From an uncultured Phascolarctobacterium sp. (GTDB lineage Bacteria; Bacillota; Negativicutes; Acidaminococcales; Acidaminococcaceae), in contig CANREP010000017.1 of NCBI GenBank assembly GCA_947629685.1, forward strand, positions 1 through 40,039: a stretch of 40,039 bases of DNA, in the 5' to 3' direction. Below, in pieces: positions 1 to 40,039 of the stretch. How positions within the stretch are numbered: position 1 is the stretch's first letter; each line of letters begins with the position of its first letter. The notes under the pieces are model-generated. The model saw only the letters and a program-made list of their open reading frames with translations. It did no database searches and was not told the origin of the DNA. The translations under genes were made by a program, and so were the position numbers.

Positions 1-65
1 GGGACGAATATAGAATTTGATTGCTTCCAATCGGTTGAGAACGGTAGATTTACGAATTATATTTA

Positions 66-275
66 GTGTTTCTAATGCTGCACACTATGTATCAGGACAG
101 AAGCAGCGATCTAGGTGGTCACTATATCGCTCCTGCCGCAGAAGAAAAAGCAGTAGCAGCTAAAAAGTACCGTTGTAAGGTATGCGGTTATATTTACGAA
201 GGCGACAGCCTGCCGGAAGGATATAAATGTCCAATCTGCAAGATGGGCAGTGAAATGTTTGAAGAAATAAAATAG
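66..275 (+). CDS. Rubredoxin-domain protein, C-terminal part or broken copy
   Basis: The frame carries two CxxC knuckles, YRCKVCGY and YKCPICKM, separated by about 15 residues. This is the short rubredoxin/rubrerythrin-type Fe(Cys)4 spacing rather than the roughly 29 residues of classical rubredoxin. It ends with MFEEIK, typical of the domain end. Upstream is an Ala/Glu/Lys-rich linker (about residues 20-35), as seen where a rubredoxin is fused behind another electron-transfer domain. The only starts are a GTG at 66 or internal ATGs, with no Shine-Dalgarno, and a TAG lies in frame at 45-47. A different frame is open from base 1 to a TAG at 64-66. It may therefore be the frameshifted end of a longer protein, for example a flavin reductase-rubredoxin fusion, or a window-edge effect. 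The iron-binding domain is clear; gene identity and start are not. Confidence 0.5.
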   Translation: MFLMLHTMYQDRSSDLGGHYIAPAAEEKAVAAKKYRCKVCGYIYEGDSLPEGYKCPICKMGSEMFEEIK

Positions 276-290
276 GCTATAAGTTTAGGG

Positions 291-326
291 GTACCGTTTT
301 TCATCAAGGCGGTACTCTTATTTTTT
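291..326 (+). terminator. Rho-independent terminator after the rubredoxin-domain gene
   Basis: GTACCG (291-296) can pair with CGGTAC (310-315), followed by a T-rich run at 318-326. It lies 15 bases after the rubredoxin stop codon. The stem is short and the loop long (13 nt), so the call is moderate. Confidence 0.55.
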
Positions 327-486
327 CATATGCAGGTTTTGTTTTTTTATTTTCTGCTGCAAATAAAATTTTTCCTATTCTTGTGTTAAAATATCAAGAG
401 CTTCGTGATAATAATGTAAAATTATTTTAGGCGAGCAGTAATTTATCTTGTTGGATGATATAATTATCAATATCGGGAGGATGACG

Positions 487-1242
487 ATGAAGATTATAAT
501 TTCTCCGGCAAAGCAGATGCGGGTGGATGAGGAGGCCTGCAGCTGCCGGCAGCCGGTATTTTTACAGCGAACGGGAAAACTGCTGGCTGCTATGCGCAAG
601 ATGGATTATGCGCAGCTGCAGCAGCTTTGGCAGTGTAATGATAAGCTGGCGCAGCAGAATTATGCGCGTATACAGACGATGAAGCTGCTGCAAGGCATGA
701 CGCCTGCGGTACTGGCTTATGACGGACTGCAGTATACACATATGGGCCCGCGGGTTTTTGATACCCAGGCATGGCGGTATGTTTGTGAAAATCTGCGTAT
801 CCTGTCAGGATTTTATGGTATATTACGTGCCGATGACGGTATTGTGCCGTACAGATTGGAAATGCAGGCTAAGCTTGCCTGTGACGGTTTTGGTGATTTA
901 TATTCTTTTTGGGGTGACAGTCTTTACCGTGAGCTTATATGCGACGACAGGGTTATACTTAATCTTGCTTCTAAGGAATACAGTAAGGCGGTTGAGCCTT
1001 ATCTTGAAAAAGATGTTGAATTTATCAGCTGTATTTTTGCCGTAGGCACCAAGGAAAAGTATAAAGTGAAGGCAACCGAGGCTAAGATGGCGCGCGGCTA
1101 TATGGTACGCTGGTGTGCGGAAGGCAACGTTACCGATGTCGTTAAGGTACAGGAGTTTGACGGGTACGGATATAAATTCTGTCAAGAGCTTTCCGATAAA
1201 AGAAAATATGTGTTTCTTAAACCGGAAAAGCAGCGTATATAG
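487..1242 (+). CDS. yaaA: YaaA-family peroxide stress protein (DUF328)
   Basis: This 251-residue cytoplasmic protein of the YaaA/DUF328 family opens with MKIIISPAKQM and carries the conserved SKEYSKAV segment, a family-typical FDGYGY stretch and a terminal FLKP. In E. coli YaaA limits intracellular iron during hydrogen peroxide stress and binds DNA; the exact chemistry is unsettled. The start at ATG 487 is chosen because GGGAGG lies at 475-480. An in-frame upstream TTG (448) would only add residues unlike the family. It stands alone between a terminator and the rimP promoter. Length fits the family (about 245-260). Confidence 0.9.
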   Translation: MKIIISPAKQMRVDEEACSCRQPVFLQRTGKLLAAMRKMDYAQLQQLWQCNDKLAQQNYARIQTMKLLQGMTPAVLAYDGLQYTHMGPRVFDTQAWRYVCENLRILSGFYGILRADDGIVPYRLEMQAKLACDGFGDLYSFWGDSLYRELICDDRVILNLASKEYSKAVEPYLEKDVEFISCIFAVGTKEKYKVKATEAKMARGYMVRWCAEGNVTDVVKVQEFDGYGYKFCQELSDKRKYVFLKPEKQRI

Positions 1243-1252
1243 TAGTAAAGGC

Positions 1253-1281
1253 TTGCCATAGACGCAGGATAATGTTATAAT
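1253..1281 (+). promoter_or_regulatory. Sigma-A type promoter for the rimP-infB operon
   Basis: TTGCCA (1253-1258), a 17-base spacer and TATAAT (1276-1281). Transcription would start near 1288, some 20 bases before the rimP leader hairpin. Exact -10 consensus and ideal spacing; not tested experimentally. Confidence 0.75.
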
Positions 1282-1308
1282 ATTAGCAGAAAATATATCT
1301 GTTATTTT

Positions 1309-1337
1309 GAAAGAGTGGGTTCAATACCCGCTCTTTC
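1309..1337 (+). promoter_or_regulatory. Leader hairpin upstream of rimP
   Basis: GAAAGAGTGGGT (1309-1320) pairs with ACCCGCTCTTTC (1326-1337) across a 5-base loop: 12 base pairs with one G.U. No T-tract follows, so it is not a standard terminator. It sits between the promoter and the rimP Shine-Dalgarno (GGAGGTGA, 1372-1379). A protein-binding site, mRNA-stability element or processing site are all possible. Confidence 0.6.
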
Positions 1338-1384
1338 CGCTTATTAAAGCAAAAATACAATTTAATATCGTGGAGGTGATAAAG

Positions 1385-1861
1385 ATGCAGGCAAGAGAAA
1401 TAGAAGCATTGATTACAGAGTTGATGGCGCCTATCCTCAAGGGTACGGACATTACGCTGGTCGATGTGGAGTATGTGCGTGAGAAAGACTGGTATCTGCG
1501 TATTTTTATCGACAAGCCTGATGGCGTGGAAATTGACGACTGTCAGCTGGTAAGTGAGAAGCTTACTGCTGTGCTGGATGAGAAAGACCCCATCCAAGAC
1601 AAGTATTTTCTTGAGGTTTCTTCTCCCGGCATCGACCGTCCTTTGAAAAAGGATAAGGATTTTGTGGATGCTTATGGAACGAAGGTAGATATTTCTTTTT
1701 ATGCTCCCTGGGAGGATATGAAACTTTTAGTAGCTGTCCTGGTAGGGCATGATGATGAATTTGTAGAAGTAAGAAAAATTATCAAGGGCAGGGAATTTAA
1801 AAATCCGGTCAAGATAGAACGTAAACTGATAGCTAATATCAGACCGCATATTGATTTTTAA
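1385..1861 (+). CDS. rimP: Ribosome maturation factor RimP
   Basis: RimP binds pre-30S particles and promotes late assembly of the small ribosomal subunit in the cytoplasm. The 158-residue product shows the conserved LVDVEYVREKDWYLRIFID segment of the N-terminal domain and the family signature EVSSPGIDRPLKK (about residues 79-91), followed by the SH3-like C-terminal domain. ATG 1385 is chosen because GGAGGTGA lies at 1372-1379; an upstream in-frame extension to 1307 would translate the leader hairpin. It is the first gene of the rimP-nusA-ylxR-ylxQ-infB-rbfA cluster, an order conserved in Firmicutes. Confidence 0.95.
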   Translation: MQAREIEALITELMAPILKGTDITLVDVEYVREKDWYLRIFIDKPDGVEIDDCQLVSEKLTAVLDEKDPIQDKYFLEVSSPGIDRPLKKDKDFVDAYGTKVDISFYAPWEDMKLLVAVLVGHDDEFVEVRKIIKGREFKNPVKIERKLIANIRPHIDF

Positions 1862-1882
1862 AATATTTAGGAGGCGTATTAA

Positions 1883-2956
1883 TTGAATGCAGATTTTATC
1901 TTAGCAATACAAGAATTGGGAAAGGAGAAGGGTATTGAACCTGACCTTCTGTTCCAGGCTGTGGAAGAAGCTTTGGTAACTGCTTACAAAAAGAATTTTG
2001 GCTCTGTCCAAAATGTAAGAGTGGATATGAACAAACTGAGCGGAGAAATCCATGTGTATGCTCAGCGGGAAGTTGTCGAAGGAGAGACTGCAGAGGCTAA
2101 CGAGATTTCTTTGGCGGACGCGCGCGAGATAGACAGCCGTTACGAAGTTGGCGATATCGTTGAAACAGAGGTAACGCCTAAAAACTTTGGACGCATTGCC
2201 GCGCAGAATGCTAAACAGGTAGTTGTGCAGCGTATCCGCGAGGCTGAACGCGGTATGGTTTACGAGCGTTTCTCCAGCCGTGAAAACGATATTGTTACCG
2301 GCGTAGTGCAACGTATTGAAAATAAAAATGTCTATATCGACTTAGGCAAAGTAGAAGCAGTACTTGCCGCTACCGAGCAGATTCCCGGCGAAGTTTATCA
2401 GTACCATGAGCGCATGAAGACCTACATCATTGAGGTCAAACGTACCAGCAAAGGGCCTCAGATTATGGTTTCCCGTACTCATCCCGGCTTGTTAAAAAGA
2501 CTGTTTGAGCTGGAAGTGCCGGAAATCCATGACGGCGTAGTAGAAATTAAATCCGTTGCCAGAGAGCCTGGTATGCGGTCCAAGATTTCCGTCTATACCC
2601 AGGACGATAACGTCGATCCGGTAGGCGCTTGCGTAGGTCACAAAGGTATGCGCGTGCAGACCATCGTTAACGAGCTGCGCGGCGAAAAAATCGATATTGT
2701 GAAATACAGCGAAGATCCGGCGCAGTATGTTGCTAATGCGCTCAGCCCGGCGAAAGTAGTAAGCACCCAGGTGGATGAGAATGAAAAAATCTGCCGTGTA
2801 GTAGTACCGGATTATCAACTTTCCCTGGCTATCGGCAAGGAGGGCCAGAACGCACGTCTGGCTGCCAAGCTGACCGGCTGGAAGATTGATATTAAGAGCG
2901 AATCCCAGGCTGCCGCTGAAGCGGAGACGGAGCAAGAAAACAATGATCAAGACTAA
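1883..2956 (+). CDS. nusA: Transcription termination/antitermination factor NusA
   Basis: NusA binds RNA polymerase and nascent RNA to modulate pausing, intrinsic termination and antitermination. In the 357 residues one sees the N-terminal polymerase-binding domain (about 1-125), an S1 domain starting near NDIVTGVVQRI (about 135-200) and tandem KH domains (about 230-340), including VGACVGHKGMRVQ and LAIGKEGQNARLAAKLTGWKID. It has the short Firmicutes form without the acidic C-terminal repeats of E. coli. The start is TTG 1883, fixed by AGGAGG at 1869-1874. Its 3' end overlaps ylxR by 14 bases, suggesting translational coupling. Confidence 0.96.
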   Translation: MNADFILAIQELGKEKGIEPDLLFQAVEEALVTAYKKNFGSVQNVRVDMNKLSGEIHVYAQREVVEGETAEANEISLADAREIDSRYEVGDIVETEVTPKNFGRIAAQNAKQVVVQRIREAERGMVYERFSSRENDIVTGVVQRIENKNVYIDLGKVEAVLAATEQIPGEVYQYHERMKTYIIEVKRTSKGPQIMVSRTHPGLLKRLFELEVPEIHDGVVEIKSVAREPGMRSKISVYTQDDNVDPVGACVGHKGMRVQTIVNELRGEKIDIVKYSEDPAQYVANALSPAKVVSTQVDENEKICRVVVPDYQLSLAIGKEGQNARLAAKLTGWKIDIKSESQAAAEAETEQENNDQD

Positions 2957-3218
2957 AAAAATCCCGCAGAGAAAATGTGTGGGCTGCAATGAGATGAAAG
3001 ACAAAAAGTCGCTGTTGCGCATCGTCCGTTCTCCTGAAGGTGAAATCAGTCTTGACCTGACGGGTAAGAAGAACGGCCGCGGCGCTTATGTGTGCCCGGA
3101 TAAGGCCTGCATTACCAAGGCTGTAAAGGAAAAACGTCTGGAAAGGGCTTTGGAAAAGCCTGTCAGCGACGAAGTATATAAAAAGCTGCTGGAGGATTTT
3201 GACCATGGGCAACAGTAA
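2943..3218 (+). CDS. ylxR: YlxR/RnpM family RNA-binding protein
   Basis: This 91-residue basic protein of the YlxR (DUF448) family has RKCVGCNEMKDKKSLLRIVR near the N terminus and GRGAYVCPDKAC, matching the family signature. The homologue in Bacillus subtilis has been reported to bind RNase P RNA and modulate its activity (RnpM); transfer of that role is inference, though an RNase P RNA gene lies at 23823 in this window. The start at ATG 2943 lies inside the end of nusA; the upstream in-frame region (from 2886) reads nusA sequence in another frame and is rejected. The next gene, ylxQ, overlaps its 3' end. Confidence 0.9.
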   Translation: MIKTKKIPQRKCVGCNEMKDKKSLLRIVRSPEGEISLDLTGKKNGRGAYVCPDKACITKAVKEKRLERALEKPVSDEVYKKLLEDFDHGQQ

Positions 3219-3501
3219 TATTGCTTTTGCTCTGGGTTTGGCACAAAAGGCCGGAAAACTGGCTTCTGGCGATGTGGCAGTGCGTATTGCCGTAAAGTCC
3301 GGCAAAGCTAAGCTTTTGCTGGTAGCGGCGGATGCGGTGCCCAATTCTAAAAAAGATATGTATTATCTGGCTGAAATGGCAGGAATCCCGGTTTTGGAGG
3401 TTATGACCCGTGACGAACTGGGCGCAGCAATCGGTAAAGCTAAAAGAACGGCCATAGCGGTTACAGACAGAAATTTTGTAAATATGATCAATAAAAAATA
3501 A
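3205..3501 (+). CDS. ylxQ: YlxQ-like L7Ae-family K-turn-binding protein
   Basis: This 98-residue member of the ribosomal L7Ae/L30e/YlxQ family shows the sequence pattern ALGLAQKAGKLASGDVAV, then LLLVAADAVPNSKKD and IPVLEVMTRDELGAAIGK. Family members bind kink-turn RNA; the cellular target of the YlxQ group is not established. ATG 3205 is chosen over the in-frame TTG at 3199 because GGAGG at 3191-3195 leaves 9 bases to the ATG but only 3 to the TTG. It overlaps the end of ylxR by 14 bases and precedes infB, the usual position. Confidence 0.9.
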   Translation: MGNSNIAFALGLAQKAGKLASGDVAVRIAVKSGKAKLLLVAADAVPNSKKDMYYLAEMAGIPVLEVMTRDELGAAIGKAKRTAIAVTDRNFVNMINKK

Positions 3502-3532
3502 TTCCCATAAGATCTGATTTGGAGGTGGCTGA

Positions 3533-5992
3533 ATGGGTAAGAAGAGAATATACGAAGTTGCCAAGGAATATGGCAAGTCCACAAATGAAGTTTTAGATCT
3601 TTTGAAACGCCACAATATTGAAAAAAGCAATTTTAGTGCGGTAGATGACGCCGACCTGGTTATTATTGATAAAGCTTACAATAAGAAAGCTCCTGCTCCT
3701 GTCAAAAAAGAAGCGGTAAAAAAAGAACAGCCTGCCAATGTACAAAAGCAGCAGACAAAGAAACCGGAACAGGCCGGTATGAACAAGAATGCTGCGCAGC
3801 ATAATCAGAATGCACGCAGCAATGAGGGCAAGCCGCAGCAGCGTAATAACAATAATAACCGCGGCAATCAGAATATGCCGCAAAACCGTGGCGGTCAAGC
3901 AGCGCATACTGACCGCAGAAATCAGGACGCACATAACCGTCCACAGCGTTTCGGCAATAATGGGCCGAAAAACCAGCCTGTCCGTAATAATGACAACCGC
4001 GGCGGGCAGGGTAACGCGCAGCAGCATAACAGACCTAATTTTAACAGCGGCGCTGCTGATAACAGAAACACCCGCAACAATAATTTCAACAACAACAATA
4101 AGAATAATCGTAAGGATAAACCGCAGATCAAGGGTTCTTATGCAACCAAAGAAAGCAGGCCTAACCGCAGCGCAGGCCATCAGATGAACCGCAAACGTCC
4201 GGCCAATAATGCGCCTAAAGTGCAGCAGCCGGTTGTAGAAGTTCCGAAGCCGACTTATGTTGAAATTGGTGAAAGCATCAATGTCAAAGAATTTGCTTCC
4301 CTGATCAAACGCGAAGTAAACGAAGTTATCAAAGCTTTGTTCATGCTGGGCGTTATGGTAACCATCAATCAGGACATAGATTATGATACGGCTCAGCTGA
4401 TTGGTGAAGAGTTTGGCGTAGAAGTAGGCCAGAAAGCGCCGGACGAAGATCCTACCGAAGTACCGGAAGTAGAAGACGATCCGGCAAAACGTGTTCCGCG
4501 TCCGCCTGTAATTACAGTTATGGGTCACGTTGACCACGGCAAGACATCTTTGCTGGACGCTATCAGAAAGACTAATGTAACTGCTCGTGAAGCAGGTGGT
4601 ATTACCCAGCATATCGGTGCTTATAAAGTAAATTATCAAGGTAAGCAGATCGTTTTCCTGGATACCCCTGGTCACGAAGCATTTACCGCTATGCGTGCCC
4701 GCGGCGCACAGGTTACTGACGTTGCTATCCTTGTCGTAGCTGCTGACGACGGCGTAATGCCGCAGACCATTGAGGCCATCAACCACGCCAAGGCTGCTAA
4801 GGTACCTATCATTGTTGCCATCAACAAGATTGACAGGCCCGGAGCCAATCCCGACCATGTAAAACAGCAGCTGGCAGAACATGAGCTGATTCCTGAAGAC
4901 TGGGGCGGCGACACTATCATGGTGCCGGTATCTGCGCACCAGAAGACCGGCATCAGCGATCTGCTGGAAATGATCCTGCTTGTTGCTGAAATGCAGGAAC
5001 TGAAAGCAAATCCGAATCTTCCGGCTCACGGTACTATTATTGAAGCACAGCTGGATAAAGGCCGCGGCCCGGTAGCTACCGTCCTTGTCCAGAGAGGTAC
5101 GCTGCATATCGGCGATACCATCATTGCCGGTACTGCTTATGGTAAAGTACGTGCCATGATCAATGACCGCGGTGAAAAAGTTAAAAAAGCACTGCCTTCT
5201 ACCCCGGTAGAGGTACTGGGTCTTAACGATGTGCCGCAGGCAGGCGATATCCTTGATTCTACGGATGAAAAGACTGCCCGCAGCGTAGCTGAAAAACGTA
5301 TTGCCAAGAAACGCGAAGAAGAAATCCAGGTTAACTCGAAGGTATCTTTGGACGATTTGTTCCAGCGTATTCAGGAAGGCGAGCTGAAAGAACTGAACAT
5401 AGTTGTCAAAGCCGATGTTCAGGGCACTATCGAAGCGCTGAAAGCGTCTTTACAGAAAATCAAGAACGAAGAAGTAAAAGTAGTAGTAGTACATGCAGGC
5501 GTAGGCTCTATTACAGAATCCGACGTTATGCTTGCTTCCGCGGCTAACGCACTTATTATCGGCTTCAATGTACGTCCTGACGCCAATGCCCGCAAGGCTT
5601 CTGAAACTGAAAAGGTAGACGTGCGTACTTACCGCGTAATTTATGACGCTCTGAATGACGTTGAAGCGGCAATCAAAGGTATGCTGGCGCCTAAATTCAA
5701 AGAAGTTATCCAAGGCCGTGTGGAAGTACGTCAGCTGATTACCATTTCCAAACTCCTTATCGCAGGCTGCTATGTACTGGAAGGCAAGGTTACGAATAAT
5801 TCCAAGGTAAGGGTAGTGCGCGACGGTATCGTAGTGCATGAAGGCGAAATCGAATCTCTGCGCCGCTTTAAAGACGATGTCAAAGAAGTTGCCCAGGGCT
5901 TCGAATGCGGTATTACTTTGGATAAATTCCGCGACCTTAAAGAAGGCGATATCTTTGAAATCTACGATATGGAAGAAATCAAAGAAGAATAG
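3533..5992 (+). CDS. infB: Translation initiation factor IF-2
   Basis: IF-2 is the GTPase that delivers initiator tRNA to the 30S subunit and promotes subunit joining. The 819-residue product has an IF2N domain (about 1-52), a long low-complexity region very rich in Asn, Gln, Gly, Arg and Lys (about 55-235), a second IF2N domain (about 245-300) and the G domain beginning at GHVDHGKT (residues 331-338). DTPGHEAF (switch II) and NKID (G4) follow, then domains II-IV ending in the initiator-tRNA-binding beta barrel. The start at ATG 3533 is supported by GGAGGTG at 3521-3527. The hydrophilic linker varies between species, and its Asn richness here is marked. Confidence 0.97.
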
Positions 5993-6009
5993 GCCAAAGC
6001 AGGTGGATT

Positions 6010-6375
6010 ATGGCAAGATTAAGAGTTGAAAAAGTACAGGAGGCTATCCAGCACGAAATCAGCAATATGCTGCTGCATGACGTCAAAGATCCGCGTATCC
6101 AGTTTGTTACGATTACCGGGGTGGAACTTACGGACGATATGAGCATTGCTAAGGTTTACGTAAGTCTGTATGGCCCAGAAGATAAACAGGAAGAAACATG
6201 GAAGGCTTTAAATAAAGCGCTGGGCTTTATGCGCAGCGAAATTGCGAAACGCATCCGTCTGCGTTTCGCTCCCTCTTTGATTTTAGTTAAGGATACTTCT
6301 ATGGAATATAGCGCTCACATCCAGAGCATTCTTGATAAGATCAAGCAGGAGGAAGGCGGCACAAATGAGCAGTAG
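6010..6375 (+). CDS. rbfA: Ribosome-binding factor A
   Basis: RbfA is a small KH-fold protein needed for 30S maturation, acting near helix 1 of 16S rRNA and in cold adaptation. The 121 residues open with MARLRVEKVQEAIQHEISNML and contain VKDPRIQFVTITGVELTDD, which together are diagnostic. AGGTGG at 6001-6006 precedes the ATG closely. It follows infB by 17 bases, and its 3' end overlaps nrnA by 11 bases. Confidence 0.95.
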   Translation: MARLRVEKVQEAIQHEISNMLLHDVKDPRIQFVTITGVELTDDMSIAKVYVSLYGPEDKQEETWKALNKALGFMRSEIAKRIRLRFAPSLILVKDTSMEYSAHIQSILDKIKQEEGGTNEQ

Positions 6376-7315
6376 GCTGAGTCTGCGGGAAACAGGCAAT
6401 ATTTTGCTGCAGGCGCAGAAAATCGCCCTATGCTGCCATGTCAGCCCTGACGGAGATACTCTGGGTTCGGCATTGGGGCTTATGCACATACTGAGCCGTC
6501 TGGGCAAAGAAGTTACTGTCTTTGTCGATGATGAAATTGGTAAAGGTTTTGACTTTTTGCCAGGTATAGAACGCTGTCTGCGTCCTGTAAGCGGCAGTAC
6601 CATGCCGGCTGATGTCCTGGCAGTTATCGATGCAAGCTCTTTTGATCGTGTCGGTATTGTAGGCGAGGTTGTGCAGGCTCCTTTTATTCTGAATATTGAT
6701 CATCACATCTCCAACACGGAATTTGCCGATTATCTGTATCTCGATACCAAGGCGGCAGCTACGGGTGAGATTATATGCGATTTGTTTGAAGAAATGCAGT
6801 GGCAGCATGATGAAGCAACAGCGCTTTGTCTGTATACTGCAATTTCTACGGACTGCGGCTCGTTCCGTTATTCCAATACGACCCGCAAGACTATGCAGAG
6901 AGCGGCGCTGCTGTTAGATTATGGCGTACAGCCAAGTGTTATTTCCGATAATCTTGATATGCGTACACGCGAAACAGTGGAACTTTTGAGCAAAGTTCTG
7001 CCATCGCTGACCTTTGCCTATAACGATAAGGTGGCTTATATCTCTATTCCGCATGAATTATATAATAAGGATATACAGACCGACAGCTTTGTGTCATATC
7101 CCCGTTATATAGAAGGCGTAGATATCGCTGTCATGTTCAAGGCCGTAGAGGAAAAAGTAACCCGTGTCAGTATGCGTTCCAGCATTACCGATGTAGCGCA
7201 GATAGCTCTAAGCTTCGGCGGCGGCGGACATCTGCGTGCGGCAGGCTGCACTATTTATGCGCCTTTAGAAGAAGCCAAAAGGCAGCTGCTGGAAGCAATA
7301 GGGAAGGCCTTGTAA
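6365..7315 (+). CDS. nrnA: DHH-family oligoribonuclease / pAp phosphatase NrnA
   Basis: NrnA-type enzymes degrade short RNA oligonucleotides (nanoRNA) to mononucleotides and dephosphorylate 3'-phosphoadenosine 5'-phosphate. The 316-residue product shows HVSPDGDTLGSALGL (metal site, residues 25-39), VIDASSFDR, the DHH motif in NIDHHISN, TDCGSFRY, and the DHHA1 substrate-binding motif FGGGGHLRAAG near the C terminus. ATG 6365 is chosen because AGGAGGAAGG lies at 6347-6356 and homologues begin here. Its stop shares a base with the truB start (TAATG), implying coupled translation. Confidence 0.92.
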   Translation: MSSRLSLRETGNILLQAQKIALCCHVSPDGDTLGSALGLMHILSRLGKEVTVFVDDEIGKGFDFLPGIERCLRPVSGSTMPADVLAVIDASSFDRVGIVGEVVQAPFILNIDHHISNTEFADYLYLDTKAAATGEIICDLFEEMQWQHDEATALCLYTAISTDCGSFRYSNTTRKTMQRAALLLDYGVQPSVISDNLDMRTRETVELLSKVLPSLTFAYNDKVAYISIPHELYNKDIQTDSFVSYPRYIEGVDIAVMFKAVEEKVTRVSMRSSITDVAQIALSFGGGGHLRAAGCTIYAPLEEAKRQLLEAIGKAL

Positions 7316-8190
7316 TGGACGGTATCTTGAATGTTTTAAAACCGCCGGGAATGACGTCCCACGATGTTGTTGCTTATTTGCGGCGGGTGCTGAAAACTAA
7401 AAAGGCTGGACACGGAGGAACTCTTGACCCTGATGCGGCAGGAGTTCTCCCTGTGTTTATAGGAAGCGCTACCAGATTACTGGAATTTGCCGTGGAAGGG
7501 CGCAAACAATATCTGGTGGAAATAACTTTGGGACAGCAGACTGATACTGGCGACGACAGCGGGACGGTGATAAAGACCATGCCGGTGCCGCACTTCCAGG
7601 AAAGTGATGTACTTGCCGTGCTGCATCAGTTTACCGGACGCTTGATGCAGACGCCGCCCATGTATTCTGCTTTAAAGGTTGCCGGCCAAAAATTATACAC
7701 GCTGGCGCGACAGGGCATCAGCGTAGCAAGAGAAGCGCGGCCAATCGAGGTATATAGGTTGGAACTGCTGCATCTGGGACAGGAGACTTTGACGTTGGCG
7801 GTAGAATGTTCCAAAGGAACTTATATCAGGGTGTTAGGTGAAGATATCGCCGCTGCGCTCGGAACCTGCGGTATGATGAGTTTCCTCTTGCGCACGCAGG
7901 TAGCAGGCTTTAGGATAGAAGATGCGTTTACATTGCAGGAGATTAGTGCAGACCCGGAAAAATGTTTAGCTGCGCCGTTAGCGGCAGTAAGCCATATGCC
8001 GCAGCTATCTCTGACGGAGCGGCAGGCTGCCCGTATCACCAGCGGTGTGCGGACTACTGTTGCCGGTACTGCAGATGGCCGTTATGCCCTGCTGGGACCA
8101 GATGGGGAATTTTTAGGCATAGGCAGCAGCAGCGAGGAAAAAATACAAGCGGAAAAGGTTTTTTCCCGTTATCTGGTACAAGGGGAATGA
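7315..8190 (+). CDS. truB: tRNA pseudouridine(55) synthase TruB
   Basis: TruB converts U55 in the T loop of tRNAs to pseudouridine and acts as a tRNA folding chaperone. The 291 residues open with MDGILNVLKPPGMTSHDVV. The catalytic aspartate lies in GHGGTLDPDAAGVLPV (Asp38), followed by KQYLVEITLGQQTDTGD and the CSKGTYIRVLGEDI motif. A C-terminal PUA-like region follows (about 235-291). It is translationally coupled to nrnA through the TAATG overlap; ribF follows after 3 bases. Confidence 0.95.
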   Translation: MDGILNVLKPPGMTSHDVVAYLRRVLKTKKAGHGGTLDPDAAGVLPVFIGSATRLLEFAVEGRKQYLVEITLGQQTDTGDDSGTVIKTMPVPHFQESDVLAVLHQFTGRLMQTPPMYSALKVAGQKLYTLARQGISVAREARPIEVYRLELLHLGQETLTLAVECSKGTYIRVLGEDIAAALGTCGMMSFLLRTQVAGFRIEDAFTLQEISADPEKCLAAPLAAVSHMPQLSLTERQAARITSGVRTTVAGTADGRYALLGPDGEFLGIGSSSEEKIQAEKVFSRYLVQGE

Positions 8191-8193
8191 AAA

Positions 8194-9120
8194 ATGGAGA
8201 TTATTACTTCGCTGGAAAACTTCCATGGATTTGACCGTCCTTGTGTTATCGCACTGGGAACTTTTGACGGACTGCATCTCGGGCATCAGGATGTTATTGG
8301 AGCAGCCGCCTATTATGCGCGGCAGACTGGCTGCCGGCTCGCAGTTTTTACCTTCAGCAATCATCCATTTTCTTTAATCAGACCTTCAGAAGTGCCTTTG
8401 TCTTTAATCAGTAGTAAGGAAAAATATGCTTTGCTGGGAAAAATGGGAGTTGATCTGCTGTTAGAAGTTCCGTTTGATAGGCGCTTGGCTGAATTATCTC
8501 CTTATGATTTTTTGCAGCAGCTGGCAAAATTGCGGTTTACCTGCCTGTCAGTAGGAGAGAATTTTAATTTTGGCTGCCATGGCGACGGCAATATCGTCAC
8601 TTTGAAGCAGTTTGCTGCCGATATGGGGTTCAAGCTTATCGTGCGCCCTTTGGTAAGCGATAATGGTATTATCGTCAGCAGTACGGTCATCAGAAGTCTG
8701 ATCAGTGCCGGCGATGTCACAGAAGCCAACAGGATGTTGGGCAGGAAATATACTTTATCAGGAACTGTAGTGCAAGGCTGTCAGCGCGGCAGACTGCTGG
8801 ACTTTCCTACGGCTAATATAGAGCTGGCGGCGCAGCAGGCTGCAATACCCCATACGGGAGTTTATGCGGTGCGGGTATTTGTCAATGGTTCTTGCTATTA
8901 CGGTATGGCCAATATCGGTCTGAATCCGACTTTTGGCGACGTGACGGCGGTAAGAATGGAAACGCATATTTTTGATTTTGCCGATGATATCTACGGCAGC
9001 CAGATGTCTGTAGAGTTTCATAAATTTATCCGTAATGAATGCAGGTTTACGTCTGTACAGGATCTTTGCCATCAGTTGACAGCTGATAAAGCACAGTGCA
9101 GAGAGTTTTTCAGATTATAA
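8194..9120 (+). CDS. ribF: Bifunctional riboflavin kinase / FAD synthetase
   Basis: RibF phosphorylates riboflavin to FMN and adenylates it to FAD. The N-terminal nucleotidyltransferase domain carries GTFDGLHLGH (residues 22-31) and the SSTVIRSLI motif (about 168-176). The C-terminal flavokinase domain carries GRLLDFPTANI, NIGLNPTFGD and the METHIFDF stretch with the catalytic Glu region. Length (308) is standard. It is the last gene of the rimP-ribF run; the rpsO promoter begins just downstream of its stop. Confidence 0.95.
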   Translation: MEIITSLENFHGFDRPCVIALGTFDGLHLGHQDVIGAAAYYARQTGCRLAVFTFSNHPFSLIRPSEVPLSLISSKEKYALLGKMGVDLLLEVPFDRRLAELSPYDFLQQLAKLRFTCLSVGENFNFGCHGDGNIVTLKQFAADMGFKLIVRPLVSDNGIIVSSTVIRSLISAGDVTEANRMLGRKYTLSGTVVQGCQRGRLLDFPTANIELAAQQAAIPHTGVYAVRVFVNGSCYYGMANIGLNPTFGDVTAVRMETHIFDFADDIYGSQMSVEFHKFIRNECRFTSVQDLCHQLTADKAQCREFFRL

Positions 9121-9144
9121 ATTTATAAAAAGATAACAAATACC

Positions 9145-9174
9145 TTGCGTCGTCATGTGCGTGTATGGTATACT
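9145..9174 (+). promoter_or_regulatory. Promoter of rpsO
   Basis: TTGCGT (9145-9150), an 18-base spacer and TATACT (9169-9174). The predicted start near 9181 gives a leader of about 80 bases that includes the structured element at 9190-9233. Confidence 0.6.
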
Positions 9175-9189
9175 ATGATAGTATTTGAA

Positions 9190-9233
9190 CCAAAGCTTGG
9201 AAGTGCGCAACTCCGACGGCTGCTATGCTTTGG
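9190..9233 (+). promoter_or_regulatory. Structured rpsO leader, candidate S15 autoregulatory RNA
   Basis: CCAAAGC (9190-9196) pairs exactly with GCTTTGG (9227-9233), enclosing a smaller hairpin in which GGA-(A)-GT (9199-9204) faces ACTCC (9210-9214) with one bulged A. It ends 16 bases before the Shine-Dalgarno (GGAGG, about 9249-9253). S15 is known to repress its own mRNA through different RNA structures in different phyla, so an autoregulatory role is plausible inference. Confidence 0.5.
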
Positions 9234-9260
9234 GAATTGTAAATTTAGGAGGAATTTTTA

Positions 9261-9527
9261 ATGTTAACTAGCGAAACCAAACAATCCATTATTCTTGAAA
9301 ATGCTCGTCATGAAGGCGACACCGGTTCTCCGGAAGTGCAGATTGCAGTTCTGACCGAACGCATCAAGTATCTGACTGAACATCTGAAAGAACATAAAAA
9401 AGACCATCATTCCCGTCGCGGCCTGCTGAAAATGGTAGGTAAACGTCGTGGCCTGCTGAACTACCTGATGGAAAAAGACATCGAACGTTATCGTGCAATC
9501 ATTGCAAAACTTGGTATCCGTAAATAA
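9261..9527 (+). CDS. rpsO: 30S ribosomal protein S15
   Basis: S15 is a primary 16S rRNA-binding protein that nucleates the platform of the small subunit. The 88 residues show the family signature [31 protein letters not shown] and [17 protein letters not shown] lies just before the ATG. It is monocistronic here, with its own promoter, leader and terminator; pnp, the common downstream partner, is absent. Confidence 0.98.
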
Positions 9528-9535
9528 GCTTTTTG

Positions 9536-9563
9536 AGGCTTGCCGTAAAGGCAAGCCTTTTTT
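9536..9563 (+). terminator. Rho-independent terminator of rpsO
   Basis: AGGCTTGCC (9536-9544), loop GTAAA, GGCAAGCCT (9550-9558), then a run of T to 9563. Perfect 9-bp stem directly after the rpsO stop. Confidence 0.92.
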
Positions 9564-9640
9564 GTTTGCGTTAAGGCTTGTCAAGATTTTACTGTCACGA
9601 TATAATAAAATTGTATTTTATTAAGAGAGGTGGGTTATAT

Positions 9641-10078
9641 ATGAAAAAAATACTCGTATTATTGAGCTTGCTGGCTTCTATGGTTATCTGTTCTGCCGCT
9701 ATGGCTGCCGGTGTGGCCAGCGACTTTGCCAAAGAGGAGGCTGCTGCAGATACTTTTATCAAAGGATTAAATGACAGCACTGTTACCTATGAGTCTGTTG
9801 CCGCTAATTTTACTCCGGCGCTGAAAGAAAATTTCACTGCAGAAAAATATGCTGATCTGCTGAAACAGGTTAAGGAAAAATTTGGCAAGAATAAAGAAGC
9901 TAAATTTGCTGTTTTGCAAAGATTCGATAAAGCTGACCGCGTTATCTATATCGGCGCTTTCAGTAAGGAAAATCTGGCTCAGATGGTATTCGTATTTGAT
10001 ACTACCGGCAAAAAGCCGTTGATGGCAGATTTTGCTTTGGTACCTGTACAAGAACAGAAACAGGAAGAAGCTAAATAA
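9641..10078 (+). CDS. Small exported protein, DUF3887-like
   Basis: This 145-residue protein begins MKKILVLLSLLASMVICS followed by an AMA-type signal peptidase I site near residue 23. The mature part is a short alpha/beta domain with an N-terminal helix (EEAAADTFIKGLNDSTV), a middle segment ALKENFTAEKYADLL and a beta-rich end (VIYIGAFSKENLAQMVFVFDT). This pattern resembles DUF3887/NTF2-like secreted proteins, whose function is unknown. The start at ATG 9641 has AGAGAGGTGGG upstream. It ends in a Gln/Glu/Lys tail. It sits between two terminators and so appears to be a single-gene unit. Function not assigned. Confidence 0.75.
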   Translation: MKKILVLLSLLASMVICSAAMAAGVASDFAKEEAAADTFIKGLNDSTVTYESVAANFTPALKENFTAEKYADLLKQVKEKFGKNKEAKFAVLQRFDKADRVIYIGAFSKENLAQMVFVFDTTGKKPLMADFALVPVQEQKQEEAK

Positions 10079-10092
10079 ATTGACTTTATGAC

Positions 10093-10127
10093 AACAGTCT
10101 GTACCTTGGTGCAGGCTGTTTATTTTT
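10093..10127 (+). terminator. Terminator after the DUF3887-like gene
   Basis: AACAGTCTG (10093-10101) pairs with CAGGCTGTT (10112-10120) with one G.U pair, followed by TATTTTTTT. Confidence 0.8.
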
Positions 10128-10147
10128 TTCAGAAGAATGTTTAATAG

Positions 10148-10176
10148 TTTACGCTTATAAATAAATATGGTACAAT
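10148..10176 (+). promoter_or_regulatory. Promoter of the sialidase-like / tctC pair
   Basis: TTTACG (10148-10153), a 17-base spacer and TACAAT (10171-10176), about 40 bases before the first plausible start codon. Confidence 0.6.
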
Positions 10177-10213
10177 ATATACAATGTAAAATTTGTATAA
10201 TCTGGTGCTATTG

Positions 10214-11221
10214 ATGCGAAAAGAATTTGTTATTGAGAAATTACCTACTGATTTTTGTCATGCTTCTACAGTTTTGCGGCTTCCGGGTGATAAGCTGCTT
10301 TGCTGCTGGTTTGGCGGTCGTAAAGAGGGTACTGACGACGTTGCTATCTGGTACAGCCGCAGAGAAAAAACAGGTTGGAGCAAGCCGCGGAAGCTGGCAG
10401 ACGGCGCAGCTGCGAATTGGAATCCTGTACTTTTTGCCTGTGCTGATAAAATAGTGCTGTTCTTTAAAGAAGGTCAGATAATTTCTGCTTGGAAGACGCT
10501 GTTTAGAGAGTCTGAGGATGCAGGACTTAATTGGAGTGCTCCGGTAGAACTTGTGACCGCTGACGACAGCGGCGGTCGTGGGCCGGTACGTACTAAGCCC
10601 GTCCTGCTGGCAAACGGCAGGATAGTAGCTGGCGGCTCAACTGAGCGCGGACTTTGGACTGCATTTGCAGATTGTAGCGATGATAACGGACGCACATGGC
10701 AGCAATCGCTGCCGATAGGTATCGCAGGTTTGCGATACAGAGACGGTGAAAAGACGGCGGAAAGCGCTATAGCTGTCAGCCAGCAGTCTTTTTATGGGCG
10801 CGGCGTTATCCAGCCTGCTATCTGGGAAAGCGAGCCTGGAAAGGTGCATATGCTGCTGCGCAGCAGTGAAGGCTATATTTACCGCAGTGATTCTGCTGAT
10901 GGCGGCAAGACCTGGCAGGTGGCATATAAAACAACGATGCCTAATAATAACAGCGGTATAGATCTTGTAAAAGCTCCCTTTGACCAGTGCCTGTATCTGG
11001 TCTGCAATCCTGTAGGCAGTAATTGGGGGATGCGGTCGCCTTTGAGCCTTTTTAAATCCTGTGATAACGGCGGCAGCTGGCAGAAAATACTGGATCTGGA
11101 AACAAGTAAGGGGGAATTTTCCTATCCGGCGATAATTGCCGATGCAGATGGGCTTGATATTACTTATACCTGGCAGCGTCAAAATATTGTTTGCTGCCGA
11201 TTGGATAAGGAAGATTTATAA
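10214..11221 (+). CDS. Intracellular BNR-repeat (sialidase-like) protein
   Basis: The 335-residue product has a predicted six-bladed beta-propeller fold of the BNR/sialidase type. Four Asp-box motifs (S-x-D-x-G-x-x-W) are visible: SEDAGLNW near residue 100, SDDNGRTW near 155, SADGGKTW near 227 and SCDNGGSW near 282. The opening FCHASTVLRLPGDKLLCCWFGG resembles the BNR_2 group often annotated as predicted neuraminidase. No signal peptide is visible, so it would act in the cytoplasm, which is unusual for a sialidase acting on host glycans. The start is uncertain: ATG 10214 fits homologue-like openings, while TTG 10193 is also in frame; no strong Shine-Dalgarno exists for either. The tctC gene follows 41 bases later. 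Substrate unknown. Confidence 0.75.
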   Translation: MRKEFVIEKLPTDFCHASTVLRLPGDKLLCCWFGGRKEGTDDVAIWYSRREKTGWSKPRKLADGAAANWNPVLFACADKIVLFFKEGQIISAWKTLFRESEDAGLNWSAPVELVTADDSGGRGPVRTKPVLLANGRIVAGGSTERGLWTAFADCSDDNGRTWQQSLPIGIAGLRYRDGEKTAESAIAVSQQSFYGRGVIQPAIWESEPGKVHMLLRSSEGYIYRSDSADGGKTWQVAYKTTMPNNNSGIDLVKAPFDQCLYLVCNPVGSNWGMRSPLSLFKSCDNGGSWQKILDLETSKGEFSYPAIIADADGLDITYTWQRQNIVCCRLDKEDL

Positions 11222-11262
11222 ACGTTTGTTGTAAAAATTTTTATAGAGGAGTGGTATGTATA

Positions 11263-12231
11263 ATGAAAAAGGTTTTATTTGTTCTGGTATCATTGCTGAT
11301 GATGACCATGATGATTGCCGGTTGTGGCGGTGACAGCAAGAAAGCTGCTTATCCTGCTGACGGCGACATCAGTGTCATTATCCCTAAAGCTCCCGGCGGC
11401 GGTACGGATGTTTCTGCCAGAGGCTTGGTACAGATGCTGCAGAAAGAGCTTCCCGGCAGTAAATTCGTTCCTGTAAATAAGCCGGATGGCGGCGGTGTAA
11501 CTGGTATGGTTGAACTCGCCAATGCAAAACCTGACGGACACACTTTAGGCATGGTTACAGTAGAACTGGCAATGTTCCCGCATCAGGGTAAATGCAAGAA
11601 TACTTATAAGGATTATGCTTCTATCTGCGCGCCTATTGCAGCTCCGGCTGCGCTTATCGTTCCGGCGGAAGCTCCCTACAGTACTTTGGATGAATTTGTA
11701 GCTTATGCTAAAGCAAATCCGGGTAAAGTACAGATGGGCAACTCCGGCATCGGCGCTATCTGGCATATCGCGGCGCTTTCTTTTGAGGATGAGTTCGGCG
11801 TACAGCTGAAGCATGTGCCTTATCCGAAAGGCTCTGCCGATATTGCTGCAGCTTTGGCTGGCAAACATATTGACGCAACCTTAGCTGACCCGTCCGTATT
11901 TAAGAGCCAGGTAGACGCCGGCAATTTGAAGATTCTGGCAGTTATGGCTGATTCCCGTTCTCAGATTTATCCTGACGTGCCTACTTTTAAAGAACTGGGC
12001 CACGATATGACTATCCGTGCTTGGGCCGCATTGGTTGCGCCTAAAGATACTCCGAAAGAAAAACTGACAGTGTTGCGTACAGCTGCTAAAAAAGTATGCG
12101 AATCCAAAGAGTTTAAAGAATATTTTATGAAGCAGGGTATTGATCCGACCGTTATCATCGGTGAAGATTGTGACAAGATGATGCAGGAAGATCACGAAAT
12201 GTATCAGAAATATTTACAAATCGCTCAATAA
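11263..12231 (+). CDS. TctC-family substrate-binding lipoprotein
   Basis: This 322-residue protein of the Bug/TctC family is the solute-binding component of tripartite tricarboxylate (TTT) transporters. The signal ends in the lipobox IAGC with lipidated Cys21, placing it on the outer face of the cytoplasmic membrane. Family landmarks include IIPKAPGGGTDVSARGL near the mature N terminus, NKPDGGGVTGM, GNSGIGAIWHIA, VPYPKGSADIAAALAGKHID and WAALVAPKDTP. ATG 11263 is chosen with GAGGAG at 11246-11251. The TctA and TctB membrane subunits are not adjacent, so it is an orphan binding protein here. It is probably cotranscribed with the sialidase-like gene. Ligand (a carboxylate?) cannot be told from sequence. 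Confidence 0.88.
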   Translation: MKKVLFVLVSLLMMTMMIAGCGGDSKKAAYPADGDISVIIPKAPGGGTDVSARGLVQMLQKELPGSKFVPVNKPDGGGVTGMVELANAKPDGHTLGMVTVELAMFPHQGKCKNTYKDYASICAPIAAPAALIVPAEAPYSTLDEFVAYAKANPGKVQMGNSGIGAIWHIAALSFEDEFGVQLKHVPYPKGSADIAAALAGKHIDATLADPSVFKSQVDAGNLKILAVMADSRSQIYPDVPTFKELGHDMTIRAWAALVAPKDTPKEKLTVLRTAAKKVCESKEFKEYFMKQGIDPTVIIGEDCDKMMQEDHEMYQKYLQIAQ

Positions 12232-12269
12232 GAAACAATAAGCTTAATAATTAGTTTAGTAACAAAAAA

Positions 12270-12292
12270 GACAGCTTCAGCTGTCTTTTTTG
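12270..12292 (+). terminator. Rho-independent terminator after tctC
   Basis: GACAGC (12270-12275), loop TTCA, GCTGTC (12280-12285), with a preceding A-run and following T-run (to 12292) that extend the stem. The A-run makes it potentially bidirectional. Confidence 0.9.
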
Positions 12293-12325
12293 TTTGCTGG
12301 ATAAATTGGACAGTAATTTTCCCGA

Positions 12326-12354
12326 TTGGCATAAATTTCCAAAAATGATATAAT
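12326..12354 (+). promoter_or_regulatory. Promoter of the hydrogenase operon
   Basis: TTGGCA (12326-12331), a 17-base spacer ending in TGA (an extended -10 TGn), and TATAAT (12349-12354). Near-consensus vegetative promoter about 48 bases before hyfB. Confidence 0.75.
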
Positions 12355-12401
12355 ATAAAATATGTCATATTTGTGAATAAATAAATTTATGGGTGATGAT
12401 G

Positions 12402-14387
12402 ATGAACATATTCTTTATGGCGGCGGCCTGTTATGTTATCGGTATATTTACGCTGCTGTTGCCGCATAGATGGCAGAAAGCAGCTCATTACACGGCATGT
12501 CTGGCGGCAATGACCGGCAGTGCCTTAGTAACATATAACGCTGCGCTGGTGCTGCTGGATTTGTTGCAGCCGGCAGCTGTACATTGGGGGTCCTATTCGC
12601 TGGCCTGTGATAAATGGAGTGCAGCATTCCTTTTGCTTACAGGTTGTGCCGGAATTATTACCAGTATTTATGCGCTTGGTTATGCGCTCAGCTATCTTGG
12701 TAAAAGGCTCAGATTGTTAGGCGCCTTGTGGAATCTTTTCCTGGGCTCAATGGTCTTCGTGGTGCTGGCGGGTGATGCATTCAGTTTTCTTCTGTTTTGG
12801 GAAATAATGGCAGTAGCTTCTTTCCTGCTGGTAAACCATGAGGCTGAAAAACGCGTAACCTGGAATGCAGCCTATCAGTACCTGGTAATGACTCATATCG
12901 GTACGGCAGCTATTATGATAGCCTTTTTGCTGACTGGTACTTATAGCGCTTCTTTTGCTTTTGCGGATATGGCTGATAATACGCTTTCAGCAGGTATGGG
13001 CAGTATTGTCTTTATGGCAGCGTTTATCGGTTTTGCCTTGAAAGCCGGGCTGGTGCCATTGCATGTCTGGCTTCCAAATGCGCATCCGGCAGCGCCAAGT
13101 CATGTGTCCGCGCTGATGAGCGGCGTGATGCTGAAAATAGCTTTATATGGCTTTGGCCGCTTTGTATTTTATTTTCTGCCTGCCTGGAACTACTGGTGGT
13201 GCATCATAGTCATGCTGGCGGGACTTATTTCCGCGTTTTTAGGCGTGCTGTATGCGCAGATGGAAACTGATATCAAAAGGATTTTGGCTTATTCGTCGGT
13301 AGAAAATATGGGGATAATTTTTGCTGCTTTTGGCTGCGGTATGCTGCTGCAGGTTACTGCGGGAGGCAGCTGGGGCACAATAGGATTTATGGCGGCCTTG
13401 GTACATTGTTATAATCATTCGGTTATCAAGGTGCTGATGTTTATGAGCGCAGGCAGCATTATGCACGCTACCGGCAGTAAGAATCTGGAATTGTTCGGCG
13501 GGCTTTTGCGCAAACTTCCCTATACAGCTGCCTGCTGCTTTGCCGGCTGCATGGCGCTTTCGGCATTGCCGTTTACAGGAGGTTTTATCGGAGAGTGGAT
13601 GACGCTGCAGAGCTTTATCACGTTGGCTTATAACGGGTATGGTCAGGATATCAGGCTATGGTGTTCGCTGGCTTTTATCTTGTTAGGTTTTACAGGTGCT
13701 CTGGCTTTAGGGTGTTTTGTACGCTTTTTCGGTATCGCGTTCTTGGGTAGGGCGCGCAGCCAAATTGCTGAACAGGCGCATGAATCTGATGCTTTTATGC
13801 TGTTTGCCATGGGTATTAGTACAGTGCTGATTTTTGTTTTAGGAATATATTCTGCGCCGTTGCTTACTGTACTGAGCGGCGTTCTGGCTGTAGATACAGC
13901 ATTTTATATGCCGGGTATTGCCGATGTACTGCAAAGCGGCGGTGAATTGCTGCAAGCTTACGGTGCAGTTTTAGTGCTTGTGTTAGCTGTTACGGCGGTA
14001 TGCTTTGCTGTAGCTGTCAGCATGGCGAAAAAGGCCTATGTTGCCAGTGATGTGACTTGGAACTGCGGTACTATCCCTACTGCAAGGCAGCAGTATTCTG
14101 CTACAGGTTTTTCAAAACCGCTGCGCCGCGCTTTTGATTATCTGCTGAAACCCAAGCGGGAGGTTTCCTATGTGCGTAAGGATAACCCGTATTTTGGACG
14201 TTTATTATCGTATAAGTTGGAAATACCAGATATGATTACGCAGAAGCTTTATCTGCCGCTGCAGAAATATTTTGTTGTTTCGTCTGCTTTCCTGCGCCGC
14301 TTACAGCAGGGGAGCGTAAGGCTGTATGTTAGTTATGTTATGGCTGCGATGATTGCGGTACTGATTTGGGGGGCAATATACAAATGA
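12402..14387 (+). CDS. hyfB: Group 4 hydrogenase membrane subunit HyfB-like (NuoL/M family)
   Basis: This large polytopic membrane protein of about 661 residues is related to the antiporter-like complex I subunits and to HyfB/HycC of formate hydrogenlyase. It has a dozen or more hydrophobic segments. Conserved landmarks are LLFWEIMAVASFLLV (Glu in TM5 region), AGLVPLHVWLPNAHPAAPSHVSALMSG and DIKRILAYSSVENMGI, all typical of ion-translocating subunits. A C-terminal extension (about 540-661) ends with a final membrane helix, as in HyfB. Four in-frame starts (GTG 12393 and ATG 12396, 12399, 12402) are stacked; ATG 12402 has the best spacing from GGGTG at 12391-12395. Its stop overlaps the hyfC start. 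Confidence 0.88.
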   Translation: MNIFFMAAACYVIGIFTLLLPHRWQKAAHYTACLAAMTGSALVTYNAALVLLDLLQPAAVHWGSYSLACDKWSAAFLLLTGCAGIITSIYALGYALSYLGKRLRLLGALWNLFLGSMVFVVLAGDAFSFLLFWEIMAVASFLLVNHEAEKRVTWNAAYQYLVMTHIGTAAIMIAFLLTGTYSASFAFADMADNTLSAGMGSIVFMAAFIGFALKAGLVPLHVWLPNAHPAAPSHVSALMSGVMLKIALYGFGRFVFYFLPAWNYWWCIIVMLAGLISAFLGVLYAQMETDIKRILAYSSVENMGIIFAAFGCGMLLQVTAGGSWGTIGFMAALVHCYNHSVIKVLMFMSAGSIMHATGSKNLELFGGLLRKLPYTAACCFAGCMALSALPFTGGFIGEWMTLQSFITLAYNGYGQDIRLWCSLAFILLGFTGALALGCFVRFFGIAFLGRARSQIAEQAHESDAFMLFAMGISTVLIFVLGIYSAPLLTVLSGVLAVDTAFYMPGIADVLQSGGELLQAYGAVLVLVLAVTAVCFAVAVSMAKKAYVASDVTWNCGTIPTARQQYSATGFSKPLRRAFDYLLKPKREVSYVRKDNPYFGRLLSYKLEIPDMITQKLYLPLQKYFVVSSAFLRRLQQGSVRLYVSYVMAAMIAVLIWGAIYK

Positions 14388-15268
14388 TGACGGGCTATCA
14401 TAGTTTAGGATACAGTCTGTTGCAGGCTTTGTTGCTGCTGCTGGTAGCTCCGCTGATTGCCGGTATCATCAAGAAGCTGAAAGCACTGCTGCAGAACAGG
14501 ATTGGTTCCAGTATCCTGCAGGAATATTTTGATTTGTACAAATGGTGGCGTAAACCTACATTTGTTACTCCTTATACGAGCTGTATCTTTTTAGCAGCTC
14601 CATGCGTATATTTTGCGTCTACTGTTGCAGCTGCCTGTATGCTGCCTAATTTCATCGGCAGGACAGTATCGCTGGGAGACGTGTTTGTCTTTGTTTATGT
14701 CATGGCTTTAGGACGTTTCCTCATGACGCTTTCGTCTTTGGATGCAGCTACTGCTTTCGGCGGCATGGGCGGCAGCAGGGAAATATATGTAGCTGCTTTT
14801 GTGGAGCCAGTCATCATGCTGGCTATACTTTCCAATGTGCTGCATACAGGAAGTACATTTTTAGGCGGTATGTCGCTTGACCCGGGAGAAGTAAATCTCA
14901 CTGTTGCCGGTGTTTTGACCTGCATAGCTTTCTTTTTGGTATTGCTGGCAGAAAACAGCCGTATACCAGTAGATAACCCGGATACCCACCTGGAACTGAC
15001 CATGATTCATGAATGTATGACTCTGGAATATTCAGGACGGCTGTTAGCGCTTATTCACTGGGCAAGCCAGCTCAAACTGCTTATTTTTCTGCTTTTATTT
15101 TCTTTGCTTTACCTGCCGCTTAATATACCTGTCGTTTTCAAGGTGCTTGGTTCAGCAGTACTGGTGGCAGTGGTAGAAACATTAAATAATAAGATGCGTT
15201 TGTTCAAGGTACGTGTGTATCTGGCTGCGGCCGGTATAATGCTGCTGCTGGCTATTGCTGCGCAGTAA
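14384..15268 (+). CDS. hyfC: Group 4 hydrogenase membrane subunit HyfC-like (NuoH family)
   Basis: This 294-residue membrane protein of the NuoH/HycD/HyfC family anchors the hydrophilic arm and forms part of the quinone-site-like junction in complex I relatives. It shows APLIAGIIKKLKALLQNRIGSS followed by EYFDLYKWWRKP, the family's N-terminal signature, and NSRIPVDNPDTHLELTMIHE (about residues 200-220), the conserved acidic loop facing the large and small subunits. About eight hydrophobic segments. The start overlaps the hyfB stop (ATG at 14384), with a purine-rich stretch upstream. The next gene, hyfE, starts 11 bases after its stop. Confidence 0.9.
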   Translation: MMTGYHSLGYSLLQALLLLLVAPLIAGIIKKLKALLQNRIGSSILQEYFDLYKWWRKPTFVTPYTSCIFLAAPCVYFASTVAAACMLPNFIGRTVSLGDVFVFVYVMALGRFLMTLSSLDAATAFGGMGGSREIYVAAFVEPVIMLAILSNVLHTGSTFLGGMSLDPGEVNLTVAGVLTCIAFFLVLLAENSRIPVDNPDTHLELTMIHECMTLEYSGRLLALIHWASQLKLLIFLLLFSLLYLPLNIPVVFKVLGSAVLVAVVETLNNKMRLFKVRVYLAAAGIMLLLAIAAQ

Positions 15269-15279
15269 GGAGGTAAATT

Positions 15280-15909
15280 GTGGAATTTTTAGTAGTAACA
15301 CTCATGTTTATCGTCTTTCTGCAAACGCGTATCATGGATTTGAAACGCGGCATTTTCTGCCTCAGTATCCAGTCGGCGTTAATTGCAGCTGCGTGTCTTG
15401 CCGTGGGAATGAGCCATGGCGGAGGCATACATGCTTTTTTACCGGGTATGCTGACTATTGCTGTCAAGGTAATCTTTATTCCGTATGCTATTTTAAAAGT
15501 AGTGCGTCAGCTTAGTGATGAGAAGGAAATAGCCAGCGATATCAATGTTAATTATTCTACGGCTGCTGCCGCCTGCTTCCTTGCTTTAAGTTATGTAGTG
15601 CTGGACAGCCTGCTTCCAGGCGTGCAAGGGCGCGATATCGTGGCTTCTTCCATCTTTATGATTATGACCGGCCTGACGCTTATTGTTATGCGCAGCCGCG
15701 CTATTATGCAGATGATCGGGTTGATCACTATGGAAAATGGTATTTATCTTTTGGGACTGATTATGACTGAGGGCCTGCCGCTGATTATAGAACTTGGCAT
15801 TTTCCTGGATGTACTGATTGCAGTCGTTATTTTGGTCATTCTCACATCGCGTCTGCGTCTGTCCTTCAAAACGACTGATACTAATGTTTTGAGAAAGCTG
15901 AAAGGGTGA
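15280..15909 (+). CDS. hyfE: Group 4 hydrogenase membrane subunit HyfE-like (NuoK-type)
   Basis: This 209-residue protein with about seven hydrophobic segments matches HyfE, the NuoK-like subunit found in Hyf-type but not Hyc-type complexes. ITMENGIYLLGLIMTEGLP (about residues 148-166) is the NuoK-like core including the conserved Glu. The GTG start at 15280 is fixed by AAGGAGGT at 15268-15275. It is followed after 4 bases by hyfF. Its presence argues for an ion-pumping Hyf/Mbh-like architecture rather than the smaller Ech type. Confidence 0.85.
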   Translation: MEFLVVTLMFIVFLQTRIMDLKRGIFCLSIQSALIAAACLAVGMSHGGGIHAFLPGMLTIAVKVIFIPYAILKVVRQLSDEKEIASDINVNYSTAAAACFLALSYVVLDSLLPGVQGRDIVASSIFMIMTGLTLIVMRSRAIMQMIGLITMENGIYLLGLIMTEGLPLIIELGIFLDVLIAVVILVILTSRLRLSFKTTDTNVLRKLKG

Positions 15910-15913
15910 GAAG

Positions 15914-17389
15914 ATGCTGAAAATTATTTATGCTCTGTTAAGTCTTCCGCCTTTGTGCGCGCTTTTGGCGCTTAGCGGGCGTTTTACCAATACGTCCCTG
16001 CACTGGCTGCATCGACTTACGGCTACCGGGGTAGGCGTGTTGGTCTGCCTGCTGCTGGCTGGCTTTAATCCGGCCCGGCCCTTTAATAGCGAATATTTTT
16101 ATCTGGACGCTTTAAACTGCTGGGTATTGATAATTATCACAACGCTTTACATGGCGGCTACCTGGACAGCCCGTTCTTATCTGGTGCGCGAAGAAAAAAG
16201 CGGCGTACTGAAAAATGAGCAGCTGCAGACCGGCAGATATTTTGCTTTGATGCAGATGTTTGTCTGGACGATGTTCATTGTGCTGCTGGTTAAGAATCTG
16301 GGCCTTATGTGGGTAGCAATAGAGGCTACAACCCTTATTTCGGCTTTGCTTATTTCCTTTAAATTTACCCGCAGCGCCTTAGAAGCTACCTGGAAATACA
16401 TCATGGTATGTACAGTCGGCATCTGCCTTGCGCTTTTGGGAACTTTGATTTTGTATTATGCGCAAATAGATGCTTTGGGTAACGATAAACCTCTCAGCTG
16501 GCTCTATCTTTATGAACATGCTGCCGTGCTTGATCCTTCGTTGACTAAGATGGCACTGTTGTTTATCCTGATTGGGTATGGCACAAAGGTAGGTATGGCT
16601 CCCATGCATACCTGGCTGCCCGACGCTTACGCGGAAGCGCCTTCACTGACAAGCGGAATGCTGTCCGGCGCTTTGTGCAGCTGTGCTTTATACGTGCTGC
16701 TGCGTAACCTGGTGATATTGCTGCCGACTGCCGGCGTGGAAATGATGAGCGGGATGCTTCTGTTTTTCGCTGTGCTTACTGTCGCTGTGGCCGTGCCTTT
16801 CGTTGTTGTTCAGCGTGACGTGAAACGTATTTTAGCGTATTCTTCCATGGAAAATATCGGTATTATGGTAGCCGGCGTAGGCGTGTTTACCGCTTTTTCG
16901 CTGAAAGCAGTCATGTTACATATGTACAGCCATGCGCTGATTAAATTTGTATTGTTTTATATCGCCGGCACCATCATTCAGGAGTATCAGACAAGAAATC
17001 TGATGCGTATTCATGGCATGATCAAGGAAGTTTCGCATACAGCGACGCTGTGGCTTATCAGTATGCTTGGCATCCTGGGATTACCGCCGATGGGACTTTT
17101 TTTCAGTAAATTTTATATTCTGACTGCACTTTTTAAAGAAGAACATTGGCTGGCTGGCAGCCTGCTGATTATCCTTTTGGCTGGCGTATTGATCGGTATT
17201 TTATATCACGGGATGCGTATGCTGTGCGATCAGCCGCGCCGTCCTTCTTTGGGTGACCTGCTGGACAGACTGGACACGCCGGTGCTGGCAATTTTGCTGC
17301 TGCTGACCTGTTTTGTAGGCGCAGGCTTTGAAAATATTCCCTGGATCAATAATCTTTTAAATCATGCAGTATTGATAATAGGAAGGTGA
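15914..17389 (+). CDS. hyfF: Group 4 hydrogenase membrane subunit HyfF-like (NuoL/M/N family)
   Basis: This 491-residue polytopic protein of the antiporter-like family shows LGLMWVAIEATTLISALLI (membrane Glu region), GMAPMHTWLPDAYAEAPSLTSGMLSGAL and DVKRILAYSSMENIGIMVAG, the HyfF-type variants of the NuoM signatures. It is the second antiporter-like subunit in this operon; HyfD, a third one in E. coli hyf, is missing. ATG 15914 lies 4 bases after hyfE. It is followed by hyfG after 4 bases. Ion translocated (H+ or Na+) cannot be told. Confidence 0.9.
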   Translation: MLKIIYALLSLPPLCALLALSGRFTNTSLHWLHRLTATGVGVLVCLLLAGFNPARPFNSEYFYLDALNCWVLIIITTLYMAATWTARSYLVREEKSGVLKNEQLQTGRYFALMQMFVWTMFIVLLVKNLGLMWVAIEATTLISALLISFKFTRSALEATWKYIMVCTVGICLALLGTLILYYAQIDALGNDKPLSWLYLYEHAAVLDPSLTKMALLFILIGYGTKVGMAPMHTWLPDAYAEAPSLTSGMLSGALCSCALYVLLRNLVILLPTAGVEMMSGMLLFFAVLTVAVAVPFVVVQRDVKRILAYSSMENIGIMVAGVGVFTAFSLKAVMLHMYSHALIKFVLFYIAGTIIQEYQTRNLMRIHGMIKEVSHTATLWLISMLGILGLPPMGLFFSKFYILTALFKEEHWLAGSLLIILLAGVLIGILYHGMRMLCDQPRRPSLGDLLDRLDTPVLAILLLLTCFVGAGFENIPWINNLLNHAVLIIGR

Positions 17390-17393
17390 TAAC

Positions 17394-18899
17394 GTGCTGC
17401 AGGTACAACCGGAAAATTTACGCGGTGCTGCCAATATTTTCAGTGCCGCAGGGAAAAATCCTCTGGCTGCCATGTTCGGCGCGGATGAAACCTTGCGCGG
17501 CGGCGGCCTTGCTATTTATTGTTTGTTTTATAATGCTGAAAAAAGAGATATGGACATTTTAAAAGCGGAATTTTCGGCAGACGGTGATCTCAGTTATCCG
17601 TCATTGACGCCGATTTTACCTGCTGCAGCCTGGTATGAACGGGAACTGCATGATATGTTCGGATTTATCCCTCGTGAGCATCCTGACCTGCGCCCATTGG
17701 TGCTGCATGAAACTTTTCCTGAAGATTTTCATCCGCTGTTGAAAAAATATCCTGTAGATTATCAGGTTAGAGGCAGCAGAAAATACGAAATGCTTACTTC
17801 TGCCGGTGAAGGCTTGTATGAAGTGCCTGTAGGGCCTATCCATGCAGGCATCATCGAGCCGGGACATTTCCGTTTCAGTCAGGCTGGGGAAGCCATGCTG
17901 CAGCTGGATGCCAAGCTTTTTTATACGCATCGCGGTATTGAAAAGGCTGTGGAAGGTAAAACGCCTTTTGAGGCATTGCCGTTAGTGGAACGTATCTGCG
18001 GCGCGTGCAGCGTAGCTAATACGCTGAGCTTCTGTCAGGCAGTAGAAAAGCTTTCAGAGGCCGATGTTCCCAGAAAAGCATGGCTGATACGCACTTTAGC
18101 GGCGGAAATGGAACGCTTATACAATCATGTCGGCGATACCGGCAACGTGTGCGCCGGCGTCGGCTTTTCGCCTGTCATCAGTATGGGCAGCCGGCTGAAA
18201 GAATACCTGATGCAGCTGAATGAAATGCTGGCGGGAAACCGTTTTTTGCGTGGACTTATTGTGCCTGGCGGTGTAAACTGCGATGTAGATGAAAACTGTC
18301 TGGAAGAAATAGATGAAGTTCTGCGTGAGCTGGAAAAGGAATACAGAGATATTGTCCATATCATGTGGGAACAGAATAATTTCGTCAACAGGATACGCAC
18401 TACCGGCATTATCAGGCAGAATACGGCCTTTGAACTGGCTATGGTTGGCGTAGGCGCGCGTGCCAGCGGCAGCGTCCGTGACAGCAGAAAAGATATAGGG
18501 TTTGGTATTTACGACGAACTTGATTTTGCTGTTGTTACAGAAACCGCGGGAGATGTTGAAGCGCGTATCAAAGTTCGTGTTGGCGAAGTATACGAAAGTA
18601 TAAAACTGATAAAACAGCTGATAAGTAAGTTGCGTAAGGAGCCGGAAGGCAGTTTGTGCGTCGATTTGGGAATGCTGCGGACGCTGGAAGGAAGTTGGGG
18701 CATCAGCGAATCTGCTCGAGGTGATAATCTGCACTGGCTGATGCTGGATGAAGAAGGACGCATCGACAGATTATTTGTCAGATCCGCTTCGTATCCTAAC
18801 TGGCCGGCATTGACACTGGCCGTCCAGGGAGATATCATACCTGACTTTCCGCTGATAAATAAAAGCTTTGAACTGTGTTATGCATGTCTTGACCGTTAG
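17394..18899 (+). CDS. hyfG: [NiFe] hydrogenase large subunit HyfG-like (NuoC-NuoD fusion)
   Basis: The 501-residue product fuses a NuoC-like domain (about 1-125, with WYERELHDMFGFIP) to the NuoD/large-subunit domain carrying the NiFe site. The first Ni-ligand motif is RICGAC (Cys202, Cys205) and the second is LCYACLDR (Cys495, Cys498), so all four Ni-binding cysteines are present. Two oddities appear: the usual His after the first motif is Asn209, and the protein stops right at CLDR with no C-terminal peptide, so no endopeptidase cleavage would be needed during maturation. The Pro before the third Cys is also replaced (ELC). GTG 17394 has GAAGGTGATAA upstream. It should be cytoplasmic, docked on HyfC with the small subunit. 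Confidence 0.9.
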   Translation: MLQVQPENLRGAANIFSAAGKNPLAAMFGADETLRGGGLAIYCLFYNAEKRDMDILKAEFSADGDLSYPSLTPILPAAAWYERELHDMFGFIPREHPDLRPLVLHETFPEDFHPLLKKYPVDYQVRGSRKYEMLTSAGEGLYEVPVGPIHAGIIEPGHFRFSQAGEAMLQLDAKLFYTHRGIEKAVEGKTPFEALPLVERICGACSVANTLSFCQAVEKLSEADVPRKAWLIRTLAAEMERLYNHVGDTGNVCAGVGFSPVISMGSRLKEYLMQLNEMLAGNRFLRGLIVPGGVNCDVDENCLEEIDEVLRELEKEYRDIVHIMWEQNNFVNRIRTTGIIRQNTAFELAMVGVGARASGSVRDSRKDIGFGIYDELDFAVVTETAGDVEARIKVRVGEVYESIKLIKQLISKLRKEPEGSLCVDLGMLRTLEGSWGISESARGDNLHWLMLDEEGRIDRLFVRSASYPNWPALTLAVQGDIIPDFPLINKSFELCYACLDR

Positions 18900-18914
18900 G
18901 AGGAGATATTTATT

Positions 18915-19637
18915 ATGTTGAAAATGATAGAGGCTATTTTAGCCAAAAGAATAGTCACTGAAAATATTTCTTTCTCCGGGCACAAAAGAATGCGAGGACA
19001 GCTGCAGTGCTTAAATAACTGTGACGGCTGCGGCAACTGCAGTGCTGTCTGCCCTGTGCAGGCTATTACTATACAGGATGGCAAACCTGCCGTAGACTAT
19101 AAAAAATGTATTTTTTGCGGACGTTGCGTAGAGACTTGTATACAGGGAGCATTACAGCACAGTAATAAGGATGTCATGGGCAATGTACTGACGGAGACGC
19201 AGATACAGATAGGTGAAATGATTACAGCTAAGCTTGGCAGATCTCTGCATGTGCGTCATCTTGACGCAGGCAGTTGTAATGCCTGCGATTTTGAAATGGG
19301 TGCGCTGAGCAATCCTATATATGACCTGCACAGATTTGGTATAGCATTTGTTGCTTCTCCCAGACATGCTGATATGCTGATGGTGACTGGCGTAGTTACA
19401 CGTAATCTTGAACAGGCACTGCGCATGACTTATGAGGCTATGCCGGAACCCAAATTGGTAATGGCCTGCGGCGCGTGTGCCTGCGGCGGGGCTACTTATG
19501 GCGCTACTTACGCTGTCTGCGGCAGCGCAGCTGATATAGTTCCGGTGGATATTGCCGTGCCTGGATGTCCTCCCAGGCCCAGTTCAATGATAGCTGCTAT
19601 GTGCGCGGCTGCTGATATTCTGGCTGAGCGTTTATAA
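18915..19637 (+). CDS. Fused ferredoxin-like and hydrogenase small subunit (HyfH-HyfI)
   Basis: One 240-residue chain joins a two-cluster ferredoxin domain to a NuoB/HycG-type small subunit. The N-terminal part has CDGCGNCSAVCP (Cys36, 39, 42, 46) and CIFCGRCVETC (Cys65, 68, 71, 75), for two [4Fe-4S] clusters. The C-terminal part has SCNACDFEM (Cys121, Cys124), CGACACGG (Cys188 likely ligand) and PGCPPRP (Cys218), the four ligands of the proximal cluster. In E. coli these are separate proteins HycF/HyfH and HycG/HyfI. GGAGGAG precedes ATG 18915. It ends the hydrogenase operon; no clear terminator is seen before the argA promoter. Confidence 0.9.
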   Translation: MLKMIEAILAKRIVTENISFSGHKRMRGQLQCLNNCDGCGNCSAVCPVQAITIQDGKPAVDYKKCIFCGRCVETCIQGALQHSNKDVMGNVLTETQIQIGEMITAKLGRSLHVRHLDAGSCNACDFEMGALSNPIYDLHRFGIAFVASPRHADMLMVTGVVTRNLEQALRMTYEAMPEPKLVMACGACACGGATYGATYAVCGSAADIVPVDIAVPGCPPRPSSMIAAMCAAADILAERL

Positions 19638-19661
19638 TCTGCTGATATTTTGTAAAAAATA

Positions 19662-19690
19662 TTGTCTAAACTGCTGATGAGTGCTAAGAT
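19662..19690 (+). promoter_or_regulatory. Promoter of the argA-type gene
   Basis: TTGTCT (19662-19667), a 17-base spacer and TAAGAT (19685-19690), about 30 bases before the start codon. Confidence 0.55.
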
Positions 19691-19720
19691 ATCAGTATAC
19701 TTTTTGAGGAGTTGTTTAAG

Positions 19721-20206
19721 ATGATTACTTACAGAGCTGCAAAATTCAGTGATGTTGAAAATATACATAAGCTTTTGAATGATTATGCCCGTGAAGGTTT
19801 GATGTTACCGCGTTCGCGCAACAGTATTTATGAAAATTTGCGCGATTATATCGTTGCTGTGGAAAATAATCGACTGATTGGCTGCGGAGCGCTGCATTTC
19901 GTCTGGGATAAGCTGGCAGAAATACGTTCTTTGGCTGTTGACCCGGATTTAAAATGCTCTGGTATCGGCCGCAGGATAGTTGCTTTGTTAGAGCAGGAGG
20001 GCATCGAGCGAGGTGTAAAAATGTTCTTTACTCTGACCTATCAACCTGGCTTTTTCTCTAAATGCGATTATATTGAGACTGCAAAAGAAAAATTGCCGCA
20101 GAAAGTTTGGAAAGAATGTGTTTACTGTCCTCAGTATCCGTACTGTAATGAGATTGCCTTTGTAAAGACCACGGTTGATTATCAGCCGGGAGATGTCATG
20201 TTCTAA
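19721..20206 (+). CDS. argA: GNAT N-acetyltransferase, short N-acetylglutamate synthase type
   Basis: This 161-residue single-domain GNAT protein matches the short N-acetylglutamate synthase group, which acetylates glutamate with acetyl-CoA for arginine synthesis. Visible landmarks are MITYRAAKFSDVENIHKLLN, LAEIRSLAVDPDLKCSGIG (acetyl-CoA loop region), ALLEQEGIERGVKMFFTLTYQPGFF split across the core, and the distinctive end KVWKECVYCPQYPYCNEIAF with a Cys pattern typical of this group. ATG 19721 has TGAGGAG upstream. No other arg genes are in the window, so the assignment rests on family resemblance. tRNA-Leu follows on its own promoter. Confidence 0.75.
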   Translation: MITYRAAKFSDVENIHKLLNDYAREGLMLPRSRNSIYENLRDYIVAVENNRLIGCGALHFVWDKLAEIRSLAVDPDLKCSGIGRRIVALLEQEGIERGVKMFFTLTYQPGFFSKCDYIETAKEKLPQKVWKECVYCPQYPYCNEIAFVKTTVDYQPGDVMF

Positions 20207-20221
20207 TTTTAGTAAAACATA

Positions 20222-20250
20222 TTGACATCTCAATTATAAAAGAGTATAAT
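20222..20250 (+). promoter_or_regulatory. Consensus promoter of tRNA-Leu
   Basis: TTGACA (20222-20227), 17-base spacer, TATAAT (20245-20250): an exact consensus promoter 31 bases before the tRNA 5' end. Confidence 0.88.
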
Positions 20251-20281
20251 ACTCATTGTTCCGAGTTAATTGGAATAATTT

Positions 20282-20369
20282 GCCGAAGTGGCGGAATTGG
20301 CAGACGCACTTGACTCAAAATCAAGCGTAGTAGCCCTACGTGCCGGTTCGAGTCCGGCCTTCGGCACCA
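20282..20369 (+). tRNA. tRNA-Leu (anticodon CAA)
   Basis: Acceptor strands GCCGAAG (20282-20288) and CTTCGGC (20359-20365) pair perfectly, followed by A and an encoded CCA (20367-20369). The anticodon stem CTTGA/TCAAG encloses loop CTCAAAA with anticodon CAA at 20316-20318, reading UUG. A long class II variable arm (GTAG/CTAC) and the GGTTCGAGTCC T-arm are present. The - strand recombinase remnant reads into its 3' end. Confidence 0.97.
20336..20369 (+). other. Probable attachment-site half at the tRNA-Leu 3' end
   Basis: The recombinase reading frame on the - strand crosses the junction just after CCA (20369) and ends with the antisense tRNA sequence (AEGRTRTGT), stopping at 20336. This is what is expected if an element inserted here using the tRNA 3' end as the crossover region. 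No second copy of this segment was seen within the window, so the partner site is not identified. Confidence 0.4.
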
Positions 20370-20383
20370 GCCATATCTAAAAT

Positions 20384-20416
20384 TCTCTCTGTGGTTAACT
20401 GCAGAGAGATTTTTTT
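20384..20416 (+). terminator. Terminator downstream of tRNA-Leu, inside the recombinase remnant
   Basis: TCTCTCTG (20384-20391) pairs with CAGAGAGA (20402-20409), 10-base loop, then seven T (20410-20416). It lies 15 bases past the tRNA end, on DNA that also encodes the recombinase C terminus in antisense. Confidence 0.8.
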
Positions 20417-21459
20417 ATTATCTACAACAACCTTATCAACAAATAAATTAATTAAAATTTGTTGCGCATCAACATCTTTGTTAGAATAAACGTCCTCATG
20501 TAAATTATTGAGAATGTCTAAAAGTTCTTTTTGAGTAATGATATGCATATCTTTAGAGCTATTGTTATGTATTTTATTTTGAATAATTTTTATTTCAGTT
20601 TTTAGTTTGTTAATTCGACTAATAATAAATTCATCAGCTTCGCCGTTTTCTACCAACTCATATAGATTATTGAGCTTTCGTTCTGCAGTTGCTTTTTCTT
20701 GTTCAAGAATTGAAGTTTTTTCTGAAACTGTTTTAACAAAATTTTCATATTCCTTAGATAAAAATCGAGAAATATTTTCTTTAGCAATAGGAGAAAATAT
20801 TTCTTTTTCTATTTTCTCCAGTATTAATTTTTCGACAGCATCTCTGCTCAACCGTGATTGTGGGCATTTATCTGTGACTATTCGCTCATGTCTATTGCAA
20901 TTATAATAAATATACTCTTTTTTATGGCTTGTTGTTCTGTGTCCAGTCATTGTTGATCCACAATGGCCGCAAAAAATTTTACCGGATAATAAGTAATGTG
21001 CCTTTGCTTTGTAGGAACCAGCTTTTTTCTTATTATGCTGCTTAATTTCTTGGGCGATTTTAAAGTCGCTTTTGCTGATAATTGCCGGAATAGCATCCTC
21101 AATCCTGATAAAGTCATCAGCAGGGGAGTCAACATGCATGTTGCGCGGCCTGTTTTCCTTTCTGTTGGTTTTATTAAACGTATAGGTGCCAGTATACTTC
21201 TCATTACCTAAAATGTCATACAGGCTATTTTTACCGGAATTTCGGCCTTCACGAGTTTTGAAGCCCTTGGCGGCAAGAGCGCGTGCTATAGATCCGTAAC
21301 CATGGCCAGAAATATACATGGTAAATATAAGTTTTACGGCTTCTGCTTCTGTTGGTTCAATCACATAACACTTATGTATTACAACTGCCGGATAAAGCGC
21401 CAATGGCATCTGAAGGTATAATAGCTATAAAGCCAATACAAAATTAGATTTAAGTCATT

Positions 21460-21978
21460 TTAAATTATTAATTTCGTGTTCAGTACCTTTTCGTAAGCTA
21501 TTTTGCTGCTGCCTTGAAAAATTACCGTTCCGCAGTTGCTATAGCCATTCTTTGCCAATATGTGCTGCATACGTTTATTGCCAAAATCTGTGTCCACGCG
21601 TATACTGGTGATGTTTTTTGAAAGGCAAAGCTGTTCGATCATTTGAAAAGCTGCCGTTGAAATACCAAGGTTTCTGAACTCGCTGCTGAACGCCATACGG
21701 TGGATAACAGCGTATGCCTTAGTTGTCAGCCATTGCCCCTGTATATGCTGATAAGCTGGTTCACCGTCAAAATCAATGCACATATAGCCTGCGATTTGTC
21801 CGTCTTTTTTTAGTACATAACCCTTCTTGCTGCGAATATCATTGCTAATCGTTTCCATATTAGGATATTCGTTAGTCCATTGGGTAAACCCCTGTTCTTT
21901 TTGAAAGTTTTTGGCGTCTTCTATTATTTGCAGATAGGTGTCGATTTCTGCAGCTGTTGCCGGTGTAAGTGTGTACAT
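21460..21978 (-). CDS. GNAT family N-acetyltransferase
   Basis: A 172-residue single-domain GNAT protein. The opening YTLTPATAAEIDTYLQIIEDAKNF and WTNEYPNMETISNDI resemble a common group of uncharacterised Firmicutes acetyltransferases. The core strand RMAFSSEFRNLGISTAAFQMIEQ holds the acetyl-CoA pyrophosphate loop (a weak R/Q-x-x-G-x-G/A form, here RNLGIS), and RVDTDFGNKRMQHILAKNGY is the characteristic helix before the last strand. The acceptor is unknown. AAGGAGG lies 5-7 bases upstream of ATG on the - strand. Its own promoter lies at 22032-22060, divergent from the nucleotidase gene. It may be cargo or a neighbour of the recombinase remnant; no evidence decides. Confidence 0.85.
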   Translation of the reverse strand: MYTLTPATAAEIDTYLQIIEDAKNFQKEQGFTQWTNEYPNMETISNDIRSKKGYVLKKDGQIAGYMCIDFDGEPAYQHIQGQWLTTKAYAVIHRMAFSSEFRNLGISTAAFQMIEQLCLSKNITSIRVDTDFGNKRMQHILAKNGYSNCGTVIFQGSSKIAYEKVLNTKLII

Positions 21979-22031
21979 AATATCCTCCTTATATAATGTC
22001 TTTAAGTTTGTGTTTCTTGTAGTTATTTTCT

Positions 22032-22060
22032 ATAATAACATTAATTGCATTTTAAAACAA
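22032..22060 (-). promoter_or_regulatory. Promoter of the - strand GNAT gene
   Basis: On the - strand, TTGTTT (22060-22055), a 17-base spacer and TATTAT (22037-22032), about 53 bases before the GNAT start. Confidence 0.5.
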
Positions 22061-22079
22061 ATTTGCGATTTTAAAATCA

Positions 22080-22108
22080 TTGTCTTACATTTTAGAGAGT
22101 AATAAAAT
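22080..22108 (+). promoter_or_regulatory. Promoter of the 5'-nucleotidase gene
   Basis: TTGTCT (22080-22085), 17-base spacer, TAAAAT (22103-22108), 44 bases before the start codon; divergent from the GNAT promoter. Confidence 0.55.
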
Positions 22109-22152
22109 CTTATCGTTTTATTCAGGTGTTTTTAGAGAAGGGAATATTAAGA

Positions 22153-23769
22153 ATGAAAAAATTTGTCAGTAAGCTGTTATTATTGTTAGTTGTTGTCATT
22201 AGCATATGCTTGCTGCCGGTATTTGTCTTGGCAGCTGATAAAAATATCATAATACTTCATACTAACGATATTCACTGTGGGGTAGAAGATAATATTGGTA
22301 TGGCGGCGCTGGCGCAATATAAAAAAGAATTGAGCAAAAATAATTGTGTCCTGCTGGTTGATTCCGGAGATGCGATTCAGGGAACGCCGCTGGGAAAATT
22401 GTCTGAAGGGGAAGCAATAATCAAGATTATGAATACTGTTGGTTATGATTTTGCAGTTCCTGGTAACCACGAATTTGATTACAGTATGGATAGATTTAGC
22501 CAATTAGCGGAACAGTTGTCGTGTGGGTATTACAGTGCCAATTTGCTGGACAAGAATACGGGGAAAACAGTTTTGCCGCCGTATAAGATTTTTGATTTTG
22601 CCGGAACGAAGTTAGCTTTTATCGGCGCTACCACGCCGGAAACACTTGTTTCCTCTACACCTGCTTATTTTCAGGATGAAAATGGGAAATTTAGGTATGA
22701 TTTCTGTGAGGGAAGAGACGGTAAGAAACTTTATAAACAGCTGCAGCAAAATATTGATGAAGTAAAAAGGCAAGGAGCAGAATATGTATTTTTAGTCGCG
22801 CATTTCGGGCTTAATGGTACGTTGCCGTATTACAGCAGTGCAGCTGTGATAAGCAATACGGACGGGTTAACAGCTGTATTAGACGGTCATTCCCATGAAC
22901 AAGTCGACGGTATAGACTTGCTTGATAAAAAAGGCCGCGTCGTCTTATTAGGACAGACGGGCACCAAACTGCAAAGCTTTGGTCAGTTGACGCTGAAAAC
23001 TGATGGGAATATAGATTATAAACTGGTAAAAAATCTTGAGAAAGAAGATGATGGGGTCTGCAAACTGATTACTGAGGAAAAAGCTGCATATGCCTCTTTG
23101 TTACAGGAGCCTGTAGGCAAGGCAATGGTGCCGCTATATGTAAATGATCCGGCGACAGGAAAAAGGATAGTACGCAGTAAGGAATGCAGTATGGGTGACT
23201 TGGTTGCTGATGCTTATCGCGTTGTTCTGGAAACAGATGCCGCAATAGTAAACGGTGGAGGGATCAGGGCTGATTTTAAAACAGGCGTGTTTAATTATAA
23301 TGATGTTTTACAAGCGCTGCCCTTCGGCAATATGTGCGTGGCAATCGAGGTAACAGGCCAGCAGCTTTTGGATGCACTGGAGATGGGAGCTGCTGATTAT
23401 CCTCAGGAAAGCGGGGCATTTTTCCAGGTTTCAGGTATTTCGTATATGGTTGACAGCAGCGTGCCTTCCTCAGTGGTAAAAGATGAAAAAGGCAACTTCA
23501 ATGGAGTTGACGGGCCGTATCGGGTAAAAAATGTTAAGATAGGAAACAGACCGCTGGAAATCGACAGAAAATATACTTTAGCCGGTAGTTCTTATATACT
23601 TAGAGACGGCGGAAATGGTATGACAATGTTTAAAGGAGCAAGAATCCTTCAGCCTGCTGCCGGCAGTGAAACAGATATTTTTATTGAATATGTCCAAAAT
23701 CATTTAGACGCAGTTATCGGTGCAGAATATGCCGAGCCTTACGGAAATGGCAGAATAATGCTGAAATGA
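22153..23769 (+). CDS. Exported 5'-nucleotidase / UDP-sugar hydrolase-like metallophosphatase
   Basis: This 538-residue exported phosphoesterase of the UshA/YfkN family hydrolyses nucleotide phosphate esters outside the cytoplasm. A signal peptide (KKFVSKLLLLLVVVIS, cleaved near VLAADK) is followed by a calcineurin-like metallophosphatase domain with LHTNDIHCG (Asp39, His41), DSGDAIQG (Asp70), PGNHEFDY (Asn105, His106) and DGHSHEQVDG. The C-terminal 5'-nucleotidase domain has VNGGGIRADF and NDVLQALPFGN, the substrate-binding part. No LPXTG anchor or membrane tail is seen, consistent with a periplasmic location in a diderm. ATG 22153 is chosen because it begins the signal peptide; a longer in-frame start exists at 22126. 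Exact substrate unknown. Confidence 0.9.
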   Translation: MKKFVSKLLLLLVVVISICLLPVFVLAADKNIIILHTNDIHCGVEDNIGMAALAQYKKELSKNNCVLLVDSGDAIQGTPLGKLSEGEAIIKIMNTVGYDFAVPGNHEFDYSMDRFSQLAEQLSCGYYSANLLDKNTGKTVLPPYKIFDFAGTKLAFIGATTPETLVSSTPAYFQDENGKFRYDFCEGRDGKKLYKQLQQNIDEVKRQGAEYVFLVAHFGLNGTLPYYSSAAVISNTDGLTAVLDGHSHEQVDGIDLLDKKGRVVLLGQTGTKLQSFGQLTLKTDGNIDYKLVKNLEKEDDGVCKLITEEKAAYASLLQEPVGKAMVPLYVNDPATGKRIVRSKECSMGDLVADAYRVVLETDAAIVNGGGIRADFKTGVFNYNDVLQALPFGNMCVAIEVTGQQLLDALEMGAADYPQESGAFFQVSGISYMVDSSVPSSVVKDEKGNFNGVDGPYRVKNVKIGNRPLEIDRKYTLAGSSYILRDGGNGMTMFKGARILQPAAGSETDIFIEYVQNHLDAVIGAEYAEPYGNGRIMLK

Positions 23770-23785
23770 TGCGGTGAGTGCTTAT

Positions 23786-23814
23786 TTGACTTATATTTTC
23801 ATATATGTTAAACT
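23786..23814 (+). promoter_or_regulatory. Promoter of rnpB
   Basis: TTGACT (23786-23791), 17-base spacer, TAAACT (23809-23814), predicting a start near 23821, right at the RNase P RNA 5' end. Confidence 0.75.
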
Positions 23815-23822
23815 AAAATACG

Positions 23823-24170
23823 TGAGTGTGAAAGATAATCGCGGCTGGCGTAGGCCAGATGAGGAAAGTCCGAGCTCCACAGGGCAGGATGCCGGATAAC
23901 GTCCGGCGAGGGTGACCTCAGGGATAGTGCCACAGAAATGTGTACCGCCTGCTTTTGCAGGTAAGGGTGGAACGGTGCGGTAAGAGCGCACCAGCAGTTG
24001 GGTAACCAGCTGGCTAGGTAAACCCCATCCGGAGCAAGACCAAATAGGGAAGGGATGAAGCGGCCCGCTGATCCTTCCGGGTTGTGTCGCTTGAGCCTGT
24101 AAGTAATTGCAGGTCTAGATAAATGATTATCACCGCTTAGCGGAACAGAACTCGGCTTAATGAACACTCA
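23823..24170 (+). ncRNA. rnpB: RNase P RNA, bacterial type A
   Basis: This RNA is the catalytic subunit of RNase P, which cuts tRNA 5' leaders. Signature blocks are present in order: GAGGAAAGTCCGAGCTCC near 23860, the AGGGTGGAACGGTGCGGTAAGAG block near 23965, the L15 substrate-CCA-binding GGTAA at 24017-24021 with GGAGCAAGACCAAATAGG after it, and ACAGAACTCGGCTTA near the 3' end. TGAGTGT (23823-23829) pairs with ACACTCA (24164-24170), closing helix P1 and setting the ends. The open frames on the - strand here are shadows. Confidence 0.97.
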
Positions 24171-24181
24171 TATATGTAATC

Positions 24182-24208
24182 AAAGACACGTGGAATCACG
24201 TGTCTTTT
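24182..24208 (+). terminator. Terminator of rnpB
   Basis: AAAGACACGTG (24182-24192), loop GAAT, CACGTGTCTTT (24197-24207), then T-rich sequence. Confidence 0.92.
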
Positions 24209-24317
24209 TCGTGTTATTTTTTATATTGGGGTTAAGTTTTGTTTAATGATGGGAAGCTATAATAAACGATAACGGATATTTTGCCGAAATCTATTTGTTT
24301 TTTTGTGGTGAAGTAAA

Positions 24318-25244
24318 ATGAAAAAAATTTCAGTTGTCGTTCCTGTATATAATGAACAGGAAAATTTACATGAATTTTATAAGCGTGTTACGGCAGTCAT
24401 GGGCGCCTCAGGTTACGACTATAATATTATTTTCGTCGATGATGGTTCTAAAGATAGCAGTGCATTTATTTTAAAGCAGCTTGTTGAACAAGACGGACAT
24501 GTAGAAGCATATCTGCTTTCGCGTAATTACGGACATCAGATGGCTTTGACCTGCGGTCTGGATAATGCTGACGGCGACGCTGTTATTACTATGGACGGCG
24601 ACCTGCAGCATCCGCCGGAACTTTTGCCGGAGCTGATACATCTCTGGGAAGAAGGCAGAGAAATCGTCATGACTAAACGTTTAGCAACAGAAGATGCCGG
24701 CTTTTTGAAAAATATTACCTCTTCGCTTTATTATAAGCTTATCAATATCATGTCCAAAGTAGAAATAACCCCAGGCGGTTCTGATTTTCGCCTTATGGAC
24801 AAAAAGGCCGTCGAAGCTTTCCGGCTGTACCGTGAGCGTGCCCGTTTTATACGCGGTATGGTAAGCACGCTTGGCTTTGATGTTGCTGTGGTAGATTTTG
24901 TTGCGCCGCCGCGTTTTGCCGGTCATTCAAAGTTCAATCTGCATAAGATGCTGCATTTTGCGTTGGATGGGATAACAGCTTTTTCTAATTTGCCGCTCCG
25001 CTGGGCTTTTTACTTGGGACTTTTTTTCGGTTTGTGCAGCATCCTGTTGCTGGGACATGTCTTTTATGTGAAATTGATCAGCGATGACGCGGTTCCGGGC
25101 TGGGCTACGACTACTGTAAGCGTATTGTTCCTGGGAGGTATCCAGCTGGTAGGAATTGGTATTTTAGGTGAATATATAGGCCGTATATTCGAAGAAATTA
25201 AGCATAGACCACTTTATTTAGTATCAAAACATTTGAAAAAATGA
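24318..25244 (+). CDS. GtrB/DPM1-like membrane-anchored glycosyltransferase (GT2)
   Basis: This 308-residue family 2 glycosyltransferase probably moves a sugar from a nucleotide donor to undecaprenyl phosphate at the inner face of the cytoplasmic membrane. The catalytic domain shows VVVPVYNEQENL (residues 5-16), FVDDGSKDSS and the acidic DGDLQHPPE (metal/donor site, about 94-102), then GGSDFRLMD and RGMVSTLGF. Two C-terminal membrane segments follow (about 233-255 and 266-290), ending EYIGRIFEEIKHRPLYL, as in GtrB, YkoT and DPM-type enzymes. No flippase or GtrC partner is adjacent. A TATAAT at 24258-24263 may be its -10, though the matching -35 is poor. Donor and acceptor are not determinable. 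Confidence 0.88.
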   Translation: MKKISVVVPVYNEQENLHEFYKRVTAVMGASGYDYNIIFVDDGSKDSSAFILKQLVEQDGHVEAYLLSRNYGHQMALTCGLDNADGDAVITMDGDLQHPPELLPELIHLWEEGREIVMTKRLATEDAGFLKNITSSLYYKLINIMSKVEITPGGSDFRLMDKKAVEAFRLYRERARFIRGMVSTLGFDVAVVDFVAPPRFAGHSKFNLHKMLHFALDGITAFSNLPLRWAFYLGLFFGLCSILLLGHVFYVKLISDDAVPGWATTTVSVLFLGGIQLVGIGILGEYIGRIFEEIKHRPLYLVSKHLKK

Positions 25245-25251
25245 TTTTTAT

Positions 25252-25280
25252 TTTACAGGATAGCTATTTTATGATAAAAT
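25252..25280 (+). promoter_or_regulatory. Promoter of the NlpC/P60 gene
   Basis: TTTACA (25252-25257), 17-base spacer, TAAAAT (25275-25280), 29 bases before the start codon. Confidence 0.65.
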
Positions 25281-25308
25281 AAACCTGTATTAGGCGGAAA
25301 GGATGTGG

Positions 25309-25983
25309 ATGCGTTTGGGAAAAAAGAAGTTGTTTATTGTTTTAACTTTCACCCTTTTGTTTTCCTTGACAAATGCTGTTGCTGCATTTGCTTCTTTTGA
25401 ACGCGGAGATGACGGCCAAGAGGTAATGGCTATCCAAAAGCGTTTAGTGGAATTGAGTTACACTATTACTAATATAGATGGTGATTTTGGCCCAGAAACC
25501 GAGAATGCTGTCAGAAAATTCCAGGCGGACAGAGGTTTGGAAGTTGATGGTGTAATTGGTCCTGATACATACAGAGCGTTAATGAACAGGGATATTCCTC
25601 CCAACCGCGGAAGAAGTTCTGTTGTACGTCGCGTATTAAGCGCAGCCTATAGCGTCATTGGCACTCCATATGTATTTGGCGGCACCTCTCCCTATGGATT
25701 TGACTGTTCCGGATTTACTCAGTATGCTTTTGCGCAGGCAGGCATCTCCATTCCGAGAACGGCAGACAGCCAGTTATATTATGGCCGTCGTGTTTCCATG
25801 GATAATCTGCGTGTGGGCGATCTTATTTTCTTTTCTACTTATGAACCGGGCGCGTCGCATTGCGGTATTTATGTTGGTAATGGTAACTTTATTCATGCGG
25901 GTACGAGTACGGGCGTAACTGTTGCTTCTGCTTTTACCGGCTATTGGGGAGCTCGTTATTACGGAGCTTGCAGAATTTTATAA
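25309..25983 (+). CDS. Exported NlpC/P60 peptidoglycan endopeptidase with PG-binding domain
   Basis: This exported cell-wall hydrolase of 224 residues probably cuts the D-Glu-diaminopimelate bond in peptidoglycan stem peptides. A signal peptide (KKKLFIVLTFTLLFSL, cleavage near AAFA) is followed by a PG_binding_1 domain (about 30-92; GDDGQEVMAIQKRL, DGDFGPETENAVRKFQ) and an NlpC/P60 domain with catalytic Cys133 in FDCSGFTQYAF, His184 in SHCGIYVG and His196 in FIHAGT. ATG 25309 is preferred because GCGGAAAGG lies 6-8 bases upstream; ATG 25303 overlaps that site too closely. It is transcribed alone, with its own promoter and terminator. Confidence 0.93.
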   Translation: MRLGKKKLFIVLTFTLLFSLTNAVAAFASFERGDDGQEVMAIQKRLVELSYTITNIDGDFGPETENAVRKFQADRGLEVDGVIGPDTYRALMNRDIPPNRGRSSVVRRVLSAAYSVIGTPYVFGGTSPYGFDCSGFTQYAFAQAGISIPRTADSQLYYGRRVSMDNLRVGDLIFFSTYEPGASHCGIYVGNGNFIHAGTSTGVTVASAFTGYWGARYYGACRIL

Positions 25984-25990
25984 TGTTTCA

Positions 25991-26020
25991 AACAGACAGG
26001 TCTTGGCCTGTCTGTTTTGT
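25991..26020 (+). terminator. Terminator of the NlpC/P60 gene
   Basis: AACAGACAGG (25991-26000), loop TCTTGG, CCTGTCTGTT (26007-26016), then TTGTTT. Confidence 0.9.
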
Positions 26021-26077
26021 TTAGATTGAAATCAGTGCAGAAAATTTTAAATAAACAGTTAAAATTTTTCTGTGATA

Positions 26078-26106
26078 TTGGTTTTTTGCTTCGTATGTGA
26101 TATAAT
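26078..26106 (+). promoter_or_regulatory. Promoter of the cobalamin operon
   Basis: TTGGTT (26078-26083), 17-base spacer ending TGA (extended -10), TATAAT (26101-26106). Transcription would begin near 26113, just ahead of the riboswitch. Confidence 0.7.
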
Positions 26107-26121
26107 ATCAAAGTAATTCAT

Positions 26122-26220
26122 TATATGAGTGCTTTTCAGCTTAAATGGTGAGAAGATTTTTAATCGTTACGGTCCCGCCGCTGTGCAAGCAGATGCTTAA
26201 GTCAGCAGCCAACTCATATA
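26122..26220 (+). promoter_or_regulatory. Cobalamin riboswitch aptamer
   Basis: TATATGAGT (26122-26130) pairs with ACTCATATA (26212-26220) to close the outer helix. Inside lie GGTGAGAAG (from 26147), the highly conserved ACGGTCCCGCCGCTGTG (26169-26185) and a B12-box relative AAGTCAGCAGCC (26199-26210). The box departs from the classical AAGYCAGGAGACCTGCC, and the long P6-P10 insert of standard AdoCbl riboswitches is missing, so this is a compact variant. It leads into an intrinsic terminator at 26301-26334 upstream of cbiD, which implies B12-dependent transcription termination. Confidence 0.85.
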
Positions 26221-26300
26221 GATAGCTATAATCCACGAGCGATGGAGGCAGCAATGATACGCTACGGCCGCAAAGGCAGTGGCAAATTAGTGGTGTCTTG

Positions 26301-26334
26301 AAGACTTCTGTCGTTGCTGGCAGAAGTCTTTTTT
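26301..26334 (+). terminator. Riboswitch-controlled intrinsic terminator
   Basis: AAGACTTCTG (26301-26310), 10-base loop, CAGAAGTCTT (26321-26330), then T-run to 26334. It lies between aptamer and cbiD. The loop TCGTTGCTG (26311-26319) can pair with CAGCAATGA (26249-26257), a possible alternative fold. The stretch 26221-26300 between aptamer and terminator is expression platform with no gene. Confidence 0.85.
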
Positions 26335-26384
26335 GTTTATCAGTAATATTTTGTATTTGAGAGTTTTTAAAAGGAGTAGTGGCT

Positions 26385-27524
26385 GTGGAAGAATACCAAT
26401 TTTCTCAGGGAAAAAATCTGCGCTGCGGATATACTACCGGAAGCTGTGCAGCCGCGGCTTCTAAAGCTGCTGCAACTATGTTTTTAAGCGGGAGCAGGGT
26501 GGACGTAGTCAAAATAGACACTCCTAAAGGCATTGTTCTGGAATTGGAGCCGTTGAACGTAGAAATCACGCCGGATTATGTAAGTTGTGCTATCCGTAAA
26601 GATTCTGGTGATGACCCTGATGATACTAACGGCGTCTTAGTTTATGCCAGAGTAGAAAAGAGTCAAGGGACAGAAATTGAGATTGAAGGCGGCATAGGCG
26701 TCGGACGTGTTACTAAGCCGGGACTGGCTTGCGCTGTCGGCGGATCAGCTATCAACCCCGTTCCCAGGAAGATGATTACAGACGAGGTTACGGCTGCCGC
26801 AGCGGCAGCAGGATATAGCGGCGCTTTAAAGGTGACTATTTCTATTCCTGCAGGTGTTGAAATCGCTAAAAAGACCTTTAATCCCCGCTTGGGGATTGTT
26901 GGAGGCCTGTCGGTACTGGGAACCAGCGGCATAGTAGAGCCCATGAGCGAAAAAGCGCTGGTGGAAACCATGTATGTGGAAATGAATGCGCAGAAAGCCA
27001 AGGGTAATAAAAATTTATTGGTGTTTTTCGGCAATTATGGAGAAGATTTTACGCGCGATGTGCTGAAATTAGATTTGTCTGATGCCGTAACCTGCAGTAA
27101 TTTTGTAGGCGAGCTGCTGGATTACGCCGTATTTTGCGGCTTTGAAACCTTGCTTTTGATAGGACATTCCGGCAAGCTGGTCAAACTGGCGCAGGGGGTT
27201 ATGAATACCCATTCCAAATATGCGGATTGCCGTACTGAGCTGTTGGCTTTGCAGGCTATGTTTCACGGCGCTTCTGCCGATGTAGGCAAGGAGATTTATA
27301 AATGTCTGACTACTGACGAGGTTGTCAAAGTTCTGCAGCGAGAAGGATTGCAGGAGCAGGTCATGCAGGAAATAACTGCTAAAATTGATTTTTACATGCA
27401 GCATCGTGTGCATGGTAAAATAAAAACCGCGGGGCTGATGTTTTCCAACGTTTACGGCGTTTTAGGCAAAACTGAGTATGCGGAAGAGCTTATCAAACTA
27501 CATGTAAAAAGAGAAGGAGAATGA
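26385..27524 (+). CDS. cbiD: Cobalt-precorrin-5B C1-methyltransferase CbiD
   Basis: CbiD methylates C1 of cobalt-precorrin-5B in the anaerobic cobalamin pathway. The 379-residue product carries the family signature RCGYTTGSCAAAASKAA near the N terminus, KDSGDDPDDTNG, GGIGVGRVTKPGL and INPVPRKMI. Later comes GGLSVLGTSGIVEPMSE and the FFGNYGEDF/LLIGHSGKLVKLA segments. GTG 26385 is preferred over GTG 26379 because AAGGAG at 26371-26376 leaves 8 rather than 2 bases. It is the first gene behind the riboswitch terminator and 7 bases before cbiL. Confidence 0.95.
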   Translation: MEEYQFSQGKNLRCGYTTGSCAAAASKAAATMFLSGSRVDVVKIDTPKGIVLELEPLNVEITPDYVSCAIRKDSGDDPDDTNGVLVYARVEKSQGTEIEIEGGIGVGRVTKPGLACAVGGSAINPVPRKMITDEVTAAAAAAGYSGALKVTISIPAGVEIAKKTFNPRLGIVGGLSVLGTSGIVEPMSEKALVETMYVEMNAQKAKGNKNLLVFFGNYGEDFTRDVLKLDLSDAVTCSNFVGELLDYAVFCGFETLLLIGHSGKLVKLAQGVMNTHSKYADCRTELLALQAMFHGASADVGKEIYKCLTTDEVVKVLQREGLQEQVMQEITAKIDFYMQHRVHGKIKTAGLMFSNVYGVLGKTEYAEELIKLHVKREGE

Positions 27525-27531
27525 GAGAAAT

Positions 27532-28233
27532 ATGAGAGGTAAACTTTACAGTGTGGGTATCGGACCTGGCGACCCGGAACTTTTGACCTTAAAGGCTGTA
27601 CGTCTTTTAAAGGAATGTGATGTCGTAGCCTTGCCGAAGGGCGATACGGATGTTATGACTGCGAAGAATATCGTTAATCAGGTTGTCAATCTGGATGAAA
27701 AGGAACAGATCATTATCTATATGCCCATGACTAAGGATATGGTTGCCATGGATAAAGCCCATCGTGAAGGTGCTGAAGCGGTTATGAAGCTTTTGGATGA
27801 AGGCAAGAATGTCGTTTTCATTACTTTGGGCTGCCCGACGGTATATGCTACCTGTATTTATGTGCATAAACTTGTGCTGGCTGCCGGTTACGATGCTGAG
27901 CTTGTTGCAGGCGTGACCTCCATATGTGCTGTTGCCGCCAGACTGAATACTTCCCTGTGCGAGAGAGCGGAACCGTTGATTATTCTTCCCGGCAGCTATA
28001 AAGAAGCTGCTAAGTTCCTGGATGGCCCTGGTAATAAGGTGCTGATGAAATCCGCCAGCGAAATCGGCCGCGTGCGCGAAGAACTGAAAGAACGCGGACT
28101 GCTCAGCCATGCGGCAATGGTTGAACGCTGCGGGCTTCCTGGTGAAAAGGTTTACCGCGATCTGGAACAGATCGATCCTAACAGCAGTTATTTCTCTGTT
28201 ATACTGGTTAAAGAAAAGGAGTTTGATAAATAA
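27532..28233 (+). CDS. cbiL: Cobalt-precorrin-2 C20-methyltransferase CbiL
   Basis: CbiL transfers a methyl from S-adenosylmethionine to C20 of (cobalt-)precorrin-2, the entry step of the corrin branch. The 233 residues belong to the tetrapyrrole methylase family: SVGIGPGDPELLTLKAVRLL (residues 7-26) is the SAM-binding glycine loop, and VVFITLGCPTVYATCIYVH and VAGVTSICAVAARL are the CbiL/CobI-type motifs. AAGGAGA at 27514-27520 serves the ATG. Its stop shares a base with the cbiF start (TAATG). Confidence 0.93.
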   Translation: MRGKLYSVGIGPGDPELLTLKAVRLLKECDVVALPKGDTDVMTAKNIVNQVVNLDEKEQIIIYMPMTKDMVAMDKAHREGAEAVMKLLDEGKNVVFITLGCPTVYATCIYVHKLVLAAGYDAELVAGVTSICAVAARLNTSLCERAEPLIILPGSYKEAAKFLDGPGNKVLMKSASEIGRVREELKERGLLSHAAMVERCGLPGEKVYRDLEQIDPNSSYFSVILVKEKEFDK

Positions 28234-29018
28234 TGATTTATTTTATTGGTGCAGGTCCCGGTGCTGTTGATCTGATTACTGTTAAAGGCAAAGAACTGCT
28301 GGAAAAGGCAGATTTGATTATTTATGCAGGTTCGCTGGTTAATCCGGGTCTGCTGCAATATGCTAAACCGGAATGTGTAATCATGGACAGTGCGAAAATG
28401 ACTTTGGAAGAAGTTATTGCCGCTATGGTACCGGCAGCTCAGGCTGGTAAGCTGGTAGTACGCCTGCATACTGGCGACCCCAGCGTTTATGGTGCGCATC
28501 GTGAACAGATCGATATGCTGCGCAGCTACAACCTGGACTTTGAAATCGTTCCCGGCGTAAGTTCTGTCTGTGCAGCTGCAGCAGCGCTGGATGCAGAATA
28601 TACTCTGCCGAATGTCAGTCAGTCTGTAATCATCACCCGTATGGAAGGGCGTACTCCTGTTCCCAGTAAACAGAAGATTGCCGACTATGCGGCCCATAAA
28701 GCGACCATGGTTATTTTCCTCAGCTCAGGTATGCTGGAAAAACTGCAGGGCGAACTTATTAAAGGCGGCTATACCGCCGATACCCCGGCTGCTATTGTCT
28801 ACAAAGCTTCCTGGCCCGATGAAAAAGTAGTACGCTGTACCGTGGGTACATTGGCTGAAAGTGCTGCTAAATATAATATTACCAAGACTGCGCTTATTAC
28901 TGTCGGCAACTTCCTCGGCAGTGAATATGATCGCAGCGAACTTTATAATCCTACCTTTGCCCATGGCTACCGTGCGGCAGACCCGAGTAAGCTGGAACTT
29001 AAACCAGAGGTAAAATAA
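28233..29018 (+). CDS. cbiF: Cobalt-precorrin-4 C11-methyltransferase CbiF
   Basis: CbiF adds the C11 methyl to cobalt-precorrin-4 using S-adenosylmethionine. The 261-residue product opens MIYFIGAGPGAVDLITVKG, with IIYAGSLVNPGLLQYAKP, VRLHTGDPSVYGAHREQ and PGVSSVCAAAAAL, all typical of CbiF/CobM. ITRMEGRTPVP is the conserved substrate-site segment. Start overlaps the cbiL stop by one base, and the stop abuts the cbiG start without a gap. Standard length. Confidence 0.95.
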   Translation: MIYFIGAGPGAVDLITVKGKELLEKADLIIYAGSLVNPGLLQYAKPECVIMDSAKMTLEEVIAAMVPAAQAGKLVVRLHTGDPSVYGAHREQIDMLRSYNLDFEIVPGVSSVCAAAAALDAEYTLPNVSQSVIITRMEGRTPVPSKQKIADYAAHKATMVIFLSSGMLEKLQGELIKGGYTADTPAAIVYKASWPDEKVVRCTVGTLAESAAKYNITKTALITVGNFLGSEYDRSELYNPTFAHGYRAADPSKLELKPEVK

Positions 29019-30089
29019 ATGCAGGCGGTTGTATATTCCTTTTCTCGGCGGGGAGCTGAGCTGAGCAAAAAGGTTTGTGCGTTTTTAATTACGGCTGGCT
29101 ATGATGCCGCGGCACAGACTTTGCCCAAATATGCGGCTGCTCCCGGAATCGGAGTAATGCTGCCGGATTATAAAACAGCATGTGCAGAAGCATTTCAGAA
29201 ATGCGGCATAATCGTTTTTGTCGGTGCTGCAGGTATAGCGGTACGCACTATCGCGCCTTATATAAAAAGCAAACTGACTGATCCGGCAGTGATTTCTGTT
29301 GATGAAAAGGGTAATTTTGTCATCCCTCTTTTGGCAGGACATATTGGCGGCGCTAATGAAATTGCGCGCTGTTTGGCCGGATTTTTGGGCGGTACTGCCT
29401 GCGTTACTACTGCAACTGACGTTAACGGGCTTTTTGCGGTTGACGAGTGGGCAGCGCGTAATCGGATGACGATTGCTTCCATGCAGGCTGCTAAAGAATT
29501 TGCTGCAGCGCTTGTCGCAGGAGAACAGACGGGATTAGTCAGCAATTTTCCGGTGATCAGTACACTGCCGCAAGGAATGCAGTTTTATACGGGAGAAGAT
29601 GCTCCTGCTGTCGGGCTTGATATTGCCCTAAATACTTGCAGCAGTCCTTTTGCAACTACATTGCATCTGCTGCCGCGTATTGTGCATCTTGGGATAGGAT
29701 GCAGGCGAGGGACGGAAAGCAAAGACATTGCTTTGCTGGTGCTGCCTGAGTTGGAGCGTTTAGAAATCGACAGTCGCGCTGTCTGCAGTATAGCTTCGGT
29801 TGATTTAAAGAAAGATGAACAGGGACTGTTAGAATTTGCCGCTACTCAGGGATGGCCGGCAAATTTTTATACAGCAGAAGAACTTCAAGCCGTGTCGGGC
29901 CATTTTACCCCTTCTAACTTTGTTAAAGGCATTGTAGGTGTTGATAATGTCTGTGAGCGCAGTGCGGTTAAAGACAGTAACGGCGGTAAACTGCTGCTGC
30001 GCAAAACGAGCAGAAACGGCGTTACGCTTGCGGTAGCGGTGGAAGATATCGTTATAGATTTTTATAAAACAGGTTTGAAAACTGAATAA
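29019..30089 (+). CDS. cbiG: Cobalt-precorrin-5A hydrolase CbiG
   Basis: CbiG opens the delta-lactone of cobalt-precorrin-5A, releasing acetaldehyde and forming precorrin-5B. The 356 residues show the N-terminal domain (about 1-120) with FVGAAGIAVRTIAPYIKSK and VIPLLAGHIGGANEIAR, a middle domain, and the C-terminal domain starting at LGIGCRRGTESKDI with the end region VCERSAV. It is a free-standing form, unlike the CbiG-CbiH or CbiG-CbiF fusions of some Firmicutes. The ATG directly follows the cbiF stop, with its Shine-Dalgarno inside cbiF. Confidence 0.93.
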   Translation: MQAVVYSFSRRGAELSKKVCAFLITAGYDAAAQTLPKYAAAPGIGVMLPDYKTACAEAFQKCGIIVFVGAAGIAVRTIAPYIKSKLTDPAVISVDEKGNFVIPLLAGHIGGANEIARCLAGFLGGTACVTTATDVNGLFAVDEWAARNRMTIASMQAAKEFAAALVAGEQTGLVSNFPVISTLPQGMQFYTGEDAPAVGLDIALNTCSSPFATTLHLLPRIVHLGIGCRRGTESKDIALLVLPELERLEIDSRAVCSIASVDLKKDEQGLLEFAATQGWPANFYTAEELQAVSGHFTPSNFVKGIVGVDNVCERSAVKDSNGGKLLLRKTSRNGVTLAVAVEDIVIDFYKTGLKTE

Positions 30090-30111
30090 ATAATAAGGAT
30101 GGTTAGAATAT

Positions 30112-30843
30112 ATGTCTAAATTGTATGTTGTAGGTCTTGGACCAGGCGGCGTAGAGCAGATGACTAAGCGGGCTTATGAAGCGCTTCAGTCTTGCGACGT
30201 TATTGCAGGGTATCATGTGTATGTCAATTTGATTAAAGAAGATTTCAAGGAAAAAGAATTTCTTTCCACTGGGATGCGCAAGGAAGTGGACCGCTGCAAG
30301 CTGGCTCTTGACGAAGCGCTCAAGGGCAAGACTGTGGCCATGATTTCCAGCGGCGATGCCGGCGTTTACGGTATGGCTGGCATCATGTTCCAGGTTGCTG
30401 CCGAGCATCCTGAGGTAGAAATCGAGGTTGTTCCCGGCATTACTGCGGCTTGCTCTGGCGCCGCTGTCCTTGGGGCGCCGCTGATCAGCGATTTTTGCCT
30501 TATTTCTTTGAGCGACTTGCTTACTCCTTGGGAAAAAATCGAAAAAAGACTGGATTGTGCGTCTCAGGCTGATTTCTGTATCTGTCTGTACAATCCTTCC
30601 AGCATCAAACGTCATGACTACCTGCAAAAAGCTTGTGATATCATGCTGAAAAATCAGAGCGGCGATGTTCCGGCAGGTATTGTACGCAATATCGGACGTG
30701 AGGGTGAAAGTTATGAACTGACCACCTTACGTGAACTGCGCGATAAACAGGTAGATATGTTCTCTACCGTTATTATCGGCAATTCTCAGACCCAGGTAAT
30801 CAATGGCCGTCTTGTTACTCCGCGCGGTTATAAACTGGTATGA
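30112..30843 (+). CDS. cbiH: Cobalt-precorrin-3 C17-methyltransferase CbiH
   Basis: CbiH methylates C17 with ring contraction, the key step that makes the corrin ring. The 243-residue tetrapyrrole methylase opens LYVVGLGPGGVEQMTKRAYEAL split by the usual GxGPG loop, followed by VIAGYHVYVNLI, ISSGDAGVYGMAGIM and VPGITAACSGAAVLGAPL. CLYNPSSIKRHDYL is characteristic of CbiH/CobJ. This is the short form lacking the extra C-terminal iron-sulfur or nitrite-reductase-like domain seen in some long homologues. AAGGATGG precedes the ATG. It overlaps cbiJ by 4 bases (ATGA). Confidence 0.94.
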   Translation: MSKLYVVGLGPGGVEQMTKRAYEALQSCDVIAGYHVYVNLIKEDFKEKEFLSTGMRKEVDRCKLALDEALKGKTVAMISSGDAGVYGMAGIMFQVAAEHPEVEIEVVPGITAACSGAAVLGAPLISDFCLISLSDLLTPWEKIEKRLDCASQADFCICLYNPSSIKRHDYLQKACDIMLKNQSGDVPAGIVRNIGREGESYELTTLRELRDKQVDMFSTVIIGNSQTQVINGRLVTPRGYKLV

Positions 30844-31604
30844 GGCCGGCAGTCTGGATTATTGGCGGCACCAGCGAAGGACGCAACCTGGTAAAATCTT
30901 TGGCTGGCTTTAATATTGATATCTATGTTTCTGTGGCTACGGAGTATGGAGCAGGACTGATTGAAAAACAGGATAATATCAAAGTAATGGCCGCCAGGAT
31001 GGATTTAAAGGCCATGAGGGAATTTCTTCAGGAGCATAGGCCGGAATGTGTTATCGATGCTACGCATCCTTATGCAACGGTAGTGACGGCGACGGTCAAA
31101 GAGGCCTGTGCGACAGAAGCTTGTAAGTATCTGCGCTTATTACGGCCGTCCAGCGAAAGCGGCGAATACATAACCGTCAGTGATTTTGCTGAAGCAGTCG
31201 AGCTGCTGAATCATATGGAAGGCAATATCTTTTTGACTACCGGCAGCAAGAATCTGAAAGATTTTACTGCAGTTAAAGATTATGCTGAGCGGACAGCGCT
31301 GCGCATCCTGCCAATGGAAGAATCGTTACATACTGCATTGAGCCTTGGTTATAAACCGGCCAATGTTGTCTGTATGCAGGGACCTTTTTCCCGTGAACTG
31401 AATATTGCCATGCTGAAAAAGTTCCATAGTAAATTTATGGTAACGAAAGATTCTGGAGCAGCAGGCGGCTTTGAAGAAAAAGCAGAAGCTGCCGCGGCTG
31501 CGGGAGCCAAACTGCTGGTAATAGGCCGTGAGCCTGAAGAAGGAACTGGTTACAGTGATGTATTAAATTATTTGTATCAGCAATATGCGGATACGCGACT
31601 TTGA
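30840..31604 (+). CDS. cbiJ: Cobalt-precorrin-6A reductase CbiJ
   Basis: CbiJ reduces cobalt-precorrin-6A with NAD(P)H. The 254 residues show WIIGGTSEGRNLVKSL at the N terminus (dinucleotide-binding), CVIDATHPYATVVTATVKEAC, FLTTGSKNLKDF and VCMQGPFSRELNIAML, then VTKDSGAAGGFEEKAEAA, which is the family's best-conserved stretch. The ATG overlaps the cbiH stop (ATGA), implying translational coupling. cbiET follows after 20 bases. Confidence 0.93.
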   Translation: MRPAVWIIGGTSEGRNLVKSLAGFNIDIYVSVATEYGAGLIEKQDNIKVMAARMDLKAMREFLQEHRPECVIDATHPYATVVTATVKEACATEACKYLRLLRPSSESGEYITVSDFAEAVELLNHMEGNIFLTTGSKNLKDFTAVKDYAERTALRILPMEESLHTALSLGYKPANVVCMQGPFSRELNIAMLKKFHSKFMVTKDSGAAGGFEEKAEAAAAAGAKLLVIGREPEEGTGYSDVLNYLYQQYADTRL

Positions 31605-31624
31605 TAAATTAAGGAGTGCTGTTT

Positions 31625-32839
31625 ATGCTGCGAGTTAATATTGTAGGTATTGGTCCGGGCAACCCGGAATTGCTTACAGGCGCTGCTATCAAAGCCATCA
31701 AGGAAAGTAATATCCTGATTGGCGATAAAAGGATGCTGGCGGCATTTACTGAAGCGGGTAAAAAAACTTATGATACTATTAAGACTGCGGATATAGTAGC
31801 CATTGCGGCAGCAGCCGATCCTCAAAAGGATGTTGTTGCAGTGCTTGTTTCCGGCGACGTAGGTTTTTTCAGCCTGGCAAAAACTATCAGCGGCAGGCTG
31901 CCGGATTGTAAATGCGTCCGTTACAGCGGTATCAGCAGCCTGGTCTATTTTGCGGCGCAGCTGCAGATGTCCTGGGACGATGCAAAAATCGTTAGTATGC
32001 ATGGAAGAAAACAAAACCTTGTCGCGGCTGTAGCGGCAAACAAAAAGGTGTTTTCTCTTACAGGCGGCGAGCATACACCGCAGCTTTTGTGCAGGCAGCT
32101 GTGTGAACATGGACTGACAGACGTACAGGTTTATGTAGGTGAAAATCTTTCCTACCCGGAAGAAAAAATTACTTCTGGTACGGCTGCTGAAATCAGCAGG
32201 CAGAAATTTCCTTCGCTGTCTGTGATGATGATCGTTAACGAGCGGGCTATGAAGCATCCGCCTGTGGTGCATGGTTTAGCTGACGAATTGTTCACCCGCA
32301 GCAAGGTGCCGATGACTAAGCAGGAAGTACGCAGCGTCTCCATGTCTAAATTGATGCCCAAGGCGACTGATAAGATTTATGATATCGGCGCAGGTACTGG
32401 TTCCTGCTCGGTAGAGCTGGCTTTATTAGCTAAGCAGGGGCATGTATGGGCATTTGAACGCAATCCAGAAGCATTGGAGCTCATTCATAAAAACAAAGCT
32501 TTGTTTGGAATTGAAAATTTAGAGATAATCGCCGGAGAAGCTTTGGAAAATATCAAAGATATGCCTGCACCGGATTGCGTCTTTGTCGGCGGCAGCGGCG
32601 GCGATCTATGTGAAATGCTCGATATAATCTATACTAAAAATCCTAACTGCCGTATCGTTATCAATGCTATAACTATTGAAACATTGGCAGAAGTTGCAGA
32701 GTATTATAAAAAACATCAGGATTATTCTTTGGAAATCGTTAATATCTGCGTTGCCCGCAGCCGTAAGCTGGGCAGCTACAATCTGATGATGGCCCAGAAT
32801 CCTGTATATGTTATGACGGCATTGAAGAAGGATGAATAA
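31625..32839 (+). CDS. cbiET: Fused cobalt-precorrin-7 C5-methyltransferase / C15 decarboxylating methyltransferase CbiE-CbiT
   Basis: One 404-residue chain carries CbiE (about 1-205, a tetrapyrrole methylase with VNIVGIGPGNPELLTGAAIKAI and VSGDVGFFSLAKTI) and CbiT (about 210-404, a Rossmann SAM methyltransferase with YDIGAGTGSCSVELALL and VFVGGSGGDLCEML). Together they add the C5 and C15 methyls and remove the C12 acetate carboxyl. The fusion equals aerobic CobL in layout. ATG 31625 is chosen with AAGGAG at 31611-31616; a GTG at 31616 overlaps that site. It ends beside or overlapping the cbiA start. Confidence 0.93.
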   Translation: MLRVNIVGIGPGNPELLTGAAIKAIKESNILIGDKRMLAAFTEAGKKTYDTIKTADIVAIAAAADPQKDVVAVLVSGDVGFFSLAKTISGRLPDCKCVRYSGISSLVYFAAQLQMSWDDAKIVSMHGRKQNLVAAVAANKKVFSLTGGEHTPQLLCRQLCEHGLTDVQVYVGENLSYPEEKITSGTAAEISRQKFPSLSVMMIVNERAMKHPPVVHGLADELFTRSKVPMTKQEVRSVSMSKLMPKATDKIYDIGAGTGSCSVELALLAKQGHVWAFERNPEALELIHKNKALFGIENLEIIAGEALENIKDMPAPDCVFVGGSGGDLCEMLDIIYTKNPNCRIVINAITIETLAEVAEYYKKHQDYSLEIVNICVARSRKLGSYNLMMAQNPVYVMTALKKDE

Positions 32840-32840
32840 A

Positions 32841-34205
32841 ATGGCTGAATTACGGATTCCCCGTTTTATGATAAGCGCTCCTGGCAGCGGCAGCGGTAAA
32901 ACGACTATCGTCTGCGGTTTGCTGAAAGCGTTGATGAATATGGGTCTCAAGACTGCTGCTTTTAAATCTGGTCCGGACTATATTGACCCGATGTTCCATT
33001 CCAAGGTTATCGGCGCAAAATCACGCAACCTTGATTTATTTATGCTGGGAGATTCAACTACCAGGTATCTGGCGGCAAAAAATTCCCAAGACGCGGACAT
33101 AGCAGTATTTGAAGGCGCAATGGGATTTTATGACGGTATGGGCAAGACGGATGAGGCAAGCGCTTATAAACTTGCCTGTGTCTGCGATGTGCCGGTAATA
33201 CTCGTCGTTAATGGTAAAGGAGCAGCTCTCTCGCTGGCAGCGCAAATAAAAGGTTTTAAAGACTTTCGTGCTGACAGCCATATTGCAGGGGCGATTATCA
33301 ATAACGTCAATCCCATGAGTTATCTGTTTTATAAGGATGTTATAGAACAGGAAACTGGCATCAAACTGTTGGGATATTTTCCTGTAATGAAAGACTGCAA
33401 TTTCGAGAGCCGGCATCTGGGGCTTATTACTGCTGAAGAAATCGGTGATTTGCAGACTATAGTTGACCGGCTGGCTGTTCAGGCCGCTAAATCTGTTGAT
33501 TTGCAGGGGCTTTTAGCCATTGCGCGTCAGGCTGAGCCCTTACAGTATGATGAACAAAAGATTAGAGCAGTGGGAAAAGCACGTATTGCAGTTGCGCAGG
33601 ATAAAGCATTTTGCTTCTATTACCAGGACGCGCTGGATTTATTATCTGAGCTGGGTGCGGAATTAGTACCGTTTAGTCCGCTTATGGACAAGTATTTGCC
33701 GGAAGATTGCCAGGGTTTGATCCTTGGCGGCGGTTACCCGGAAATTTATGCGCAGCAGCTTGCTGCCAACCGCACTATGCTGAATAATATCCGACAGGCT
33801 TTGCAGCAGGGAATGCCATGTTTTGCTGAATGCGGCGGCTTTATGTACCTTTTGGAGCATTATCGTGAAGGCGAACAAGTTTATGGTTGGGCAGGCGTCA
33901 TTGCGGGCGAAACTGCTATGACAAAAAAATTGAATCGTTTCGGCTATGTGCATTTAACAGCGCTGAATGATAATCTGCTGTGCCGTAAAGGTGAAAAAAT
34001 CAACGGACATGAATTTCATTATTCCGACAGCAGTAATAATGGCAGCAGCTTCTTAGCCGAGAAAGCTTCCGGCAAAGGAGCCTGGCAGTGCGCTCACGCG
34101 AATGAAAATATCTATGCTGGTTATCCGCATATCCACTTGTGGGGAAATCCAGTGTTTGCCCGTAATTTTGTACAACGCTGCTGTGAGTACGGACAGAAAA
34201 AATAA
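32841..34205 (+). CDS. cbiA: Cobyrinate a,c-diamide synthase CbiA
   Basis: CbiA amidates the a and c side chains of cobyrinate using glutamine and ATP. The 454-residue product has an N-terminal P-loop domain (APGSGSGKTT near residues 13-22, then FKSGPDYIDPMFH) and a C-terminal class I glutamine amidotransferase-like domain with GLILGGGYPEIYA and the nucleophile Cys in CFAECGGFMYL. HGHEFHYSD-like sequence (INGHEFHYSD) follows. ATG 32841 has AAGAAGGA upstream with good spacing; ATG 32832 is an in-frame alternative overlapping the cbiET end. Confidence 0.93.
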   Translation: MAELRIPRFMISAPGSGSGKTTIVCGLLKALMNMGLKTAAFKSGPDYIDPMFHSKVIGAKSRNLDLFMLGDSTTRYLAAKNSQDADIAVFEGAMGFYDGMGKTDEASAYKLACVCDVPVILVVNGKGAALSLAAQIKGFKDFRADSHIAGAIINNVNPMSYLFYKDVIEQETGIKLLGYFPVMKDCNFESRHLGLITAEEIGDLQTIVDRLAVQAAKSVDLQGLLAIARQAEPLQYDEQKIRAVGKARIAVAQDKAFCFYYQDALDLLSELGAELVPFSPLMDKYLPEDCQGLILGGGYPEIYAQQLAANRTMLNNIRQALQQGMPCFAECGGFMYLLEHYREGEQVYGWAGVIAGETAMTKKLNRFGYVHLTALNDNLLCRKGEKINGHEFHYSDSSNNGSSFLAEKASGKGAWQCAHANENIYAGYPHIHLWGNPVFARNFVQRCCEYGQKK

Positions 34206-34234
34206 AGAGCCTGTGGGCTAAGGGGACTTTGTTT

Positions 34235-35203
34235 ATGATGACATTAGCTGCCATTACGGCCGGCTTCATTTTGGATCTGCTTTTTGGCGACCCTCACTGG
34301 CTGCCGCATCCTATATGTTTGATAGGAAACTTAATAGGCTTTTTGGAAAAAAATCTGCGCAGGATATTTGCTTTCAGCAATACAGCGCTGTTGCTGAGCG
34401 GCGGTTTCATGGTATTGATAGTATTGCTGTGCACTTATCTGGTGCCGTATTTTATTCTGTATGAAGCAGAGAAAATAAGCGTCTGGCTTGCTTTTGTTTT
34501 GGAAACAATCATGTTTTATCAGATATTCGCTACCAAATGTCTGCGCGAAGAAAGTATGAAGGTTTATGATGCCTTGCAGAAAGACGATTTGGCAGATGCC
34601 AGAGTTAAACTGTCTTGGATTGTTGGCCGTGATACTAAAAATCTGACGAGCGAAGAAGTTACTAAAGGCGCTGTGGAAACCGTGGCAGAAAATACTGCAG
34701 ATGGAGTTATCGCTCCCATGTTTTATATGTTTATCGGCGGTGCTCCGCTTGCTTTTTTATACAAAGGAATCAATACCATGGATTCCATGGTAGGCTATAA
34801 AAATGATAAGTATCTGTATTTTGGCAGATGTGCAGCTAAACTTGATGATATTGCCAATTTCATACCGGCGCGTATTTCCGGCATGGTGATGATGTTGGCT
34901 GCATATTTTCTTAATTTTGACAGTAAACAGGCCTGGAAAACATTCTGGCGCGACAGATATAATCATCTAAGCCCTAATTCTGCCATGACAGAATCTGTTG
35001 CTGCAGGCGCGCTTAATATCCAGCTGGGCGGCGGACATTTCTATTTTGGTAAATGGGTGCCCAAGGATACTATAGGTGATGATATCAGGCCGGTAGTGGC
35101 GGAAGATATCGTTGCCGTGAATAATTTACTATATATGTCGGCTGTGATAAGTATTTTGCTCTTTGCGTTAATTTATCTGCTGGAAATATTTATTGCGGCT
35201 TGA
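34235..35203 (+). CDS. cbiB: Adenosylcobinamide-phosphate synthase CbiB
   Basis: This integral membrane enzyme of 322 residues attaches (R)-1-amino-2-propanol phosphate to adenosylcobyric acid. Landmarks are GFILDLLFGDPHWLPHPICLIG at the N terminus (split here for clarity into DLLFGDPHWLPHP), LSWIVGRDTKNL, VETVAENTADGVIAPMFY, YKGINTMDSMVGYKND and the late motif HLSPNSAMTESVAAGAL. About five hydrophobic segments. ATG 34235 is chosen with AAGGGGA at 34220-34226; the frame is open to TTG 34229. cobD, which makes the aminopropanol phosphate, follows after 19 bases. Confidence 0.94.
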   Translation: MMTLAAITAGFILDLLFGDPHWLPHPICLIGNLIGFLEKNLRRIFAFSNTALLLSGGFMVLIVLLCTYLVPYFILYEAEKISVWLAFVLETIMFYQIFATKCLREESMKVYDALQKDDLADARVKLSWIVGRDTKNLTSEEVTKGAVETVAENTADGVIAPMFYMFIGGAPLAFLYKGINTMDSMVGYKNDKYLYFGRCAAKLDDIANFIPARISGMVMMLAAYFLNFDSKQAWKTFWRDRYNHLSPNSAMTESVAAGALNIQLGGGHFYFGKWVPKDTIGDDIRPVVAEDIVAVNNLLYMSAVISILLFALIYLLEIFIAA

Positions 35204-35222
35204 TTTTAGAGGATGGGAAGCT

Positions 35223-36311
35223 ATGTATACTTACGTTCATGGTGGGGATATCTATACTCAGAAGCAAACTGCCGACGGCAAGGCAATGGTTGATTTTTCT
35301 GCTAATATCAATCCGTTGGGGCTGCCGTCAGGCGTTAAGAATGCAATAAGAAATGCAATTAAACAATGCGTTAACTATCCAGATCCATTTTGCCGCGAGT
35401 TAGCGCAGGCAACTGCAGATTTTCTGCATGTAGATAAAGATTGGCTGTTTTTCGGCAATGGTGCAGCTGATGTGCTTTTTAGATTAGCACTGGCTTTAAA
35501 GCCAAAAAAAGCACTGCTTTTAGCGCCTACTTTTGCTGATTATGAGAAAGCGCTGCGTTCTGTTGATTGCGGTATCAGTTACTATAATTTGCAGCCAAAA
35601 CATGCTTTTACAGTGCAAAAAGATATTTTGCGGCGGATTACCCCGAGAACAGATATAGTAGTTATCTGCAATCCCAATAATCCTACCGGGCAGCTTACTG
35701 GCCGGGAACTGCTGGAACATATCCTTGCTAAGTGTAATGCAGTAGGAGCTTATCTTTTAGTTGATGAATGTTTTATGGATTTTGTCGATAGCAGCAGGGC
35801 GTACAGTATGCGCAATTTATTGGCTGACAATCAGAAGCTGATTATTTTAAAGGCTTTTACTAAAACTTTTGCTATTCCGGGCGTAAGACTCGGCTATTGT
35901 CTGAATGCAGACGGCGCTTTGCATAAGCTTCTGCACGAAAGCGGTCAGGACTGGAGCGTTTCAGTTTTGGCTCAGGAGGCAGGGCGTGCTGCGCTCTTAG
36001 AAAAAGAATATTTGCATGAATCATATCTGCTGATTGAGGAAGAACGTCAGTATCTTATCAATCAGCTGAAAGCATTGGGAGCTGAAGTGTACGGCTCAAA
36101 CGCTAATTATATATTTTTTTATATGGAAAAACCCGTACAGTTAAAGGAGCTGCTTCATAAGCAAGGATATATAATCCGCTCCTGTGCCAATTATCACAAT
36201 CTTGGCGACGGGTATTACAGAATCGCGGTAAAAACAAGGGTGCTGAACCGCGGACTTATCAAAGCAATTAAGGAAGCAAGAAAAAATGCGCTCATTACTG
36301 GTACTTATTGA
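35223..36311 (+). CDS. cobD: Threonine-phosphate decarboxylase CobD
   Basis: CobD is a PLP enzyme of the class I/II aminotransferase fold that decarboxylates L-threonine O-3-phosphate to aminopropanol phosphate, the substrate of CbiB. The 362 residues open YVHGGDIYTQ and contain VDFSANINPLGLP, CNPNNPTGQL, VDECFMDFVD and the PLP-lysine motif LKAFTKTFAIPGVRLGY. The start at ATG 35223 follows AGAGGATGGGAAG and matches homologue openings; an in-frame start at 35193 would overlap cbiB. It overlaps the ApgM-like gene by 26 bases. No threonine kinase (PduX) gene is in the window. Confidence 0.92.
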   Translation: MYTYVHGGDIYTQKQTADGKAMVDFSANINPLGLPSGVKNAIRNAIKQCVNYPDPFCRELAQATADFLHVDKDWLFFGNGAADVLFRLALALKPKKALLLAPTFADYEKALRSVDCGISYYNLQPKHAFTVQKDILRRITPRTDIVVICNPNNPTGQLTGRELLEHILAKCNAVGAYLLVDECFMDFVDSSRAYSMRNLLADNQKLIILKAFTKTFAIPGVRLGYCLNADGALHKLLHESGQDWSVSVLAQEAGRAALLEKEYLHESYLLIEEERQYLINQLKALGAEVYGSNANYIFFYMEKPVQLKELLHKQGYIIRSCANYHNLGDGYYRIAVKTRVLNRGLIKAIKEARKNALITGTY

Positions 36312-37413
36312 CGGTTTAGGTGATGAACCTATTCCCGGTTGGAATGGGCTTACTCCCTTTCAACGGGCACGACATCTGAATATAGACAAATTGCTTGCTG
36401 GCAATGCCGCGGCAGAAATTTCCATCTGTGAGGATGATATTGTTCCAGAAAGCTGCAGCTGCATTTTGCGTCTGCTGGGGGTAAAAAACGAATTTATCCC
36501 AAGAAGCCGTTCTTACCTGGAATTGTTAGCACACAACAGAGATATTTCTGAATTTGAAATGGTATTAAGATGCAATTTGGTTGCTGTTAATAACGATGGT
36601 GTTATCACCGCTTTTAATGGCGCTGGATTAAATCCTCTGGAGATGCAGTCAGCTGCTGCTGTATGCGATGATATTTTGAAGGATATCGAATTTATTCATT
36701 TGTCTGAATATCGCAATCTGATGATTTTAAATAGAGAAGAACAGGTTTTAAATTGCATGGTACCGCCTCCGCATGAGAATGTTGGGGAAAATATTTTTTC
36801 CCTGCTGGCAGAACTTAAGCATAATTCGCTGGCAATGAAATATTTTCTGGAGGTATCGGCGCGAAAACTGCAAAATTTCAGCCGTAACGGAATCAGGTAT
36901 ATGCTTTATCCGTGGGGCGCAGCTGACAGATGCGTGCTGCCGTCTTTTCAGGCGCTGCATCAGTTAAAGGGAGCTGCCGTATGCAAAGCGGAAATTGTAG
37001 CAGGTATTGCGAAAGCGCTGGGAATGCAGGTAGAGATTCCAAAACACGCTACAGGCGATATAGATACTGATATAGACGCAAAGGCGACGTCTGTACTGAA
37101 ATTACTGCCTGAAAACGACTTTGTTCTGGCACATTTTAATGGCAGCGACGAAGCTTCGCATCGCTACGACGCGGCTGGAAAGCAGCATTTTATCGAAAAA
37201 ATTGACAAAGGTTTTCTTGGCAGGATTATGCAGGAATATAAGCAGCCTGTGAAAATAGTTGTTTGCGGAGATCATGTAACCAGTTCGGTCAGCGGTAAGC
37301 ATGGTCGCGGCGCGGTGCCGGTAGTTGCAGGCATCAGCAATGGTTTGGCTGTGACTACGCATATGACCTCATACCAAGACATAATAAACTTTTTAATGAG
37401 AGAGAGTGATTGA
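36286..37413 (+). CDS. Divergent ApgM-family (alkaline phosphatase superfamily) enzyme in the B12 operon
   Basis: The 375-residue product resembles archaeal-type cofactor-independent phosphoglycerate mutase (ApgM). Visible family blocks are [12 protein letters not shown] (first metal Asp), [25 protein letters not shown] (metal ligands Asp/His) and [17 protein letters not shown] (second DH metal pair). The segment that in ApgM holds the catalytic Ser (PGSDVAN-type) reads [13 protein letters not shown], and the RGPLEA-type segment reads RSYLELL, so the active site is altered. Its place between cobD and cbiP, tightly packed, implies a B12 role. Alpha-ribazole phosphate phosphatase, otherwise missing here, is my best guess. 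A glycolytic mutase is less likely. Confidence 0.75.
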
Positions 37414-37414
37414 T

Positions 37415-38935
37415 GTGGCAAAAGCGATAATGGTGCAGGGAACGATGTCCAATGCAGGAAAAAGTCTGGTAACTGCCGGTTTGTGCCGTGTATTTAATCA
37501 GGATGGCAAAAAAGTGGCTCCGTTTAAATCGCAGAATATGGCGCTGAACTCTTTTATTACCAGAGAAGGTGCTGAAATGGGGCGTGCTCAGGTTGTACAG
37601 GCAGAAGCGGCTAACATCGAGCCAAGTGCGCTGATGAATCCTATTCTCCTGAAGCCTACCAGTGACAGCGGGTCTCAGGTAATAGTTAACGGTGAAGCTA
37701 TCGGCACCATGACCGCAGCTGAATACTTCAAATTCAAAACCAATCTCATCCCCGATATTATGAAAGCCTATAATCAGTTGGATGCCGCATATGATGTAAT
37801 TGTGCTGGAAGGAGCCGGCAGCCCTGCGGAAATTAACCTGAAAACCCAGGATATTGTAAATATGGGAATGGCTAAAATGGCTAAAGCTCCGGTGCTTTTA
37901 GTGGCTGATATTGACCGCGGTGGTGTTTTCGCTTCTATTTATGGCACATTGATGTTACTGGATGAAGACGAACGGGCTATGGTCAAAGGTGTGATTATCA
38001 ATAAATTCCGCGGCGATGTAGATATACTGCGCCCAGGGTTGGATATGATTGAGGCAAAGACCGGCGTACCAGTTGTCGGTGTGCTGCCTATGCTGCACGT
38101 CGATATTGAAGATGAGGACAGCCTGTCTGAAAGATTGACGGCGCACACTGAGGTCAAGCTGGTAGATATTGCAGTTGTTAGAATTCCGCGTATGTCCAAC
38201 TATACAGATTTCAATGTATTCGAGCTTATACCCGGCGTATCGCTGCGCTATGTGACTTCTGTAAAAGAATTAGGCAATCCTGATATGATTATTATTCCTG
38301 GGACTAAGAATACTATAGGCGACCTGAAATGGCTGCGACAGAGCGGCCTGGAAGCTGAAATCAAGAAAAAGGCCGATGAAGGTACTGTAATTTTTGGCGT
38401 TTGCGGCGGGTATCAGATGTTAGGTAATAATCTTTCTGACCCCTACGGCGTGGAAGAAGGCGGAGATACTCCCGGTATCGGCCTGTTGGATGTAGAAACT
38501 ATTTTTGCTGAGAAAAAACGTACTATTCAGATGTCCGGCAAATTCGGTACCGTGCAGGGGATTTTTGCTAAATTGAGCGGTAAACCTTTGATTGGATATG
38601 AAATTCACTCAGGCGTAACTAATTTTGCTCCTGCAAGCGCTATGACTGAAATCAAGCCAATTTATGAAGCTGGCGATACTATGCTTGAAGGCTCGCAAAA
38701 TGTTTCTGGGAAAATGAATGTTTACGGTACCTATGTACACGGCATTTTTGATGGTGAAGGTATAGCTGCCGCAGTAGTAGAAGCATTGCTGGCTAAAAAG
38801 GGCATGAAAATGGAGGATATCAAGACAGTTAACTTTGCTGACTATAAAAAACAGCAATATGATATCCTGGCAGACAGCATAAGAAAGAATCTGGATATGA
38901 AAAAAATCTATGCTATTTTGGAGGCTGGTGTGTAA
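37415..38935 (+). CDS. cbiP: Adenosylcobyric acid synthase CbiP
   Basis: CbiP (CobQ) amidates the b, d, e and g side chains of adenosylcobyrinic a,c-diamide using glutamine and ATP. The 506 residues have a P-loop domain ([20 protein letters not shown]), [25 protein letters not shown] and [15 protein letters not shown], then a C-terminal glutamine amidotransferase domain with nucleophile Cys in [11 protein letters not shown] and [11 protein letters not shown] 37415 is chosen with GAGAGAG upstream; GTG 37406 overlaps the end of the preceding gene. cobA begins immediately after its stop. Confidence 0.94.
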
Positions 38936-39466
38936 ATGAAAGACGGCGGCCTGATACACATATATTGCGGCGATGGCAAAGGCAAGACCACCGCTGCCGT
39001 TGGGTTGGCTGTACGGTGTTGCGGACGTGGCAATAAGGTTTTGTTGGTACAGTTTTTAAAAAGCAGGCCTACCGGCGAGCTTAACTCGCTTGCTTTGCTT
39101 CCTGGTATTGAAGTGTGGCGTGGAAAAGAAAACAACAAGTTTACTTTCCAGATGTCTGCAGAAGAAAAAAAAGCTGTTTTGCAAAGTCATATGGAATTAT
39201 TTGCCAAAGTACGGACAAGATGCCAGCAGGACAAAATAGACCTGCTTATTTTAGATGAAGTAATAGGAGCATGTAATACTGGCGTTTTTGAATTACAGCA
39301 GCTGTTGGAGTTTTTGAAAAATAAACCGCAAGAGCTGGAGGTAGTGCTTACAGGACGTAATCCTGCGGCTGAGCTTATTGAGCTGGCAGATTATGTATCA
39401 GAAATCTGTAAACGTAAACATCCATTTGATAAAGGTATTCCGGCGCGAACCGGGGTAGAAAGGTAG
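38936..39466 (+). CDS. cobA: Cob(I)yrinic acid a,c-diamide adenosyltransferase CobA/BtuR
   Basis: This enzyme transfers the 5'-deoxyadenosyl group of ATP to the cobalt(I) of corrinoids, forming the Co-C bond. The 176-residue CobA/BtuR-type protein shows IYCGDGKGKTTAAVGLAVR (P-loop), VLLVQFLKS, LLILDEVIGAC and the C-terminal VVLTGRNPAAELIELADYVSEI, all diagnostic. It is distinct from PduO and EutT types. ATG 38936 directly abuts the cbiP stop, with GGAGGCTGG inside cbiP as ribosome site. cbiC follows after 9 bases. Confidence 0.95.
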   Translation: MKDGGLIHIYCGDGKGKTTAAVGLAVRCCGRGNKVLLVQFLKSRPTGELNSLALLPGIEVWRGKENNKFTFQMSAEEKKAVLQSHMELFAKVRTRCQQDKIDLLILDEVIGACNTGVFELQQLLEFLKNKPQELEVVLTGRNPAAELIELADYVSEICKRKHPFDKGIPARTGVER

Positions 39467-39475
39467 GTTAGTAAG

Positions 39476-40039
39476 ATGCAGTTACAGAATGTATTGCCTG
39501 CGGATATTGAAAAACGCAGCATGGAAATTATTGGTGAAGAGCTGGGAGAAATTCAGCTGGACCCGGAAAAGATAGATATAATCAAACGTGTTATTCATAC
39601 TTCCGCTGACTTTGATTATGCGCGTACCATGCATTTTTCTGAAGGAGTAGTGGAAAAAGCGCTGGCAGCTTTGCAAAATGGGGCTACCATTGTTACAGAT
39701 ACAAATATGGCTTGCACCGGCATCAATAAAATGGGCCTTAGCAAACTGGGGGCAAAGGCAGTTTGCTTCATGGCTGATGCAGATGTTGCTGCACGCGCCA
39801 AAGAAGCTGGTTCTACCAGGGCTGCAGCCTGCATGGAAAAAGCCTGCAGCATAGAAGGGCCGGTTATTATAGCAGTGGGGAATGCGCCTACGGCTTTAGT
39901 TCGCCTCGACGAGCTGGTGAAAGAAGGACGTATAAAACCTGAATTGGTAATAGGCGTACCTGTGGGATTTGTCAATGTAGTAGAGTCGAAAGAAATAATC
40001 ATGAAGACTGGCATTCCCTATATCGTGGCGCGTGGACGT
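39476..40039 (+). CDS. cbiC: Cobalt-precorrin-8 methylmutase CbiC (cut by window end)
   Basis: CbiC moves the methyl from C11 to C12 of precorrin-8, giving cobyrinate. The visible 188 codons, open to the last base, cover most of the usual 205-210 residues: EKRSMEIIGEELG, the catalytic His in VIHTSADFDYA, TIVTDTNMACTGINK and VGNAPTALVRL, then VGVPVGFVNVVESKE-type sequence (IGVPVGFVNVVESKE). ATG 39476 follows GGTTAGTAAG, a weak ribosome site. It continues past the window. Confidence 0.93.
   Translation, partial: MQLQNVLPADIEKRSMEIIGEELGEIQLDPEKIDIIKRVIHTSADFDYARTMHFSEGVVEKALAALQNGATIVTDTNMACTGINKMGLSKLGAKAVCFMADADVAARAKEAGSTRAAACMEKACSIEGPVIIAVGNAPTALVRLDELVKEGRIKPELVIGVPVGFVNVVESKEIIMKTGIPYIVARGR

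Follow-up and report, generated by a model that had tools for sequence, protein, structure and literature searches.

What a relative of the phosphoglycerate mutases is doing in the middle of a cobalamin operon is the question raised by a gene at 36286-37413 (forward strand) of an uncultured Phascolarctobacterium sp. The window, that is the whole stretch of DNA analysed, is contig C17, 40039 nucleotides in length and ending at the contig end, of a 1.78 Mb genome that is 100% complete. The gene, of which this genome carries a single copy, is an intact ATG-initiated ORF encoding 375 amino acids with no internal stop, and its identical position in all 30 Acidaminococcaceae loci read shows that the ORF is not there by chance. 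Its start overlaps the 3′ end of cobD (36311) by 26 bp and the GTG initiator of cbiP is 1 base after its stop codon, a close packing that the reading of this DNA made from sequence alone had correctly described.

All the surrounding cobalamin genes are on the same strand. The upstream part of the operon (26379-34205) comprises cbiD, L, F, G, H, J, E/T and A, taken from ORF lists and named from their order, which is kept in relatives, and from resemblance. It is followed by cbiB, encoding the adenosylcobinamide-phosphate synthase that takes the CobD product (34229-35203; 254 bits with TIGR00380, cut-off 165.9) and by cobD, encoding L-threonine-O-3-phosphate decarboxylase (35223-36311; 282.8 bits with TIGR01140, cut-off 290.55). 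On the other side are cbiP, for cobyric acid synthase (37415-38935; 642 bits with NF001989), then cobA, for corrinoid adenosyltransferase, and cbiC, which together occupy 38936-40039, cbiC running off the end of the window. The cbiP start is set at GTG 37415 by comparison with the relatives L003 and L004, whose N-terminus is the same; an alternative GTG is at 37406. At the gathering threshold, an Rfam scan of 24000-40039 detected no cobalamin riboswitch. At 24000-24175, upstream of the cobalamin operon, is the 3′ portion of a bacterial RNase P RNA (RF00010), truncated where the scan begins. CobD is of ordinary length, about 360 amino acids, and so is without a fused kinase domain. Beside cobD, the step left without an enzyme is the phosphorylation of threonine, and since the gene is inside a B12 operon at a place where relatives keep a threonine kinase, it most likely supplies threonine phosphate. 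The gene is an orthologue of Dehalobacter cbiU, and its product is probably an L-threonine kinase, a maker of L-threonine-O-3-phosphate that replaces PduX in the Acidaminococcaceae.

The nearest named relative of the 375 amino acid protein, with 78% identity, is also from an uncultured Phascolarctobacterium. Kinship with ApgM and phosphoglycerate mutase, proposed at the outset, is confirmed by family profiles: both Pfam Metalloenzyme and PhosphMutase match above cut-off, and TIGR00306 (apgM) scores 214 bits, below its curated cut-off of 320. TIGR02535, the proposed homoserine kinase family here termed ThrB2, gives 164 bits, well under its curated cut-off of 446.3. The closest solved structure is 2zkt, an archaeal-type phosphoglycerate mutase (E=3.6e-27). 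An AlphaFold2 model from a four-sequence alignment has a pLDDT of 52.7, too poor for a fold search, and so the fold assignment of CbiU rests on homology to 2zkt. Family-profile searches of the protein found neither a GHMP kinase domain nor its PGSCGEL motif, and it has no nucleotide-binding motif of a recognized type.

Alignment of about 71-72 relatives, 2zkt and 3kd8 included, shows what has been kept and what has been exchanged. The metal ligands D9, D288, H292, D329, H330 and H339 are invariant, so the metal-binding blocks do remain as the sequence-only reading had it. D9, in a DGLGD motif, is encoded by the codon at 36310-36312, as checked in the DNA; D288 and H292 fall within codons 281-295 (37126-37170), and D329, H330 and H339 within codons 326-339 (37261-37302). 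The position of the nucleophile is Ser or Thr in every aligned sequence and is here Ser56 (36451-36453), aligning with the Ser of GSD in 2zkt and 3kd8. The catalytic-Ser segment had been described as changed, and this holds for the remainder of the motif, GSDTAH in ApgM and PES-x-x-CIL here, but not for the nucleophile itself. The altered RGPLEA-type segment also stands, the RGxFEA-type sequence reading RSRSYLELL in CbiU. Thus CbiU has all seven catalytic and metal residues in common with ApgM (2zkt, 3kd8), yet is distant from it in sequence and lacks its RRAG, RGAG and GSDTAH motifs. Residues invariant in ApgM, as judged from three ApgM sequences, one of them incomplete at H60, R110, R111 and R210, are swapped in almost every member of the CbiU clade, where H60 has become I, R110-R111 F-N, R210 W and D293 R. 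The arginines lost would be those with which ApgM binds phosphoglycerate. W210 and E289 of CbiU are absent from ApgM and common to the proposed homoserine kinases, whose acceptor closely resembles threonine, and this sharing may count in favor of a threonine kinase.

In a midpoint-rooted tree of CbiU, ThrB2 and ApgM sequences, 30 CbiU sequences from Acidaminococcaceae group with 10 from family f120 (support 99/96), one of which, L226, is very probably Dehre_1608 of Dehalobacter, judging by gene order. Addition of L242, L282, L283 and L284, which are on long branches such that their exact placement is unsure, gives a 44-member CbiU clade with support of 100/100 apart from the ThrB2 and ApgM group. 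All 44 members are located in cobalamin loci, the deep member L284 adjoining cbiC-cobA and not cobD. ThrB2 (TIGR02535, BT2402) resembles CbiU in superfamily, metal site, W210 and E289, and in having an amino-acid hydroxyl as its proposed acceptor. It differs in that identity is only about 26%, in its length of 400 or more amino acids compared to 375, in its PGSD-x-ANLS motif where CbiU has PES-x-x-CIL, and in being seldom found in cobalamin loci. ThrB2 genes adjoin hom and/or thrC in L202, L206 and L250, and others are elsewhere. Two ThrB2-like genes outside the CbiU clade are, however, in cobalamin operons (L240:6967-8175 of G542 and L243:3497-4699 of G515) in genomes with no GHMP kinases besides ThrB and IspE, and these may be independent recruitments of the superfamily to the same step.

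The distribution of the gene was examined with profiles in 250 Negativicutes genomes, 204 of which are cobD-positive. CbiU was found in 37, all in the Acidaminococcaceae; outside this family only G127 and G031 matched its profile, weakly and in part. All 30 Acidaminococcaceae loci read show the order cbiB-cobD-cbiU-cbiP, to the extent that their contigs reach. The 14 Acidaminococcaceae genomes without cbiU are all without cobD also, but as the two genes adjoin, their joint loss by one deletion is to be expected and the co-absence alone is weak evidence. PduX, searched for with a profile built from GHMP kinases encoded beside cobD, is present in 165 of the 250 genomes and in none that has CbiU. 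The sequence-only reading had proposed comparing the occurrence of this subfamily with the absence of cobC and pduX across genomes. With respect to pduX the outcome is strict exclusion: among the cobD-positive genomes 36, all of them Acidaminococcaceae, have CbiU only, 148 have PduX only, 20 have neither and none has both (Fisher 5.6e-26, which overstates the exclusion because cbiU sits in one clade and the independent sample is far smaller). The Negativicutes pattern is roughly that of one replacement event.

That the kinases in question are PduX needed separate support. In the 18 cobD loci read from outside the Acidaminococcaceae, a PGSCGEL-type GHMP kinase gene adjoins cobD in 17 and is one gene away in the other. 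NCBIfam gave no PduX name to the GHMP genes beside cobD and a search of solved structures gave no match for them; identity was set via the annotated PduX of Klebsiella, with which five to six of the cobD-adjoining kinases align (47 invariant columns; 31-50% identity to the first sequence). The 20 genomes with cobD and, by profile, neither PduX nor CbiU are mostly of family f14 (examples are L185-L196, and G063, G082, G098, G117, G118, G122, G130, G140, G143, G176 and others), and several of their loci run cbiB-cobS-cobD with no kinase in between. They may have a further source of threonine phosphate or a divergent PduX missed by the profile, and their existence means that absence of PduX alone requires no recognizable replacement. 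Conversely, a PduX-type kinase occurs without a cobD match at E 1e-70 in G044, G090, G149, G152, G155 and 12 more genomes, many of genus g48; a divergent or fused cobD, or another use of PduX, are possibilities.

A second lineage tells a similar story. In a sample of 398 genomes from across the phylum, the four strong matches to the CbiU profile (1e-113 to 1e-123) were all in the single family f120, with the next group at 1e-51. Within the class to which f120 belongs, 10 of the 23 genomes of f120, the Dehalobacter family, have CbiU and all 23 lack PduX, while PduX is present in 46 of the 52 other genomes. All ten f120 genes are between cobD and cbiP. One of these loci, that of G415, reads cbiA-cobU-cobS-orf-cobC-cbiB-cobD-X-cbiP-cobA. 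In Dehalobacter restrictus PER-K23, Dehre_1613 is cobS (PMC4285132); taking X as Dehre_1608 puts the G415 cobS at Dehre_1613 and so in agreement, and X is very probably Dehre_1608. It is this gene that was named cbiU and proposed in 2015 to encode an L-threonine kinase on the grounds that pduX was missing (PMC4285132). The Phascolarctobacterium protein is 42% identical to it over nearly its full length, the two are in the same clade, both have cbiB-cobD-X-cbiP-cobA as neighbors and both genomes lack pduX; the difference is that Dehalobacter has cobC, cobS and cobU within this operon and Phascolarctobacterium has them in a second one. The features that define the CbiU group, namely relatedness to ApgM and TIGR02535, location in a corrinoid operon, membership of the Dehre_1608 clade and a genome without pduX, were all found here. 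Beyond the Acidaminococcaceae and part of the Dehalobacter family, the CbiU solution would extend to a handful of genomes from three or more other Bacillota families.

The rest of the Phascolarctobacterium genome bears on what else the gene might do. Profile searches for GHMP kinases and PduX showed the genome to be without pduX, ThrB (263 bits, its gene beside hom) and IspE being its only GHMP kinases. The initial statement that neither cobC nor pduX was visible is correct for the window and, for pduX, for the whole genome. There is, though, a cobC on another contig, last in a cobU-cobT-cobS-(second cobT-like)-cobC operon and scoring 162.5 bits against the TIGR03162 cut-off of 162.9, which accounts for the alpha-ribazole phosphatase step. 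A full-length GpmI is encoded on contig C11, and with both ThrB and GpmI present neither a homoserine kinase nor a mutase is missing. A canonical thrB is also present in the other CbiU genomes that were checked. The third GHMP gene of G060 was considered as a PduX candidate and rejected, being in a heptose/sugar-nucleotide cluster and giving no match to the PduX profile. Two further observations concern the cobC surroundings and relatives. Between cobS and cobC is a partial CobT-like gene, consisting of the C-terminal half only (L142:8904-9704, contig C23), which recalls the arsAB pair involved with phenolyl cobamides in Negativicutes, yet lacks arsAB-like adjacency. A possibly decayed gene on contig C1 (24939-25474) encodes a CobC-like histidine phosphatase in two pieces and contains an in-frame TAA.

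A role as replacement for CobC, in which the phosphoserine formed at the Ser site would be hydrolysed rather than transferred and the substrate would be alpha-ribazole-5′-phosphate or adenosylcobalamin-5′-phosphate, was suggested by the alkaline-phosphatase superfamily of the protein, its cobalamin operon and the lack of cobC in the window. It is now very unlikely, as the genome has its cobC beside cobU, cobT and cobS; as cobC is even in one operon with the CbiU gene in the Dehalobacter-type genomes G415, G439, G484 and G626 and in the more distant G463, so that the expected association with cobC absence fails; and as it is PduX beside cobD, and not CobC, whose place the gene takes. A phosphoglycerate mutase of ApgM type is less likely still, notwithstanding the subfamily match and the structural relatives, since the score is under the family cut-off and almost the entire clade has exchanged the five residues H60, R110, R111, R210 and D293. 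The separate GpmI is a further argument against it: of the combination that had been put forward as evidence against a B12 role, a cobC gene with no other gpm gene, the former is found here but so is the latter's opposite. Equally remote is a homoserine kinase of ThrB2 type placed in the operon by chance, a reading to which the TIGR02535 match and the shared W210 and E289 lend some substance but with which the distance of the score from its cut-off, the separate clade and the canonical thrB beside hom are at odds.

The alternative closest to a threonine kinase is an enzyme for another linker precursor, either an L-serine kinase, leading via CobD to ethanolamine phosphate and norcobamides, or a kinase of free (R)-1-amino-2-propanol. 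The genomic evidence for it is identical, and CobD-type enzymes of Sulfurospirillum act on serine phosphate. It is nevertheless unlikely: no sequence feature of CbiU points to serine, an aminopropanol kinase would be unnecessary with cobD next door, and the enzymes replaced, PduX and BluE, are L-threonine kinases as shown by experiment (PMC6249242). These two, of the GHMP superfamily, are like CbiU in the reaction predicted for it and in operon position beside cobD, but being from an unrelated family they are its functional analogues and not homologues. Supply of threonine phosphate, also raised in the sequence-only reading, is thus well supported by the strict exclusion of CbiU and PduX among cobD-bearing genomes and by the position beside cobD.

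From the ApgM fold family and the operon we infer the substrate, donor and a phosphoserine relay for a threonine kinase of this type. A two-metal center formed by D9, D288, H292, D329, H330 and H339 would activate Ser56, which by analogy with cofactor-independent mutases would take a phosphoryl group from a donor, be it ATP, PEP or another phosphometabolite, and pass it to the beta-hydroxyl of L-threonine. The resulting L-threonine-O-3-phosphate would be the substrate of CobD, encoded by the preceding gene, with the CobD product, (R)-1-amino-2-propanol phosphate, passing to CbiB. A donor such as PEP was suggested for TIGR02535 by the TIGRFAM curators, and an E. coli thrB mutant was not rescued by BT2402 (PMC7311316), which leaves kinase activity unproven for this whole branch of the superfamily. 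On balance the fuller picture is favored, if less firmly than the assignment of function: an L-threonine kinase that has the phosphoglycerate mutase fold and is dedicated to cobalamin synthesis, is unrelated to PduX and BluE, is fixed in whole lineages and works through a phosphoserine relay whose donor is maybe not ATP.

The function was already proposed in 2015 for the Dehalobacter orthologue, and the searchable literature yielded neither a later test of that proposal nor a biochemical assay of any CbiU. What is new is that the proposal now extends to the Acidaminococcaceae, that exclusion with PduX is seen in two lineages, that a cobC role is argued against, that CbiU forms a clade of its own and that residue signatures are available for annotation. 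Many B12 producers show a gap in the pathway at the supply of threonine phosphate, and one survey dropped pduX as a pathway criterion since the annotation is missing from most verified producers (PMC6461909). The CbiU motif set is usable for annotation and would correct the misleading label ‘phosphoglycerate mutase’. If the proposal is true, it would provide a solid example of kinase chemistry in a superfamily where the proposed homoserine kinase stays unproven (PMC7311316). For the biology of the organisms, it gives a name to the likely threonine phosphate enzyme of a whole gut family, the Acidaminococcaceae, and supports the 2015 proposal for organohalide-respiring Dehalobacter.
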